A stretch of 64,000 bases of DNA, from contig DAOUPT010000007.1 of assembly GCA_030626025.1 (NCBI GenBank), positions 1 through 64,000 on the forward strand, written 5' to 3'. The DNA is from Anderseniella sp. Lineage in GTDB: Bacteria; Pseudomonadota; Alphaproteobacteria; Rhizobiales; Aestuariivirgaceae. A model generated the notes under the pieces. It was not told where the DNA came from, ran no database searches, and saw only the letters and a list, made by a program, of their open reading frames with translations. Made by a program: the position numbers and the translations under genes. This document shows, piece after piece, positions 1 to 64,000 of the stretch (its first letter is position 1; every line of letters begins with the position of its first letter).

Positions 1-1
1 A

Positions 2-226
2 CTGATTGACGGACATGATGAGCAATTGATGGCGGCGCTGAAACGCAACAAAAAATACTTGCGCAAACTGTTGTCACCAAAGCTCGGGCTGAAATTCATG
101 CCCAACATCCGCTTTATGCTTGATACGGCTCCTGATCATGCCCGCCGCATTGATGATATTTTGCACGACCCTAAAGTGCTGCGGGACTTGCAACCGCAAT
201 CTGACGACGATATTTCTGGAAGCTGA
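2..226 (+). CDS. rbfA: Ribosome-binding factor A, C-terminal part (5' truncated by window edge)
   Basis: The frame is open from the first bases of the window and ends with TGA at 224-226, so only about the last 74 codons are present. The visible tail (RKLLSPKLGLKFMPNIRFMLD, then an acidic end) matches the last beta strand and C-terminal tail of RbfA, the KH-fold factor that binds the 30S subunit during 16S 5'-end maturation. It lies three bases upstream of truB, the usual rbfA-truB-rpsO-pnp order at the end of the nusA-infB operon. The internal TTG/ATG codons near 26-31 are not starts; the gene begins outside the window. Confidence 0.88.
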   Translation: MIDGHDEQLMAALKRNKKYLRKLLSPKLGLKFMPNIRFMLDTAPDHARRIDDILHDPKVLRDLQPQSDDDISGS

Positions 227-229
227 CTA

Positions 230-1165
230 ATGGCCAGACGCAAGAAAGGCTTGCCAGTCAATGGCTGGTGCATATTTGATAAACCCTATGGCATGACTTC
301 GACCAAGGCAGTCGCCGTAGTGCGGGCAATTTTTAACGCTCAAAAGGCGGGTCACGCCGGAACCCTTGATCCACTGGCCAGCGGTTTGTTGCCCATCGCG
401 CTTGGCGAGGCTACCAAAACGGTTCCTTTTGCCATGGATGGTGCCAAGGAATATGAGGTGACGATCAGGTGGGGGCAGGAAACCAACACCGATGATGCCG
501 AAGGCGAGATTGTTAAGCAATCAGATAACCGTCCTAGCGTGGGTGAGTTACAATCCCTGTTGCCGAACTATACCGGCCTGATTTCACAAGTTCCGCCGCA
601 ATTTTCTGCCATTAAGCTGGCTGGCGAGCGGGCCTATGATCTGGCCCGGGCCGGAAAAACGGTCGAAATAGCTGCTCGCGATGTGCAGATCGATGGATTG
701 GAGATTGTATCAACCCCCGATCGCGACCACACCATGTTCAAAGTGACCTGTGGCAAAGGCACCTATATCAGGGCATTGGCCCGCGATATGGGCCGTGATC
801 TGGGTTGTTTTGGCCATGTGGTTGCTTTGCGCCGCACCTTCGTTAAGCCTTTTTCAAGCCGCGACATGATTTTACTGGAAAAACTTGAGGATTTGAGTCA
901 TAAGGGCGCTGATCGAACCGGTCTTATGGCCTGCCTTTTACCGATTGACGCCGTGCTGGACGACATCCCGGCAGTGTTAATTGACCAAAGTCAGGCATTT
1001 TCTTTAAGACAGGGCCGGGCGATTATTCTGCGTGGACGTGATGCGCCTGTCAATGAAGACACAGTTCTTGCCAAATACCGGGGAAAACCGGTGGCACTTG
1101 CCAGTGTTGAAAAAGGCATGCTGAAACCAAAACGCGTTTTTAATTTAAACCAGACGCCGTCATAA
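230..1165 (+). CDS. truB: tRNA pseudouridine(55) synthase TruB
   Basis: This 311-residue cytoplasmic enzyme isomerises U55 in the T loop of tRNAs. The sequence carries the TruB signature [11 protein letters not shown] with the catalytic aspartate at about residue 47, and further conserved segments [10 protein letters not shown] and [10 protein letters not shown]. Length is normal for the family. The ATG follows the rbfA stop by three bases, so the two are cotranscribed, and rpsO begins 24 bases after its stop behind a good Shine-Dalgarno (taggag). Nothing unusual was seen. Confidence 0.96.
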
Positions 1166-1189
1166 CACGGTAATTTTTAGGAGAATACG

Positions 1190-1459
1190 ATGTCGATTAC
1201 TGGAGAGCGCAAAGAAGCGCTGATCGAAGAATTTGCCCAAACCAAGGGCGACACAGGATCCCCGGATGTTCAAGTAGCGATTTTGACCGAACGGATCACA
1301 AATCTCACAGAACACTTCAAAGACCACAAAAAAGATAACCACTCACGCCGCGGTCTGCTCAAAATGGTTGCCCGCCGCCGTAAACTTCTGGACTATATCA
1401 AGTCCAAAGATGTTGCCCGCTATCAGGCACTGATTAAAACTCTTGGCGTTCGTCGCTAA
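1190..1459 (+). CDS. rpsO: 30S ribosomal protein S15
   Basis: An 89-residue protein of exactly the usual S15 length, beginning [15 protein letters not shown] and containing the conserved block [15 protein letters not shown] and the basic [10 protein letters not shown] segment. S15 binds the 16S central domain and nucleates platform assembly. An ATTTTTAGGAGAATACG leader gives a strong ribosome binding site before ATG 1190. It lies between truB and pnp as in most Proteobacteria; a 9 bp hairpin follows it at 1474-1494. Confidence 0.97.
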
Positions 1460-1473
1460 ACAAAACAACAAAG

Positions 1474-1494
1474 GCGAGCGATGCAATCGCTCGC
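1474..1494 (+). terminator. Hairpin between rpsO and pnp
   Basis: A perfect 9 bp stem (GCGAGCGAT / ATCGCTCGC) with a GCA loop lies 15 bases after the rpsO stop and is followed by TTGTGCTTCC, only a weak U-tract. By analogy with the E. coli rpsO-pnp junction it may be a partial terminator or RNA-processing site that lets pnp be expressed and autoregulated separately. That role is inferred from position. Confidence 0.6.
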
Positions 1495-1624
1495 TTGTGC
1501 TTCCCCCAAATTCAGCAAAAGGCAATGGGGCCTTGTTGCTATTATCAGGTCCACAAGGGGCGTTGTCGGTGCAAAAATTTCAAGCATTTTGAGACAACCA
1601 AGGACCGTCCGAAAAGGAAATTAA

Positions 1625-3751
1625 ATGTTTAATATTCATGTAGAAGAAATCGAATGGGCCGGAAAACCGTTGCGCATCGAAACCGGGCGCGTTGCCCGTC
1701 AAGCAGATGGCGCTGTAATGGTGACTTATGGTGAAACGACTGTGCTGGCAACTGCTGTTGCTGCCCGTTCGCCAAAACCGGGTCTCGACTTCTTCCCGCT
1801 TACTGTAAACTATCAGGAAAAAACCTACGCCGCCGGTAAAATACCAGGCGGTTTTTTCAAACGCGAAGGTCGCCCGAGCGAAAAGGAAACACTGGTTTGT
1901 CGTTTGATCGACCGTCCGATCCGTCCGCTTTTTGCCAAAGGCTTCAAGTGCGAAACCCAAATCATAACCACTGTCATTTCCCATGACCTGGAAAATGACC
2001 CTGACATCGTTGCACTGGTTGCAACCTCTGCTGCCCTGACCATTTCCGGCATCCCGTTCATGGGCCCGATTGGTGCAGCACGTGTTGGTTATAGTGATGG
2101 CGAGTATGTCATCAACCCAACCACAGAAGAAAAAGAAGACAGCAACCTTGATCTGGTTGTGGCAGGTACACAAGATGCAGTGTTGATGGTTGAATCAGAA
2201 GCTGATGAGCTTTCTGAAGAGATTATGCTCGGTGCTGTAATGGCCGGTCACGAAGCTTTCCAACCGGTTATTGATGCTATTATTCGTTTGGCTGAAAAAG
2301 CAGCTCGTGAGCCTCGTGAACTTGTAACCGAAGACAATTCTGCTCTTCTGGCTGAAGTTTCTGGTCTGGCTGAGGATGATCTTCGTAAAGCCTATGCGAT
2401 CACCACCAAGGAAGAACGCACTGACAAGGTTGCCGAAGCAAAAGATGCCGTAATGGCCAAGCTATGCGCCGAAGATGATGAAGATGCGGCTGACAAAAGC
2501 AAAGTCGGTGAAGCCTTCAAAGCGGTAGAGAAAAAAATCGTTCGCGGCAACATCATTGAAACCGGCAAACGGATTGACGAACGCGGTCTGGCTGACGTTC
2601 GCGCCATCAAATGTGAAGTTGGCGTTCTGCCACGGGCACACGGCTCAGCCCTGTTTACTCGCGGTGAAACACAAGCATTGGTGGTAACCACTCTTGGTAC
2701 TGGCGATGATGAGCAATTCATCGACTCGCTGGAAGGCACCTACAAAGAACGCTTCATGCTACATTACAACTTCCCGCCTTATTCAGTTGGTGAAGTTGGT
2801 CGTGTCGGCTTTACCGGACGCCGCGAAATCGGTCACGGTAAACTTGCCTGGCGCGCCATGCATGCGATGATGCCAAATGTTGAGCAATTTCCTTACACCA
2901 TTCGCGTGGTCTCGGAAATTACAGAATCAAATGGTTCTTCTTCAATGGCCTCTGTTTGTGGTGCATCGCTATCCATGATGGATGCCGGTGTGCCGGTTCG
3001 CAAGCCGGTTGCCGGTATTGCCATGGGTCTTATTCTGGAAGGTGAAAAATTCGCTGTTCTGTCTGATATCCTTGGTGATGAAGATCACCTTGGTGATATG
3101 GACTTTAAAGTAGCCGGTACCGAAGAGGGAATTACATCCCTGCAGATGGATATCAAAATTACCGGTATCACCGAAGAAATCATGCAAACCGCCTTGCATC
3201 AGGCAAAAGACGGTCGTTTGCATATTCTTGAAAAAATGTCAGAAGCCCTGACCGGTGGCCGCGAAGCTGTTGGTGAATATGCCCCGCGCATTGAAACAAT
3301 CAACGTTCCAACCGACAAGATTCGTGAAGTCATTGGTGCTGGCGGTAAAGTGATCCGCGAGATTGTTGAGCAAACCGGTGCAAAAATCGACATTGCCGAT
3401 GATGGCACCATCAAGGTTGCTTCGTCCGATAAAGCTTCGATTGAAGCTGCGATCAAATGGATCAAGTCGATCACTGATGAACCTGAAGTTGGTGAAATCT
3501 ATGACGGTAAAGTCGTCAAGGTCGTTGATTTTGGTGCGTTCGTTAATTTCTTTGGCCCACGCGATGGTCTGGTTCACATTTCCGAACTTGCTCCAAAGCG
3601 GGTTGAAAAAGTTACCGACATCATCAATGAAGGCGATGAAATCAAGGTCAAACTGCTGGCCATCGACAACCGCGGCAAAGTCCGCCTGTCGCTGAAAGCA
3701 GTAGATCAGGAAACTGGCGAAGATCTGACAAAAAGTGACGATGCTGAATAA
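1625..3751 (+). CDS. pnp: Polynucleotide phosphorylase (PNPase)
   Basis: A 708-residue 3'-5' exoribonuclease and polyadenylating phosphorylase of the degradosome. Two RNase PH-like cores are visible ([21 protein letters not shown] in the first; [10 protein letters not shown]-like and the phosphate-site [13 protein letters not shown] in the second), then a KH domain with the GxxG core IGAGGKVI near residues 560-575 and an S1 domain ([19 protein letters not shown]) near 622-690. Length is typical of alphaproteobacterial PNPases. ATG 1625 is preceded by AAAAGGAAATTAA. The roughly 165 base leader contains the rpsO-pnp hairpin, a place where PNPase and RNase III autoregulation operates in relatives. 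A strong terminator follows. Confidence 0.97.
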
Positions 3752-3778
3752 TCGGCGTTAATTGTTGAGCAAGATTTT

Positions 3779-3807
3779 AAAGCGCGGTCCAAGGGGCCGC
3801 GCTTTTT
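3779..3807 (+). terminator. Rho-independent terminator of the rpsO-pnp operon
   Basis: AAAGCGCGG pairs with CCGCGCTTT around a short loop, followed by a run of Ts. It is 28 bases after the pnp stop and in the right orientation to end the rbfA-truB-rpsO-pnp transcript. Confidence 0.85.
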
Positions 3808-4104
3808 GATTCTGGATATCGCTCACGGCGTATCCTCCCTTCGGTCGGGCCTGCGCTTGCGCGGCGCGATTACGCGCCGAGGTCCTCACTGCGTTCGTCC
3901 GCTGCGGCTTCAAAATTAACAATGGCGGGCTTTTCCAAATTTACATTGATTCCGCAACGGAGGAGCATTGCGACGACTGGCCGACTGAGGCCCGGCGCGC
4001 AATCGCGCCGCCCCGCGGGGCATTTTGCGCAGCAAAATTTGCGTGAGCGAAATAAACACCGCTCATCCCGATGCTACCAGTTACCCACCGAACCCGGCTG
4101 CAAC
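3808..4104. other. Non-coding, GC-rich stem-loop region between pnp and the 2-hydroxyacid dehydrogenase
   Basis: About 300 bases without a credible gene. It is visibly richer in G+C than its surroundings and holds several short palindromes: GGCGCG-ATTA-CGCGCC at 3863-3878, GGCGCG-CAAT-CGCGCC-type pairing at 3994-4009 and CCCCGCGGGG at 4011-4020. It separates the convergent ends of pnp and the minus-strand dehydrogenase gene. The two palindromes with the same GGCGCG arms suggest a dispersed palindromic repeat, but I cannot test copy number here. Confidence 0.5.
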
Positions 4105-5094
4105 CTATACCATAGATGGCAAAACCCGATCGGGCGGCGTATGCCCGTCAGTAAAAGTTTTTATGTTGATGATTACTTTTTCGCCCATATCGATGCGGCC
4201 CTCAATAGTGGCTGAGCCCATATGGGGAAGCAGGACGGCGCGGGGGTTTTTGAGCAGCTTTTTGTTGACTGCCGGTTCGTGCTCGAACACATCAAGACCA
4301 ACACCGCCAAGTTCGCCTGCTTCAAGCATTCGTGTCAGGGCATTTTCATCGATAATCTCACCGCGGGCGGTATTAACGATGATAGCTGTTGGCTTCATCA
4401 GTTTTAAAAGACCAGCTGACAACAAATGATAGGTGCCCGGCGTATGGGGACAATTGACTGACACCACATCCACACGGGCCAGCATTTGCGGCAGGCTATC
4501 CCAATAGGTTGCTTCGAGTTCTTCTTCAATGGTTGAATGCACACGTTTGCGATTGTGGTAATGAATTTGCAAACCAAAGGCCTTGGCCCGCCGTGCCACC
4601 GCCTGACCGATACGCCCCATGCCGACAATGCCAAGGCGTTTGCCGTAAATACGGTGTCCCAGCATCCATGTTGGCGACCAGCCTTTCCAGACGTTTTCAT
4701 CGCCTATGGTGTTGGCACCCTCAATAACCCGACGGGCAACAGCGAGAATCAGCGCCATGGTCATATCGGCGGTGTCTTCTGTCAGCACACCAGGGGTGTT
4801 GGTTACCGTGATACCGCGATTGGATGCTGCTTCAACATCAATGTTATCAACGCCGGTGCCAAAGTTGGCAATCAGTTTGAGCTGATCACCGGCCTGCATG
4901 ATGACGGCCTTGTCAATCTTGTCTGTAACCGTGGGCACCAGCACTTCAGCGGTTTTGGTCGCTTCAATCAGCGCGCTTTGGCTCATCGGCTCATCGCTCT
5001 CATTGAGACGGGTATCAAACAATTCGCGCATGCGGGTTTCCACCACATCGGGCAATTTGCGTGAAATGATGACCACTGGTTTGCGTTTTGTCAT
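4105..5094 (-). CDS. D-2-hydroxyacid dehydrogenase (glyoxylate/hydroxypyruvate reductase type)
   Basis: A 329-residue cytosolic NAD(P)H-dependent dehydrogenase of the D-isomer-specific 2-hydroxyacid family. Seen: the nucleotide-binding motif GMGRIGQAVARRAKAFG, the substrate arginine in NTARGEIIDENAL, the glutamate in DVFEHEP and the catalytic histidine in PHMGSAT, in the family order. The sequence most resembles the GyaR/glyoxylate reductase branch common in Rhizobiales, which reduces glyoxylate and hydroxypyruvate to glycolate and glycerate; the exact substrate cannot be read from sequence. The gene is monocistronic, convergent with pnp and divergent from the SH3 gene. Start ATG 5094 gives the normal N-terminus. 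Confidence 0.85.
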   Translation of the reverse strand: MTKRKPVVIISRKLPDVVETRMRELFDTRLNESDEPMSQSALIEATKTAEVLVPTVTDKIDKAVIMQAGDQLKLIANFGTGVDNIDVEAASNRGITVTNTPGVLTEDTADMTMALILAVARRVIEGANTIGDENVWKGWSPTWMLGHRIYGKRLGIVGMGRIGQAVARRAKAFGLQIHYHNRKRVHSTIEEELEATYWDSLPQMLARVDVVSVNCPHTPGTYHLLSAGLLKLMKPTAIIVNTARGEIIDENALTRMLEAGELGGVGLDVFEHEPAVNKKLLKNPRAVLLPHMGSATIEGRIDMGEKVIINIKTFTDGHTPPDRVLPSMV

Positions 5095-5146
5095 GAATGT
5101 TTCCCAAAGAAAGACCTAGCAACCACAGTATGCCTTAAATGACCGG

Positions 5147-5172
5147 CTTGATGCCAGCTTTTTTGCATCAAG
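5147..5172. repeat. Inverted repeat upstream of the 2-hydroxyacid dehydrogenase
   Basis: CTTGATGC and GCATCAAG form 8 bp perfect arms separated by 10 bases (including six Ts). It lies about 53-78 bases upstream of the dehydrogenase start, so it could be an operator or a transcript hairpin. No regulator is recognised. Confidence 0.4.
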
Positions 5173-5331
5173 AGGCTACATATTTTTAATTTTTAAGCAT
5201 CGACAAGCCCTAAAGAACACCTAATGCAAAAAGAAGACACAATTGTTAGGAAATTATGTGTTATAACTGATTTGCCTTTCAGGGATGGATAAAAAACGCA
5301 AATGAAACTCGCCTAAGGGGGACTGGCCAAT

Positions 5332-5970
5332 ATGACTGGAAGGTCAGGCAAACGAAGCATATTCGGATTGGTTTTGATGGTCGTCAGCGTCGTGGCGGTT
5401 GGCACCGTTTTGTTGTATATTCTCTCTAGTTCCAGCAGCATAGCAACGACCGATGATACGGTAAAAACACCTGCCACTACCAAAAGTACTACCGCTACGG
5501 TCGGGAAGTCGGCAAAATCAGACCAGCCAAAACGTGAGACCGGACCCAGCGGGCTTCCCATACCACGATTTGTTTCTTTGAAACGATCAAAAGTCAACGT
5601 TCGGCGCGGACCTTCCAGCGAACACAAAATTGCCTGGATTTTCCACCTTAAAGGCCTGCCGGTAGAAATTGTGGCCGAATTTGAACATTGGCGCCGGGTT
5701 CGTGATAGTGATGGGCAGGAAGGCTGGATTTACCACACATTGTTGGCCGGAAAGCGCACCGTTACAGTTGCGCCATGGCGAAAAGGAATGGCAATCGACC
5801 TTCTTGAATCACCGGCCTCATCTGGTGCTATTATTGCCAATGTCAAAGCCGGTGCCGTTGGTAACATAGAAAAATGTACCGGAATCTGGTGTCAGGTCAA
5901 TTTGGGCTCTTTTCAAGGCTGGATAAATCAATCCATGCTTTGGGGTGTCTATCCGGAAGAGAAAATTTAG
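5332..5970 (+). CDS. Membrane-anchored bacterial SH3-domain protein
   Basis: A 212-residue protein with a single N-terminal transmembrane segment at about residues 12-31 (FGLVLMVVSVVAVGTVLLYI) after a short basic start, a Ser/Thr/Lys-rich spacer, and two SH3b-like repeats (about 80-145 with NVRRGPSSEHKIAWIFHLKGLPVEI, and 150-208 with the second WCQV/GWI pattern). Proteins of this type are common in Rhizobiales and usually face the periplasm, where SH3b domains can bind peptidoglycan; the exact role is unknown. The ATG follows AAGGGGGACTGGCCAAT. It converges with irr, the stops being only nine bases apart. Confidence 0.75.
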   Translation: MTGRSGKRSIFGLVLMVVSVVAVGTVLLYILSSSSSIATTDDTVKTPATTKSTTATVGKSAKSDQPKRETGPSGLPIPRFVSLKRSKVNVRRGPSSEHKIAWIFHLKGLPVEIVAEFEHWRRVRDSDGQEGWIYHTLLAGKRTVTVAPWRKGMAIDLLESPASSGAIIANVKAGAVGNIEKCTGIWCQVNLGSFQGWINQSMLWGVYPEEKI

Positions 5971-5979
5971 GGCGTTTCT

Positions 5980-6387
5980 CTAAAGAGTTTCCGGAACCAA
6001 TTGGACGATAACGTCAATTCGACCTATTTTTTTCCCGGCAGGCGTTGTCGGCAGTCCGGTTACGTCAATTGAGTCAACCGGAATATCAATCAACTCGCCA
6101 TCACCTTCTACATAAAAATGATAGTGATTTGAGGTATTGGTATCAAAATAGGACTTGTTGCCTTCACACGCCACTTCGCGCAGCAGCTTTGCATCGGTGA
6201 ACTGGTTGAGGGTATTGTAAACTGTCGCCAGTGAAACCGGTAACTGAGCAACACGGGCTTCTGCATGCAGGCCCTCTGCGGTTACATGTCTGTCGCCTTT
6301 GGCAAACAAAAGAGCAGCCAGGGCAAGACGTTGGCGTGTCGGTCGCAAACCGGCGTTGCGCAATTTGAGTTCGATGCTCTTGTCCAT
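5980..6387 (-). CDS. irr: Fur-family transcriptional regulator Irr
   Basis: A 135-residue Fur-superfamily repressor. The N-terminal winged helix is clear (GLRPTRQRLALAALLF, HVTAEGLHAEA, SLATVYNTLNQF) and the dimerisation half holds the histidine cluster NHYHFYVEGDGELIDIP. In alphaproteobacteria this protein is Irr, which responds to haem and represses haem synthesis and iron-rich proteins when iron is low. The N-terminal GCPW haem-regulatory motif of the Bradyrhizobium protein is absent, as in many rhizobial Irr proteins. Its position divergent from fabA is the standard Rhizobiales arrangement and supports Irr rather than Fur, PerR or Zur. A MITE-like element begins 82 bases upstream of its start. 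Confidence 0.85.
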   Translation of the reverse strand: MDKSIELKLRNAGLRPTRQRLALAALLFAKGDRHVTAEGLHAEARVAQLPVSLATVYNTLNQFTDAKLLREVACEGNKSYFDTNTSNHYHFYVEGDGELIDIPVDSIDVTGLPTTPAGKKIGRIDVIVQLVPETL

Positions 6388-6469
6388 TTTCTGTAGCTCT
6401 GTCTGTTTTTCCTTAGAGCAATCATATTATATTTGACAATCAGTCGCAACAAACACTTTCGCAAGCTTC

Positions 6470-6611
6470 TAGGGCCTGTCATCAATTAAGGTTATGGTGC
6501 TGGCGAAGTGCATTTGTTTGCTGGCAAGCCTTTCGCAACGCAGTAGTGCTGGCACTTTAAGACGCGAAAAGCGCAGTCCAGCGCCGTAACCTTAATTGAT
6601 GACAGGCCCTA
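6470..6611. mobile_element. MITE-like element with ~33 bp terminal inverted repeats, no transposase
   Basis: The left end AGGGCCTGTCATCAATTAAG and its exact reverse complement at the right end (through 6611) bound about 142 bases. The arms continue inward to about 33 bases with two mismatches (GGTTATGGTGCTGG against GGTTACGGCGCTGG). The outermost bases read CTAG on both sides, compatible with a TA target duplication. No coding sequence is inside. This is the structure of a non-autonomous transposon; the ends recall those of IS5/IS427- or IS630-type elements, but that assignment is a guess. It sits precisely between the divergent irr and fabA promoters. A degenerate related end occurs at 36805-36838. 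Confidence 0.75.
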
Positions 6612-6693
6612 GGCCCTTTTAACTTTGAGCGTTGCCAATTGGTGTGGTAGGAACGATTATCAACGATAATTGAACGAGAAGACCCATACTGGC

Positions 6694-7212
6694 ATGCACG
6701 AACAAAAATCCACTTATACCTATGAAGACCTTCTGTCCTGCGCTCGCGAAGAATTATTCGGGCCGGGCAATGCACAGCTTCCTTTGCCGCCGATGCTGAT
6801 GCTTGATCGCATCACCAATGTCAGCGTCGATGGCGGTGAGCACGGCAAGGGAGAGATTGTTGCCGAGTTCGATATCAAGCCGGACTTGTGGTTTTTTCCC
6901 TGCCATTTTGTCGGCGACCCGGTAATGCCCGGTTGTCTTGGTCTGGATGCCCTGTGGCAAATGCTCGGGTTTTACATGGGCTGGCTCGGCGGCACCGGCA
7001 AGGGACGGGCTTTTGGGGTCGGTGAAGTCAAATTTACCGGCATGGTGACGCCTGACATAAAAAAGATTGAATACACCGTTACTCTCAAGCGGGTGATCAT
7101 GCGTCGGTTAAAACTGGGTATCGGCGATGGCGTCTTGAAGGCTGATGGCGAAGTCATCTATACGGCCAAAGACCTCAGAGTCGGTTTGTTTGATGCCGAA
7201 GAAGCTAAATAG
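6694..7212 (+). CDS. fabA: 3-hydroxydecanoyl-[ACP] dehydratase/isomerase FabA
   Basis: A 172-residue hot-dog-fold enzyme that dehydrates 3-hydroxydecanoyl-ACP and isomerises the product to cis-3-decenoyl-ACP, the branch point for anaerobic unsaturated fatty acid synthesis. The active-site histidine lies in [16 protein letters not shown] and the aspartate in [12 protein letters not shown] prefer ATG 6694 ([13 protein letters not shown] follows), which aligns with the usual N-terminus, over an upstream TTG at 6670. It leads fabA-fabB-fabI, divergent from irr. The MITE-like element ends 82 bases before the start and may affect the promoter. Confidence 0.95.
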
Positions 7213-7243
7213 CAGTAAGACTTTTTAAAAAGCAGGTTAGATT

Positions 7244-8458
7244 ATGAGACGGGTTGTTGTTACAGGTTTGGGTATTGTTTCGTGCATTGGTAACGATGCG
7301 GGCGAAGTCACAACTTCATTGCGCGAAGCTAAAAGTGGTATTTCCCGGTCTGAAAAATTTGCCGAGCTCGGCTTTCGTTCGCAGGTTCAAGGTGCGCCGG
7401 ACATCAATATTGCCGATCATATAGATCGCCGAACATTGCGCTTTATGGGTGATGGTGCTGCCTGGAATTACATCGCCATGCAACAAGCCATTGCAGATTC
7501 AGGCCTGGAAGAAAATGAGATCAAGAACGAACGGACCGGATTGATTATGGGTTCGGGTGGCCCTTCTACCAAAACAATCGTTGCGGCAGCAGAAACCACC
7601 TTGAAAAGAGGCCCCAAGCGGGTTGGTCCGTTTGCTGTTCCTGCCTGTATGTCGAGCACCAATTCAGCAACGCTTGCTGTTCCATTTGGCATTCGCGGCA
7701 TCAACTATTCCATCACATCAGCTTGTTCAACCTCAGCCCATTGCATCGGCAACGCGGCAGAAATGATCCAGTGGGGCAAGCAGGACATTATGTTTGCCGG
7801 TGGTGGCGAAGAACTCGACTGGACCCTGTCGGTATTGTTTGACGCCATGGGTGCCATGTCATCGACCTATAATGAAACCCCTGATGTTGCCTCACGGGCC
7901 TTTGATAAAAACCGCAACGGTTTTGTTATCGCAGGCGGTGGCGGCACGCTGGTTCTGGAAGAGCTCGAGCATGCAAAGGCGCGCGGTGCGAAAATCTATT
8001 GTGAACTGGTTGGCTATGGCGCCAATTCAGACGGTTTTGATATGGTCCAGCCGTCGGGTGAAGGGGCTGAGCGCTGCATGAAAATGGCAATGGCAAGTGT
8101 CAATGAACCGGTTGATTATATCAATCCGCATGGCACAGCTACACCGGTTGGCGATACCCGCGAGATTGCCGCGATTAAAAACGTTTTTGGTAGCAAAATC
8201 CCGCACATTTCCTCAACCAAATCACTGACCGGGCACTCACTGGGTGCAACCGGTGTGCAGGAAGCGATCTATTCTATTTTGATGATGCAAAACAATTTTA
8301 TTTGCGAGAGTGCACATATCACCGAAATCGACCCTGATTTTGCCGATGTGCCGATTGTTCGCAAACGCATCGATGATGCTAAAGTAGACGTGGTGCTATC
8401 AAGCAGTTTCGGATTTGGCGGCACTAATGCCTGTCTGGTCTTTCAGCGTTATTCATAA
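7244..8458 (+). CDS. fabB: 3-oxoacyl-[ACP] synthase I FabB
   Basis: A 404-residue beta-ketoacyl-ACP synthase I. The Cys-His-His triad is visible: the cysteine in SACSTSAHC, and the histidines in HGTATPVGD and [11 protein letters not shown]; the glycine-rich C-terminus [13 protein letters not shown] is typical. It elongates cis-3-decenoyl-ACP made by FabA, so the pair provides unsaturated fatty acids without oxygen. It starts 31 bases after fabA with AAAAAGCAGG upstream of ATG 7244. Confidence 0.96.
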
Positions 8459-8482
8459 ATTTACAAGACAGGATTGACCGGC

Positions 8483-9274
8483 ATGGCAACGAACCTCATG
8501 GAAGGCAAACGAGGACTGATTATGGGCGTGGCGAATGACCATTCGATCGCCTGGGGAATCGCAAAATCCTTGTCTGAACAAGGGGCTGAACTGGCCTTTA
8601 CCTATCAAGGTGAAGCCTTTGGGCGACGTTTGAAACCGCTGGCGGAGTCGGTTGGATGTGACACTGTTTTGCCCTGCGATGTGGAAGACATTGAGTCAGT
8701 TGACGCGGTTTTTGCTGCTTTGGCAGAGAAATGGGGCAAGATCGACTTTCTTGTCCATTCCATCGGCTTTTCTGACAAGAACGAACTTAAAGGCCGGTAT
8801 GCTGATACCAGTCGGGAAAACTTCATCAAGACAATGGTTATTTCCTGTTTTTCCTTTACTGAAATCGCCAAGCGGGCGGCTGACATCATGAATGATGGCG
8901 GTTCGATGCTGACCCTGACTTATGGCGGCTCAACAAAAGTCATGCCAAACTACAATGTCATGGGCGTTGCCAAGGCAGCGCTGGAATCATCGGTTCGTTA
9001 TCTTGCCAGCGATTTTGGCAGTGATGGCATCAGGGTCAATGCCCTGTCGGCCGGTCCGATGCGCACTTTGGCCGGCGCTGGCATTTCTGATGCCCGGGCA
9101 ATGTTTAATTTTCAAAAAACCCATTCGCCCTTGCGCAAAAGCATTACCCTTGAAAATGTCGGCGGCAGTGCTCTTTATCTATTGTCGCCGCTATCAGGCG
9201 GGGTAACCGGCGAGATTCATTATGTCGATGCCGGCTACAACATTATTTCGACACCGGATCCAAAAGACCTTTAA
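8483..9274 (+). CDS. fabI: Enoyl-[ACP] reductase (NADH) FabI
   Basis: A short-chain-dehydrogenase-fold enoyl-ACP reductase of about 263 residues. It has the divergent glycine-rich start GKRGLIMGVANDHSIAWGIA, the SIGFSDKNEL segment and the catalytic Tyr-x6-Lys as YNVMGVAK. It carries out the last step of each elongation cycle and is the triclosan target class. I use ATG 8483 (MATNLMEGKRG) rather than the in-frame TTG at 8474. It ends the fabABI operon, and its 3' end overlaps the convergent moeB by 32 bases. Confidence 0.94.
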   Translation: MATNLMEGKRGLIMGVANDHSIAWGIAKSLSEQGAELAFTYQGEAFGRRLKPLAESVGCDTVLPCDVEDIESVDAVFAALAEKWGKIDFLVHSIGFSDKNELKGRYADTSRENFIKTMVISCFSFTEIAKRAADIMNDGGSMLTLTYGGSTKVMPNYNVMGVAKAALESSVRYLASDFGSDGIRVNALSAGPMRTLAGAGISDARAMFNFQKTHSPLRKSITLENVGGSALYLLSPLSGGVTGEIHYVDAGYNIISTPDPKDL

Positions 9275-10052
9275 TCGTCGGATTGATACCATTTAGCGGA
9301 TCGCTGTCGTGCCATTTCAGCGTGGCGGTAAAACTGCTGGCCGCCAAAGCATCATACATGACAATTTTTCCAGCCAGACTGTCACCAATTTGCAAAATTT
9401 CCTTGATGACTTCCATCGCCTGCATGGAACCCATGATCCCGGTAAGCGCCCCGATAATACCCGCCTCGGCACAGGTTGGCAGAGAACCCTCTGGCGGCAC
9501 CTCAGGATGAAGAGTGCGATAAGACGGGTAAGGGTTGCCATCAGGGGCGCTAAGGTGAGGTTTAAAAGTTGAAAGCTGACCATCAAACTGACCAACCGCA
9601 GCAGACACCAGAATTTTTCCGGCAAAGAAACAGGCATCGGAAACCACAAATCTGGTTTTGAAATTGTCACAGCCGTCAGCCACAATATCGTAACCTGAAA
9701 CGATCTCCATGGCATTTTCAGCATTGATACGGGTTTGGTGAGTGATGACATTAACGTGCGGATTGATGTCATGCAGCATCGCCGCCGCACTATCGGTTTT
9801 TGCTGAACCCACCCGATCAGTGGTGTGAATAATCTGGCGTTGCAGATTGGATAAATCAACTTCATCATCATCAACAATGCCAATAGTGCCGACACCGGCT
9901 GCAGCCAGATACATTAATACCGGCGCACCAAGACCACCGGCACCGATAACCAGAACTCGAGCTGCCTTGAGTTTTTGCTGACCGGTGCCGCCTACATTTC
10001 GCAACAAAATATGGCGGGCATAGCGTTCAAGCTCTGGTGCGGAGAAATTCAT
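9243..10052 (-). CDS. moeB: ThiF/MoeB-family adenylyltransferase (molybdopterin-synthase activating type)
   Basis: A 269-residue E1-like enzyme. It has the ATP-binding glycine loop [21 protein letters not shown], the [14 protein letters not shown] motif and CDNFKTRF, and ends as a single ThiF domain without a rhodanese extension. MoeB adenylates the C-terminal Gly-Gly of MoaD; close relatives activate ThiS. The paired CxxC zinc motif of E. coli MoeB is not visible (only CAEAG is kept), as in many alphaproteobacterial homologues. ATG 10052 overlaps the dut stop as ATGA. It could serve the several molybdo/tungsto-enzymes of this window and the MoaD-like protein at 29104. Confidence 0.83.
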
Positions 10053-10507
10053 GTTCCGGTTGATCCAAAACCACTTTCTCCGCGTTCTCCAACACCGGAT
10101 TCCGGCAGTTCCTCCACCTGTATCCAGCTTGCTTGCCTCACTGGTGCAACAACCATTTGGGCAATGCGATCGCCCCTGGAGATGGTAAAATCCTGATCGC
10201 CGTGATTGATCAAAATGACCTTGATTTCACCCCGGTAGTCGCTGTCGATGGTGCCTGGCGTATTGAGACAGGTCAGTCCATGTTTGATGGCCAGGCCGGA
10301 GCGCGGGCGAATTTGGGCCTCGAAATTCTGCGGTAAAGCGATGGAAATACCTGTTGCAACCAAGCCCCGCTGTCCCGGTTTCAAGACAACAGGTTCAGTC
10401 TCAGGCAAGGCTGCACGCAAGTCCATTCCGGCGGCTCCGCCGGACTCATAAGATGGCAGAGGCAAACCCTGGCCATGGTCAAGTTGCCTGATTGAAATTT
10501 CTGTCAT
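10049..10507 (-). CDS. dut: Deoxyuridine 5'-triphosphate nucleotidohydrolase (dUTPase)
   Basis: A 152-residue trimeric dUTPase with the five motifs in order: [32 protein letters not shown] and the C-terminal [11 protein letters not shown] arm. It hydrolyses dUTP to dUMP, keeping uracil out of DNA and feeding thymidylate synthesis. ATG 10507 shares one base with the coaBC stop (TGATG), and the gene ends in an ATGA overlap with moeB, so coaBC-dut-moeB are translationally coupled. The coaBC-dut pairing is widely conserved. Confidence 0.95.
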
Positions 10508-11715
10508 CACTTGCTTTCCAATTGTTCTGCCAATAATGCCATCAGTTGGTTTGCAACCTGCCGTTTTGGCATTTCGGGCCAGTCTTTGACGGTTTCGTGG
10601 CTTACAATATGAACTGTGTTTTTAGCCCCGCCCATAACATCGCTGCCACTGCCAACGTTGTTGGCGACGATCAAATCGCAGCCTTTTGATTTCAGTTTTT
10701 GTTGTGCGTTTTCAATGACATCTTGCGTCTCAGCGGCAAAGCCAATGACCAGTTTTGGGCGGGCGGTCTGGTGATTGGCGATGGTGTGCAGTATGTCCGG
10801 ATTTTGCCTGAGACTGAGATCCGGTACATCACCTGTACCCTGCTTTTTCATCTTCTCATTGGCAGGTGTTTCAACCCGCCAATCTGCAACAGCAGCAGCA
10901 CAAATTGCAATATCAACCGGCAATTCTTCAAGACACGCTGATAGCATATCACTGGCGGTTTCCACCGGTAAAACTTCAACACCTTCAGGCAACGGCAGGT
11001 TCACCGGACCGGAAACAAGAATTACCCGCGCACCTAAATCATAGGCTGCCTGAGCAAGGGCATAGCCCTGCTTTCCAGAAGACCGATTGGCAATGTAGCG
11101 TACAGGGTCAATCGGCTCATGGGTCGGACCTGCGGTAATCAGCACGGTTTTGCCGTCCAGCGGCCCGGCTGCCTCGCTTAAACTCTCATTGATCACCGCC
11201 AGTATCTCTGCTGGTTCAGACATCCGCCCCGGCCCAAATTCACCGCAAGCCATATCACCTTCATCAGGCCCGACAAACAAAATGCCGTCACTTTTCAGAG
11301 TCTCGATATTTCGCTGCGTCGCAGCATGTTCCCACATACGAACATTCATCGCAGGGGCCACCAAAACCGGCTTGTCTGTGGCCAGCAACGCGGTTGTGGC
11401 CAGATCGCTGGCAATGCCATTGGCCATTCGGGCCATAATGTCAGCACTGGCGGGAGCAACGACAACAAGATCGGCTGCGCGTGACAATTCGATGTGGCCA
11501 ATCTCTGTTTCATCAGTCAGATTGAAAAGATCGGTAAATACTTTTTCACCACTAAGACTGGCAACCGACAGCGGTGTTACAAATTTCTCGCCCGCTTTGG
11601 TTAAAATCACTTGCACCGACCCACCCTGTTTTTTGATCAGACGGATGAGTTCGAGACATTTATAGGCGGCAATACCACCCGAAATAATCAGCAGTATTTT
11701 TTTACCAGTCAGCAA
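10507..11715 (-). CDS. coaBC: Phosphopantothenoylcysteine decarboxylase / phosphopantothenate-cysteine ligase
   Basis: A bifunctional coenzyme A biosynthesis enzyme of about 402 residues. The N-terminal flavin CoaC half has [32 protein letters not shown] and the PxMNxxMW motif as PAMNVRMW; the C-terminal CoaB half has [16 protein letters not shown] and [10 protein letters not shown]. An open frame extends to 11778, but I choose a TTG start at 11715: it is preceded at six bases by a consensus ribosome site AGGAGGT (11728-11722) and gives the normal N-terminus. That site lies over the 3' end of ubiB, whose stop is 12 bases upstream. Confidence 0.94.
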
Positions 11716-11726
11716 AACAACACCTC

Positions 11727-13298
11727 CTAAACAATCTGGGCAATAGCAATGACTGCCAGAGAGACAGCGCCGATCCACAAAGCCATGCGACCGAAACGGC
11801 CCTGCGATGCCTGGGCTTTGGCCAGCGCTTGCGTGGTTTGTCGATCAAGCCCGATGCCACCCTTGTTGGCGATATCGGAAACAATATGAACGCCGCGCCG
11901 CATCTCTTGCAAGAATTCGGGAAATGCTGCAGCAAACCTGCCGAGACTTGCGGCACCTTCGGCGGCATCTTCCAGTTTTCCCTGCGGCCCCAGACGTTTT
12001 TCAATCCATTCTTTAACCACCGGTTCAGAAGCTTTCCACATGTTAAACTGCGGATCAAGAGAACGGGCAACACCTTCAACTACGACCATGGTTTTTTGCA
12101 GCAAAATCAATTGCGGTTGGGTCTGCATATTAAAACGCTCAGTGCCTTCAAGTAATTGCCCAAGCAAATGGCCCATGGAAATGTCTTCGGCCTGCTTATC
12201 CATAATCGGTTCACCAATGGCGCGCAGCATTTGAGCAAAGACCTGCACATCTTCGGTTGCTGGCACATATCCGGCATCAAAGTGAACTTGTGATACGCGC
12301 AAATAGTCTTTTCTGAGGAAGCCATAGAGAATTTCGGCCAGCACCAATCTGTCCTGCATGGCAAGTCGGCCGGTGATGCCAAAGTCCACCGCAACCAGAT
12401 TGCCTTTCCTGTCGACAAACAAATTACCCTGATGCATATCGGCGTGGAAAAACCCATCGCGAATGGCGTGGCGCAAAAATGACTGGATAATATTTTCTGC
12501 CAGTTTTTTGAGGTCAACCCCTGCTGCAACCAACTTTTCCGGTTCATTCAGCGGAATGCCATCAATCCACTCGCTGACAAGAATTCTACCGGTCGTGCGT
12601 TGCCAGTCAACTTTCGGGATACGAAAGCCGGGATCATTTTGAGTATTCTCAGCCATCTCGGACATGGCCGCTGCTTCCAGACGTAAATCCATTTCCATAT
12701 CAACCGAACGGGCCAGCACACTAACAGCTTCAACCGGTCGCAAACGGCGAATTGGTTCGTTCCAGCGTTCCATCATCCGCGCGGCAAAGAAAAAAGCATC
12801 AAGGTCTTTCTTGAAACGTCGTTTCACATTAGGTCGTAGTATTTTTACAGCCAGTTCATGTTTGCCGCCGTTAATTTCAGCCTTATGGACCTGGGCAATT
12901 GATGCTGCCGCAATGGCCTTGCCAAATTTACTGAACACCTGTTTTAATGGCTTGTTCAGTTCTTTTTCAATTTCTGCTTCGGCTATTTCCTGGGGGAACG
13001 GGATTAGTCTATCCTGCAGGGCAGAAAGCTCGTTTGCCCGGTCCTTGCCGACAAAATCCGGGCGGGTTGCCAGGAATTGACCAAGTTTTATGTAGCTGGG
13101 TCCAAGTTCTTCAAGTGCTGCATTCAGGCCGCTGCCGGAATGTTTAGTCGGTTTACCCGCGACCAGTTTTGCCGCTTTAAACAACAGGCGAACCGGCGCA
13201 GGTGCCCCGGACAATTGTTCAGGCGGTATAACATCATGGCGCGCAAAAACCAGACCGGCGCGCATCAAATGGATGAGGTGTGATGCTTGTTTATACAT
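11727..13298 (-). CDS. ubiB: Ubiquinone biosynthesis protein UbiB (ABC1/ADCK kinase-like)
   Basis: A 523-residue atypical kinase/ATPase needed for ubiquinone synthesis. It shows the KxGQ motif in GPSYIKLGQFLATRPD, the alanine-rich nucleotide loop AAASIAQVHKAE, the catalytic-loop DMHQGNLFVD and VDFGITGRL. Two hydrophobic segments at the C-terminus (about 500-523) would anchor it in the inner membrane. ATG 13298 lies six bases after the ubiE stop. Gene order ubiE-ubiB-coaBC-dut is typical of Rhizobiales. Confidence 0.94.
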   Translation of the reverse strand: MYKQASHLIHLMRAGLVFARHDVIPPEQLSGAPAPVRLLFKAAKLVAGKPTKHSGSGLNAALEELGPSYIKLGQFLATRPDFVGKDRANELSALQDRLIPFPQEIAEAEIEKELNKPLKQVFSKFGKAIAAASIAQVHKAEINGGKHELAVKILRPNVKRRFKKDLDAFFFAARMMERWNEPIRRLRPVEAVSVLARSVDMEMDLRLEAAAMSEMAENTQNDPGFRIPKVDWQRTTGRILVSEWIDGIPLNEPEKLVAAGVDLKKLAENIIQSFLRHAIRDGFFHADMHQGNLFVDRKGNLVAVDFGITGRLAMQDRLVLAEILYGFLRKDYLRVSQVHFDAGYVPATEDVQVFAQMLRAIGEPIMDKQAEDISMGHLLGQLLEGTERFNMQTQPQLILLQKTMVVVEGVARSLDPQFNMWKASEPVVKEWIEKRLGPQGKLEDAAEGAASLGRFAAAFPEFLQEMRRGVHIVSDIANKGGIGLDRQTTQALAKAQASQGRFGRMALWIGAVSLAVIAIAQIV

Positions 13299-13304
13299 TG
13301 AAAA

Positions 13305-14087
13305 TCAGATCCGCCAGCCTGAGTGTATAGCCACAACGCCACCGGTCAAACTGGTGTATTTTGCCCGGGCAAATCCGGCTTTGGTGATCATAGTGGCAAA
13401 GTTTTTCTGGTTGGGGAAGGTGCGAATACTCTCAACCAGATAACGATAGGGATGACCATCACCAGTCACAACTTTACCAATTGCCGGAACCACTGTGTAG
13501 GAATAGGCATCATATAAAGCTTCAAGGGCCGGAACATCCACATGCGAAAATTCGAGACACATGAAACGACCACCCGGTTTCAGGACGCGATAAGCCTCTT
13601 TAAGGGCTTGATCGATATGGGTCACGTTACGAATACCAAAGGCGATGCTATAGGCATCAAAGTATTTATCGGGAAAGGCCAGCTTTTCAGCATTGGTGAC
13701 AGCAAAGTCGTATTCACCTTTAAAGGTTTGAGCCTCAGCCCGCTTGCGACCCTCTTTGAGCATTTCAGGGTTAATGTCGGCAATGGTCACATTAATACCG
13801 CTACCGCCAGCTTCGAGAATACGAAAAGCAATGTCACCTGTACCACCGGCCACATCAAGCACCCTGAAGGGTTGGTCATTGCGGGGCGGGTTCAGATCGG
13901 TGATGAAATCATCTTTCCATAACCGGTGCAGACCTCCCGACATCAAGTCATTCATCTGGTCATAACGGCTGGCAACGGCGGAGAACACCTCGTTGACCAT
14001 GCCCTGCTTTTCCCCTTCAGAGACCTGTTTGAAGCCAAAGGGGGCCGTTTCGTGATTTTCCATTTTCCGGCTCTGCTTGTTACTCAT
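13305..14087 (-). CDS. ubiE: Demethylubiquinone/demethylmenaquinone C-methyltransferase UbiE
   Basis: A class I SAM methyltransferase of about 260 residues that methylates the C-2/C-6 ring position in ubiquinone and menaquinone synthesis. SAM motif I is [20 protein letters not shown]; UbiE signatures [17 protein letters not shown] and [13 protein letters not shown] are clear. The open frame runs upstream to 14411, but the family N-terminus points to ATG 14087 (MSNKQS) or ATG 14063 (MENHET); I choose the longer. Upstream reading would overlap mutM on the other strand. It heads ubiE-ubiB-coaBC-dut-moeB. Confidence 0.92.
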
Positions 14088-14192
14088 TTGTCGGGGACCA
14101 TAACCCATTGTATCAACAAACGCTATTGTCCTTAGCATGGTGCGGCTGTTAGAGTCTTTAAAGTTAATATCGCAAACAAAAACGAGATATAA

Positions 14193-15086
14193 GTGCCTGA
14201 ACTCCCCGAAGTAGAAACTGTGATGCGTGGGCTGGAGCCAGCGCTTGTCGGACAAACCATTGTTGAAGCTGAAATACGGCGACCAAATCTGCGCTTTCCA
14301 TTTCCAGAAAGGTTTGCTGATAAGCTGATTGGTCGTACAATTGTGAGACTCGAACGGCGGGCCAAATATATCCTTGCCTTTCTCGATGACGATACCGTCT
14401 GGCTTTCTCATTTAGGCATGACCGGGCGGTTTACCGTATTTGCAGATGGCGAAAACAGCAGAAATCTGGCTGAATTCTACTTTCAACCCGGTAGTGAGGA
14501 TGCCGGGCAAGGCAAACACGACCATGTGGTGTTATCACTGAACAATAGAATAAAGATTGTTTACACGGACCCACGGCGTTTCGGTGTTATGGACCATTTT
14601 CCAGCCAGTGATGTTGTCAGTCACAAATTACTGGCCAATCTTGGCATTGAGCCGCTTGGTAATGAGCTGAATGCCGCTTATCTAGCAGAGAAATTTCTTG
14701 GCAAGAAAGCACCATTGAAAGCCACTTTGCTGGATCAGAAGTACATTGCCGGCTTGGGTAATATTTATGTATGCGAGGCATTATTCCGGGCTGGCCTTTC
14801 ACCAACACGAAAATCCAGTACTTTATCAAATCGTGGTAAGCCCACAGCAAAGGGTGAGAAACTGGTGCAAACCATCCGGGCATGCCTCAATGAAGCGATA
14901 TTAGCCGGTGGGTCGACCCTGAGCGACTATGCTGATGCAAATGGTAACGAAGGTTCATTCCAGCAACGGTTTGACGTCTATGACCGCGAAAAGCTGCCAT
15001 GCCACAAAGACGGATGCACCGGAACGGTAAAACGCTTGGTTCAGTCAGGCCGTTCGACTTTTTACTGCCCTAAATGTCAAAAATGA
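14193..15086 (+). CDS. mutM: Formamidopyrimidine-DNA glycosylase (Fpg/MutM)
   Basis: A 297-residue bifunctional DNA glycosylase/AP lyase that removes 8-oxoguanine and formamidopyrimidines. The obligatory N-terminal PELPEVETV is present, so initiation is at GTG 14193 with removal of fMet to expose the catalytic proline. The conserved lysine is in RRAKYILAF, the H2TH region contains [18 protein letters not shown], and a zinc finger ends the protein (CHKDGC ... CPKCQK). It is divergent from ubiE with about 105 bases between starts. Confidence 0.96.
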
Positions 15087-15124
15087 TGCTTGTCTGCACC
15101 TGCCGGTAACATTAAGGTCACCCC

Positions 15125-15898
15125 ATGACCTATGAAAACATAATTTGCGAAACCCGCGACGCTGTTGGCCTGATCACCTTGAACCGGCCAAAGGCACTCA
15201 ATGCTCTTAATTCGGCGCTTATTGGCGAACTAAATCAGGCCCTCAAGACTTTTAACGATGACAAATCCGTTGGCTGCATCGTGATTACCGGCAGTGAAAA
15301 GGCTTTTGCTGCAGGGGCTGATATCAAGGAAATGCAATCCAAAGACTACATGGATGCCTATATGGATGATTTCCTGGGCAGTTGGGGTCATCTGGCGGAC
15401 CAACGCAAGCCGATTATTGCTGCGGTGGCGGGTTATGCCCTTGGCGGGGGCTGTGAATTTGCCATGATGTGCGATTTCATTATCGCTGCCGACAATGCCA
15501 TGTTTGGGCAACCGGAGATCAAACTGGGGACCATTCCAGGTGCCGGTGGTACCCAGCGGCTAACCCGGTTTGTTGGCAAATCCAAAGCCATGGAGATGGT
15601 TTTGACCGGTCGGATGATGGATGCCGAAGAAGCCGAGCGGGCCGGACTTGTTTCGCGAATTGTTCCAGCTGACGAATTAGTGGCTGATGCTCTTAAAACA
15701 GCACAAAAAATTGCTGCGATGTCGTTGCCATCCGTAATGATTGCCAAAGAGTCGGTTAATCGTGCCTATGAAACCACTCTGGCTGAGGGTATCCGTTTTG
15801 AACGGCGGGTTTTTCACTCTCTTTTTGCCACCAAAGATCAAAAAGAAGGCATGCAGGCTTTTATCGACAAACGAAAAGCTGAATTTGAGAATAAATAA
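15125..15898 (+). CDS. Enoyl-CoA hydratase (crotonase family)
   Basis: A 257-residue crotonase-fold protein. The oxyanion-hole segments [10 protein letters not shown] and [15 protein letters not shown] and both catalytic glutamates (in GGGCEFAMM and [20 protein letters not shown]) are present, so it should be an active short-chain enoyl-CoA hydratase for beta-oxidation or a related degradative path. It starts 38 bases after mutM behind a weak AAGGTCACCCC. The mutM-enoyl-CoA hydratase-rpsT order is common in Rhizobiales. Confidence 0.88.
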
Positions 15899-15974
15899 CC
15901 TAAACTCGCAATTATGAAGCAGATTCAAGTGTTGACGCCGTGCTCTGTCAGGCGTATAAGCATCGGCAATTATT

Positions 15975-15998
15975 AGCCGTCCATTTGGGCGGTTTTTT
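15975..15998 (+). terminator. Hairpin with T-run upstream of rpsT
   Basis: AGCCGTCC-ATTT-GGGCGGTT forms a stem with one or two G-U pairs and is followed by six Ts, 24 bases before the rpsT start. It could end the mutM/hydratase transcript or act as a leader attenuator of rpsT. Which one cannot be settled from sequence. Confidence 0.55.
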
Positions 15999-16021
15999 CT
16001 ATGATCAGGAAGATACATTAA

Positions 16022-16285
16022 ATGGCGAATACAAGTTCGGCAAAAAAAGCGATCCGTCAACAAGAGCGTCGCACCGCAGTAAACAAAAACCGACGCAGCC
16101 GCATGCGTACAACAGTTAAAAAAGTTGAAGCTGCTATTGCCGAGGGCAATCAGGTCGCAGCAAGCGAAGCTTTGCGTGCCGCACAACCTGAATTGATGAG
16201 CAATGCTCAAAAGGGCATCCTGCACAAGAAAACAGCATCACGGAAAATTTCCCGCCTGTCTGCACGGATTAAGGCGCTGGCCTAA
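16022..16285 (+). CDS. rpsT: 30S ribosomal protein S20
   Basis: An 87-residue, lysine- and arginine-rich protein of exactly S20 length: it begins [17 protein letters not shown] and ends [20 protein letters not shown]20 binds the 5' domain of 16S rRNA. AGGAAGATACATTAA provides the ribosome site. In many Rhizobiales rpsT precedes dnaA; here it is followed by a terminator and the convergent ccoS, so synteny breaks at this point. Confidence 0.96.
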
Positions 16286-16318
16286 GCTCACAAGCTGAAA
16301 TTTTCGGAAAAACAAATT

Positions 16319-16358
16319 AAAAAGCCTGCATTAAGCGTTTGCTGATGCAGGCTTTTTT
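16319..16358. terminator. Bidirectional terminator between rpsT and ccoS
   Basis: AAAAAGCCTGCA and TGCAGGCTTTTTT form a 12 bp stem around a loop of about 14 bases, with T-runs readable on both strands. It lies 33 bases after rpsT and about 28 bases beyond the ccoS stop, and so can end both convergent transcripts. Confidence 0.85.
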
Positions 16359-16386
16359 GTATTTAAAAATGCCGACCTTTAACTGA

Positions 16387-16572
16387 TCAAGTATCCTTTT
16401 CCGATTCAAAATTCACCTGGTCAGGCTGATCTTCGTCGTCGTCGAACAATATTCGTTCCGCAGCTCCCTCAAGATCATCAAACTGGCCAGAGCGCAACGT
16501 CCACAAGAATGCCGCCAACCCCAATAGTCCGAGGAACAGGGCAACAGGGATCAAAATCAGCAACGATGTCAT
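16387..16572 (-). CDS. ccoS: cbb3 oxidase maturation protein CcoS
   Basis: A 61-residue single-pass membrane protein: hydrophobic residues 3-25 (LLILIPVALFLGLLGLAAFLW), then LRSGQFDDLEGAAERILFDDD, the CcoS signature, and an acidic tail. In Rhodobacter, CcoS is required for insertion of cofactors into the CcoN subunit. Its ATG shares one base with the ccoI stop (TAATG), so translation is coupled. It is the last gene of the cco cluster. Confidence 0.93.
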   Translation of the reverse strand: MTSLLILIPVALFLGLLGLAAFLWTLRSGQFDDLEGAAERILFDDDEDQPDQVNFESEKDT

Positions 16573-18887
16573 TAGTTGACCTCACATTGTTTGGACAATT
16601 CCATTTGCCCTGACGTTTCCTCAGGAGTTTTGGGTGGCTTGACCATCCAATGCAGACGAAGCGCATTTGAAGTCACAATGATCGATGAAGAAGACATCGC
16701 AATAGCTGCAAACAAAGGTGACGCAAACCCAGTTATGGCAAGGGGTACCGCAACTAAATTATAAGCTATTGCCAGTGCAAAGTTTTGCAAAACATGATTG
16801 GTTGAGTGCTGCGCAATGTCCAAAGCATAAATTACCGCGTAAAGGTCAGGGCGGGTAAAGACCATATCGGCAGCTGTGCGGCCAATATCGGATGCGGTGG
16901 AAGGTGCCATTGAAGCTGTTGCAGCAGCTAACGAGGGAGCATCATTCATCCCGTCACCGACCATCAACACTTTTTTCCCAGCGGCAATTTGGTTCTCAAT
17001 GAATTTCACCTTGCCATGGGGCGTCATTCCCCATTGAAACCCTTTGACAGCAAGTTTGTCAGCGATGTCGGCAACCGCGGGTTCACGGTCACCCGACAAA
17101 ATGACGACATTGATGCCTTGTGAGATAAGTTGTGAGACCGTTTGTTTGGCACCAGTTCTTAAACTGTCCTTGAAAGGAAATATTGCGCTAACCGTGTTAT
17201 CCACCGACAAAGCAACGATCGAATTCGTATCGGCTTGATGCTGCAATGCCTGGCCTCCACACCAACTGATCTCACCCAATTTCACCGTCTTACCCTGCCA
17301 ATCCGCCTCAACGCCGAATCCGGGTGTTTCTGTTAGTTTATCGATTTTTGCTGGGCGACTGCCACGTGATTTAAGGGTTTTGTGCAGTGCTTTTGACAAC
17401 GGGTGTAGACTGGAAGCGGACAACGCCATTGCCAATGCAGCACTTTCATCATCGATGGTTGCAGTACTCTCCATCATCAGCTCACCACTGGTCAGCGTGC
17501 CGGTTTTATCGAAAACAACCGTATCAATATTGCTCATGCGTTCCAATGCTGCACCATCTTTTACCAATACACCACGGCGAAATAATATACCGCTGGCGAC
17601 GATCTGAACCGCTGGTACGGCAAGACCAAGTGCGCAGGGGCAGGTTATAATCAACACTGCAATCGCTGCAAATGTCGAAGCATGCCAGTCGCCGCCAGTC
17701 CACCACAGCCAGCCAACAAATGTCAGGGCGGCAAGGACATGTACCACCGGTGCATAGATTTGTGCGGCCCGGTCAGCGATACGCATATAGCGAGCTTTGC
17801 CTTGCTCGGCAGTTTCCATCAATTTAATAACTTCACCAAGGAAGGTGTTGTTACCCACCGCTGTCACGCGCAGTTCAAGAGCGCCAGTCAAGTTCATTAC
17901 ACCAGCTTCAAGCTTCATGCCCGCCTGCAGTTTTTCCGGAAGACTTTCACCCGTTACCAGTGATCTGTCGACATCGCTGACACCGGAGACAACCTGCCCG
18001 TCAACGGGAACACGCTCACCTGCTGCCACGTGAATGATCATCCCCGGCACGAGGTCGCTGACGGAGACGAAACGATGCTCGCCGTCTTCTACAATAACAG
18101 TCGCACCGGTTGAATTGAGTGAGAGTAACTGGGAGACCGCCGAGCGAGCTTTCTCACGCATCATGTGATCAAGATAACGACCTGCAAGCAGGAAAAACAG
18201 CAAGGTGATCGCTGCATCAAAATATGTTTCGGCGCCATGGTTGAAGGTTTCGTACAAACTCATTGCACTGGCTAAAATCACCGCAAGGGAAATTGGTACG
18301 TCCATGTTCAGACGCACGTGCGACAAGGCATTGATGGCCGAGCGAAAAAATGGGCGCCCGGCATAAATGACAGCAGGCAGGGCGATCAGGGCTGACAACC
18401 ACTGAAACAGTTCCCGGGTCATGCCCTGAGCTCCAGCCCAGACAGAAACGGACAATAACATTACGTTTGCAGCGGCAAAACCAGCGACAGCCAGGGCGCG
18501 AAGCAGTTCCTTGCCGATCTTATCGCTATCTTTTTCACCTGACTGACTTTTATCAAACGGGCGGGCATCAAATCCAAGATTGCTTACAACATCAATCACT
18601 TGACCGGCTGAAATCTTGTCTGGCTGCCATTCCAGCGAAAGGCGCTTGGTAGAAAGGTTTACTCTGGCTTTGGTGATCCCTTCCAGCTTGCTGTAGCCAG
18701 ACTCAATACGCTTTATGCACCCGCCACAGTGAATTGTTGGTACCAGCAAATCAATTGACTGGTGTTGATCATCAATCTGGTGCACCCACTGCGCCAAACC
18801 GGATTCTGGCCCGCCATGGCCTTTAGCATCCACTTTAGTGTCTATTGCTGATTTAACTGTACTGGAAGCAGGGCAACAGGTCATCAC
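16572..18887 (-). CDS. ccoI: Copper-exporting P1B-type ATPase for cbb3 oxidase assembly (CcoI/FixI)
   Basis: A 771-residue P-type ATPase. In order: an N-terminal MMTCCPASS stretch, one heavy-metal-associated domain with CGGCIKRIE (near 55-60), a membrane bundle, the phosphatase loop TGES, the CPC metal site ITCPCALGLAVP, the phosphorylated aspartate in DKTGTLTSGE, and the hinge VGDGMNDAPSLAAA. The CPC motif and its place after ccoGH identify CcoI, which moves copper to the periplasm for CcoN copper-B assembly. ATG 18887 or 18884 are both possible. It is followed directly by ccoS. Confidence 0.95.
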   Translation of the reverse strand: MMTCCPASSTVKSAIDTKVDAKGHGGPESGLAQWVHQIDDQHQSIDLLVPTIHCGGCIKRIESGYSKLEGITKARVNLSTKRLSLEWQPDKISAGQVIDVVSNLGFDARPFDKSQSGEKDSDKIGKELLRALAVAGFAAANVMLLSVSVWAGAQGMTRELFQWLSALIALPAVIYAGRPFFRSAINALSHVRLNMDVPISLAVILASAMSLYETFNHGAETYFDAAITLLFFLLAGRYLDHMMREKARSAVSQLLSLNSTGATVIVEDGEHRFVSVSDLVPGMIIHVAAGERVPVDGQVVSGVSDVDRSLVTGESLPEKLQAGMKLEAGVMNLTGALELRVTAVGNNTFLGEVIKLMETAEQGKARYMRIADRAAQIYAPVVHVLAALTFVGWLWWTGGDWHASTFAAIAVLIITCPCALGLAVPAVQIVASGILFRRGVLVKDGAALERMSNIDTVVFDKTGTLTSGELMMESTATIDDESAALAMALSASSLHPLSKALHKTLKSRGSRPAKIDKLTETPGFGVEADWQGKTVKLGEISWCGGQALQHQADTNSIVALSVDNTVSAIFPFKDSLRTGAKQTVSQLISQGINVVILSGDREPAVADIADKLAVKGFQWGMTPHGKVKFIENQIAAGKKVLMVGDGMNDAPSLAAATASMAPSTASDIGRTAADMVFTRPDLYAVIYALDIAQHSTNHVLQNFALAIAYNLVAVPLAITGFASPLFAAIAMSSSSIIVTSNALRLHWMVKPPKTPEETSGQMELSKQCEVN

Positions 18888-18899
18888 TTACCATCTCAA

Positions 18900-19391
18900 C
18901 TATTGTACCTTGACCAGAACCCGATATAGTTTGCGGTAGGTCTGGTTTTCGGCATTGGTGGCGAGCACATCTATTCGCCATTGTCCGGGCTGTTTGGGTG
19001 CGAGTGCCAAATATTCACCTGGTTTTCCCGCGCGAAATTTCAGGTTTCTATCGTCTTTTTCAGTAACCAGACGTCCGGCACTGCCGACAATTGACAGTCC
19101 AGTGATCGCCTTGCCAGCTGCATCCTTAATTGAAAACAACAGATGGCCGCTTGCAAGTTTCATCTGACTTTTCCAGCCAAGCAATCGTTGCCGCTCAACA
19201 TCTGCCTGCTTGTCTTTAAACTCGATTGAAGCAACATATCCATTTTTGGCAACCAGTCCCGACCAGGAGTTTACGGCAAACCAGGCCAAGACCATATTAA
19301 CGGTAATAATCGTTCCAAAGAACAAACCAATAACAGCTAACATATGCCGACCGGTGAACTCTTTTATCGTAAACACTTGCGCAAGGGTCAC
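18900..19391 (-). CDS. ccoH: cbb3 oxidase assembly protein CcoH/FixH
   Basis: A 163-residue FixH-family protein with one N-terminal membrane helix (about 16-38, LAVIGLFFGTIITVNMVLAWFAV) and a periplasmic domain that begins VNSWSGLVAKNGYVAS and ends in WRIDVLATN, family hallmarks. CcoH is a stably bound assembly factor of the cbb3 complex. Its start overlaps the ccoG stop by four bases (ATGA), and ccoI starts 12 bases after its stop. Confidence 0.93.
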   Translation of the reverse strand: MTLAQVFTIKEFTGRHMLAVIGLFFGTIITVNMVLAWFAVNSWSGLVAKNGYVASIEFKDKQADVERQRLLGWKSQMKLASGHLLFSIKDAAGKAITGLSIVGSAGRLVTEKDDRNLKFRAGKPGEYLALAPKQPGQWRIDVLATNAENQTYRKLYRVLVKVQ

Positions 19392-20872
19392 TTTGAGGGT
19401 CCTTCAAAAATTGCTTCATACTTTGCGATCTCGTCGCTTAGTGTATCTTCCACTGTAATATGCAGAACATTACTGGTTTTTGGCAAATTTTTTCTATTGG
19501 TGGTTACATAGACTTTTAAAGACCGTAGTTTATCCGGTTCGACCTTGACCTCAATGAACGCTGCGGCGACATTATCTGACCCGGCAATTTTCATTGTTGC
19601 GCCTTCAAGGCCTTTAATAGACAAAATAAAGGTCCGTGGCTGCGGGATCATATTGAGAATTTTTACAGTGTAGCCATTGCGAATAGAGCCATCTGAAAGT
19701 TTTACAAACTGTGGATTTCGATCATGTAACACCGAGATATCGAGGCGATCTCTCATCAACAGTGTAACCAAAAGAGCCAAACATATCGCTGAAAACCCGG
19801 CAATATAAACATATGTCCGGGGTCTGATGAAAGACTTCCACGTGGTTTCCGCCTGTACACCTTTTTTGCTGGTGGCACGGTTGGCGAATGTCGCATATGA
19901 GATCAATCCGCGCGGCTTGCCAACTTTATCCATTACAGCGTCACAGGCATCTATGCACAACGCGCAGGTTATGCACTCAAGTTGTTCACCATCGCGGATA
20001 TCAATGCCCTGGGGGCAAACAGCAACACAGGCATTACAGTCAACACAGTCACCAGCTTTATCGCCAAGTTGTTCTCTATCTTTTTTTCTCAAGGTGCGCG
20101 GTTCGCCACGCTTGACGTCATAACTGACCACAAGCGAGTGTTCATCAATCATGGCACCCTGAATACGGGGCCAGGGACAGGCATAAGTGCAGATTTGCTC
20201 ACGAGCAAAGCCGGCAAAAATATACGTCGTAGCAGTTAGTACAGCGACGGTTGCATAAGCCACAAATGGAGAATTCAGTGTGAAAAAGTTCTTAAACAAT
20301 GTCGGCGCATCGGCAAAATAGAAAATCCAGGCACCACCAGTGGAAATTGCTATCAATATCCAGATTATGTGTTTGATCACACGTTTGCGAATTTTGTCGG
20401 CACTCCAGGGCCCTTTGTCGAGTTTGATACGGGCATTTCGATCACCTTCCAACCAACGCTCAACGACAAGGAACAGATCTACCCAAACAGTTTGTGGACA
20501 ACTATAACCGCACCATGCCCGGCCGACTGTAGAGGTCACGAGAAAAAGCCCAATACCGGCCAAAATCAGCAGCCCGGCAACATAGTAAAACTCCTGTGGC
20601 CATATCTCGATTGAGAAAAAATAAAATCTTCTATGTGCGAGATCCAGTAACACAGCCTGATCGGGGGCATAAGGACCGCGATCCCAACGCAACCACGGCG
20701 TGATATAGTAAACGGCAAGTGTGAATGCCATCATCGCCCATTTGAATGAACGAAATGTGCCAGTTACCCGTTTTGGAAAAATTTTGACTCGAGCCTGATA
20801 GAGCGTCCGATTTTCCTTGGCATTGACAGCTTCTACATCAAGCCGCTCAATACCATCATGTACTTTGACCAT
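19388..20872 (-). CDS. ccoG: cbb3 oxidase accessory Fe-S protein CcoG/FixG
   Basis: A membrane protein of about 494 residues with roughly five helices and a two-cluster ferredoxin domain (CVDCNACVAVCPQG and CITCALCIDACD). Other family segments are GRAWCGYSCPQTVWVDLF and GFAREQICTYACPWPRIQG. CcoG is thought to reduce Cu(II) to Cu(I) for CcoN assembly. I choose ATG 20872 (MVKVHDGIERL) over a TTG at 20890. It begins the second half of the cluster, downstream of a 12 bp intercistronic hairpin. Confidence 0.94.
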   Translation of the reverse strand: MVKVHDGIERLDVEAVNAKENRTLYQARVKIFPKRVTGTFRSFKWAMMAFTLAVYYITPWLRWDRGPYAPDQAVLLDLAHRRFYFFSIEIWPQEFYYVAGLLILAGIGLFLVTSTVGRAWCGYSCPQTVWVDLFLVVERWLEGDRNARIKLDKGPWSADKIRKRVIKHIIWILIAISTGGAWIFYFADAPTLFKNFFTLNSPFVAYATVAVLTATTYIFAGFAREQICTYACPWPRIQGAMIDEHSLVVSYDVKRGEPRTLRKKDREQLGDKAGDCVDCNACVAVCPQGIDIRDGEQLECITCALCIDACDAVMDKVGKPRGLISYATFANRATSKKGVQAETTWKSFIRPRTYVYIAGFSAICLALLVTLLMRDRLDISVLHDRNPQFVKLSDGSIRNGYTVKILNMIPQPRTFILSIKGLEGATMKIAGSDNVAAAFIEVKVEPDKLRSLKVYVTTNRKNLPKTSNVLHITVEDTLSDEIAKYEAIFEGPSK

Positions 20873-20895
20873 CTTGCCTGTCTTTCGCAAATTGG

Positions 20896-20924
20896 TTCAG
20901 AGCGCCAAAATCTGGCGCTCTGAA
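20896..20924 (-). terminator. 12 bp intercistronic hairpin between ccoP and ccoG
   Basis: TTCAGAGCGCCA and TGGCGCTCTGAA pair perfectly around AAATC. On the minus-strand transcript it follows ccoP and precedes ccoG and is not followed by a U-run, so it is more likely an mRNA-processing or 3'-protecting structure, or a leaky terminator, than a full stop. It would allow the structural ccoNOQP message to outnumber ccoGHIS. Confidence 0.6.
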
Positions 20925-20967
20925 TGCTTGTCTTACTGGTACATATGTGTACTTCAGTACTTTTTAT

Positions 20968-21840
20968 TTATTCACCACCGCCAAGCGCATGCACGTAAAT
21001 TGCCAATTGCTTTATGGTGTTATCGTCAAGACGACCTGTCCAGGCCGGCATTACACCATGACGTGGATTGTTGACCTGACGAGCAAAATCTTCTTGTTTG
21101 TCACCATAAAATGTAATGGCGTCAGCCAGGTTCGGTGCACCGAACTCCCGGCCACCCTTACCTTTTTCACCATGGCAAGCCGCGCAGTTTTCTTCGTATA
21201 CAACAGCACCTTTTTTAACCTTGGCGGCATCAGCTTCCTGACCGGACAAGCTTGCTACAAAAGCAGCAACTTCTTGTACCTGATTTTTCTCCAGCACTTC
21301 ATCTTTACCAAAAGCTGGCATGTCAGAGACCCGTGTATCATCATCGCCAGCAAAGCGTATTCCATGCTTGATGGTCGTATAAATTGCTTCAAGGTCTCCA
21401 CCCCAGATCCAGTCATCATCATTGAGATTAGGATAACCGGCACTGCCTTGTGCACCCGAGCCGTGGCACTGGATACAATTGATGGCAAAAGCTGCTTTGC
21501 CGCCCGCCTGGGCAAACTGGAACAAGCCTTGATCCTTACGGATGTCAGCAAGAGATTTATCTGCGATCTGGTCAACAAATTTCTTTTGTGCCTGTTTGGC
21601 GTTGGCAATTTCAATTGCAACATTGCCGCGATCTGTTACCCCGAGCAATCCTGGTGTTGCCTCCTTGAGAAGAGGAATTGCAGGATAGGCTATCATGTAA
21701 CCCACGGCCCAAATTACGCAGGCATAAAATGTCCAGAGCCACCAGCGAGGCAAGGGGTTATTCAACTCTTTAATGCCGTCCCATTCATGACCAGTTGTTT
21801 CGACACCGGTAATGTGATCAATATCTTTTTTATCGCTCAT
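20968..21840 (-). CDS. ccoP: cbb3 cytochrome c oxidase subunit III, dihaem cytochrome c CcoP/FixP
   Basis: A 290-residue membrane-anchored cytochrome with two haem c sites, CIQCHGSG and CAACHGEKG, each with a distal methionine region (DMPAFGKDE; GVMPAWTGRL). An N-terminal soluble stretch (TGHEWDGIKELNNPLPRWW) is followed by one membrane helix at about 32-55. It receives electrons from soluble cytochrome c or bc1 and passes them to CcoO/CcoN. ATG 21840 lies three bases after the ccoQ stop. Confidence 0.96.
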   Translation of the reverse strand: MSDKKDIDHITGVETTGHEWDGIKELNNPLPRWWLWTFYACVIWAVGYMIAYPAIPLLKEATPGLLGVTDRGNVAIEIANAKQAQKKFVDQIADKSLADIRKDQGLFQFAQAGGKAAFAINCIQCHGSGAQGSAGYPNLNDDDWIWGGDLEAIYTTIKHGIRFAGDDDTRVSDMPAFGKDEVLEKNQVQEVAAFVASLSGQEADAAKVKKGAVVYEENCAACHGEKGKGGREFGAPNLADAITFYGDKQEDFARQVNNPRHGVMPAWTGRLDDNTIKQLAIYVHALGGGE

Positions 21841-21843
21841 AGC

Positions 21844-21993
21844 TCAATCCCTCTTGAGCGGAATGTTAGCCGCTTCTTCATGGTGTTTTTTTGTTCCGGG
21901 TCGGAAAATAAACAGTGCAACGCCAACAAAGACTGCAACCATATAAACTAGACCCCAGCTGTCAGAAAAAATACGGAAAGTTTCATATTCCAT
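21844..21993 (-). CDS. ccoQ: cbb3 oxidase subunit CcoQ/FixQ
   Basis: A 49-residue protein found by translating the gap between ccoO and ccoP by hand: it begins MEYETFRIFSDSWGLVYMV and ends in IPLKRD. One hydrophobic helix (about 15-31) is followed by FRPGTKKHHEEAA, the usual CcoQ pattern. AGATAGGAGAAATAGAC gives a strong ribosome site before ATG 21993. CcoQ stabilises CcoP association. It lies 11 bases after ccoO and three bases before ccoP. Confidence 0.9.
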   Translation of the reverse strand: MEYETFRIFSDSWGLVYMVAVFVGVALFIFRPGTKKHHEEAANIPLKRD

Positions 21994-22004
21994 GTCTATT
22001 TCTC

Positions 22005-22733
22005 CTATCTAAGGTTGTCTTCAGCTTTGTAGGCTTTGAAGTCGACCAGTGTTCCCAACATTTGCAAATAGGCTACCAGCGCATCCATTTCGGTAACGCG
22101 CTTTGGGTCACCATCAAAGTCACGAGTGTGCGCTTTGGGGTACCGGGCAGCAACAGCATCTGCGCCATCGTGATCAGGTGTTGCCTGGGCAACCATGTCG
22201 GTCGCTGCATTCTCAAGCATGGCTTTGGTGTATGGCACACCAACCATGACATTGGCTTTGAGATGCATAGCTGCGTCATCTGTTCTTACCTCGGTTTTTG
22301 CCAGAAAGGCATAACGGGGCATTACAGATTCCGGCACCACAGATTGCGGGTTGATCAAGTGTTGAACATGCCATTCGTCAGAATAACGATTACCAACCCG
22401 GGCCAGATCAGGTCCGGTACGTTTGGAACCCCATTGGAACGGATGATCATACATACTTTCTGCAGCCAGTGAATAATGGCCATAACGTTCAACTTCATCG
22501 CGGAAAGGTCTGATCATTTGTGAGTGGCACAAATAACAACCTTCGCGGATGTAGATGTTGCGTCCAGCCAGTTCGAGCGGTGAATAAGGACGCATCCCCT
22601 TCACCTTCTCGATAGTGTTTTCCAAATAAAACAGCGGTGCAATTTCTACCAATCCACCTATTGTCACAACAATGAAGGAAAGGACAAAGAGCAGCGTTGC
22701 GCTTTTTTCGATTTTTTCGTGTTTTTCTAACAT
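22005..22733 (-). CDS. ccoO: cbb3 cytochrome c oxidase subunit II, monohaem cytochrome c CcoO/FixO
   Basis: A 242-residue cytochrome with one N-terminal membrane helix ([22 protein letters not shown]) and a single haem c site in [13 protein letters not shown], the CcoO signature, preceded by [16 protein letters not shown]. It passes electrons from CcoP to the CcoN binuclear centre. It starts 17 bases after ccoN and is followed by ccoQ. Confidence 0.96.
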
Positions 22734-22750
22734 GTTCTATCTCTTTCGCT

Positions 22751-24352
22751 TTACGCTGCTTCTGACGCAACAACACCCATGGGCGCTTCATTGCGTTTAT
22801 TGCCACGGATCGTCTGGTAAATATTCCAGCACATGATCAACGCACCAGCCAGGTACATTGCTCCACCAATTGCGCGGATTATGTAAAACGGATGCATGGC
22901 AGCCACGGATTCAGCAAAACTGTAAACCAGGAAGCCTTGCGCATCATACTCGCGCCACATCAGACCCTGCATAATGCCGGAAACCCACATGGACGACGCA
23001 TAGACAACAATACCAAGCGTTGCCAACCAGAAATGCCAGTTGATGAGCCGCAGGCTGTAAAGCCGGTCACGGTTCCACAATCGTGGAGTCAGATAGTATA
23101 AAGCGCCAAAGGACACCATACCAACCCAGCCAAGCGCACCCGAGTGGACGTGACCGATGGTCCAGTCCGTATAGTGACTAAGTGAGTTAACCGACTTGAT
23201 CGCCATCATTGGGCCCTCGAAGGTCGACATGCCGTAAAACGCGATCGAAATGATCATCATGCGGATAATCGGATCGGTACGCAGTTTATCCCAGGCTCCA
23301 GACAAGGTCATCAGACCGTTGATCATGCCACCCCATGAAGGCATCCATAACATGATGGAAAATGCCACACCAAGCGTTTGCGCCCAGTCAGGCAACGCGG
23401 TGTAGTGCAAGTGGTGAGGACCAGCCCAGATATACATGAAGATCAAAGACCAAAAGTGAATGATCGACAGGCGATAGGAATAAATTGGACGATTGGCCTG
23501 CTTGGGTACGAAGTAATACATCATGCCAAGGAACCCAGCGGTCAGGAAAAAGCCTACAGCATTATGGCCGTACCACCATTGGGTCAGTGCATCCTGCACA
23601 CCTGAGAATAGAGAATAACTTTTTGAACCAAGAAACGATACCGGCATGGCCATATTATTGACTATGTGCAGCATGGCAATGGTTACGATAAATGACAGGT
23701 AGAACCAGTTGGCCACATAGATATGAGGCTCTTTACGCTTGTATAACGTTCCCAGAAAGACCAGCAGATAAGCCACCCAAACGATAGTCAGCCAAATATC
23801 CACATACCATTCCGGCTCGGCATATTCACGAGACTGGGTAACCCCCATAAGATAGCCAGTGGCAGCCAGTACGATAAACAACTGATAACCCCAGAACACG
23901 AACCAGGCCAGATTGCCGAAGGCCAATCGGGCACCGGTGGTGCGCTGAACAACATAAAAACTAGTTGCGATCAGAGCGTTACCGCCAAAGGCAAAAACAA
24001 CAGCCGATGTGTGCAAAGGACGCAATCTGCCGAAATTGGTGAAAGCCCACTCTAAGTTTAGAGCAGGGAACGCCAGCTGCGAAGCAATTGTTACCCCCAC
24101 CAGAAATCCGGCAACCCCCCAAAACAATGTAGCAATTGTCCCTGCCCGGACAACGCCATCCAGATACTTTTCACCGTCACCGGTGTCTGCACTTGCACCA
24201 GCCCGTTTTGCAGTCACAACGATTGCGATGGCACAAGCCAGGGCAAAAACAATTGCGTGCGCTGCAAACAGACTGTCATGAGCATTGAGTGCTGCGAGAA
24301 CCGCCAACACCAATACAAGGCCGTAAACAGCCATTTTCCCGAATGAATTCAT
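22751..24352 (-). CDS. ccoN: cbb3 cytochrome c oxidase catalytic subunit I CcoN/FixN
   Basis: A 533-residue haem-copper oxidase subunit with about 12-14 membrane helices. Conserved pieces include the low-spin haem ligand region [15 protein letters not shown], the copper-B histidine segment [34 protein letters not shown], and the haem-ligand region [16 protein letters not shown]. It is the high-affinity proton-pumping terminal oxidase used in microaerobic growth. AGAGGGATGTT precedes ATG 24352. A perfect FNR box lies about 100 bases upstream. Confidence 0.97.
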
Positions 24353-24444
24353 AACATCCCTCTAGTATTCGACGACAATACAGAAAATTCCATCGTCGTT
24401 TAAAATTCAACCACTTGAATACTCTTACAACAAGACCATAGACT

Positions 24445-24458
24445 TTGATCTATATCAA
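24445..24458 (-). promoter_or_regulatory. FNR/FixK-type binding site upstream of ccoN
   Basis: TTGATCTATATCAA matches the FNR consensus TTGAT-N4-ATCAA at all ten defined positions. Its centre is about 99 bases from the ccoN start, which fits a class II (-41.5) activator site with a leader of about 58 bases. The FnrL-type regulator encoded next to it is the obvious candidate. Confidence 0.88.
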
Positions 24459-24588
24459 ATTTTACTTTTGTTTTACACGGCAGACTGACGCACCGTGCGA
24501 CCTTTTTGACAGTCTGAAGCACATAAACGATGCCTCAGCAGGAGCAACTTTATACAGGTTATATTGTACAGGGTATATTATACAGGTT

Positions 24589-25338
24589 TCATTCACGACT
24601 GGTCTTCTCTAACAGTTCCATATCGTGAATTACTATACGTCTGTTGTGGGAAATTGAAACTATGTTTCGTTTTTTCAGCTTGCTGAGCTGTCTGGACACT
24701 GTTTCTATTGTCAGGCCCATAAAATCAGCCATATCAGACCGGGTAAGAGGCAAATCAAAAGAGGTGGTGTTTTTGTCACCTTGAGAAGGACTCTCTTTAT
24801 TATTGGGCATATGCAAGGCAATCATGTGCAAAAATCCGGCGACTCTCTCACTTGCAGTTTTGCGGCCCAAAGCCACCAACCATTGCCGGGATTCGTCCAA
24901 TTCCACCAGCGTCTGCTGAAAAAGTCTTTCTTGCAAACTGGGAATATCGCCCAGCATCTGCTCAAAACCTTTGCGCGGGATCGTACATAATTTAACTTTT
25001 GAAGCCGTTTCAACGAACAAGTGGCTTTCCGATTGAAACGGGCGCCCAACAAAATCGGGAGCAAATTGCAAACCAACGATCTGTTGACGTCCGTCGGGTA
25101 AAGTCTTTGATAACTTCACCACACCTTCTAGTACATTGGCAAAAAACGGCGCTTCCTGCTGATCTGCCATGAGTGTCAGACCTTCGGCAAAGGTTTTTTG
25201 TTTGGAGATTTTATTCAAATGGGTCAATTCATCTGGCCGCAAGGCACCGCAAATTCCCCTATGGCGGGCTGTACATTCCTGACATAGCTCCGGAATTTCT
25301 GCCGATGGCTGGATGCTGTCGTTTTCACTGTCTGTCAT
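24589..25338 (-). CDS. fnrL: Crp/Fnr-family oxygen-responsive regulator (FnrL/FnrN type)
   Basis: A 249-residue regulator. The N-terminal cysteine cluster CQECTARHRGICGAL and a central cysteine in SKVKLCTIPRKGF are the four ligands expected for an oxygen-labile [4Fe-4S] cluster, as in FNR, FnrN and FnrL. A cNMP-like beta roll follows, then the helix-turn-helix LTRSDMADFMGLTIETVSRQLSKL; the ExxSR recognition pattern predicts TTGAT half sites. It probably activates cco and nor in this window, given the boxes at 24445 and 29429. It is divergent from the AOR operon (162 bases apart). Confidence 0.9.
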   Translation of the reverse strand: MTDSENDSIQPSAEIPELCQECTARHRGICGALRPDELTHLNKISKQKTFAEGLTLMADQQEAPFFANVLEGVVKLSKTLPDGRQQIVGLQFAPDFVGRPFQSESHLFVETASKVKLCTIPRKGFEQMLGDIPSLQERLFQQTLVELDESRQWLVALGRKTASERVAGFLHMIALHMPNNKESPSQGDKNTTSFDLPLTRSDMADFMGLTIETVSRQLSKLKKRNIVSISHNRRIVIHDMELLEKTSRE

Positions 25339-25358
25339 GTCAGTCTGCTTCCAAATGA

Positions 25359-25377
25359 AATTTCAGTAAGTGAAATT
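25359..25377. promoter_or_regulatory. Inverted repeat in the fnrL-AOR divergent promoter region
   Basis: AATTTCA-GTAAG-TGAAATT has perfect 7 bp arms with a five-base spacer. It is about 21 bases upstream of the fnrL start and about 125 bases upstream of the AOR operon, so it could be an operator for either. I do not recognise a family consensus. Confidence 0.4.
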
Positions 25378-25499
25378 CTGGCTGATTACATGTCGTTTTA
25401 TCAGCATAAACTCTTCACGTCAGCCATTAAAGTATCGCTTGCGACTTGTTGCCCTTTGTTACATGATCTCAAGAAAAAACATCAGGAAGGAAACACCAT

Positions 25500-25988
25500 A
25501 TGCATAAGGCTTTGCTTATTGATCCGGGGAAATGCACCAGCTGTTTGCAATGTGAAATGGCTTGTTCGTTTGAGAAAGAAGGGGTTTTTAACCCGGCTCG
25601 CTCGCGAATCAAGGTCTTTGAATTTGAGCATGGGCGCTATGCTATTCCTTATACCTGCACCCAGTGTTCAGAGGCCTGGTGTTTGCATGCCTGTCCGGTT
25701 GAGGCGCTGAAACGCAACGAAACGACCAATGCAGTTGAGGTCAATGAAACCCTGTGTGTTGGCTGCAAAGTCTGCACAATTGCCTGCCCGTTCGGGACAA
25801 TCAACTATCACCCGGTCAGCAAAAAGGTGGCTAAATGTGACCTTTGCGGTGGCGACCCGGCTTGTGCAAAAGCCTGCCCGACCGATGCAATAACCTATGT
25901 GGAGGACAGTTGGAGCGGCTTGGAGAGAATGAAGCGCTCCGCCCTTGCCGGACACGGTCGCCCGAACCCTCAGCAGGAGACAGCATAA
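25500..25988 (+). CDS. aorA: AOR electron-transfer subunit, polyferredoxin (AorA-like)
   Basis: A 162-residue protein with four cysteine clusters for four [4Fe-4S] centres: CTSCLQCEMACS, CTQCSEAWCLHACP, CVGCKVCTIACP and CDLCGGDPACAKACP. This is the small iron-sulfur subunit found next to tungsten aldehyde oxidoreductases with an added FAD subunit, as in Aromatoleum aromaticum AorABC, where it conducts electrons between the W centre and FAD. CAGGAAGGAAACACCAT precedes ATG 25500. Its stop shares one base with the catalytic-subunit start (TAATG). The name depends on the neighbours; alone it would be called a 4Fe-4S ferredoxin. Confidence 0.82.
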   Translation: MHKALLIDPGKCTSCLQCEMACSFEKEGVFNPARSRIKVFEFEHGRYAIPYTCTQCSEAWCLHACPVEALKRNETTNAVEVNETLCVGCKVCTIACPFGTINYHPVSKKVAKCDLCGGDPACAKACPTDAITYVEDSWSGLERMKRSALAGHGRPNPQQETA

Positions 25989-27829
25989 TGGCCTGGCAAC
26001 GCAAAGTATTACGTATAAACCTTTCTGATGGCTCGATAAAAACCGAAGCGCTTAACATGGACTGGGCCCGCAATTATGTCGGTGAGCGTGGTCTGGCAAC
26101 CAAATATTTGTGGGAAGGGATGAATCCCGGAGAAGACGCACTTTCGCCGGAGAATATGCTGATTTTCGCCACCGGTCCGCTGACCGGCACTATAGCTTCG
26201 ACAAGTGGGCGTTATGCGGTTGTCACCAAAGGTCCATTGACCGGTGCAATTGCCTGTTCGAACTCAGGTGGCAAGTTTGGTGCCGAGCTGAAATTTGCCG
26301 GATATGACTTACTGATCCTGACCGGTAAATCTGAAGTGCCGGTTTATTTGTTGATAGAAGATGACGAGATAAAAATATTGCCCGCAGACGATATCTGGGG
26401 AACCACCGTCTGGCACACTGAGGAATGGATCAAGTCGCATCATCAGAACCCACAAATCAAAGTGGCGTCAATCGGTGTCTCGGGTGAAAACCTGGTACGT
26501 TATGCCTGCGTGGTAAATGACCTTCATCGTGCAGCCGGACGCTCCGGTGTCGGAGCGGTTATGGGGTCGAAAAATCTCAAGGCCATTGCGGTGCGGGGCA
26601 CCATAGGTGTCAGCGTTGATAATCCTGCTGGATTTATGCAGGCAGTAAAAGCCAGTCATGAGCGGATGGCCGGTCACAAGGGACGGATGGCCTTTACCAA
26701 ATACGGCACCCATCCGATGCTTGATATGATGAATGAGTTTGGCGGCCTGCCAACCCGGAATTTCGATGATACCCGCTTTGACGGGGTTAAGAATATAAAT
26801 GCCCGGGCAGCACGGACACCAAATGAACACGGTCATACAAATCTGGTTGCCAACAAAGCCTGTTTTGGCTGCACCATTGCTTGTGGACGCATTGCCCATA
26901 TTGACAAAACCCATTTCACCATCGTCAACCGCAAGGAGTATATTCATGCATCGGGCGGACTTGAGTATGAAACCGCCTATGCCTTTGGGCCATTGTGCGG
27001 CATTGATGATATTGATGCGCTGACCTTTGCCGGATTTATGATGAATGAGCATGGCATGGATCCGATTTCATTTGGCGGTACGCTGGCTGCCGCCATGGAA
27101 TTGTTTGAAATGGGGGTCATCACGACAAAAGACACTGATGGTATTGAGTTGCGTTTTGGCAATCCCGAAGCCTTGACAATCATGGCCGAGAAAACCGGCA
27201 AATATGAAGGGTTTGGTAAAATCCTTGGCCTTGGTTCGCGATTGATGTGCGAAAAATATGGCCATCCGGAAATCGCCATGCACGTCAAGGGGCAGGAATT
27301 TGCCGGCTATGATGGTCGGGCGCTGCAAGGTATGGGGCTTGGCTATGCCACCTCAAATCGCGGTGCCTGTCATTTGCGCCACGACACCTTCGGGCCTGAT
27401 ATGGATGACCAGACCGGCAAGGACAAAGCCAAACCTTGCAAAGACTCGCAAGACTACATTGCCTTTCTTGATTCAACCGGTCTTTGTCTGTTTACCTCGT
27501 CAGCCGGTTTGAAAAAACCAATGTATATGGACCTGCTCAATACGGCTTGCGATCATACATGGTCATCTGATGAAATTGATCTGGCCGGTGAGCGCATCTG
27601 GACGCTCGAGCGTATGTTCAACCTTAAGGCAGGTTTGACCATGGCTGATGACAATTTGCCCGAGCGCCTGCTTAAAACACCGGCACCATCGGGTGCCGCC
27701 AAAGGCCATGTGGCCGAACTGGATATCATGCTGCCGGAATATTATGCCTATCGCGGTTGGGCACCTGACGGGGTCCCAACCACCCAAACCCTGCAACGGC
27801 TGGGCCTTGCGGACAACGCGAAGGGATAG
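25988..27829 (+). CDS. aorB: Aldehyde:ferredoxin oxidoreductase catalytic subunit (tungsten-type, AorB-like)
   Basis: A 613-residue protein of the AOR family, whose members bind tungsten with two metallopterins and one [4Fe-4S] cluster and interconvert aldehydes and carboxylic acids. The AOR N-terminal domain runs from LRINLSDGSIKTEAL through YVGERGLATKYLW and ATGPLTGTIASTSGRYAV; the cluster motif CFGCTIACGR lies near 295, with a fourth cysteine near DSTGLCLF. The reading frame opens earlier (25844), but ATG 25988 overlapping the ferredoxin stop gives the family N-terminus. Substrate is not predictable; Aromatoleum AOR has broad specificity. Tungstate transport genes are not in this window. 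Confidence 0.9.
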   Translation: MAWQRKVLRINLSDGSIKTEALNMDWARNYVGERGLATKYLWEGMNPGEDALSPENMLIFATGPLTGTIASTSGRYAVVTKGPLTGAIACSNSGGKFGAELKFAGYDLLILTGKSEVPVYLLIEDDEIKILPADDIWGTTVWHTEEWIKSHHQNPQIKVASIGVSGENLVRYACVVNDLHRAAGRSGVGAVMGSKNLKAIAVRGTIGVSVDNPAGFMQAVKASHERMAGHKGRMAFTKYGTHPMLDMMNEFGGLPTRNFDDTRFDGVKNINARAARTPNEHGHTNLVANKACFGCTIACGRIAHIDKTHFTIVNRKEYIHASGGLEYETAYAFGPLCGIDDIDALTFAGFMMNEHGMDPISFGGTLAAAMELFEMGVITTKDTDGIELRFGNPEALTIMAEKTGKYEGFGKILGLGSRLMCEKYGHPEIAMHVKGQEFAGYDGRALQGMGLGYATSNRGACHLRHDTFGPDMDDQTGKDKAKPCKDSQDYIAFLDSTGLCLFTSSAGLKKPMYMDLLNTACDHTWSSDEIDLAGERIWTLERMFNLKAGLTMADDNLPERLLKTPAPSGAAKGHVAELDIMLPEYYAYRGWAPDGVPTTQTLQRLGLADNAKG

Positions 27830-27832
27830 AGC

Positions 27833-29107
27833 ATGCATTATGTAATAATTGGTCAGGGTCCAGCCGGTGTTATCGCAGCAGAAACCTTACGCAAAACAGA
27901 TCAAGACAGCACCATCACCATGATCGGTGATGAGGCGAGTGCGCCCTATTCACGGATGGCTATTCCCTATTTTCTCACCGGCAACATTGAAGAAGATGGA
28001 ACCCATTTACGTCACCAGCCTGATCACTTTCAGATGCTTGGCATTGACTTGGTCAATGGCTATGTCAATCAGGTTGGCCCAACGTCCCTTAGCCTTGATG
28101 ACGGCAAGCAAATCGAGTTTGATAGCTTGTTGATTGCCGCCGGTTCGCATGCTGTGCGGCCACCGGTACCGGGCATTGACTTGCCCGGCGTGCAAAACTG
28201 CTGGACCCTTGAAGATGCTCACGCCATTGCAGCGCGGGCTAAAAAGGGTTCACGGGTTTTGCTGATGGGAGCCGGGTTTATCGGCTGTATTGTCCTTGAG
28301 GCAATGATTGCCCGCGGGGTTGAACTTACTATTGTTGAGGCTCAGGACCGGATGGTGCCGCGAATGATGGATGAAACCGGCGGTAATATGATCAAGCGCT
28401 GGTGTGAGGACAAAGGTGTCACGGTTTTTACCAGCACACTGGTTGAGGAAATTTCCGAACATAATGGCGCGATGACTGTAGTGTTCTCACAAGGGAACCC
28501 GCAAAATTTTGATCTTGTGGTTTGCGCTGCCGGGGTTAAAGCAAATATCGCCTTTCTGGACGGAAGTGGCATTGAAACCGATGACGGGATTTTGGTGGAT
28601 CATCATCTGGCAACCAATGTGACCAATATTTTTGCAGCCGGTGACATTGCGCAGGGACCGGAATTTTTTACCGACGCCCGCGAGGTTCACGCCATACAGC
28701 CCACCGCATCTGAACATGGCCGCATTGCCGCATTGAATATGGCCGGACAAAGCACACGCTATCAGGGCAGTCTGTCAATGAATGTGCTCAGCACTATTGG
28801 CCTGGTCTCAACTTCCTACGGGCAATGGATGGGGGTGGATGGTGGTGATCAAACCAGCATCGTGGATGCAGACCGTTTCAAATACATCAAGCTGGCTTTT
28901 AAAGATGACGTTCTGGTCGGTGCGCTGTCCCTCGGGTTTCCAGCTCACCCCGGTGTTATGCGTGGATTGATGCAAAGTAAAATCCGGCTCGGGGAGTGGA
29001 AAGCCACTTTGATGAAAGACCCGACCCGCCTGATGGAGGCCTACCTTGCCTGTACGCAAGGGGCTATGGCAGCGGCAATAGCAGAAAATCTGGCCATTAG
29101 CGCATGA
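27833..29107 (+). CDS. aorC: FAD/NAD-dependent oxidoreductase subunit of AOR (AorC-like)
   Basis: A 424-residue two-dinucleotide-fold flavoprotein. The FAD-binding start is MHYVIIGQGPAGVIAAETLRK, the NAD(P)H site VLLMGAGFIGCIVLEAMIARG near 140-165, and the second FAD contact NIFAAGDIAQGPEF. It resembles the NirB/rubredoxin-reductase-like family and lies three bases after the catalytic subunit. The Aromatoleum precedent makes it the subunit that couples AOR to NAD(H). Its last codons overlap the MoaD-like gene by four bases (ATGA). Confidence 0.84.
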   Translation: MHYVIIGQGPAGVIAAETLRKTDQDSTITMIGDEASAPYSRMAIPYFLTGNIEEDGTHLRHQPDHFQMLGIDLVNGYVNQVGPTSLSLDDGKQIEFDSLLIAAGSHAVRPPVPGIDLPGVQNCWTLEDAHAIAARAKKGSRVLLMGAGFIGCIVLEAMIARGVELTIVEAQDRMVPRMMDETGGNMIKRWCEDKGVTVFTSTLVEEISEHNGAMTVVFSQGNPQNFDLVVCAAGVKANIAFLDGSGIETDDGILVDHHLATNVTNIFAAGDIAQGPEFFTDAREVHAIQPTASEHGRIAALNMAGQSTRYQGSLSMNVLSTIGLVSTSYGQWMGVDGGDQTSIVDADRFKYIKLAFKDDVLVGALSLGFPAHPGVMRGLMQSKIRLGEWKATLMKDPTRLMEAYLACTQGAMAAAIAENLAISA

Positions 29108-29355
29108 AGATAAACTTCAAAACCGGCGGTATGCTGAGTGAAGTCCTGCCAGCAGATGCCAAAAATGATGAAGCTGTGCTTGATATACCCGAAGGCTCGA
29201 CACCCACCGATGTCATGGCTTTCTTTGGCTTGCCCGAAGATGATTTTTATCTGGTTATTCTCAATGACGTCGTCGTACCAAAAGCCCGACGGTCAATAAC
29301 AACACTATGTGAGAACGACGAACTGGGTATTTTCCCTCCGTTAAAAGGTGGATAA
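29104..29355 (+). CDS. MoaD/ThiS-family sulfur-carrier-like protein
   Basis: An 83-residue beta-grasp protein ending FPPLKGG; a free C-terminal Gly-Gly is the functional end of MoaD and ThiS, where it is adenylated and thiocarboxylated. The segment GSTPTDVMAFFGLPEDDFYLVILND matches the family. It starts inside the last codons of the FAD subunit (ATGA), so it belongs to the AOR operon, where MoaD-like genes are often found, presumably for tungstopterin synthesis. The MoeB homologue at 9243 is a possible activator. Confidence 0.8.
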   Translation: MKINFKTGGMLSEVLPADAKNDEAVLDIPEGSTPTDVMAFFGLPEDDFYLVILNDVVVPKARRSITTLCENDELGIFPPLKGG

Positions 29356-29428
29356 AACGGAAGCTAGACGGTAAAATCAGCCCTCTTGACCTTGCAAGGC
29401 TTCTCCAACACCAGATGATCAATCGGGC

Positions 29429-29442
29429 TTAACAAAGATCAA
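29429..29442 (+). promoter_or_regulatory. FNR/NNR-like box upstream of norC
   Basis: TTAACAAAGATCAA has one half like NnrR/Dnr sites (TTAAC) and one FNR half (ATCAA). Its centre is about 73 bases before the norC start, fitting a -41.5 site with a leader near 32 bases. It suggests control by FnrL or by an NO-responsive Dnr/NnrR protein encoded elsewhere. Confidence 0.68.
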
Positions 29443-29508
29443 GGCGCGAACTGCCCTAAATTTTTTACAGTCATCGAACCGGTAAATAAAAGAGAAGGGG
29501 TGCTGGCA

Positions 29509-29952
29509 ATGCAAACAAAATCTGCTGCCCGCAATATTTTTTATGGTGGCTCGCTGTTTTTCCTGCTGATTTTTTTCGGCCTGACAGCTCATAGTCACTA
29601 TTACATTAAAAACACATCAACCAACGAAGCTACCTTAACTGAATCGGTAGCTCGCGGTAAAAAAATCTGGGAAGACAAATCCTGCGTCAACTGTCACACA
29701 ATTCTTGGCGAAGGTGCTTATTTTGCACCCGAACTTGGCAATGTCTGGCTCCGTCGCGGTGGCAAGGACGATCCAGAGGGCGCTGCTGATTTCATTAAAG
29801 AATGGATGAAAGCGCAACCAACTGGCATTGAAGGCCGTCGCCAGATGCCACAATTTCATCTCACTGAAACAGAACTTAATGACCTTGTTGAGTTTTTCAA
29901 GTGGGTTAGTACTATTGACACAAATGGCTGGCCGCCAAACGAAGCCGGTTAA
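29509..29952 (+). CDS. norC: Nitric oxide reductase cytochrome c subunit NorC
   Basis: A membrane-anchored monohaem cytochrome of about 147 residues. One N-terminal helix (IFYGGSLFFLLIFFGLTAHSH) precedes the haem c site CVNCHTILGEGAYFAPELGNV, the NorC signature, and the methionine ligand region RQMPQFHLT. It feeds electrons to NorB. I use ATG 29509; a GTG nine bases earlier would leave the AGAGAAGGGG ribosome site too close. It is the first gene of norCBQDEF. Confidence 0.95.
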   Translation: MQTKSAARNIFYGGSLFFLLIFFGLTAHSHYYIKNTSTNEATLTESVARGKKIWEDKSCVNCHTILGEGAYFAPELGNVWLRRGGKDDPEGAADFIKEWMKAQPTGIEGRRQMPQFHLTETELNDLVEFFKWVSTIDTNGWPPNEAG

Positions 29953-29964
29953 GGAGAGATTTCC

Positions 29965-31329
29965 ATGAAATACCAATCACAGAAAATCGCCATGGCCTAC
30001 TTCGCAGTTGCCATGGGTTTGTTTGCCATTCAGGTTCTGGGGGGCTTGTTGGCAGGGTTTATTTATATTGCTCCCAATTTCCTGTCTGAGCTTTTGCCCT
30101 TCAATGTAGTTCGCATGTTACATACAAACGCTTTGGTCGTTTGGCTGTTACTCGGATTTTTCGGGGCTGCGTACTATCTTGTACCTGAAGAAGCCGAACG
30201 TGAAATCCACTCACCCTTGATCGCCTATCTACAGCTCATTCTGCTGGTCGTTGGTACATTGGGTGCAGTGGTTACCTACACTTTCAATCTTTTTGAAGGT
30301 AACTTCTTCCTCGGACTGCAAGGTCGTGAATTCCTTGAACAACCCTTGTGGGTCAAGCTGGGGATTATCGTTGCCGCCTTGATGTTCCTGTTCAACATTA
30401 CAATGACAGTTCTTAAAGGTCGTAAAACAGCAATTACCAACGTTCTAATTCTTGGTCTTTGGGGTATTGCTATTTTCTACCTGTTCTCGCTTTACGTTCC
30501 TGCCAATCTGGCGCTGGACAAAATGTACTGGTGGTATGTTGTCCATCTGTGGGTTGAAGGCACCTGGGAACTGGTGATGGCTGCCATCCTTGCATTCCTG
30601 ATGCTGAAACTAACCGGTGTTGACCGCGAAGTGGTTGAGAAATGGGTTTATGTTATCGTTTCTCTGGCACTTTTCTCTGGTGTGCTTGGCACCGGTCACC
30701 ACTATTACTGGATCGGAACTCCATACTACTGGACATGGATCGGCTCAATCTTTTCGGCCTTGGAAGTGGTACCGTTTTTTGCCATGGTTCTGTTTAGTTT
30801 CACCATGGTCTGGAAAGGTGGCCGCGATCACCCCAATAAAGCTGCCGTCCTTTGGGCACTTGGTGCAGCTGTCATGTCGTTCTTTGGCGCTGGCGTCTGG
30901 GGTTTCATGCATACCTTGTCGAGTGTAAACTTTTACTCGCACGGTACGCAGGTTACAGCCGCCCACGGTCACCTGGCTTTCTTTGGGGCCTATGTTTCGA
31001 TCAATCTGGCAATCATCACCTATGCAATGCCGTATCTGTTGAAACGCGAACCCTATAACCAGGTTTTGAACATGGTCAGTTTCTGGATCATGAACTCAGC
31101 CATGGCCTTCATGACCTTCGTGCTGACTTTTGCCGGTGCAATTCAAACCCACCTGCAACGGGTCAACGGTGAAGACTTCATGAGCGTGCAAGAACAATTG
31201 AATCTGTTCTTTATCATGCGCTTTGGTTCTGGTGCGGTATTTGTTCTAGGCGCTGTGCTGTTTATCTATGCAACCTTTGTACCACGTAAAGAACTGATCG
31301 GTTCAGTCGATACTGCACCAGCAGAATAA
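29965..31329 (+). CDS. norB: Nitric oxide reductase catalytic subunit NorB
   Basis: A 454-residue haem-copper-superfamily protein with about 12 helices. The haem b ligand region VVRMLHTNALVVWLLLGFFGAAYY, the metal site segment WWYVVHLWVEGTWELVMAAI with the glutamate characteristic of NorB, GTGHHYYWIGTPYYW and HGHLAFFGAYV are all present. It reduces two NO to N2O with electrons from NorC. Its length matches cNorB rather than the longer quinol-dependent qNor. It follows norC by 12 bases. Confidence 0.97.
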   Translation: MKYQSQKIAMAYFAVAMGLFAIQVLGGLLAGFIYIAPNFLSELLPFNVVRMLHTNALVVWLLLGFFGAAYYLVPEEAEREIHSPLIAYLQLILLVVGTLGAVVTYTFNLFEGNFFLGLQGREFLEQPLWVKLGIIVAALMFLFNITMTVLKGRKTAITNVLILGLWGIAIFYLFSLYVPANLALDKMYWWYVVHLWVEGTWELVMAAILAFLMLKLTGVDREVVEKWVYVIVSLALFSGVLGTGHHYYWIGTPYYWTWIGSIFSALEVVPFFAMVLFSFTMVWKGGRDHPNKAAVLWALGAAVMSFFGAGVWGFMHTLSSVNFYSHGTQVTAAHGHLAFFGAYVSINLAIITYAMPYLLKREPYNQVLNMVSFWIMNSAMAFMTFVLTFAGAIQTHLQRVNGEDFMSVQEQLNLFFIMRFGSGAVFVLGAVLFIYATFVPRKELIGSVDTAPAE

Positions 31330-31344
31330 GGAAATAAAGTAACG

Positions 31345-32145
31345 ATGTTGACCAAACTGGATACCCAAACAACCGTACCCTTCTACCAACCTGTTGGTGA
31401 TGAGTGCGAGGTGTTTGAACGGGCCTTCAAGCTTAAACTGCCTTTGTTGCTTAAAGGCCCGACCGGTTGCGGTAAAACACGGTTTGTCTCTCATATGGCA
31501 GCCCGACTTGGTTTATCGCTCAACACCGTTTCCTGTCACGATGATCTGGCAGCGGCCGACCTTACCGGCCGCTACCTTTTAAAAGGCGGTGAAACCATCT
31601 GGGCCGATGGCCCTCTGACCGGCGCGGTTCGAAATGGTGGTGTTTGTTATCTCGATGAAGTTGTAGAAGCCCGTAAAGACGTCGCGGTGGTTATTCACCC
31701 ATTGACCGACGACCGTAGAATTCTGCCGCTTGATCGCACCGGTGAAGTACTTGAAGCACCGGATAATTTTATGCTGGTTGTCTCCTACAACCCTGGCTAT
31801 CAGAATATTCTGAAATCTCTAAAACCCAGTACCCGGCAACGCTTTCTAGCGCTGGATTTTGATTTCCCGCCCGCACCAGCCGAAACCAAAATCGTTGCTA
31901 CTGAAAGTGGCCTTGATGATGACAAGTGCGGACAATTGGTACGCCTTGCGGCAAAGTTGCGCGCCCTCAAGGGCCAGGAAATCGAAGAAGGTGTCTCCAC
32001 CCGCTTGCTGGTTTACTGCGCAACGCTGATTGCTGACGGGATGAAAGTTGAACGGGCTATTGAAGTGGCCCTGATCGAACCCCTGAGCGATGACAGTGAT
32101 GTCAAAGCCGGATTACGCGACATCGTGCAGGCGATTTACGGATAA
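31345..32145 (+). CDS. norQ: AAA+ (MoxR-type) ATPase NorQ
   Basis: A 266-residue ATPase of the CbbQ/NirQ/NorQ family: Walker A GPTGCGKTRFVSHMA, Walker B CYLDEVVEARKD, sensor 1 VVSYNPGYQ. With its VWA partner NorD it is needed to insert the non-haem iron into NorB. It lies 15 bases after norB. Confidence 0.93.
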   Translation: MLTKLDTQTTVPFYQPVGDECEVFERAFKLKLPLLLKGPTGCGKTRFVSHMAARLGLSLNTVSCHDDLAAADLTGRYLLKGGETIWADGPLTGAVRNGGVCYLDEVVEARKDVAVVIHPLTDDRRILPLDRTGEVLEAPDNFMLVVSYNPGYQNILKSLKPSTRQRFLALDFDFPPAPAETKIVATESGLDDDKCGQLVRLAAKLRALKGQEIEEGVSTRLLVYCATLIADGMKVERAIEVALIEPLSDDSDVKAGLRDIVQAIYG

Positions 32146-32150
32146 AACAG

Positions 32151-34097
32151 ATGGCAGGTATCACCAGCTTGTTTGAACCCGAAGAGCTGTTCGGGGCCTT
32201 TTGGCACCGTTTGGTTGGCGATGTTGACGTTGAACAACGTTTCCCTGAGGCTGGCGTTTCATTAAAGGATATCCGCCGTCGGCTGGAAATTTTCTTTCGT
32301 GGTCTTGGCGGCAAGCCGGGTGTTGAAATAAAGGCCATCGCACCGCAGTCTATTGATTATCGGCAAAAATTTCTGGCAAGAATCGGCCATGGTTCAACCG
32401 CGGTCAGCCGGGCGCGGTTTGACGGGGATCACCTATTTCTTCCTGAACGAATTGAACTGCTTGATGACCAGCAACTCAATGAAGACCTTTACAAATGGTT
32501 GTGTGCATGGGCAGCCGTTATGGGTGATGACAGTCCGGAGGTGATGAGCGACCCCTTGCAAAATGACATCGTGTTCATCGGTTTTGTTCACACCATTTCG
32601 TTGCGGGTGTTTGAACAGTTTCCCGGCATGAAAGTCGTTTATGACCGGATTGCCCCAGCACTGTTGGCCAGTCGGCAACAACGCCAATTACCACCGCAAG
32701 AAGCCGACCTTGAAGCTTGCATACAGGCCTTGATAGCCGGGCAAGAGCCTGCCGGTATTGCTCCAGACGTCTGGCGAGCCATCACTACGGAAAACACCGA
32801 TATAAGCGGCTTTAAAGCCCGCACGAGCTATAAGACCTTTTTGCCCTTCGCGCTTTGGGGCGAAGTCATTCTTGCCCAACCTGGCAAGCGAGAAAAAAAG
32901 GACCCTCAGGAACAAGGCTCATCTGACTCGACCCAAACCTCCGATAATCGCAGCCGCAAAGCCAAGCGGAAAAAATCAGATCAGGTCGATAACAAGAACT
33001 CGCTGGTTCTTCATCGGTTTGAATCAATTTTATCGTGGGCCGAGATGATGAATATCCCGCGGGCAGTGGAAGATGACGATGAAGACAATGCCAAAAAAGC
33101 TGCTGATGATCAGGAAGAAATTGGACTTGCCCAAACCGCTAAAAAAGCATCGACCAAGCTAAAATTTGACCTTGATTTGTCACCACAAGATGTCGAGCAT
33201 GAAGCTATTGCCGACAAACACACCTATCCCGAATGGGATTACCGCAAGAACATTTATCACCGCGACCATTGCCGGGTACTGGCAGGTCCTGCCCCCGAGC
33301 TGGAGGAAGGTTCTACATGGCAACCCGATAAAGCTGCCCGTCGCCGGATAAGAGCGGTAAAACGGCAATTTGAAGCTCTACGACCAAGGCGCGAAAAACA
33401 TCTGCGCCAGGTTGACGGCAATGAAATTGATATGGATGCCCTCATCCGGGCAAAATGTGACCTTGTTGCGAATGGTGAGGGTTCCAACCGGATTTTTACC
33501 AATTTCCGCGAAACCGCCCGCGATCTGTCGGTCAGCGTACTTATTGACATTTCACGCTCATCAGAAAGCTGGATCGAAGGTCGGCAGGTAATTGAAATCT
33601 CAAAAGAAGCCTTGTTGGCACTGGCAATCGGGTTAACAGCCAGTGGTGATGACAATGCCCTTTACAGCTTTTCCTCCCTCAAGCGCGAGCGGGTCATTGT
33701 TTCGACCTTGAAAGATTTTGATGAACCCCTGGGACCGCGGGTTTTTTCCCGCATCGGTGCCTTACAGCCAGGATTTTACACCCGGCTTGGTGCTGCCATC
33801 CGTCATGTGGGCGGACAATTGTCAAAGACCGCCAGCAGCAAACGATTATTACTGGTGTTGACAGATGGTAAACCCAATGACCTTGACCATTATGAAGGAC
33901 GTTATGGCATTGAGGATACCGCCATGGCGGTGCGTGAACTCAGACGGGCCGGATCAGCGGTGTTTGGCATTACCATCGATAAAAAAGCCCAAAGCTATTT
34001 TCCATACATATTTGGACGCAATGCTTATTCGATCACCAACCATGCCAGCGATTTAACCCGTGCGTTGCCTCTTATGTATCGGCATCTGGTTTCATGA
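32151..34097 (+). CDS. norD: Nitric oxide reductase activation protein NorD (VWA domain)
   Basis: A 648-residue cytosolic protein with a C-terminal von Willebrand A domain: the MIDAS motif is DISRSSESW (near 480), and LVLTDGKPNDLDHYEGRYGIEDT follows. A charged Lys/Asp/Glu-rich insertion lies at about 240-340. NorD couples NorQ ATP hydrolysis to maturation of NorB. It starts five bases after norQ and its stop overlaps norE (ATGA). Confidence 0.93.
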   Translation: MAGITSLFEPEELFGAFWHRLVGDVDVEQRFPEAGVSLKDIRRRLEIFFRGLGGKPGVEIKAIAPQSIDYRQKFLARIGHGSTAVSRARFDGDHLFLPERIELLDDQQLNEDLYKWLCAWAAVMGDDSPEVMSDPLQNDIVFIGFVHTISLRVFEQFPGMKVVYDRIAPALLASRQQRQLPPQEADLEACIQALIAGQEPAGIAPDVWRAITTENTDISGFKARTSYKTFLPFALWGEVILAQPGKREKKDPQEQGSSDSTQTSDNRSRKAKRKKSDQVDNKNSLVLHRFESILSWAEMMNIPRAVEDDDEDNAKKAADDQEEIGLAQTAKKASTKLKFDLDLSPQDVEHEAIADKHTYPEWDYRKNIYHRDHCRVLAGPAPELEEGSTWQPDKAARRRIRAVKRQFEALRPRREKHLRQVDGNEIDMDALIRAKCDLVANGEGSNRIFTNFRETARDLSVSVLIDISRSSESWIEGRQVIEISKEALLALAIGLTASGDDNALYSFSSLKRERVIVSTLKDFDEPLGPRVFSRIGALQPGFYTRLGAAIRHVGGQLSKTASSKRLLLVLTDGKPNDLDHYEGRYGIEDTAMAVRELRRAGSAVFGITIDKKAQSYFPYIFGRNAYSITNHASDLTRALPLMYRHLVS

Positions 34098-34666
34098 ACC
34101 CTGAACAGACTGACAACTCCGACGATTGGGGCCCGCTTTCGGGACTTCCCGGCAACCCGATCATGTGGGTGCTCATCGCCAGCGAACTGGTTGTTTTTGG
34201 CGCTATGTTTATCGGCTTTGGCATATTGCGGATTTCTGAACCTGATGCATTTGTCGAATCGCAAAATCACCTTGACCGACTTGCCGGTGCAATCAATACC
34301 ATGGTTTTGGTTTCCAGCGGGTTTTGCGCTGCACTGGCGGTTCACTATCAAATAAACGGCAACACGCTCAGAACACGCCTGTGGCTCTCTGCGGGGGCTC
34401 TTCTTGGTGTGGTTTTTCTTGGTATCAAATTTATCGAATATGCCGACAAATTCGCCGTCGGCATTTCAACCGACACCAGCAGCTTTTTCATGCTTTATTT
34501 TCTTGCCACAGGTTTTCACGCCCTGCATGTGGTGTTTGGCATTATCATTCTTTTCATCGTCGGCTGGAAAAACTCGGTGGAAAATGTTGTAACCGGAACA
34601 GCCTTCTGGCACATGGTTGACCTGATCTGGGTTATTCTTTTTCCTGTCGTTTATCTGTTGAGGTAG
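34094..34666 (+). CDS. norE: NorE, cytochrome oxidase subunit III-like protein
   Basis: A 190-residue membrane protein with about five helices, belonging to the haem-copper oxidase subunit III family (ELVVFGAMFIGFGILR; FFMLYFLATGFHALHVVFGII; WHMVDLIWVILFPVVYLLR). NorE is accessory, and in Paracoccus it affects NO reductase activity. Start ATG 34094 overlaps the norD stop by four bases. Confidence 0.9.
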   Translation: MNPEQTDNSDDWGPLSGLPGNPIMWVLIASELVVFGAMFIGFGILRISEPDAFVESQNHLDRLAGAINTMVLVSSGFCAALAVHYQINGNTLRTRLWLSAGALLGVVFLGIKFIEYADKFAVGISTDTSSFFMLYFLATGFHALHVVFGIIILFIVGWKNSVENVVTGTAFWHMVDLIWVILFPVVYLLR

Positions 34667-34670
34667 GCCA

Positions 34671-34973
34671 ATGAAACACGCTCAATACCCTGCTCCGCGC
34701 ACCCTGTTTATCATTTGGCTGGCTTTGATATTGGCCACAGCAATAACCATGATGGCTGGTAAGGTCACCCAAATAGCCTCCATCGGTGTGGTTTGGACTG
34801 CCGTCCTTATGATCGTCACCGGACTGAAAGCCAATTTGATACTGTCGTATTTTCTCGACCTTCGATCTGCAACAGGTGGCTGGAACAAGGCGTTTAACGC
34901 CCTGATTATAATCATAATTATCGCAATTTTTGCGCTTTATGCAGGCGGCAGTCTAGCTGTCATCAAGGTGTAA
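34671..34973 (+). CDS. norF: NorF, small membrane protein of the nor operon
   Basis: A 100-residue protein with three predicted membrane helices (TLFIIWLALILATAITMM; IGVVWTAVLMIVTGLKANLIL; NALIIIIIIAIFALYAGG). The SYFLDLR segment resembles cytochrome oxidase subunit IV-like proteins, as in NorF. It follows norE by four bases and ends the nor operon; no clear terminator follows. Confidence 0.82.
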   Translation: MKHAQYPAPRTLFIIWLALILATAITMMAGKVTQIASIGVVWTAVLMIVTGLKANLILSYFLDLRSATGGWNKAFNALIIIIIIAIFALYAGGSLAVIKV

Positions 34974-35298
34974 ATTTTTTCTGACCTTGACAAAACCAGG
35001 ACCAGTCACTATCTGCCTGCATGTTGACTGGTTGCCGCGTGAGCAGCCCCTGTGTTAATAACAACACTGACAACACCCAGCCCTGACAGGGCAAATCTCC
35101 CAAGTTCCCATATCACGCGGGGTTCTGACAGTCTGGCTGCCATTAGGAACAATTCGGTCCACGGCGCGCCATGGTTGCAACCGCATTGCACGATTTTCGT
35201 GCGCTTTTGACATTTGTGTCTGGCGTGCGGTTATGCGTGTTTCAATAATTCAATGGCAAGCCGTATGAACGGTTTACCACATAAAAGGTATTTTTATT
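34974..35298. other. Non-coding region between norF and the DEAD-box helicase gene
   Basis: About 325 bases with no convincing gene, tRNA or terminator. The right half (about 35170-35298) is the helicase leader. It contains short self-complementary pieces such as TTGCACGATTTTCGTGC and an AAAAGG ribosome site at 35285. DEAD-box helicase genes often have long cold-regulated leaders, but I see no named RNA motif. Confidence 0.4.
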
Positions 35299-36711
35299 TT
35301 GACTAAATTCCAAGACCTCGGTCTTTCTCCGACAATCCTCAAATCAGTAACTACAGCTGGTTATGAAATTCCAACACCAATCCAGCTCAAGGCGATCCCA
35401 ATTGTGCTGGACGGCCATGATGTGATGGGCCTTGCCCAGACCGGTACCGGCAAAACAGCGGCATTCGGGCTGCCTATTGTCGACAAATTACTCAGCCTTG
35501 ACGGTCGTCCGCAACCTAGACAAATCCGATCCCTGATCGTTGCGCCAACGCGCGAGTTGGTGGCACAAATTGCTGATAATCTGATAAATTATGTTCGCCA
35601 CACCCATTTGCGCGTTGTCAGCGTGGTGGGTGGTTCATCAATCAACGTGCAGCAAAAAAACCTGGGACGTGGCACCGATGTTCTGGTTGCCACGCCCGGC
35701 CGCCTGCTTGATCTGGTTGACCGCAAAGCAGTATTTCTCAACTCCGCAAAGTTTCTGGTACTAGATGAAGCCGATCAAATGCTTGATCTTGGGTTTATCA
35801 ACGATCTTCGCAAGATTTCAAAACTGGTCGGCACCCCGCGCCAGACCCTGCTGTTTTCAGCCACCATGCCAAAACAGATCGAAGATCTAGCCAAAGCCTT
35901 TTTGAATGATCCGGTGCGGGTCGAAACAAACCCACCGGGGCGGGCCGTCGATAAAATCCGCCAATCGGTTCACCTGGTTTATCAAAAAGCCAAAACCGAA
36001 AAATTAAAAGACTGTCTGACTGAACGGCGTGATGATCTGTCTCTGGTTTTCTCGCGCACCAAACACGGCGCCGAAAAACTTAAAAGGCATCTGATTGACT
36101 GCGGCTTTAAAGCAACATCGATCCACGGCAACAAAAGTCAAGGCCAGCGCACCCGCGCCATCAATGAATTTCGCAGTGGTGAAGCCCGTATACTGGTTGC
36201 AACCGACGTGGCAGCCCGTGGCATTGATATTCCCGGTGTTACCCATGTTTATAATTACGACCTGCCTGAAGTGGCTGAAGCCTATGTCCATCGTATCGGT
36301 CGCACGGCACGGGCAGGAGCTGGTGGCGAGGCTGTTGCTTTCTGCTCACCGGAAGAAATGCATCTGCTTGGCGAAATCGAACGTTTGATGGGCAAAACAA
36401 TTTCCACCGCCAGTGGTGAGTTCACTGACCTGGAAATAGCCAATGCACCAAAGAAAGGCCGGGGCCGGTCGGGTCGCGGCAGAGGTCGTTCAGGTGGCGG
36501 CAACAACCAGAAGAAATCTGCAAACGCCGGCAAAAGAAACAAACCAGCACACGATGACGGTAATGCAGCAAATGCTGCTACAGGTAGCCAAAACAAACCA
36601 AGCCGCGCCAACCGTAAACGCCAAAAACAAAACACCATGGCCAACAAAAGCAGCACCAACAACAACCCAAACCGCAGAAGGCGCACCAGAAGAAAACCCG
36701 CGGCAGCATAA
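35299..36711 (+). CDS. rhlE: DEAD-box ATP-dependent RNA helicase, RhlE type
   Basis: A 470-residue superfamily 2 RNA helicase. Q motif (FQDLGLSPTILKSVTTAGYEIPTPIQ), motif I AQTGTGKTAAFGLP, Ia PTRELVAQI, II VLDEADQMLDLGF, III FSATMP, IV-V (VLVATDVAARGIDIPGV) and VI HRIGRTARAG are all present, then a long Arg/Gly/Lys/Asn-rich tail (about 385-470) likely to bind RNA. Initiation is at TTG 35299: no ATG gives the conserved N-terminus, and AAAAGG lies eight to nine bases upstream. Such helicases help ribosome assembly and RNA decay in the cold. Confidence 0.92.
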   Translation: MTKFQDLGLSPTILKSVTTAGYEIPTPIQLKAIPIVLDGHDVMGLAQTGTGKTAAFGLPIVDKLLSLDGRPQPRQIRSLIVAPTRELVAQIADNLINYVRHTHLRVVSVVGGSSINVQQKNLGRGTDVLVATPGRLLDLVDRKAVFLNSAKFLVLDEADQMLDLGFINDLRKISKLVGTPRQTLLFSATMPKQIEDLAKAFLNDPVRVETNPPGRAVDKIRQSVHLVYQKAKTEKLKDCLTERRDDLSLVFSRTKHGAEKLKRHLIDCGFKATSIHGNKSQGQRTRAINEFRSGEARILVATDVAARGIDIPGVTHVYNYDLPEVAEAYVHRIGRTARAGAGGEAVAFCSPEEMHLLGEIERLMGKTISTASGEFTDLEIANAPKKGRGRSGRGRGRSGGGNNQKKSANAGKRNKPAHDDGNAANAATGSQNKPSRANRKRQKQNTMANKSSTNNNPNRRRRTRRKPAAA

Positions 36712-36804
36712 ATATTTAATGGTTCAATTTGCTTGCTTACCAAACACCGATATACATGTATGTCCTTCGTCCTCACACTACAAAAGTGGGCCAATCTGGC
36801 CAAA

Positions 36805-36838
36805 CCAGCACCGTAACCTTGAATGACCACAGGCCCTA
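36805..36838. mobile_element. Solo, degenerate end related to the 6470-6611 MITE-like element
   Basis: CCAGCACCGTAACCTTGAAT followed by GACCACAGGCCCTAA aligns with the right end of the element at 6577-6611 with about six mismatches in 35 positions. I found no matching left end nearby, so this looks like a decayed or truncated copy downstream of rhlE. Confidence 0.6.
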
Positions 36839-36842
36839 AAGT

Positions 36843-36875
36843 ATCGCACCCAATCTGATTCAGATTTGGTGCGAT
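36843..36875. terminator. Long hairpin downstream of rhlE
   Basis: ATCGCACCCAATCTGA and TCAGATTTGGTGCGAT form a 16 bp stem with one mismatch and a two-base loop. It lies about 130 bases after the rhlE stop. It lacks a strong T-run (TTGCCC follows), so a terminator role is uncertain; it could also be part of a decayed mobile element. Confidence 0.45.
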
Positions 36876-36937
36876 TTGCCCTGTCAAAGCATTTATTATT
36901 GTTGCATCTTTTGCCAGGTTAAGTCATTGACACTGTG

Positions 36938-36981
36938 GCGTTTCTGATTGTGTTTGTGATCCGCAACTAAACCAGAAACGC
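36938..36981. repeat. Inverted repeat with 9 bp arms, intergenic
   Basis: GCGTTTCTG (36938-36946) and CAGAAACGC (36973-36981) are perfect inverted arms about 26 bases apart, within the 36712-37239 non-coding region. Its role is unknown: perhaps a decayed element or a transcript hairpin. Confidence 0.4.
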
Positions 36982-37011
36982 TCTAGTTCAAGAAAACAGA
37001 AACCCCGCGTC

Positions 37012-37095
37012 TGACAAAATGTCATGCGCTGAAACTGTTATTATTCAAGGTTTTATCTGTTTTAGCCGCCATTTTCACTGCCATTTTGTCATGCC
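37012..37095 (+). promoter_or_regulatory. Candidate activator (enhancer) sites upstream of the sigma-54 promoter
   Basis: TGACA-AAA-TGTCA at 37012-37024 is a perfect palindrome, and CATTTTGTCATGCC at 37082-37095 repeats its TGTCATGC and CATTTTGTC elements. They lie about 105-190 bases upstream of the expected transcription start, the usual distance for NtrC-type enhancer sites. The activator at 46955 is the natural candidate to bind here. Assignment is by position and symmetry only. Confidence 0.5.
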
Positions 37096-37175
37096 AATGG
37101 TAGTTTTAATTTTTCAACCAAATAATCTACCAATATTTCTTATAATTTTCAATGACTTAAGCCACCCTTCACAGC

Positions 37176-37191
37176 TGGCACGATTGTTGCT
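37176..37191 (+). promoter_or_regulatory. Sigma-54 (RpoN) -24/-12 promoter of the Met-rich protein operon
   Basis: TGGCACGATTGTTGCT matches the RpoN consensus TGGCAC-N5-TTGCW with GG at 37177-37178 and GC at 37189-37190, exactly ten bases between the dinucleotides. Transcription should begin near 37201, giving a leader of about 57 bases before the first gene. The same cluster encodes an NtrC-type sigma-54 activator with GAFTGA, which strongly supports the call. Confidence 0.9.
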
Positions 37192-37203
37192 GACATAGTT
37201 AAT

Positions 37204-37218
37204 GCCGGGTTTACCGGC
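37204..37218 (+). promoter_or_regulatory. Hairpin at the predicted 5' end of the sigma-54 transcript
   Basis: GCCGG-GTTTA-CCGGC forms a 5 bp GC-rich stem starting about three bases after the expected transcription start. A hairpin so close to the 5' end can protect an mRNA from RNase E; that role is inferred. Confidence 0.45.
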
Positions 37219-37257
37219 GGAAACCGTAGAGCAAAATTAGTGCGGGAGAGCAGGGTT

Positions 37258-37557
37258 GTGAGGTTTAAGAGATTGTTCATTACGGCAACGGTGGTTTGTG
37301 TGTTGCCGGGTTCCGGGTTTTGTCAGGATTTATTTATTGCTGGCACAAGTCCGGAAAGGCGACCTGAAAATGCGCCGGTCATTTCCAAAGAAATAGATAA
37401 GAACGGTAACTGGTATGGCAAAGCGCTTACAGGCGTTGCCCAGCCCTATCCCTACAGTTTGCATTTCCTTGAAAATCAAGGGGGATGGTTCAATCCCTTT
37501 ATCCATCCCGGTGCACCCGGGCCTTATGACATTCGCGGGTGGCACAAAGGCAAGTAA
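37258..37557 (+). CDS. Small exported protein of unknown function, first gene of the Met-rich operon
   Basis: A product of about 99 residues if initiated at GTG 37258 (GGGAGAGCAGGG lies just upstream); another in-frame GTG is at 37240. The start RFKRLFITATVVCVLPGSGFC-QD looks like a Sec signal peptide with cleavage near residue 23. The mature part of about 76 residues is rich in Pro, Gly and aromatics (PYPYSLHFLENQGGWFNPF, HPGAPGPYDIRGW) and has no cysteine or haem motif. I recognise no family. Its position directly behind the sigma-54 promoter and before the Met-rich gene suggests a periplasmic partner of that protein. Confidence 0.65.
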   Translation: MRFKRLFITATVVCVLPGSGFCQDLFIAGTSPERRPENAPVISKEIDKNGNWYGKALTGVAQPYPYSLHFLENQGGWFNPFIHPGAPGPYDIRGWHKGK

Positions 37558-37590
37558 GCAAATTTCAAAACAATCAACGAGTTTAACAGA

Positions 37591-37609
37591 TACCGGAACC
37601 ATTCCGGTA
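37591..37609 (+). repeat. Intercistronic hairpin before the Met-rich gene
   Basis: TACCGGAA-CCA-TTCCGGTA is a perfect 8 bp stem followed by AAAAAGG. It lies 34 bases after the first gene and about 59 bases before the Met-rich start. It may terminate weakly, or may shape relative expression of the first two genes. Confidence 0.5.
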
Positions 37610-37667
37610 AAAAGGCGGTCGGTTTGAAAAACATGCGGCCGCTGACAACCAAAAAGAGGAGCAAGAA

Positions 37668-38807
37668 ATGACAATTAAGCGCTTAAAATATGTGGCGGCC
37701 GCCACAGTGTGCTCAGCCTCATTAATGGCTATGGCCACAGCAATGGCAGGTCAAACAGGTATGAGTGGCATGTCCGGTATGAAAGGTATGTCCGGCATGG
37801 GTGGAATGAGCGGAATGTCTGGCATGAAAGGCATGTCCGGTATGAGCGGGATGTCAGGTCAAGCAGCTCAATCCTGGGTTTGCACACAGTACTCTCTTGC
37901 TAGTGCAAGACAAGCTGGCATGTCCGGCATGAGCGGAATGTCCGGTATGAAAGGCATGAGCGGAATGTCCGGTATGAAAGGCATGAGCGGAATGTCCGGT
38001 ATGAAAGGCATGAGCGGAATGTCCGGTATGAAGGGCATGAGCGGAATGGCTGGCATGAAGGGCATGAGCGGAATGGCTGGCATGAAGGGCATGAGCGGAA
38101 TGGCTGGCATGAAAGGCATGAGCGGAATGGCTGGCATGAAAGGCATGAGCGGAATGTCCGGCATGAAAGGCATGAGCGGAATGTCTGGCATGAAAGGCAT
38201 GTCCGGCATGAAAGGCATGAGCGGAATGGCTGGCATGAAAGGCATGAGTGGAATGTCCGGCATGAAAGGCATGAGCGGAATGTCTGGCATGAGTGGTAAT
38301 TCAGGCGCTCGCTGGGTTTGCACCCAATATACCCTTGGTAATTCCGGCATGAGCGGAATGTCAGGCATGAGCGGAATGTCAGGCATGAAAGGTATGTCCG
38401 GCATGGGCGGAATGTCCGGCATGGGCGGTATGTCCGGTATGTCAGGCATGAAAGGTATGTCCGGCATGGGCGGTATGTCCGGCATGAAAGGCATGTCTGG
38501 TATGAAAGGCATGTCCGGTATGGGCGGAATGTCAGGAATGTCTGGCATGGGCGGTTTCTGGGTCGTTATTCCTGGTGGAAACAACGGCAGAGGACAGTGG
38601 TTGTTCGTACCTAGCTATGTCGGCGGCATGTCCGGCATGGGCGGCATGTCCGGTATGGGCGGCATGTCCGGTATGAAAGGCATGTCCGGCATGGGTGGAA
38701 TGTCTGGCATGAAAGGCATGAAAGGCATGTCAGGTATGGGCGGAATGTCCGGTATGAAAGGCATGTCCGGCATGGCGGCTAAAACCTGGACCCCACCTTC
38801 CAACTAA
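37668..38807 (+). CDS. Exported methionine-rich (M-x-G)n repeat protein
   Basis: A 379-residue protein. Residues 1-28 form a Sec-like signal peptide (TIKRLKYVAAATVCSASLMA, ending AMA-G). The rest is four blocks of the tripeptide M-(S/K/A/G)-G: residues 32-64 (11 triplets), 85-210 (42), 228-296 (23) and 321-368 (16, plus one Met after). By hand count 97 of 379 residues are Met, 93 in the lattice. Higher order is M-S-G, M-S/A-G, M-K-G (nine residues). Linkers contain WVCTQYSLAS, WVCTQYTLGN and an aromatic GQWLFVPSY. The strict i,i+3 Met spacing is that of Cu(I)-binding Mets motifs, but Met is also a sacrificial oxidant target, and an exported Msr and a DMSO-reductase-type enzyme are nearby. AAAGAGGAGCAAGAA gives a strong ribosome site. 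Confidence 0.9.
   Translation: MTIKRLKYVAAATVCSASLMAMATAMAGQTGMSGMSGMKGMSGMGGMSGMSGMKGMSGMSGMSGQAAQSWVCTQYSLASARQAGMSGMSGMSGMKGMSGMSGMKGMSGMSGMKGMSGMSGMKGMSGMAGMKGMSGMAGMKGMSGMAGMKGMSGMAGMKGMSGMSGMKGMSGMSGMKGMSGMKGMSGMAGMKGMSGMSGMKGMSGMSGMSGNSGARWVCTQYTLGNSGMSGMSGMSGMSGMKGMSGMGGMSGMGGMSGMSGMKGMSGMGGMSGMKGMSGMKGMSGMGGMSGMSGMGGFWVVIPGGNNGRGQWLFVPSYVGGMSGMGGMSGMGGMSGMKGMSGMGGMSGMKGMKGMSGMGGMSGMKGMSGMAAKTWTPPSN
37920..38297 (+). repeat. Tandem 27 bp DNA repeat inside the Met-rich gene
   Basis: The second Met block is built from a nearly identical 27-base unit (ATGAGCGGAATGTCCGGTAT plus GAAAGGC, with GCTGGC replacing TCCGGT in several copies), about 14 units including two shortened ones. Such homogeneity implies recent expansion by recombination or slippage, so repeat number may vary between strains. 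Confidence 0.85.
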
Positions 38808-38825
38808 CATTACCAAACAATCTTT

Positions 38826-38852
38826 GCGGGAGGCGGCAAGTCTGCCTCCCGC
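38826..38852 (+). repeat. GC-rich intercistronic hairpin after the Met-rich gene
   Basis: GCGGGAGGC-GGCAAGTCT-GCCTCCCGC forms a perfect 9 bp stem 18 bases after the stop, with no T-run. Stem-loops of this kind protect upstream mRNA from 3' exonucleases, so the two small exported proteins could be made in excess over the downstream redox enzymes. Confidence 0.6.
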
Positions 38853-38885
38853 TAATCCGAAAAGCTGCGAGAGGAGCTTTGAACA

Positions 38886-40001
38886 GTGAACAAAATGGAG
38901 TCCGTTATGTCTTTTCTGGGTTTAGCAGGCGTTGCCTCAACTGTTGGTCTGGCAGCTTTTGCACTCTTTAATGTCGTCGATAAAGGGGCGTATAACCCCA
39001 ATATACCCGTTAAAGCAGCTGTTGAAGTAAATGTTTCAAACGCCGAAAAAAGTGCAAATTCATCCCCTGTTCCCGCCCCTGCTTCCAGAAAACCTGAAGT
39101 AATTCGTGTGGCGGCCAGCAGTGAGACAACGACCACTGCAGATACACAAGAAGATCAAACCATCAAATATGCTAATCCGCCCGCCCGCACAGCCAAAGAG
39201 CAGGCACGCATAGCTCAGGCAGTCGCGACACTGCAAAAGTCGGTCAAGAGCATCGACTATGAGCGAGCCCGTTACCATCCCATACATTTCAAACCACAAA
39301 TTTCAAAAGCCAGCAACAAAGAATGTCTGGTTTGTCATACAGAAATTATGACCCGAAAGCCTCGTAAGGTTTCAAAAGCGGGCGTAAAATCAACCGATAT
39401 TCTGGCCTGGTATCAAACGCTTGATACATATGCCGGCAAACAACAATCATTTCATTTCCGGCATTTGGAAAGTGACTTTGCCAAACAGGTGATGAACCTG
39501 TCGTGCAATTTCTGCCACAAGGGTAATGACCCGCGTGAAGAAACACCGGACATGCAACCTGGTCAAAAATTATTTACAGCATCAGCAAAACCGAATTTTA
39601 CACTACGAAAAATGGTCAACCCCAAGCAGGTCTGCCTGCGTTGTCATGGCAAATTTCCATTTGAAGTTATGGACGGTGTTGAAGGCCCTTGGCACGCTGC
39701 GCGCAAAGATATCGAAGACGAAGAAACACCCAATGGCTGCTTGACATGCCATGGCGAAGACGGCTTCAGGACCAACCGTCATAAGGTCACTTACCTCAAC
39801 GCAGCAAATATCGAAGAGCTGGCCAAGAAGAGTTCTGACGTTTGTTATGGTTGCCACGGCGGGCGTAAATGGTACCGCATAAATTACCCATATCCGCGTC
39901 ACCCCTGGCCTGACATGGATGAGGAAACACCTGAATGGGCTAAAAATCGTCCGACAAAATCAGAACCTGAATATCAATTAAAAGCCAAGGCTGTCAAATA
40001 A
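38886..40001 (+). CDS. Pentaheme c-type cytochrome, membrane-anchored or exported
   Basis: A 371-residue protein with five CxxCH haem c sites: CLVCH 147-151, CNFCH 207-211, CLRCH 250-254, CLTCH 285-289 and CYGCH 320-324. Residues 9-29 (SFLGLAGVASTVGLAAFALF) form an uncleaved anchor or signal, followed by a low-complexity Ala/Ser/Pro/Thr stretch (50-100). It is not a NapC/NirT-type quinol dehydrogenase by sequence pattern. GTG 38886 is nine bases from GAGGAG; ATG 38895 is the alternative. It lies directly before a Tat-exported molybdoenzyme and is the likely electron donor or acceptor for it, since no DmsC/NrfD-type membrane subunit is encoded here. Confidence 0.88.
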   Translation: MNKMESVMSFLGLAGVASTVGLAAFALFNVVDKGAYNPNIPVKAAVEVNVSNAEKSANSSPVPAPASRKPEVIRVAASSETTTTADTQEDQTIKYANPPARTAKEQARIAQAVATLQKSVKSIDYERARYHPIHFKPQISKASNKECLVCHTEIMTRKPRKVSKAGVKSTDILAWYQTLDTYAGKQQSFHFRHLESDFAKQVMNLSCNFCHKGNDPREETPDMQPGQKLFTASAKPNFTLRKMVNPKQVCLRCHGKFPFEVMDGVEGPWHAARKDIEDEETPNGCLTCHGEDGFRTNRHKVTYLNAANIEELAKKSSDVCYGCHGGRKWYRINYPYPRHPWPDMDEETPEWAKNRPTKSEPEYQLKAKAVK

Positions 40002-40027
40002 TCTGCCGGTACACAGGAGATAAAATC

Positions 40028-42568
40028 GTGAAGACTTTGATTAACAAATTACTGTCAGGCAACTCGGCTAAACTGGACCGGCGCAAATTCCTGCAATCAA
40101 CCGCTGCTACAGCTGCGACCGGGCTGGTGATGTCAGGCAAGGCAAAAAAGGCAGAAGCCTTTGCCTATGAGCCTTATCCCAAAGACAATGATCTGACCAC
40201 TGTGGTTACCTCATGTGCGCACAATTGTGGCTCACGTCATATGCTGGTCGCCCATAAAAAAGATGACGTTATCGTGCGCCTGTCGAGCGATGATGGCACC
40301 TATCAGGGTGATGCTTTTGGAACTGACACCGAACAGGTTCCGCAATTGCGCGCTTGTCTGCGTGGTCGCTCATATCGCTTGCGCTTGTACTCACCCGAAC
40401 GCCTGCTTTACCCAATGAAACGGGTTGGTGAGCGCGGTGAAGGGAAATTCAAGCGCATTAGCTGGGATCAGGCGCTGACTGAAATCTCGGAAAAAATGGT
40501 GCAGCTTAAAGAGACTTATGGCCCAACGGCGATCCTTGATCAAAGTTATGCTGGCGCTTCTTATGGTGTACTGCATAAGTCAGACCAGATTGAAGGCTTG
40601 TTGGCGCGTTTTCTTGGCATGTTCGGTTGCCGGACAAATTCATGGTCGGTTCCTTCTTATCAGGCAACAACATTTGCCTCGCGCACCAATTACGGCACTA
40701 TTCAGGATGGTAATGAAGATGATGCTTTTGCTCATTCCAAGCTGATTATCATGTGGGGTTGGAATCCGGCTTACACCTTCCACGGCGGCAATACTTTCTA
40801 CTACATGCGCATGGCCAAACAGCGCGGTTGCAAATTTGTTATCATTGATCCCCAGCACACTGATTCAGCTTCGGCATATGATGCCTGGTGGATTCCGATT
40901 AAACCAAATACCGATGCTGCGATGATGGCCGGCATGGCCTATCATATCTTTGACAAGAACCTCCATGATCAGGAGTTCATCGACAAGTTCGTGCAAGGTA
41001 TGGATAAGGGTACGATGCCGGGATGGGCCAGCGGTCAGGAGAGCTTTAGGGAGTATCTGGCCGGTGCGTTTGACAACACGCCCAAGACACCTGAATGGGC
41101 CGCCGATATTTGCGGGGTTTCTGCAGATGACATTCGCAAACTTGCCGAAATGTATGCGACAACCAAACCGGCAGCGCTCAAGGCATCATGGTCACCGGGC
41201 CGCAATGCTTATGGCGAGCAATATGCCCGCATGGCCAATGCCCTTCAGGCCATGACCGGCAATATCGGCAAACTTGGCGGTTGCGCCGAAGGTGTTGGCA
41301 AGGGCTTTCACGTTGAAGGCACTGCTCACCCTTATGACCAATATGCCAATGTCTGGTTTGCCTCGCTAAAATCTGATCGCTGGGCACATTGTGTATTGAA
41401 TTATCCCAATGTGAAGCGTGAAGAAATCGGTCTGTGGCCACGTCAGGATAACACCGATGGGCAAATCCCCAACATCAAGGCGATTTTCTGGCACGGGTCT
41501 GACTGGTTCAACCAGCTGACCAATATCAACAAGGAAATCAAGGCGATCGAAAAGATGGAAATGGTTGTCTGTATGGATTCAACTATTACCCCGTCAGGCA
41601 TATGGGCGGACTATCTGTTGCCAATCGGCACCCACTTTGAACGCCATGATGTGGCCCTGCCCTGGTACAAAGGTCATTATTATATTCATCGGCCAAAAGT
41701 GATTGAGCCACTGGGTGAATCAAAATCGGATTTCCAGGTTTTCACCGAGCTGGCTTACCGCCTTGGTTTTGGTAAAAGTTTCAATCCAAAAGCCGACCGT
41801 AGCTATTTTGATAATGCTGACGCGGTCGATGAGGCTTATCTGTCAGAATGGTGGGTGAACCGGGTTATGCACCATCAGGGTGTTGAAATCAGCTGGGAAG
41901 AATTTAAAAAACGCGGGGTTTACAAGTTTCTTCTCAAAGAACCCCATGTTGCCTTTAAAGCGCAGATCGAAAATGGCAAACCTTTCCAGACCCCTTCTGG
42001 AAAAATTGAAATTTTCTCTACCACGCTTGCCCAGATTACCGACTGGACTAAAACGCAATATGGTTACGAGATCCCGGCCATTCCAAAATGGATTGAACCG
42101 TGGGAATCACTCAATCATCCACTTGCCAAAAAATTCCCGTTCCATCTGATTTCGCCACACCCGCGCTGGCGCACTCACTCAATCTTTAACAACATTCCCT
42201 GGTTGCGCGAGACATTCTCACAGGAAACAACCATGAATGCTTCTGATGCGCGAAGGCTCGGGTTGAAAACTGGCGATATTGTTGAAGTGTGGAATGATCG
42301 CGGCAAGGTTGTTACACCGCTCTATGTTACCGAGCGCTGTATGCCCGGTGTTGCTGTTTTACATGAGGGAGCCTGGATGGACCTTGATGAAAACGGGGTT
42401 GATCGCTCTGGCAATCCGGACTTCCTGACCAAGGATGATCCAAGTCCGGCAGGTGCATTTGCCTACAACACAGTGCTGGCGAATATCAAAAAAACCGATC
42501 TGGACCACCGGCCCGGCTGGGATAAGCTTTCCACCTCCCGCTCGCACGTTTTCCGTCGTGATAACTGA
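40028..42568 (+). CDS. DMSO-reductase-family molybdopterin oxidoreductase, Tat-exported (DmsA-like)
   Basis: An 846-residue catalytic subunit. A Tat signal (DRRKFLQSTAATAATG, Arg18-Arg19) marks export of the folded enzyme. The Fe-S site reads C63-x3-C67-x3-H71 ... C110 (SCAHNCGSRHML; RACLRGRS): the third ligand of DmsA (Cys) is His here. The bis-MGD fold follows (GEGKFKRISWDQALTEI, LIIMWGWNPAYT, IDPQHTDSASAYDAWWIPI, GNIGKLGG, MNASDARRLGLKTGDIVEVWN). The Mo-ligand region SWSVPSYQATTF aligns with the DmsA serine region, so I expect Ser ligation. DMSO, TMAO, methionine sulfoxide or another S/N-oxide is the likely substrate class; the true substrate is unknown. Confidence 0.85.
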   Translation: MKTLINKLLSGNSAKLDRRKFLQSTAATAATGLVMSGKAKKAEAFAYEPYPKDNDLTTVVTSCAHNCGSRHMLVAHKKDDVIVRLSSDDGTYQGDAFGTDTEQVPQLRACLRGRSYRLRLYSPERLLYPMKRVGERGEGKFKRISWDQALTEISEKMVQLKETYGPTAILDQSYAGASYGVLHKSDQIEGLLARFLGMFGCRTNSWSVPSYQATTFASRTNYGTIQDGNEDDAFAHSKLIIMWGWNPAYTFHGGNTFYYMRMAKQRGCKFVIIDPQHTDSASAYDAWWIPIKPNTDAAMMAGMAYHIFDKNLHDQEFIDKFVQGMDKGTMPGWASGQESFREYLAGAFDNTPKTPEWAADICGVSADDIRKLAEMYATTKPAALKASWSPGRNAYGEQYARMANALQAMTGNIGKLGGCAEGVGKGFHVEGTAHPYDQYANVWFASLKSDRWAHCVLNYPNVKREEIGLWPRQDNTDGQIPNIKAIFWHGSDWFNQLTNINKEIKAIEKMEMVVCMDSTITPSGIWADYLLPIGTHFERHDVALPWYKGHYYIHRPKVIEPLGESKSDFQVFTELAYRLGFGKSFNPKADRSYFDNADAVDEAYLSEWWVNRVMHHQGVEISWEEFKKRGVYKFLLKEPHVAFKAQIENGKPFQTPSGKIEIFSTTLAQITDWTKTQYGYEIPAIPKWIEPWESLNHPLAKKFPFHLISPHPRWRTHSIFNNIPWLRETFSQETTMNASDARRLGLKTGDIVEVWNDRGKVVTPLYVTERCMPGVAVLHEGAWMDLDENGVDRSGNPDFLTKDDPSPAGAFAYNTVLANIKKTDLDHRPGWDKLSTSRSHVFRRDN

Positions 42569-42588
42569 TTTTTTGGAGATTGAATTAA

Positions 42589-43266
42589 ATGGCTCAAGAG
42601 CTCGACAAGAAAAAAATTAAAGCGGCGGTAAAAAAGCGTAAACGTGAGACCTATACACCGGTTGTCCCAAAAATGCAGTTAGGCTTTATCCACAACAATG
42701 TTGACTGCATTGGCTGCCGTGCCTGTGAAATGGCTTGCAAGGACAAAAACGGTTTATCAGCCGGACCGCGTTTCCGGAGGGTCCAATATGTTGAGGGCGG
42801 GACATATCCGGAGGTTTTTGCCTTCAAGATCAATATGTCATGCAACCATTGTGCAGAACCAGCCTGCCTGCCCACCTGCCCGACCGGGGCAATATTCAAG
42901 CGCAAGGAGGATGGTATTGTTGACATTGATTCCACCTTGTGCATCGGCTGTCGGCGATGCGAGGCTGCTTGTCCTTACGGTGCGCCACAGTTTGATCCGG
43001 TCGATAATCTGGTTAAAAAATGCAACATGTGCGTTGATGAGATTGAAGCCGGGCGCAAACCTTATTGCGTTATGGCCTGCATGATGCGAGTGCTGGATAT
43101 CGGCCCGATTGATCAATTGCGTGAAGGAACCTATGACACCAAAGCGCGCGCTCCTCACGAAAAAGTTGTTCGGCAGGTTCGCTCAATGGCTGACCCGGAA
43201 CTGACAAATCCGTCCATCGTTTTTATTCCTCATAGCAAAGGTTTACCGGAAAATGACAGCGACTGA
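42589..43266 (+). CDS. Four-cluster [4Fe-4S] electron-transfer subunit (DmsB-like)
   Basis: A 225-residue DmsB/PsrB/NrfC-family protein with four ferredoxin-type cysteine groups: CIGCRACEMACK, CNHCAEPACLPTCPT, CIGCRRCEAACP and CNMCVDEIEAGRKPYCVMACM. It has no signal peptide and so would be co-exported with the Tat-targeted catalytic subunit, as DmsB is. It starts 20 bases after the catalytic gene, and its end overlaps the chaperone gene by 14 bases. With no membrane anchor subunit in the cluster, it should exchange electrons with the pentaheme cytochrome. Confidence 0.88.
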   Translation: MAQELDKKKIKAAVKKRKRETYTPVVPKMQLGFIHNNVDCIGCRACEMACKDKNGLSAGPRFRRVQYVEGGTYPEVFAFKINMSCNHCAEPACLPTCPTGAIFKRKEDGIVDIDSTLCIGCRRCEAACPYGAPQFDPVDNLVKKCNMCVDEIEAGRKPYCVMACMMRVLDIGPIDQLREGTYDTKARAPHEKVVRQVRSMADPELTNPSIVFIPHSKGLPENDSD

Positions 43267-44002
43267 CGAAAATGCTGCAAAGATCACCCTGAAGCCGATA
43301 GCTGACGATTTGCGTCTGCTGGCAAGGTTCCATGACCGTGAACTTGAACCAGAATTCTTAAGCGGTTTGCGAAAAGGTAAGATCACAGAGTTTTTATCGG
43401 TATCAATGGAATCAGATACCGCCATTCAGGCTGCTAATAATCTTGATGCGGCATTGGCTTTATTGCCCTCAGCTCTTGGTGAAACCATGCTGGACGCACT
43501 TGCGGCGGAGTATGCCAATATTTATTTATGTCATAATTACCGTATCGCACCGACAGGTTCGGTCTGGCTAACAGAAGAAAAACTTGAGCGTCAGGAGCCA
43601 ATGTTTGCGGTGCGCGAATGGTATTCCAAATACGATGTAAAAGCCCCGGACTGGCGCATCCGCCCTGATGATCACATCGTGCATGAATTACAGTTTCTGT
43701 CTGTCTTGTGTGAATTGGATACCAAACAAAGTGCATTGGATGCCGTGGCTTTTCTTGATCAGTGTATGCTGGTCTGGATACCGGATTTTGCAAATGCCGT
43801 GAGTGAGCGGGCACTCGAGCCAATCTACATTGCCAGCGCATCGCTAACCGCTGCGTATCTGGAAGAGTTACGTGATTTGCTTGAAGTGGCCACCGGTATT
43901 GCCCGGCCTGCTGAAGACCCTGAAACGGACGAGGATACTGCACGAGTTTACGACATTGATCTGGATCGGCCTTTTGCTCCAGGTACATCTGAAAGCTGGT
44001 AA
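43253..44002 (+). CDS. TorD/DmsD-family molybdoenzyme chaperone
   Basis: A 249-residue helical protein. The middle carries the family pattern (DALAAEYANIYLCHNYRIAPTGSVWLTEE, then the MFAVREWYSKYDVKAPDWRIRPDDHIVHELQFLSVL segment like the TorD E(Y/F)xxLF...PDHIxxEL motif). These cytosolic chaperones bind the Tat signal and help cofactor insertion into their partner. Overlap with the Fe-S subunit gene implies coupled translation. Confidence 0.85.
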   Translation: MTATDENAAKITLKPIADDLRLLARFHDRELEPEFLSGLRKGKITEFLSVSMESDTAIQAANNLDAALALLPSALGETMLDALAAEYANIYLCHNYRIAPTGSVWLTEEKLERQEPMFAVREWYSKYDVKAPDWRIRPDDHIVHELQFLSVLCELDTKQSALDAVAFLDQCMLVWIPDFANAVSERALEPIYIASASLTAAYLEELRDLLEVATGIARPAEDPETDEDTARVYDIDLDRPFAPGTSESW

Positions 44003-44007
44003 GGCAG

Positions 44008-45063
44008 GTGTTCTGGCAACGCAAATCGGATTCGACTCACCATAATGTCAAACAATGCCCGTTGCCAGAAATTGATGGTAAGGCCTGTGTGCATTCGATT
44101 TCTATCACAGCAAGTTGCCAGCTTTGCGTTGATGCCTGCCCCGCTAAAGCCATCGTCATGGATGATGAGATGCTTGGTCTTGATGAAGCAGCTTGCACCG
44201 CTTGCGGGTTATGTCAGGCGGTCTGCCCGCAAAATGCTATTTCAATAGTTTACGAACCGCCGGTGCGCGGTGATGAAGTATTGCTGGTGTGTGAAAAGAC
44301 CGGGGCTGAATACGGCAGACAACGGATCAGCTGTTTGCATCAGGTGGGTATGGAGCAATTGGCAAAATACTATCAGCAAGGTGTCCGAAAACTAATTGTT
44401 GCTAGCGCTGATTGCAAGACTTGCATTGCACCAGGGCGATTGCTGGAAAAACACCTGCAAGAGTTTAATTTGCTCGCCTGCAACCGTGAACTGTCCCCAA
44501 TCGAAATGATTGTTGGCCCTTGCGTCCCTGATAAAAAATGGTGCCAGGCAGATGAGGAACTTGAGCTGGAGGACTCCAGCAAACGAAAACTCTTTACAGC
44601 TCTTGGTAAGCATTTAAGCGATAATAATAACGAACCGGCGGAAGATGCTCCTGCGTCACAACATGCAAAATTTCAGAGCCGTAACGCATCCCCAAAAACA
44701 ACTATATTCTCATGGGTTCCTCGAATTAATGAAGACCGGTGTGATGGTTGCGATGCCTGCATGAGAATTTGTCCGGCCCATTCCTTGACAAGAGTCAATG
44801 AAAATGGCTCACAAACCCATTACGAAATACTACCGCAAAATTGTAACGGGTGTGAATTGTGTCTGGATGTATGTCAGAACGATGCAATTATTTTGTCAGA
44901 GATGGATGTGTGCAAAACCCGCATCGTTCCATTGCAGGCCTTTACCTGTACATCGTGTGGAGTAGCATGCCATGTGCCAGGTTCAGAGACTAAAGAGGAC
45001 AGTTTATGCAGGATCTGTTCACAGACACAGCATCACAAGAAGCTGTTTCAGGTTCTAACATGA
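44008..45063 (+). CDS. Polyferredoxin with two double-cluster domains and a C-terminal CxxC region
   Basis: A protein of about 351 residues from GTG 44008, five bases after the chaperone stop; the ribosome site is weak, so the start is uncertain. It contains CQLCVDACPAKAI...CTACGLCQAVCPQNAI (about 37-75), a central part with isolated cysteines (CLHQ, ADCKTCIAPGR) resembling NapF/NapG-like proteins, a second pair CDGCDACMRICPAHSL...CNGCELCLDVCQNDAI, and a terminal CTSCGVACHVPG...CRICS. There is no signal peptide. It could feed electrons or reductant to enzyme maturation, or inform the kinase encoded next, whose start overlaps its stop (ATGA). Confidence 0.75.
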   Translation: MFWQRKSDSTHHNVKQCPLPEIDGKACVHSISITASCQLCVDACPAKAIVMDDEMLGLDEAACTACGLCQAVCPQNAISIVYEPPVRGDEVLLVCEKTGAEYGRQRISCLHQVGMEQLAKYYQQGVRKLIVASADCKTCIAPGRLLEKHLQEFNLLACNRELSPIEMIVGPCVPDKKWCQADEELELEDSSKRKLFTALGKHLSDNNNEPAEDAPASQHAKFQSRNASPKTTIFSWVPRINEDRCDGCDACMRICPAHSLTRVNENGSQTHYEILPQNCNGCELCLDVCQNDAIILSEMDVCKTRIVPLQAFTCTSCGVACHVPGSETKEDSLCRICSQTQHHKKLFQVLT

Positions 45064-46958
45064 ACCCGCCTGGATCATTGTCAAAACTGGCCCGCTGGAT
45101 CGATAGCAAACTGCAACGAAAACTGGTTATTATCCTAGCCGGTTTACTGCTGGTGACCTCGACAGCATTTCTTGCGATGGTAATCGCTGTTTATAAAACC
45201 CAACTTGTTAATGAACATGCGCGCGCCTCGCTGCAGGTAAACCGGTTACTTCAGGCATCCCTTGAAAATGCCATGCTAAAGCGTGACATTGATGGTTTGC
45301 GTGATATCGTTAGGCGGCTTGGCAAGCAGGAAGGCATCGCCGGGGTTGCCATCCTCAATCCCGATTTTGAAGTCCGCTTCACCTCTGGTGCCGACCAGTT
45401 TAAAAAGACGATGGCATCGCCAATGGTCCAGAAAGCCCTTGGCAGCAAAACACCGCAAACCCGTTTTATATCGTTAAATGACGGCACCCATCTGCTGCGC
45501 AGCATAAACCCGGTTCACAATAAACCCCAATGCAAAGAATGCCATGGGGAAGCCGATAAAAATCCCGTAAACGGTTTGCTGGTGATTGATTACAATGCCG
45601 CCAGCATCAAACAAAATGCCTTAAACAGTGCACTTATGTTAGGCGGCATTGGTGCAATTGTGGTTTTTGCGACCGGGCTTGGTATCTGGCTGGCGTTAAA
45701 GTGGCTTGTTGTTGCCAGGTTGCGCCGCCTTCGTCATGCCAGTCGTTTATTGGCCAGAGGGAATTTGGAAACCCGGGCAAATATCGCGGGACATGACGAA
45801 ATCAGTGAATTGTCCGATAGTTTTGATCATATGGCAAAGCGTCTTGGTGATTCCTTGCAAGCGCTGAATGCCTCCGAGAAATTTTTGCAAAGTGTGATTG
45901 ACTCCATTCCAGATGGTATTCGCGTCATTGATGACGATTTTAACATTATCAAGGCCAATCAGGCCTATTGCGAACAGGCTGGACAATCGATGGGCACTGT
46001 GATCGCAGAAAAATGCTACAAGTCTTCCCACAACCGCAAGGAGCCTTGTCCCATTACTCTGGTCGATTGTCCGATTGTTGAACTAAAGAAATCCCCAACA
46101 AAAACCATCAAGACCCATCATCAGCATTTTAATGATGAGGGAAGCGAGTTGTTTGTGGAAGTCTCAGCTGCTCGGGTTCAACTGACCCTTAACGGCAAAA
46201 CCTCCTCATATGTTATTGAATCCATTCGTGACCTGGCCGAACAGGCTAAAATATCGCAAGAGCAACGCCTGTCAGAACTCGGCCTGCTGGCAACCGGCGT
46301 TGCGCATGAAATTCACAACCCGCTTTCTTCTATCATGTTTGCTCTAAAAGCGATGCAGGGTGATATCGACACCCTGGGGACAGAACGGAAGGCTGATCTT
46401 GATTATCTGGGCATTGCCGAGACAGAAATCCAAAAATGTCTTGAAGTTACCGACCGATTGCTCATGCTGAGCCTGCCACCAAGCGATGATCGCGAGCTTA
46501 TTGATGTGAGTTCAGCCACGCGCAAAGCCCTTTCGCTTCTTTCATATCAAATCGAGCACGACGGGGTTGTCCTGAAGCTTGATCTTGAGGATAATCTGCG
46601 TATTATTGCCTGTGAAAGCGACGTGGGAATGATCGTGATTAATCTGGTGCAAAATGCCCTTCACGCAATGCCTCAAGGTGGCGAACTGAAAATTAGAGGG
46701 CACCGGATTGCTGATCAGATTGCGCTTGAATTCAGCGATACAGGCGTAGGTATTGCAAAGCATAATCTGGATAAAATTTTTCTTCCCTTCTGGACAGAGC
46801 GAGCAGATGCCAGTGGTGGACGCGGTCTTGGCCTTTCAATCTGCGAAGCAATCGTTGACAGGCTAGGTGGAACAATTAAAGCAAAAAGTGCGGTTGGTGT
46901 TGGTACAACATTTTCAATACTGCTTCATGACGCTGATTCAGAAAGGCAAGATCAATGA
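45060..46958 (+). CDS. Sensor histidine kinase with a periplasmic CxxCH (haem c) motif
   Basis: About 632 residues from ATG 45060, which overlaps the polyferredoxin stop; a longer frame from 45006 exists. Order: membrane helix 21-45, periplasmic domain 46-190 with CKECH at 158-162, helix 191-216, HAMP 217-270, PAS 275-390 holding a cysteine-rich CY-x9-CP-x5-CP pattern (319-338), HisKA with H416 in GVAHEIHNPLSS, and HATPase with NALHAMP, DTGVGIA and GRGLGLS. The CxxCH predicts covalent haem and so redox, oxygen or NO sensing outside the membrane. The partner is the NtrC-type regulator that overlaps its 3' end. Confidence 0.9.
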   Translation: MNPPGSLSKLARWIDSKLQRKLVIILAGLLLVTSTAFLAMVIAVYKTQLVNEHARASLQVNRLLQASLENAMLKRDIDGLRDIVRRLGKQEGIAGVAILNPDFEVRFTSGADQFKKTMASPMVQKALGSKTPQTRFISLNDGTHLLRSINPVHNKPQCKECHGEADKNPVNGLLVIDYNAASIKQNALNSALMLGGIGAIVVFATGLGIWLALKWLVVARLRRLRHASRLLARGNLETRANIAGHDEISELSDSFDHMAKRLGDSLQALNASEKFLQSVIDSIPDGIRVIDDDFNIIKANQAYCEQAGQSMGTVIAEKCYKSSHNRKEPCPITLVDCPIVELKKSPTKTIKTHHQHFNDEGSELFVEVSAARVQLTLNGKTSSYVIESIRDLAEQAKISQEQRLSELGLLATGVAHEIHNPLSSIMFALKAMQGDIDTLGTERKADLDYLGIAETEIQKCLEVTDRLLMLSLPPSDDRELIDVSSATRKALSLLSYQIEHDGVVLKLDLEDNLRIIACESDVGMIVINLVQNALHAMPQGGELKIRGHRIADQIALEFSDTGVGIAKHNLDKIFLPFWTERADASGGRGLGLSICEAIVDRLGGTIKAKSAVGVGTTFSILLHDADSERQDQ

Positions 46959-48331
46959 CTGCTAAACGTCGTGCCCGACGCATTCTTGTCGTAGAAGATG
47001 ATTTAACCTTAAACCGACTGTTGCTTGATCAATTATCGCGGATTGGTTTTACGACAAAAGGCGTTACTTCGCGCCAGCAGGCTAAGGACGTCTTGGAAGA
47101 TTTTGAACCCGATCTGACAATCCTCGATATGCGATTACCTGATGCTAATGGTCTGGACTTCCTGCCTGATCTTCACAGTTGTTGTCCGGTTGTTATTCTG
47201 ACCGCGTACGGGTCAATTGATCAAGCGGTAAAAGCTGTAAAAAGCGGGGCAGCAGAATACCTGATCAAACCGGTTTCACCTGCAAGTCTGGAACTTGCCG
47301 TTACGCGGGCGCTAGAGAACGCCGAATTAAAGCGCAATGCTCAATTCTGGGAATCAAAAGTAAAATCGGAAACCGGTTCCAACATGATTGGCAGCGGGGC
47401 AGCTTTTGCTAAGGTGCGCGACATGATAGCTCTTGTGGCACCGGTCGAAACAACGGTTTTAATCGAGGGAGAAAGCGGCGTTGGCAAGGAACTTGTTGCA
47501 GGTGCCATCCACGAGCAAAGCACACGCGCTGACCAGCATTTTGTTGCAATAGACTGTTGTACCTTACAGGAAAATCTGTTTGAATCCGAGTTATTCGGCC
47601 ATGAACGCGGTGCTTTTACCGGGGCTGACCGCAAGAAAGACGGGTTGATCGAAGTTGCCGAACACGGAACCGTTTTCCTTGATGAAATCGGGGAAATCAG
47701 CCCTGTTATTCAGGCTAAATTATTACGCGTACTGGAAACTGGAAAATATCGCCGCCTTGGCGGGGTAAAAGATATCTCTGCTAATGTCAGGTTTGTGGCC
47801 GCAACCAACCGTTCGCTGCAGGAAATGACCGAAGAGGGTAGTTTTCGCAGTGATCTTTTCTATCGGTTATCGGCATTTAATATTCAAGTGCCACCACTTA
47901 GAGAGCGCAAAGTGGACATCAAAAAACTTGCTATTCATTTTCTTGAATCACGAAACTTTCAACGAAACATCAAGAAGGTTTTAGCACCTGCAACGCTCAA
48001 GGCCCTGACCGCCTATCACTGGCCTGGAAATGTTCGAGAGCTGAAAAATGCAATCGAACGCAGCATCCTTATTTCGGCCAATTCGCCACGCATTTTGCCC
48101 GAGCATATTTCACTGCCGAAAAACCCGGATGACTGCAAAGCATCCGTTGATTTGTCATTTGATCACGAACCTACATTTGATGAAATTCGCGAAAATTATC
48201 TGATCCATTTGCTTGATGCTCATAACGGCAACAGGAAAGAAGTGGCGCAAATTCTGGGCGTGAGCGAACGCAACACCTACCGGCTGATTAAAAAACTGGA
48301 GCTAGACGGAAAAATTACATCCCCGGCTTAG
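46955..48331 (+). CDS. NtrC-family sigma-54-dependent response regulator
   Basis: A 458-residue activator: receiver with phospho-acceptor D58 (TILDMRLPD) and ILTAYGS; AAA+ domain with Walker A GESGVGKE, the RpoN-contact loop [13 protein letters not shown] and [11 protein letters not shown]-terminal Fis-type helix-turn-helix ([23 protein letters not shown]). Start ATG overlaps the kinase stop by four bases. The near-perfect sigma-54 promoter at 37176, upstream of the same gene set, is its likely target, with enhancer candidates at 37012-37095. Its end overlaps the convergent msrAB by 17 bases. Confidence 0.94.
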
Positions 48332-49439
48332 CAAAGGTTTTTGCATATTCGCTATAACCTTTTTCTGCCAGCTCCTCGACCGGAATAAACCTCAGGGAAG
48401 CAGAATTCATACAATACCTTTTTCCTGTTGGTGCCGGTCCATCATTGAAAACATGGCCTAAATGCGAGTCGGCAATTGCGCTACGCACTTCCACCCGGCT
48501 CGTAAACAACTTCTTATCGATCTTTTTAACAATGCTGGAATTTCGAATTGGTCGGATGAAGCTTGGCCAGCCAGTACCCGATTTATATTTATCCTTAGAC
48601 GAAAACAGCGGTTCACCACTAACAATATCCACATAAATACCTTTGCGTTTTTCGTTCCAGTATTCATTCTTGTATGGTGCTTCGGTTCCCTCATGCTGGG
48701 TAACTTTGTACTGTAAGGGTGTCAGGCGTTTTTTGATTTCATCATCATCGGGTTTTGAAAACCGGCTGGCGACCGGGCGGTATTTGCTGTAATCAACCGC
48801 CAGTTCATCGCCCCACGAATCAACAACAAAGTCAGCCCGACCAGATCCACGAGTGTATAGTTTGTAACGCACCGGATTTTTTTTGTAGTAATCCTGATGG
48901 TAGGTTTCCGCCGGATAAAAGGCGCTAAACTTTGTAATTTCAACTTTAATGGGCTTTTTAAAGGGCCCGTTGCTGACTAGATCAGCCCTGGACTTCTCTG
49001 CAATTTGTTTTTCGTTGTCATTACTGTAAAAAATTGTCGGACGGTATTGCTGGCCGCGGTCCTTGAACTGGCCACCATTATCAGTGGGGTCCATCATCCG
49101 CCAAAAGGCCGCTAAAAGGCCTTCATAGGTAATAACCTTGCTGTCATAATATACCTGCACAGCTTCGGTGTGGCCAGTAAGACCGTAGCCAACATCATGA
49201 TAGGTGGGGTTTTTTTCTTTGCCACCGCTGTATCCTGAAATGGCAGTTTTAACTCCAGGAACCTTCTCAAACCCGGCTTCAACACACCAAAAACAACCCC
49301 CAGCAAAAGTCGCGACCTGATAGCCTGTAAGATCAGGGGCTGAAACATTGGCAAATTGCGGCTGCTCGTTGTCGCTCCACCAATAGAACCCCCCAAAAAC
49401 AACTGCTATCAAAAAAGCGATCAAACCAATTTTTTTCAT
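48315..49439 (-). CDS. msrAB: Exported methionine sulfoxide reductase MsrA-MsrB fusion
   Basis: About 374 residues from ATG 49439 ([20 protein letters not shown] is a signal or anchor helix); ATG 49451 is an alternative. MsrA comes first ([34 protein letters not shown]), reducing S-sulfoxides; MsrB follows ([37 protein letters not shown]), reducing R-sulfoxides, with the catalytic Cys in RYCMN. The paired CxxC zinc sites of many MsrB domains are missing. The helix places it in the periplasm or facing it, the same compartment as the Met-rich protein. How it is re-reduced there is not clear; the thioredoxin next door is cytosolic. Confidence 0.92.
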
Positions 49440-49534
49440 TACATGACCCATTTTAGTTTACATTATCATGTATATGGCATGCCAAATGCGTTATCGCAAT
49501 TTTTGGCCGGTAAACTGTGTTCACAAGGTGTTGT

Positions 49535-49550
49535 CATATTGAACAATATG
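49535..49550. promoter_or_regulatory. Palindrome upstream of msrAB
   Basis: CATATTG-AA-CAATATG is a perfect palindrome (7 bp arms, two-base spacer) about 95-110 bases upstream of msrAB. It could be an operator for a dimeric regulator. I see no sigma-54 promoter for this gene. Confidence 0.45.
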
Positions 49551-49578
49551 CAAGTGGACTTGCTATCTTTTGGGCAGC

Positions 49579-49608
49579 AAAAAGGCCGCAGAAATTGCGG
49601 CCTTTTTT
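49579..49608 (-). terminator. Terminator of the addB-addA-trxA transcript
   Basis: AAAAAGGCCGC and GCGGCCTTTTTT pair around about seven bases, with T-runs on both strands. It lies just beyond the trxA stop on the minus strand. Confidence 0.85.
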
Positions 49609-49626
49609 ATTGGTTTTTGGCGTGAT

Positions 49627-49947
49627 TTAGATTGAAGCTTCAATCCATTCGGCGATTTTGCCTTTGGGATTGGCGCCAACCTGAGTGGATTGAACCTTGC
49701 CATCTTTGAAAACCATCAAAGTGGGGATGCCGCGAACGCCATATTTGGATGGTGTGGAAGGGTTATCGTCAATGTTTAGTTTGACAACTTTAACCTTGCC
49801 GCCCATTTCGTTGGAAATCTCTTCCAATGACGGGCCAATCATTTTGCAGGGACCGCACCATTCTGCCCAAAAGTCGACAACGACCGGGCCATCAGATTTC
49901 AGGACATCTTCCTCGAAAGATGAATCAGATACTTTTTCAGTAGCCAT
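49627..49947 (-). CDS. trxA: Thioredoxin
   Basis: A 106-residue thioredoxin: active site [13 protein letters not shown] and the cis-proline segment [14 protein letters not shown]. It reduces cytosolic disulfides and recycles enzymes such as ribonucleotide reductase and cytosolic Msr. The open frame extends to 50052, but ATG 49947 ([13 protein letters not shown]) has AATGAGGTTCTT before it and gives the family N-terminus. It follows addA by about 100 bases, as is usual in Rhizobiales. Confidence 0.95.
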
Positions 49948-50048
49948 AAGAACCTCATTTGAAAAAACGAAATAACGCTCGTCGTTATTTCTTGAATCGG
50001 TCAGAACGTAGGTATTTACAGCTTGCGGGTCAAGGGTCGGTAAATAAT

Positions 50049-53000
50049 TCACCGGGAAAAAACATCGATTAAGTACTTTTCATCAATTTCCATCAAAACG
50101 GCATTGTGGGTCCATAACAAACCGGCATGAATTGTATGATTGGGGTAGATTTCAAGCAGTGCCAGTCGATACGCCGCCAGCTGGCGAATATACTGCAGAT
50201 TGACAGCATTCATACTGGCAGGCGGTGGCCTGTTGGTTTTATAATCGACGATCAAAATCTGTTCGTTTTGAATACATAAACGGTCAATCTGCCCATTCAG
50301 GATCAATTCCTCGCCGGTGGCCGTCTTGATTCGCGCGACAATTGGTGCCTCTGCAATGCTGCCGGGTGCAAAAACAGTGGAAAACCGGCTATCGGTTAAA
50401 ATGGTTTCAATTTCTGCCAGCGTTTCATCCTGTTCTTTTTCAGACAAGTTACTACCATGGGTATTCATATACTCACGTGCCACCTGTTTTTGTCTGTCGG
50501 GCGTAACCTCTGGCAAGTATTGCAACATCTTGTGAATCAGATTGCCGCGTGCAAACCGGTTTTCTGATAGTCCGGAAAGTGGAGATATGCTGTGTTCCGT
50601 TATTCCTGTTCCATCTGATCCCAATTTGGAAGGAACAACCCAATTATCAGGCCCAGGATTTTGCAGTGGTTTTTCGTAAACCCAGCCCGGCAATAGCACG
50701 GCGAGTTCAGTACTACTTTCGCTCGATTGTTTTGATGTCCCGGTCTTTTCCTCTGCACCAGCGATACGCCAGACTTTGCCAAAAACATCATCGGTGGCTT
50801 CAAACTCGTGCCTGGATAACACATTGGAAATCAACTTATACCAGCTACGTTCATTGATAGTATTGTTTGATTCTGCCCCGCCGATGTACAAACGGTCTTC
50901 AGCCCGTGTCATGGCAACATACAATAGTCGATTATATTCATCCAGTGTTTCGGCTAGATACTTTGCTTTTAAATCGTTTGTAAGCCCGATTTCAAAATCT
51001 TTTTTCAGTCGCCAAATGGGTGTGTTGTCGCCAATGTTCATTATTTTTGGCGTATTCCGGGTATCTGGAACATCATAGGTATCGGGCAGGATAACAATTT
51101 TTGCCTCGAGCCCTTTAGCACCATGGACGGTCATGATGCGGACTTCGTCATCATTCTTTTCCATTTCACGTTTGATTTCCGTGTCGCCGGTTTCAATCCA
51201 GCTCAAAAAGCCCTGCAAGGTTGGTACATTGGTTCTTTCAAAGTCCTGGGCCAGCAACAAGAATGCATCAATCGGTTCGCTGGCTTCAGTGCCCAGACGT
51301 TTCAGCATCGTTGTTCGCTTCTGGTCGGCACTAAGGACTTTTGAGAAGAATTCAAAAGGTAACAACTGCCTGGCCTGGATAGTCCAGGCTTGTAATTGGG
51401 CCTTTGTTTCCATGTAGGCGGCCCCGTCATCAACACATTTGAGAAAAGCGCCCCAGACTGACCTTTTATCCCGTGAAGCAGCTATGGCAATCAGATCATC
51501 ATCATCAAACAAAGAGCCGTCATCTTTCTCCAGTAACGAGGACTTCAACAAGCCTGCAAAATTCAAATCGTCTTGCGGTAACAATGTGAATCGGGCCAGC
51601 GCCATCAAATCTTGCACGGCTATATGGTGAGTCAATCGTAGCCGATCGACACCCGCAACAGGTACCTTGGCAAGTTTAAGAGCTCGAACCAGCGCATCCA
51701 TCATCTGCGTACGACGCCGGACCAGGATTAGAATATCGCCAGGTCTAATCGGACGATTTTCGCTGGAAAGTATTTCCCTGCTGTTGAGCCAGTAGCGAAT
51801 TTTTCGGGCGATTTTTTCTGCCAGTTGAACTCTTGGATGACGATCAGACCGTTCACCGGTTTTAGGAATCCAGATAGAGCCCTTCTCAACCGCTGATTTT
51901 TCTTCAACAGGCCATAGCTCTACGACACCGGCTGCTTTGGTCCGAACAGCAGAGTGAATTGTATTTTCAACACCTTGTGCAGCAAGAGGTTGTTTAAAAA
52001 CTTCATCAACCAGGTTTAATACCTGAACGGTAGAGCGGAACGAAACATCGAAATCCACTTCTGAAAATGAACGATCTGCCTGTTTTACGACCTGCTCAAA
52101 ATAAAGTTTTCGTTGATCAAATGACTCCGGCGCAGCGCCCTGAAAACTGTATATGGATTGTTTGCGATCCCCGACGGCAAAAATGCTTCGCTTGATTTCA
52201 TGACGGGCACCGGCACCAGAGAAAAAATCATCTGCTAGAAACTGTATTATGTCCCATTGTGCCGGGCTTGTATCCTGCGCCTCATCAATCAAAATATGAT
52301 CAAGCCCACCATCCAGTTTATAAAGTACCCAGGCCGCATCGGGCATCTCGGCAAACATTGCAAGCACTTTTGCGATCAGGTCGTGATAATCATAAAACCC
52401 CAGGCGTTTCTTTTCCGCATCATATTGATCGGTAATGATTTTACCAATGTGGAGTAGCGCATTGGTCGCGTGCAATATGCTTACAGACTTGATTTTGTCG
52501 AGAAACCCGACCAGACGGATTGCTTCGTCTTGCAGGGCTTCTAGAACTTCAGGATGTTCTTCGCCACATTTTTTGGAGCACAGTTTTGTGTTTGCTTTTG
52601 GCAAACCTTTCTTGGTTAGCGTCAGTTCTTTTAAATGCTCGAAAACAGCCCGATCATTTTCTGATGTCAGGAGTTTTTTCAGTATTGCTGCCTGATCTTT
52701 ATCAGTTTTAAGGGGTCGTGACTCCAACACCTGTTGCAGATCGTTCAGCGTTTTACGATCAAACCCATTTATTGCTTGCGAAATGATCGAGCCTTCAGTG
52801 CCTTCCAAGTCAATCTTCAAAGCACTGGCCAGTCTGGTGGCAGCTCCCGAAAGGTCCTGATAAACCGCCTGTAAATCGTCCCGCTTGTTGAGGAGTGTTT
52901 CCAATAAATCATCAAAGCTATTCTGACCACCGCTGAACTTGATAACTTCAGCCAGAAAATTGACGGTTCGGTTATCGTCAGCATTCTGGATAGTTCCAAA

Positions 53001-53495
53001 AAAGTCAGACCGGATTTTTGCTAACATGTCTTTTGCTTCACGGTCATCCATGACTTTGAAACTGGAAGTGATACCAGCTTCCAGTGGAAAGCGATGAAGA
53101 AGTTGTTCGCAAAAAGCGTGGATGGTCTGTATTTTTAGTCCGCCGGGGGTTTCTAGCGCATGAGCAAAAAGTCGCCGCGGTTCAGCCAGCTGATCTTTGT
53201 TAAATCGAATATGACCGGTATTCTCATGTATCTTGCTGATCAACGCGTCGTCATCAAGCGGAATCCATTTGGCCAATTCTTGATAAAGCCGGTTTGACAT
53301 TTCAGCTGCAGCCGCCCGAGTATACGTCAGACAAAGTATTTTTTCAGGCGAAGTTCCGGTCAGCATCAGGCGAATGACACGGTTGACCAGAACATGGGTT
53401 TTACCTGATCCAGCATTGGCTGATACCCAGGCAGAAACTTCAGGGTCAGATGCTCTGGCCTGGTCAAGACTAGCACGTGAGGTTAGATCACTCAT
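50049..53495 (-). CDS. addA: Double-strand break repair helicase-nuclease AddA
   Basis: About 1148 residues, the usual size of alphaproteobacterial AddA. It is a UvrD/RecB-type superfamily 1 helicase (Walker [58 protein letters not shown]-like [25 protein letters not shown]) followed by a RecB-family nuclease domain with [13 protein letters not shown] near residue 1095. With AddB it resects double-strand breaks for RecA loading. The frame is open to 53609, but ATG 53495 ([16 protein letters not shown]) is the natural start and overlaps addB by eight bases. Confidence 0.94.
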
Positions 53496-56400
53496 CGGGC
53501 TTTCCCTGTCCCACCAAATGGGCCCATTCGCGCCATCGTGATAAATAATCGTATTCACGTTCCACATCAACCCGGAACGGCGCAGGGTTTGCCATATATG
53601 GCTGCTCAATATGCGAATACGCTGTTATCAGAGATAGCATTCCAGCTTCGGCATCTCGCACAAGCGGTTGCAAATTTGCGGGAGCCGATTTAATTTCTCC
53701 GGCCGGAATACCTCCCGACAGCTTCATATATATTAACTGAGATGCCGGTAGTGCACCGATACCAACAAAACCACCCTTCGTGCATATTAACGCCTCGAGC
53801 AATAACTGCGGAGAAAATTCTTTTGCAGATTCTTTGAAAGTTGGTGGAACACCCGTTTTGTAATCAATGATACGCGATGTCCGATCATCGAGTATATCCA
53901 CCCTGTCGGCACGCGCGGTCAGTCTATAAGACATATCGGCAATTTTAAAACAATATTGTCCCGATACTTCCAAATGGCTGGAAAGACGATTGCTACGCAA
54001 CTTTGTTTCACGTTCTATAAACCAGTCAGCCATGCGAGCCAATTGCGGTCGCCAGAACACTCTTAAGCTTTCGTCCGGGATGCTTGCATCCAACAATTCA
54101 TCAAATTCATCCACGAGTTTCTCGACACCATCTAGCGGCAGATGATCGGGATAAGCTTCAATGAAGTTTTGCAGGGCCAGGTGGACAAGGCTGCCGCGCT
54201 CTGCTGCACCAATTTGTTTGCCGAGAGAATTAAGTGGTTTTAGGTGCAAAATTTTGTCGGCAAAAAACGCATATGGATTTTTTAATAATGACTCGATACC
54301 AGTAACGCTGAAGCTAACTGGCCTCAAGTTAGTGTCAGGTTCGGGGCCAGGTCTACCAGCCGGTTCAAATGAACCCGGCTGTTCCAGTTCGCTTGCCCAT
54401 TTTAGCCAAGGTTGCTGCTGATGGTGACCGCAGGCGCACTCAAGATCAGCAGCTTTTAACAGCGCACTCAACCGCAATATCCAGCGAGAGGGTACAGCAG
54501 GCGAGTTTCCCAGTTTGTTTGAATAGGTCAAATATACTCGGGCGGCACAAAACCCTTGAGCAAAATCATGGGCAGACAAGCCAATCCGTCGCTCCGGCAC
54601 CGGCAATCCAGCATCGCGCAACTGCGGCCTTGTCAGCCACGCGTCTACCTCACCGACCGGCGGCCAGATAGTTTCATTAAGGCCACCTAAAATCATTACA
54701 TCAGCACTGATCAAGCGGGCTTCCAGCAAGCCATAAATGGCCAGCGAACCATGGCGAACATGTTTCGGCCTGACGATTGCCTCAGACAATTGCCGCTCCA
54801 GCAACAATCCGTATTCCTGGACGTTCATCTCTGGCGCCAGATGGGCTGCTGCTTGCATCGCAGAAAATGTCTCAGCTAGTTTTTCGCCCCACTCACCTTG
54901 CCATAATAATTGTTGATGCCCGTCGCGCTCGCATGCTGCTTCGGCAACCTGTAAGTGAACGAGGATATGATTTGCCAGAGGGATTGCTGCATATTTTTCA
55001 AACAAATCGGCAAGCGGCTGAAGGGTTTTCAGCAATCGTTCCGATAAATTGAATACGCCTTGCCAGTCTACTTCGGTGAGCTGCTTAAATGCCGGATGGG
55101 CATAAGGATACTTATCACTATTTTCCATCTGTTTTTTGCACAGATCCAGCATACCTTGCAGGCCTTCATAAGGTGTGTCTGAACGCAAGAGGGCAATCTC
55201 CAGATTGGTAAATGTCCCTGTAATCTCTTTTGCGGGCGTTCCAAAGCAGGCAAACGGATGGGCCAGCAGGGCTTTCAGCATTATTGGAGAAAAATGCGAC
55301 TTTGCAGCTTCCAGCAACAGACGCAGAAATAAGGCCGGAGGCGAGTGCAACAATGTTTCACCAGCCGAATCGTCAATTTCGATATCCCAGCGCGATATCT
55401 CTGCTTTAACGTTACGAGCCAATTGCCGATCAGGTGTAATCAATGCCGTTGATTTGTTTTCTTCCAGCGCGTTGCGCATAATCAGAGCAATCGTTAGTGC
55501 TTCACCGCGCTGGTCGTCAGCTTTCAGCATTGTAATATTAGCCGTTGCAGCTTCGAACCGGGCTTCGGATTCAGTTACGGCTTGCCGCCATTGATCCGTG
55601 GTTTTGGCTGGACGCATAATTTCACTGGCCAACCAGTTCTGAGCGCTGGCTGTTTGATGCTCTGTGATCCCTGGCAATAGCTGTACGTCCTCCCGGTCAA
55701 TGCCCATTTTGGTGAGTAATTCCCGCATGCCAAATTGCGGATGATTTTCTGGTAGGCAATCCCAACTTTCATTATCGAGATATGTGTCAAGGCCCGGCAA
55801 AACGACAGCACCATTGTCTTGGCTTGCAATACATGACAATAGCTCTGCAGTTGCTGGAATTGAGCCGGTTGAGCCTGCTGCGATTACCGGTCCGGTGGCT
55901 TTTCCCTCGGCAATAAATCGGGTATGTGTGCGCATCAAACGGTTGCGATGGTCGCTGGCGCCAATTTTTCCAAGTTCAGCCATTTTCTCGGGCAATTGTT
56001 TTTGAACGATTGAAAGAAAACCCAAAATTTGTTGCCGGTGCTCGGCGAACTCACCGTCAAACAAGTCATCAATTATGCTCAAATTAATACTGTTGGTATC
56101 AAAATCATCAACCAGCCTGCCTAGAGAGCGGGCAAGATCAAATGCGTGTACATTGTTGCCAGATAGCATTTGGGCTAGCGGATTGTCGTGAAACTCACGG
56201 ACCCAATTGTGGATCAGGTGAAACAGGATGAATTGCCGCTCCAGCCCGGAAATTGCATTTGGTATCGACTCGTGAAAATTGCCAAGACCCGTATCTGAAA
56301 GCGCCATTTCATCTTCGTCAACATCACCCAGCGGCTGAATTCGTGGTAACAGGCACGCAGTACCATCACCTTCATCATTAAACGCCTGCATCAGTGCACG

Positions 56401-56577
56401 CGTGGCACGCCGGGTTGGTAGTAAAATCGTCCAGTCAGGCAGCTCAGAAACACTCGGCGCTTGCTGGTTTGGACAAGGTAAACCACCTGACAAGACAGCG
56501 CGCGCCAGTACATTGACAAATGGAACGCCAGCGGGAATGTAAAAAACGTTCTTACGGTCTGACACGGCAATGCTCAT
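53488..56577 (-). CDS. addB: Double-strand break repair protein AddB
   Basis: About 1029 residues. The N-terminal half is the inactivated-helicase part typical of AddB (YIPAGVPFVNVLA, LLPTRRATRALMQAF); the middle has SADVMILGGLNETIWPPVGEVDAWL, and the C-terminus a RecB-like nuclease domain (ERGSLVHLALQNF, RIIDYKTGVPPT). It partners AddA. ATG 56577 shares one base with the nucleotidyltransferase stop (TGATG), so the genes are coupled. Confidence 0.93.
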   Translation of the reverse strand: MSIAVSDRKNVFYIPAGVPFVNVLARAVLSGGLPCPNQQAPSVSELPDWTILLPTRRATRALMQAFNDEGDGTACLLPRIQPLGDVDEDEMALSDTGLGNFHESIPNAISGLERQFILFHLIHNWVREFHDNPLAQMLSGNNVHAFDLARSLGRLVDDFDTNSINLSIIDDLFDGEFAEHRQQILGFLSIVQKQLPEKMAELGKIGASDHRNRLMRTHTRFIAEGKATGPVIAAGSTGSIPATAELLSCIASQDNGAVVLPGLDTYLDNESWDCLPENHPQFGMRELLTKMGIDREDVQLLPGITEHQTASAQNWLASEIMRPAKTTDQWRQAVTESEARFEAATANITMLKADDQRGEALTIALIMRNALEENKSTALITPDRQLARNVKAEISRWDIEIDDSAGETLLHSPPALFLRLLLEAAKSHFSPIMLKALLAHPFACFGTPAKEITGTFTNLEIALLRSDTPYEGLQGMLDLCKKQMENSDKYPYAHPAFKQLTEVDWQGVFNLSERLLKTLQPLADLFEKYAAIPLANHILVHLQVAEAACERDGHQQLLWQGEWGEKLAETFSAMQAAAHLAPEMNVQEYGLLLERQLSEAIVRPKHVRHGSLAIYGLLEARLISADVMILGGLNETIWPPVGEVDAWLTRPQLRDAGLPVPERRIGLSAHDFAQGFCAARVYLTYSNKLGNSPAVPSRWILRLSALLKAADLECACGHHQQQPWLKWASELEQPGSFEPAGRPGPEPDTNLRPVSFSVTGIESLLKNPYAFFADKILHLKPLNSLGKQIGAAERGSLVHLALQNFIEAYPDHLPLDGVEKLVDEFDELLDASIPDESLRVFWRPQLARMADWFIERETKLRSNRLSSHLEVSGQYCFKIADMSYRLTARADRVDILDDRTSRIIDYKTGVPPTFKESAKEFSPQLLLEALICTKGGFVGIGALPASQLIYMKLSGGIPAGEIKSAPANLQPLVRDAEAGMLSLITAYSHIEQPYMANPAPFRVDVEREYDYLSRWREWAHLVGQGKPDE

Positions 56578-57332
56578 CACGGGTTGCTTTTAAATTGTTT
56601 TATTGCCTCCTCGGCCGCGCCAATAGCGTCAGGCGTACCGACATGCAACCATAACCCATCATGAACCAAACCCCAAACCCGCCCGGATTTGAGCGCCCGG
56701 TTCCACAACACATTCATAGAAAACGGGTGCACGGGAATGTTGTCGAGTACGCGGGGATGGACCAGATAACATCCTGCAAAGATATATGGCGCAAAATCAG
56801 CATTGCCACGCCGCTGCAGCCGCCCGTCCGGGTCACAAAAAAAATCGCCGTTACCATCAAAGCCGATGGCACTGTTATGTTCTGCCAGCAGCAGCAGAAA
56901 ATCACATTCGTTAGCATCAAATGCTGTACGCATTCTGGCCAGTGTCGAAACCCCAGGACGATCAATCCAGAAGGCATCGCTATTCAGTACGAAAAACGGT
57001 GCAGTGCCCAGTAAATTCTTTGCTTTCACAACACCGCCACCAGTTTCCAGAAGCTCGTCTGTTTCGTCACTAATTTTAATAGCCGAATTACCGTGTTGCG
57101 AGACCCAAGCCTCGACCTGATCACCCAGATAGTGTGTATTAACAATAATGTTCGTTACGCCATTGTTCTCTAACTGCTCAACGGCGTGGCCGATCAGTGC
57201 CTTTCCGGCAACGCTGATCAGTGGCTTTGGGGTGGTCAGGGTCAAAGGTTGCATGCGTGTGCCAAGCCCGGCGCATAAAATCATGCCAGAGCGGCCGATT
57301 TCTTTGTCAGGCATGTTTACAGAAGGTATCAT
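56577..57332 (-). CDS. murU: Nucleotidyltransferase, MurNAc-1-phosphate uridylyltransferase (MurU-like)
   Basis: A 251-residue sugar-1-phosphate nucleotidyltransferase: the signature GMILCAGLGTRMQPLTLTTPKPLISVAGK at about 16-45, the metal aspartate in FFVLNSDAFW, and the substrate loop ETGGGVVKAK. The adjacent AmgK-like kinase makes MurU (UMP transfer to MurNAc-alpha-1-P in cell-wall recycling) the best guess; mannose-1-P guanylyltransferase activity is the main alternative. Start ATG 57332 overlaps the fusion-gene stop as ATGA. Confidence 0.78.
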   Translation of the reverse strand: MIPSVNMPDKEIGRSGMILCAGLGTRMQPLTLTTPKPLISVAGKALIGHAVEQLENNGVTNIIVNTHYLGDQVEAWVSQHGNSAIKISDETDELLETGGGVVKAKNLLGTAPFFVLNSDAFWIDRPGVSTLARMRTAFDANECDFLLLLAEHNSAIGFDGNGDFFCDPDGRLQRRGNADFAPYIFAGCYLVHPRVLDNIPVHPFSMNVLWNRALKSGRVWGLVHDGLWLHVGTPDAIGAAEEAIKQFKSNP

Positions 57333-58879
57333 TGGTTTTTACCGGCATCTCGATCGCAAACAGGCAAATATGCTTGATACCATTCGCCAATTGCAGAAAG
57401 GGCAGGGTGCGCCAGGTTTTTTTCAAGCGCTGCTGAGACGCGTGGCATATGCTGCAGATACCCCGGTTTACCATCTCGTTTAAACAGACGGGCAAAAATC
57501 CCGAGTATTTTTGTTGCTCGCTGCGCGCCGTAAACAGCATAGGCAGCACCAAAAGCCTGAGGGTCAAACTGTCTATTCTGCTTTTGGCTCAGATCACAGT
57601 AATACTGAAAATATTTCGCCTCAAAACCTTTCGGCAAATCAACTCGGGCGTCTTGCAACATTGAGACCAGATCATAGGCAGGGTGCCCCATGACGCAGTC
57701 TTGTGTATCAATCAGCCCGACTCTTTTTATTCCGGTTTGCTCTGGCATCCATATTAAATTTGGTGAATGAAAATCCCGCAATATCCAGACAGGATGCTCG
57801 GTTTGAACGAATTGAAAAGCCTTGGTCCATGCCTCAAAAAATGAACGACGAGCATCAGGGTCAAGGTTATCGTCCTTTAGCATTGGCCAAAACCAGTCCA
57901 GCAACAGGCTGGTTTCCATCTTAAAGGCGGTTAAGTCAAAGTCTGCGATCTGATGATTTTTTTGTTTGCCGGTTCCCGTCAACATTGGGATTGGTGCGAC
58001 ATGCGGCCATTCCATTGCAGCCATCTCAACCAAAAGCTCGGTTGCAACCTGAATAGGTTGGCTGACATCATCGCCACGATCGATTAAAGTTCCAAACACC
58101 TGATCACCAAAATCATCGATGATCATTAAACCATTTGTCAAATCCTGTTGCAATTGTACAGGGGCACTAAAGCCTTGATTGCAGAGTGTCTGATTGATTG
58201 CCGCTACTGGAAAAATCCCCTCGGCAATGTGGGCAATTTGGCCATAGGTTTTACCGTCTTTGATAATCGGTCCGTCAGGAGTAGCAGGCATATCCATTAA
58301 AATAGCATTTTTGCCATCAGCATTTGTCAGTCTCTCATAGCGGCGTGAAGAAGCATCCCCTTGCAAAAAGTTCCGTTGGCTCTTGCCCCAGTCCCCTTGC
58401 TGGAGAAAGCTGGAAACGCGTTCAAGGCGATCAATGGTCTGTTCCATAATGCCAAACCCGGATAATTTAGCCGACCGCCGGTCACCAGTAATCTCAAGAT
58501 GCACTTCAATTCGGTCCACAGGTAATTGTCCGTTCAACCGTTCCGGCCATTCAACAATCGTTAGTCGTTCGTCCAGTTCATCGAATAAACCCAGCTCATC
58601 GGCCTCATCTGCATTGGTTATTCGATACAAGTCATAGTGATGGACACAAAGGCGGAGGTCATCATAAGGCTGCAACAGGGCAAAGGTCGGGCTTGGCACG
58701 TCAAGTGATTTTCCATCTTTTGCAAGACCTCTTATCAATGCACGGGCAAGGGTGGTTTTTCCGGCACCCAGATCGCCAAAAAGGCAGACGACCATTCCCT
58801 TGCGTGCAAACAAAGACAGCTCATGTCCTAAAGCTGTTGTTGCCGCTTCATTTTCCAGTTTGCGTTTTGTGCTCTTCAC
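57329..58879 (-). CDS. tsaE: TsaE-AmgK fusion: t6A synthesis ATPase joined to an anomeric sugar kinase
   Basis: A 516-residue two-part protein. Residues 1-150 are TsaE (Walker A FGDLGAGKTTLARALIRGL, then SPTFALLQPY, HHYDLYRI, TIVEWPERL), the ATPase of tRNA threonylcarbamoyladenosine synthesis. Residues about 165-510 are an aminoglycoside-phosphotransferase-fold kinase (QGDASSRRYERL, catalytic LRDFHSPNLIWMP, GLIDTQDCVMGHPAYDLVSMLQD) like AmgK, which phosphorylates MurNAc/GlcNAc at C1. The fusion is seen in other alphaproteobacteria. It sits directly before the MurU-like gene, so the kinase half and MurU form a recycling pair. Confidence 0.86.
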   Translation of the reverse strand: MKSTKRKLENEAATTALGHELSLFARKGMVVCLFGDLGAGKTTLARALIRGLAKDGKSLDVPSPTFALLQPYDDLRLCVHHYDLYRITNADEADELGLFDELDERLTIVEWPERLNGQLPVDRIEVHLEITGDRRSAKLSGFGIMEQTIDRLERVSSFLQQGDWGKSQRNFLQGDASSRRYERLTNADGKNAILMDMPATPDGPIIKDGKTYGQIAHIAEGIFPVAAINQTLCNQGFSAPVQLQQDLTNGLMIIDDFGDQVFGTLIDRGDDVSQPIQVATELLVEMAAMEWPHVAPIPMLTGTGKQKNHQIADFDLTAFKMETSLLLDWFWPMLKDDNLDPDARRSFFEAWTKAFQFVQTEHPVWILRDFHSPNLIWMPEQTGIKRVGLIDTQDCVMGHPAYDLVSMLQDARVDLPKGFEAKYFQYYCDLSQKQNRQFDPQAFGAAYAVYGAQRATKILGIFARLFKRDGKPGYLQHMPRVSAALEKNLAHPALSAIGEWYQAYLPVCDRDAGKNQ

Positions 58880-58882
58880 TTT

Positions 58883-61393
58883 TTATCCTGCTATCGCCTG
58901 TTTGGCTTGTACTAGTTCTGTAATCGGTGTCGAGGACGCAGGACCGGCGATCGGGAACCGGCAAATGACTGTGGTCCCTTTGCCCGGTTTGGACAACAAT
59001 GAAACCTGACCACCATGCAGTTCAACGAAGCTCTTTACGATGGCCAACCCAAGACCGGGGCCACGGTGTCCACCGACAATTGGTTTTGACTGAAAGCGCT
59101 CAAAAGCCTGTTTCTGAAACTCGGGCTCCATACCCCGACCGGTGTCGGCAACCCACATAACGATATTATCACCGTCACGTTTTGCGCCAAGCCGGACGGT
59201 TCCTTTCTTGGGCGAAAACCCTATTGCGTTGGCGAGTAAATTACTAAAAATCTGTGACAAGCGTTGCTCATCACCAATGAGATTTGATACATTCCCGGCG
59301 ACCTCTATATTCAGGGTCAAGTCGAGTTCTTGTATTCTTGCGGTCATGGCACGGGCTGTCTTTTCAAGCAAATCTGACACTGATACTTCTGTTAGCCGCA
59401 GCTCCAAAGCCCCCGCATCAATGGCTGTCAGGTCCAGTATGGCGTCAATAATAATTAGCAAGTCATCTGAAGATGCCTGAATATGCCCCAGATATTCTTT
59501 TTGTTTTTCTTGCAGTTCGCCGGCAATGCCCATCGATAATCCTTCGGCAAAACCAAGTATATTTGTCAGGGGTGTTCTCAACTCATATGAGACATTGGAT
59601 AGAAAATTGGTTTTGAGTCGATCTGCTGCTTCGAGTGCCTCGTTTTTCTCGCGTAGTGCCCGTTCAATGCCAGCACTATCACTTACATCAAGATAGGTAA
59701 CAAGTGTATTGCCACCGGGTAACGGAATGGCTGCGCAATCGAATATTTTATGGTCAGATCTTGAAATCCTATCCTGAAGAGGTTTGCGTTTTTCATTTAT
59801 AGAAGTAATACAATATTTCAGATCATCCCAAATGCCACGATCATTAAACAGTGTCAGACATTTTTTAACAATGTCATCAATATGCGGTTGTGTTCTTAAA
59901 AATTCCTGCGAGAGGTTCCAGAATTTCGAATATGACACGTTGTGCAGTTGTAATTTTCCATCGGTCCCAAACAGGGCAATACCCTCTTCAAGATTACTCA
60001 AGGTATCGCTTTGAATATCAATGAGAGCATTATAGCGACTTTCCAGACTGATTTGTTCGGTGACATTTTCATACAGGTATGTCACGCCGCCGAACGGGTG
60101 CTGTTCAGAAATCACTCGCAAAGTCTGGCCGTCAGGTAAATGCCACCAGTCCTCTTTAGCCTCAAGAGTTTTGTAGGCAGATAAGAGATCGGTTTTCCAG
60201 GCTCGGTAATTTGCCTGTTCTGGCAAGCACCGCTCAGAGCGTAATTTGTCCAGAATTTCGCTGTCACCAGGGTGGGTGTCGAGCCAATCTGAATCAAGTG
60301 CCCAGAGTTTCGCATAGGCAGCATTGTAAAACCGCAAATGTTGATCGGGTCCAAAAATGGCTATCGCGGTCGCCAATTTGTCCAGCGTCGAAGCATGTGC
60401 CTTGATATGCATGTCCAGCTCGCGTTGAGTGTTATCGAGCGCTGTCATGTCAACCGCAAAATTGGCATCTTCCGTTTCGGTGGAGATTTTAAAAATATCC
60501 ATGGTACGCCGGTTTCCGGAAATAATAACATCAACCGTGCCAACCCGACCCCGGTCATTGCTTTTACCCCCGTCAGAATTTCCTGATTGCACTATTTTTG
60601 CCTGATCAACCAGTTTAATCGGTTGTTGTAAAACCTGTTCGACTTTTGTGGCATCAACAGCGGTTAGATAAGCTTTGTTTATCCAGGCAAGTTTCCCCTT
60701 TTTATCATTAAGCCAAATCGGAAAAGGAGCTTGATCCAGAATAGCGCTAAGTCGTTGAACCTGTTTTCCCAACCGCCGCGTTTCATGGGAAAGATCAATT
60801 TTATTTCGACGTTCGCCGACAAGAGGGCGAAATCGCAAAGTTGCTGAACCGCCTGCAGTTCGCCCATCGGCTTCCAGCAATTCGCCGCTGGAAGTGCGTA
60901 TGCCGATATTAAAAGCTTTGCCTGAACTTCGTAATTCTTCAAGAGAGCCTTGTAATGTTTCTGCCGATTCGCTGGATAACCAGGATGAAAATTCAAGTAA
61001 AGCCTGCTGTTCTGTTGGAATTTGAACAGCATCATACATATCTCCAGTGACATTTTCAGGTATGGCATTGCGACCACGCCATATAACCAGAATGCCGGGT
61101 TCTGCATTTATGACTGCCTCGGCCTGGTTCAATCGGCCCTCAATATCCTTCAGTTTTTGGCGGGATTGTGCCTCATTGCGGCTTAATTTGCGAACAACAA
61201 ACAACGCCCAACCGAACACAATGATTGCCAACACAACAGTAGCAAGAGAAAAGGATTGAAAATTTCCCTGGTCAAAGAACTTTGTTGATGCAATCCCTGT
61301 TGCCGGGAAAAGAAAAATGCTAAAAAACAGACAGGTCAGCCCGCAAATAATGTTACGAACAAATACGGGTTTTTTATTTGTCGCAATTCCCAT
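58883..61393 (-). CDS. PAS-domain sensor histidine kinase
   Basis: About 836 residues from ATG 61393 (a TTG at 61453 would add 20). Two N-terminal membrane helices (about 12-36 and 45-68) enclose a short periplasmic loop. Several PAS segments follow (FPIWLNDKKGKLAWINKAYL; AIFGPDQHLRFYNAAYAKLW; ALFGTDGKLQLHNVSYSKFW), then HisKA where the usual His is part of FLSNVSYELRTPLTN: the position reads Tyr (SYELRTP) instead of His (SHELRTP). HATPase motifs (NLLANAIGFSP, DTGRGM, GPGLGLAIVKSF) are intact. It lies between ahcY and tsaE, as in other Rhizobiales. Confidence 0.9.
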   Translation of the reverse strand: MGIATNKKPVFVRNIICGLTCLFFSIFLFPATGIASTKFFDQGNFQSFSLATVVLAIIVFGWALFVVRKLSRNEAQSRQKLKDIEGRLNQAEAVINAEPGILVIWRGRNAIPENVTGDMYDAVQIPTEQQALLEFSSWLSSESAETLQGSLEELRSSGKAFNIGIRTSSGELLEADGRTAGGSATLRFRPLVGERRNKIDLSHETRRLGKQVQRLSAILDQAPFPIWLNDKKGKLAWINKAYLTAVDATKVEQVLQQPIKLVDQAKIVQSGNSDGGKSNDRGRVGTVDVIISGNRRTMDIFKISTETEDANFAVDMTALDNTQRELDMHIKAHASTLDKLATAIAIFGPDQHLRFYNAAYAKLWALDSDWLDTHPGDSEILDKLRSERCLPEQANYRAWKTDLLSAYKTLEAKEDWWHLPDGQTLRVISEQHPFGGVTYLYENVTEQISLESRYNALIDIQSDTLSNLEEGIALFGTDGKLQLHNVSYSKFWNLSQEFLRTQPHIDDIVKKCLTLFNDRGIWDDLKYCITSINEKRKPLQDRISRSDHKIFDCAAIPLPGGNTLVTYLDVSDSAGIERALREKNEALEAADRLKTNFLSNVSYELRTPLTNILGFAEGLSMGIAGELQEKQKEYLGHIQASSDDLLIIIDAILDLTAIDAGALELRLTEVSVSDLLEKTARAMTARIQELDLTLNIEVAGNVSNLIGDEQRLSQIFSNLLANAIGFSPKKGTVRLGAKRDGDNIVMWVADTGRGMEPEFQKQAFERFQSKPIVGGHRGPGLGLAIVKSFVELHGGQVSLLSKPGKGTTVICRFPIAGPASSTPITELVQAKQAIAG

Positions 61394-61565
61394 TATTGTG
61401 TGCCGTCCCCTTTCACCGGTGTGTTCGTAATATTTAAAAGGTTGCTTTGGCAATTTTACCGATTGCTGAAGGTGGTCCCTGAAAAACCGTACGAATCAGC
61501 TAAAAATACCCGGTAATTAGTAATCAGGCAATTTTATTTAAGAGTTTTACCGGCACCCGGGCATT

Positions 61566-61598
61566 AAAAAAGAGGCTCGCATAACGAGCCTCTTTTTT
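61566..61598 (-). terminator. Terminator downstream of ahcY
   Basis: AAAAAAGAGGCTCG pairs with CGAGCCTCTTTTTT around CATAA; T-runs are present on both strands. It lies about 23 bases beyond the ahcY stop and separates ahcY from the histidine kinase gene. Confidence 0.88.
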
Positions 61599-61620
61599 AA
61601 TTTTCGAAATGGCAAAAATT

Positions 61621-63021
61621 TTAATAGCGGTAATGTTCCACTTTATACGGGCCATCTACCGGAACTTCAATGTAGTCGGCTTGTTCCTGCGTCAGCACGG
61701 TAAGCTTGGCACCGACCTTTTCAAGATGCAAACGGGCAACTTTTTCATCCAGATATTTCGGCAGGATATAGACATCATTGTCGTATTGATCGTTTTTGGT
61801 CCACAGCTCAATTTGCGCCAAGGTTTGGTTGGCAAATGATGCAGACATAACGAAACTTGGATGCCCTGTGGCATTGCCAAGATTAACCAGCCGACCTTCA
61901 GACAAAAGGAGCATCCGTTTGCCATCAGGAAATTCGATCTGATCAACCTGGTCTTTGATGTTGGTCCATTTGAAGTTACGCAGGCCTTCAACCTGAATCT
62001 CATTGTCGAAGTGACCGATGTTACAGACAATTGACATGTCCTTCAGCTTACGCATGTCATCAATAGTGACAACATCTTTGTTACCAGTTGTTGTAACGAC
62101 GATATCGGCACGGTGGGCCGCATCACTCAGAGTCACAACTTCATAACCATCCATGCTTGCTTGTAGCGCACAAATAGGATCAATTTCAGTAACCAGAACA
62201 CGGGCACCTGATCCGCTCAGGGATTGCGCCGAACCTTTGCCAACATCGCCATATCCGCAAACGATTGCGACTTTACCAGCCATCATGACATCCGTACCGC
62301 GGCGGATACCGTCAACAAGAGACTCGCGACAACCATATTTATTATCAAACTTGGACTTGGTAACACTGTCATTCACATTAATCGCCGGGAAAGGCAGGTC
62401 GCCTTTCTTTTGCATTATATAGAGGCGGTGAACACCGGTTGTTGTTTCTTCAGAAACACCCTTGATGTTGCCGCGAACCTTTGAATACCAACCAGGATTT
62501 TTTTCAAGGCGGGCTTTGATTGTTGCAAACATCGCAACTTCTTCAGGGTTTGATGGATTGGCAATCACTGACGGATCTTTTTCAGCCTTTGCGCCAAGCA
62601 GCACCAGCATTGTAGCATCGCCGCCATCATCAAGGATCATATTGGCCGTTTCGCCATTGCCCCAGTCCAGAATGCGATCGCAATAATCCCAATATTCCTC
62701 GTATGTTTCACCTTTGGTGGCAAAAACCGGGATATTCTGCGCCGCAATCGCCGCAGCGGCCTGATCTTGTGTTGAGAAAATATTGCATGACGCCCAGCGA
62801 ACTTCTGCTCCCAGTGCAACCAGCGTTTCAATCAAAACTGCTGTTTGAATGGTCATATGCAGGGAGCCTGCAATGCGGGCACCTTTAAGCGGTTGTGATG
62901 GCGCAAATTCGTTGCGAATAGACATCAAACCGGGCATTTCGATTTCTGCAATTACCAGTTCCTTGCGGCCCCAGTCCGCAAGTGAGATGTCAGCGACAAC
63001 GTAGTCGGTGAAAGTGCTCAT
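61621..63021 (-). CDS. ahcY: S-adenosyl-L-homocysteine hydrolase
   Basis: A 466-residue NAD-dependent enzyme that splits S-adenosylhomocysteine into adenosine and homocysteine, closing the methyl cycle. NAD site [15 protein letters not shown], conserved [10 protein letters not shown], and the C-terminal YKVEHYRY that contacts NAD of the neighbouring subunit are present. ATG 63021 has ATGAGGATTATA before it and starts [18 protein letters not shown]; the open frame continues to 63069. I looked for an SAH or SAM riboswitch in the 131-base leader and saw none. Confidence 0.97.
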
Positions 63022-63152
63022 TATAATCCTCATAAATTTTTTGAAAGGTTTTAACTGATGCTCTGACAAGCATTTAAAAACGGAACTTTAGCGTCTGTGT
63101 CAGGCCTATATCAGTAAAAACAGCTGAACGCAATAAGGATATAAAGAAGTCT

Positions 63153-63458
63153 TTATATTGTTTGCGCTTGATCTTCCGAATCTTCGCCAAACTTTTGCTG
63201 CACTAGCTGTTTCAGAGCCGCCAATGCTTCCTTGCGATCACAGCCACAAGCAAAAACCACGATTTCGGTTCCCGGGCTCGCCCCCAGCATCATTAATCCC
63301 ATTATTGATGTACCCGGTACACTTTGACCTTTGCAGGTCACAGTTATCTGTGCCTCAAATTGTTCTGCACACTTCACAAATTTAGCCGATGCGCGGGCAT
63401 GCAACCCTCTTACGTTTTCAATCTGCAACCTACAGCTGCTGGAATCGCTATCACTCAC
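63153..63458 (-). CDS. ptsH: Phosphocarrier protein HPr
   Basis: A protein of about 101 residues with the phosphorylated histidine in RGLHARASAKFVK and the regulatory serine region GTSIMGLMMLGASPG. In alphaproteobacteria without sugar permeases this HPr belongs to a regulatory PTS with EIIA and HPr kinase. I choose GTG 63458 (TTG 63461 adjoins it), eight bases after GGGGCT. It follows the IIA gene by about 20 bases. Confidence 0.9.
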   Translation of the reverse strand: MSDSDSSSCRLQIENVRGLHARASAKFVKCAEQFEAQITVTCKGQSVPGTSIMGLMMLGASPGTEIVVFACGCDRKEALAALKQLVQQKFGEDSEDQAQTI

Positions 63459-63478
63459 CAAATTTCAGCCCCAAATTA

Positions 63479-63880
63479 TTATTGCCCGTCAAGCAGTTGG
63501 CTTGCCGCATTGATATATTTGCGTCCCGAGTAGAGCGCCTGAGCGACAGTCTCTTCCAACGAACTTTCTTTTCTTATGCTGGCAATTTTAATCAGCATTG
63601 GCAAATTGGCACCAGCGATCACCTCAAGTTTATCGCGGTCCATCATTGAAATTGCCAGATTGGAGGGCGTTCCACCAAACATATCTGAGACAACAATGAC
63701 ACCATGACCTTCATCAACGCTTTCAATAGCGCTGATAATGTCGTCCCGTCTGCTTTCAATATTATCGCAGGGGTCAATCGAAATCGTTGCAAACATTTGT
63801 TGTTCGCCAACAATATGCTCCAGCGCAATTCGAAACTCTTGCGCCAACGCCCCATGTGTTACCAGAACGACTCCAATCAT
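63479..63880 (-). CDS. PTS IIA component, mannose type (regulatory EIIA-Man)
   Basis: A 133-residue domain beginning MIGVVLVTHGALAQEF, where His10 is the phosphorylation site; it continues SVDEGHGVIVVSDMFGGTPSNLAISMM, the EIIA-Man pattern. No IIB, IIC or IID partner is nearby, so it is likely the regulatory IIA of the Rhizobiales HprK-EIIA-HPr system. ATG 63880 is preferred over upstream codons in the open frame. Confidence 0.9.
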   Translation of the reverse strand: MIGVVLVTHGALAQEFRIALEHIVGEQQMFATISIDPCDNIESRRDDIISAIESVDEGHGVIVVSDMFGGTPSNLAISMMDRDKLEVIAGANLPMLIKIASIRKESSLEETVAQALYSGRKYINAASQLLDGQ

Positions 63881-63931
63881 GCCGCAATTAATCCTGCTTG
63901 CCATTATCCAACAGTTTTTAGAGGCCAAAGC

Positions 63932-64000
63932 CTATTGCCTAGAGGTTTTTCGCGCAAGTATTTGTTTCAAAAGATGGCATTCAAGTCTGATTTTGAACAA
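63932..64000 (-). CDS. Possible 3' end of an upstream gene (hprK by position), truncated by window edge
   Basis: On the minus strand one frame is open from the window edge for 22 codons (ending KQILARKTSRQ) to a TAG at 63932-63934; the other two frames stop early. In Rhizobiales the gene upstream of the EIIA-Man gene is usually HPr kinase hprK. The visible residues are too few to recognise, so this rests on gene order only. Confidence 0.25.
   Translation of the reverse strand: MFKIRLECHLLKQILARKTSRQ

Follow-up and report, generated by a model that had tools for sequence, protein, structure and literature searches.

The window, a 64,000-nucleotide stretch of Anderseniella sp. DNA, carries a gene for a methionine array, here called the (MxG)n protein (37668-38807, + strand), which is conserved beside one clade of DMSO-reductase-family molybdoenzymes. 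The enzyme clade was read at 18 loci. At 15 of them the contig also carries an (MxG)n gene upstream of the enzyme, and at the other three (G025, G029 and G035) the contig ended before the array position. We propose that the array is a rechargeable antioxidant, exported from the cytoplasm, oxidised to Met sulfoxide and re-reduced by the DmsA/DmsB-like enzyme with cytochrome electrons. We regard this proposal as about evenly poised between right and wrong.

Composition and relatives of the (MxG)n protein

The (MxG)n ORF, defined from the ORF list, triplet counts and relatives, starts with ATG and encodes 379 aa, among them 97 Met and 93 M-x-G triplets. Triplet mapping placed 92 of the 93 triplets in four blocks on the + strand, at aa 32-64 (37761-37859), aa 85-210 (37920-38297), aa 228-296 (38349-38555) and aa 321-369 (38628-38774), respectively. 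The remaining triplet, MAG at aa 26-28, lies at the end of the signal peptide, which was read by eye from the N-terminus. A neighbouring Met at +3 or -3 was found for 93 of the 97 Met, and 89 of the 96 Met-to-Met gaps were exactly 3, confirming by residue and gap counts the i,i+3 spacing and the four blocks of the preliminary description. In 2000 composition-preserving shuffles, Met pairs at i,i+3 averaged 24.5 and reached at most 37, compared with 89 in the protein. The x position was occupied by S, K, G and A in 54, 23, 10 and 6 triplets, respectively (summed from codon counts), and the earlier claim that only these four residues occur there was upheld by the recount. Block 2 carried a 27-bp (nine-residue) period with 13.9 copies at 37926-38292, as found by tandem-repeat detection. 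This superrepeat and the two WVCTQY linkers had been described before, and a third, different linker (FWVVIPGGNNGRGQWLFVPSYV) is added here.

The ATG letters and the first two Gly letters were invariant across all 93 triplets, while the third Gly letters varied (C48, T22, A22 and G1) and Ser was encoded by five codons. Because the ATG and GG letters are fixed while the silent letters differ, the protein itself appears to be under selection. With cleavage assumed at residue 28, the protein would have a mass of 33.9 kDa, a pI of 10.9 and 2.74 mmol of thioether per gram. The 398 stop-to-stop residues of the ORF contained one His and five Asp/Glu, and Pro was absent from the MxG blocks by reading. 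The N-terminus, read as a signal peptide, suggests that the protein is exported. Two antisense ORFs (37868-38584 and 38615-38803) were read as shadows of the repeat. Since L063, L065, L066, L068, L074 and other related contigs end inside the array, the repeat number is sensitive to assembly, possibly in the window too.

The (MxG)n protein matched PF01391 (Collagen) with an E value of 3e-36 and 123 bits against a cut-off of 27. When all NCBIfam models were searched at E 0.01, three collagen-like models and no others matched, TIGR02953 not being among them, and the collagen-like adhesin models all scored below their own cut-offs. We read the Pfam, NCBIfam and PDB sequence matches as the result of Gly at every third residue, and a collagen-like protein was not accepted as the explanation. 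The earlier statement that the repeat belongs to no known family still holds, as the library matches were to collagen and collagen-like models only. AlphaFold2 models had low confidence, with mean pLDDT values of 42.8 and 61.4 for the (MxG)n protein and the small exported protein encoded before it, respectively. A search of plasmids with the (MxG)n protein gave no match, although a Rhodobacter xanthinilyticus plasmid carries a relative, so this search was blind to such sequences, presumably through its low-complexity filter. A TIGR02953 search of the 18 carrier genomes likewise gave no match, and no control genome gave one either.

The relatives comprised 22 rows of stop-to-stop ORFs, several of them cut by contig ends or masked stretches, with 14 (in G240) to 108 Met and 12 to 102 MxG triplets each. 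At the x position S and G prevailed, K, N, A, Q and a few rare residues also occurred, and in G601 it was Y, P, R, G or W. With x as divergent as this, Met and Gly are the conserved part of the repeat. Linkers resembling W-x-C-T-Q-[WY] were present in many members but not in all, the proteins of G168 and G314 having no Cys, and the strict period of three was broken in places in the array of G096. G601 (L073) encoded two adjacent array proteins on the minus strand (13590-14438 and 14644-15567), with M-[YPRGW]-G instead of M-[SG]-G. Two weak matches (18-19% identity) were seen on contig C44 of the window's own genome. A Thiomargarita MAG (L019, 10001-10465) encodes a short protein of the (MKGMEG)n type whose N-terminus is signal-like. 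It was treated as unrelated, as by reading the flanking ORFs look like housekeeping genes with no redox operon beside them. A match in G469 (33% identity), obtained in the class search with the (MxG)n protein, was dropped, the stretch L075 being without any operon gene or MxG ORF.

Operon, regulatory sites and distribution

The (MxG)n gene is second in a run of genes on the same strand, after the gene for a small exported protein of 105 aa (37240-37557, +). This small protein had a signal-like N-terminus, no Pfam or NCBIfam match and 16 invariant columns in a 17-member alignment. The array gene is followed on the + strand by genes encoding a pentaheme cytochrome c with a hydrophobic N-terminus (38886-40001; CxxCH counts and multiheme Pfam matches), a DmsA-like molybdoenzyme with a Tat motif (40028-42568; Pfam, NCBIfam, structure-relative and orthologue alignments), a DmsB-like iron-sulfur subunit (42589-43266; TIGR02951 at 196 bits, cut-off 214; 45% identity to E. 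coli DmsB) and a TorD-like chaperone (43253-44002; PF02613 at 69 bits, under the NCBIfam cut-offs). Then come a ferredoxin-like protein with several 4Fe-4S motifs by Pfam (44008-45063, +), a sensor histidine kinase (45006-46958, +, with the true start probably near 45060 by reading; PF21563, HAMP, PAS, HisKA and HATPase_c) and, by Pfam, an NtrC-type sigma-54 activator/response regulator (46955-48331, +). The usual order among the loci was small exported protein, (MxG)n protein, pentaheme cytochrome c, DmsA-like, DmsB-like and TorD-like proteins, often a ferredoxin, a CxxCH histidine kinase and the NtrC-type regulator. Apart from the window, 7 of the 15 array loci had the ferredoxin-like gene or a part of it. 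DmsA and DmsB were the most conserved, with mean pairwise identities of 0.79 and 0.78, respectively, compared with 0.61 for the cytochrome and 0.52 for both the regulator and the small protein.

No DmsC and no copper genes were recognised among the operon genes with Pfam and NCBIfam or in the annotated R. xanthinilyticus stretch. Chlorite dismutase, MsrP and MsrQ were not recognised in the operon ORFs scanned with Pfam and NCBIfam. MsrP was encoded elsewhere in 13 of the 18 carrier genomes, and in the window's genome it lies on contig C73. Upstream of the operon, the ORFs at 29500-34973 look by reading like a cluster for nitric oxide reductase, with NorC/B/Q/D-like and accessory proteins. In G115, a class I cytochrome c-like ORF was observed by reading downstream of the regulator gene (L069, 2113-2799, minus strand).

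Pattern scans of the loci identified putative regulatory sites upstream of the small gene. In the window, the palindromes TGACA-N3-TGTCA (37012-37024), a putative regulator site, and TGCCA-N3-TGTCA (37079-37091), 67 bp from the first, are followed by a sigma-54-type -24/-12 promoter, TGGCACGATTGTTGC (37176-37190, +), and the start of the small gene at 37240. Of the 19 loci, 15 had the pattern TG[AC]CA-N3-TG[GT]CA ahead of the small gene, 10 of them with at least two copies, compared with 0.03 loci expected from dinucleotide shuffles, an expectation uncorrected for the choice of the pattern from the same 19 sequences. The exact TGACA-N3-TGTCA was present in 8 of 19 loci (0.01 expected, with the same qualification). 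The broader palindrome was not found in the upstream regions of G168, G195, G275 and G601. Sigma-54-type sites were present in the same upstream region in 12 of 19 loci (0.95 expected), and a narrower pattern gave 11 of 19 (0.56 expected). All 17 loci with a kinase ORF, some of them cut by contig ends, had one CxxCH in the sensor part of the kinase, and no kinase was found in G932. The sensor-domain model PF21563 matched the window's kinase at 29.5 bits (cut-off 27) and was not reported for three kinase orthologues at E 1e-5.

When 60 genomes were searched with the enzyme, eight including the window's own genome gave matches of 78-100% identity, and the next best match was 36%. Five of the eight enzyme contigs extend far enough upstream of the cytochrome to cover the array position, and each of them (G000, G003, G005, G017 and G047) had the (MxG)n gene. 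A small-protein search across the order (397 genomes) found 15 carriers including the window's own genome, each of them with an (MxG)n ORF. In G017 the (MxG)n ORF and the small gene were on different contigs, and in G096, G195, G275 and G372 the contig ended inside the array, so an adjacent enzyme is not visible there. In a class set of 289 genomes, matches to the enzyme (E up to 1e-150) and to the small protein picked out the same three genomes, and in a phylum sample of 398 genomes the small protein had four carriers, all in the window's class, which the named relatives show to be Alphaproteobacteria. Further loci came from the class search with the (MxG)n protein (G601) and the phylum search with the small protein (G932). 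G601 departs from the usual order: upstream of its small gene comes another ORF and then the two array genes. The Hyphomicrobiales MAG contigs L022 and L023 carried the small gene and an array running off the contig end. A conjugative plasmid of R. xanthinilyticus, found via the cytochrome, also carries the operon (L060). Genes for IS21- and IS1380-type transposases were observed upstream of it.

The molybdoenzyme clade and its cytochrome

The window's enzyme was 73.0-85.6% identical to 15 full-length orthologues and 35.8% identical to E. coli DmsA, and its best solved relatives were DMSO and TMAO reductases. Ser210 of the enzyme aligned with the Ser147 position of solved DMSO reductase, and a Tyr aligned with the Tyr114 position, while the Trp two residues after is replaced by Gly. 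In DMSO reductase, Ser147 is the Mo-ligand Ser. The Ser position places the enzyme in the DMSO reductase family as a putative reductase of the S-/N-oxide type. The motifs SWSVPSYQ and DQSYAG and the Tat motif were kept in all 16 enzyme sequences. All 16 also had Cx3Cx3H (aa 63-71 in the window), compared with Cx3Cx3C in E. coli DmsA, pointing to a possible His-ligated iron-sulfur cluster in the clade. The TIGR02166 (DmsA) score was 628.7 bits, below the curated cut-off of 777.7. Because of this score, we file the enzyme as a sister clade and not as DmsA, and its substrate is not readable from the DmsA name.

The cytochrome had five CxxCH motifs in 14 of 16 orthologues and six in the other two. 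The six-CxxCH cytochromes, those of Rhodobacter (PF00034; L060, 13377-14849) and G932 (L078, by reading), carry an extra class I cytochrome c region. This N-terminal extra region hints at the cytochrome's redox partner. No NapC/NrfH-type Pfam match was obtained for the cytochrome, and hence no quinol route is visible.

Proposed function and alternatives

In the proposed cycle, the (MxG)n protein would be exported and would present about 93 thioethers in a mostly non-globular array outside the inner membrane. Periplasmic oxidants (e.g., hypochlorous acid, chlorite, peroxynitrite and peroxides) would convert Met to Met sulfoxide on the array, sparing working proteins. The DmsA/DmsB-like molybdoenzyme would then turn these sulfoxides back into Met, with electrons reaching it through the pentaheme cytochrome. 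The sensor kinase, probably bearing a c-type heme, and the NtrC-type regulator would answer an inducing signal by activating the operon from the sigma-54 promoter via the upstream palindromes. The preliminary description had suggested either an oxidisable thioether array or Cu(I) binding. The first of these gains contextual support as an oxidisable shield, since the conserved neighbour is a DMSO-reductase-family enzyme with the Ser and Tyr positions, while the Cu(I) half gains none, as no copper gene was recognised in the operon and His and acidic residues are scarce.

Related enzymes and peptides provide precedents. Met sulfoxide bound in proteins is a substrate of DorA (PMC7402097). In E. 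coli and H. influenzae, DmsABC is hypochlorite-inducible and acts on Met sulfoxide as a reductase (PMC12096835, PMC11024254), and Met-rich peptides paired with MsrPQ (MrpX and BcrX) scavenge hypochlorite (PMC8315932, PMC4623255). According to PMC8076862, activity of E. coli DmsA on Met sulfoxide within proteins was not demonstrated. For this reason, and because MsrP is encoded elsewhere in most carrier genomes, we only infer the cycle of Met to sulfoxide and back on the array. MsrP repairs Met sulfoxide generally, and with it at hand a dedicated reductase is not indispensable. Several further points count against the recharging cycle. Operon neighbourhood does not prove the substrate, the extra class I cytochrome c region at two loci also fits electrons leaving the enzyme, PF21563 was reported for the window's kinase but not for three orthologues, the array of G240 has so few Met, and no kinase was found in G932. 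In a rather unlikely version, the array is a self-made sulfoxide battery, loaded as Met sulfoxide under oxidants and later discharged via the molybdoenzyme-multiheme chain fed by respiration, and thus a protein-bound store of electron acceptor. In a variant that the extra cytochrome c regions leave open, the enzyme may run in reverse and oxidise Met on purpose.

The strongest rival to the recharging cycle is that the enzyme acts on another substrate, which may be an S-/N-oxide or one of the oxyanions (chlorate, bromate or selenate, for example), that the array merely scavenges by-products and that MsrP or another enzyme repairs it. This has a minority but real chance of being correct. According to PMC4623255, MrpX with YedYZ belongs to a perchlorate reduction island, TIGR02166 spans DMSO and selenate reductases, and a repair enzyme is at hand in the genomes with MsrP. 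However, neither chlorite dismutase nor MsrP or MsrQ was recognised in the scanned operon ORFs, and the tight pairing of enzyme and array does not require a third party. Gly at every third residue, the matches to collagen models and a length that varies as in structural repeats would all suit a mainly structural array. It would form a fibre or bundle of the collagen or polyglycine-II kind, serving as an envelope scaffold for the cytochrome and reductase or conducting electrons outward. We consider this improbable, as the window's blocks lack Pro, the predicted model is not confident and an invariant Met with varying x is left unexplained.

A periplasmic Cu(I) or Ag(I) store like the Mets-motif proteins was considered for the M-x2-M spacing, with its 89 pairs, and for copper-type loci. 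Six proteins from 14 loosely similar loci were Pfam-scanned, and these six were multicopper oxidases (four) or CusB/HlyD-type adaptors (two) with Met-rich stretches. A metal store is nevertheless very unlikely and was not preferred, because the operon holds no recognised copper gene, the window's protein has almost no His or acidic residues, and the constant partner is an enzyme of the sulfoxide-reductase type. In those oxidases and adaptors the M-x2-M motif is part of a copper protein, whereas here it makes up a whole array protein without an adjacent copper gene. Tandem DNA repeats and length differences among relatives would also be expected if the repeat had arisen only through expansion of DNA repeats, without selection for a function. 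This is barely credible, however, given the fixed ATG and GG letters over 93 triplets with varying silent letters, and the array's retention next to this enzyme at each of the 15 readable loci, with changed residues at x.

The recharging cycle resembles known systems. In MrpX-YedYZ/MsrPQ of Azospira suillum and BcrXQP of Brucella melitensis, too, a molybdenum Met sulfoxide reductase is encoded next to a Met-rich repeat protein, which is proposed to act as a sacrificial sink for oxidants (PMC8315932, PMC4623255). However, the peptides there carry MxKDx repeats, while the repeat here is M-x-G with a period of three and no match to an MxKDx model. The neighbour there is MsrP and here a DMSO reductase family enzyme, and an ECF sigma factor there stands against a two-component system and a sigma-54-type promoter here. 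The enzyme shares its family, Tat motif and Ser and Tyr positions with DmsABC and DorA, which reduce Met sulfoxide, but no DmsC was recognised in the operon, which has the pentaheme cytochrome and the (MxG)n gene instead. In TorCA, too, a pentaheme cytochrome serves a DMSO-family reductase (PMC11727998), and a TorD-type chaperone is common to both systems, whereas the cytochrome here has no NapC-type Pfam match and bears an extra cytochrome c region at two loci. No description of the (MxG)n-molybdoenzyme-cytochrome combination was found in the openly licensed literature searched, which lacks most subscription journals. The principle of a Met array with a molybdenum reductase is thus already known, and the present combination would be a variant built from unrelated parts.

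If the proposed cycle is correct, the device of a Met sponge plus a molybdenum reductase would have been assembled from unrelated parts on at least two occasions, in this case with links to a multiheme cytochrome and a sensor-regulator pair of its own. The operon also sets apart a distinct clade within the DMSO reductase family, one in which a neighbouring gene hints at the substrate. An array as extreme as this, with about 2.7 mmol of thioether per gram, makes the question of Met-array antioxidants directly testable, and the operon is present in a named bacterium, R. xanthinilyticus, with the presumed recycler and regulator in hand.
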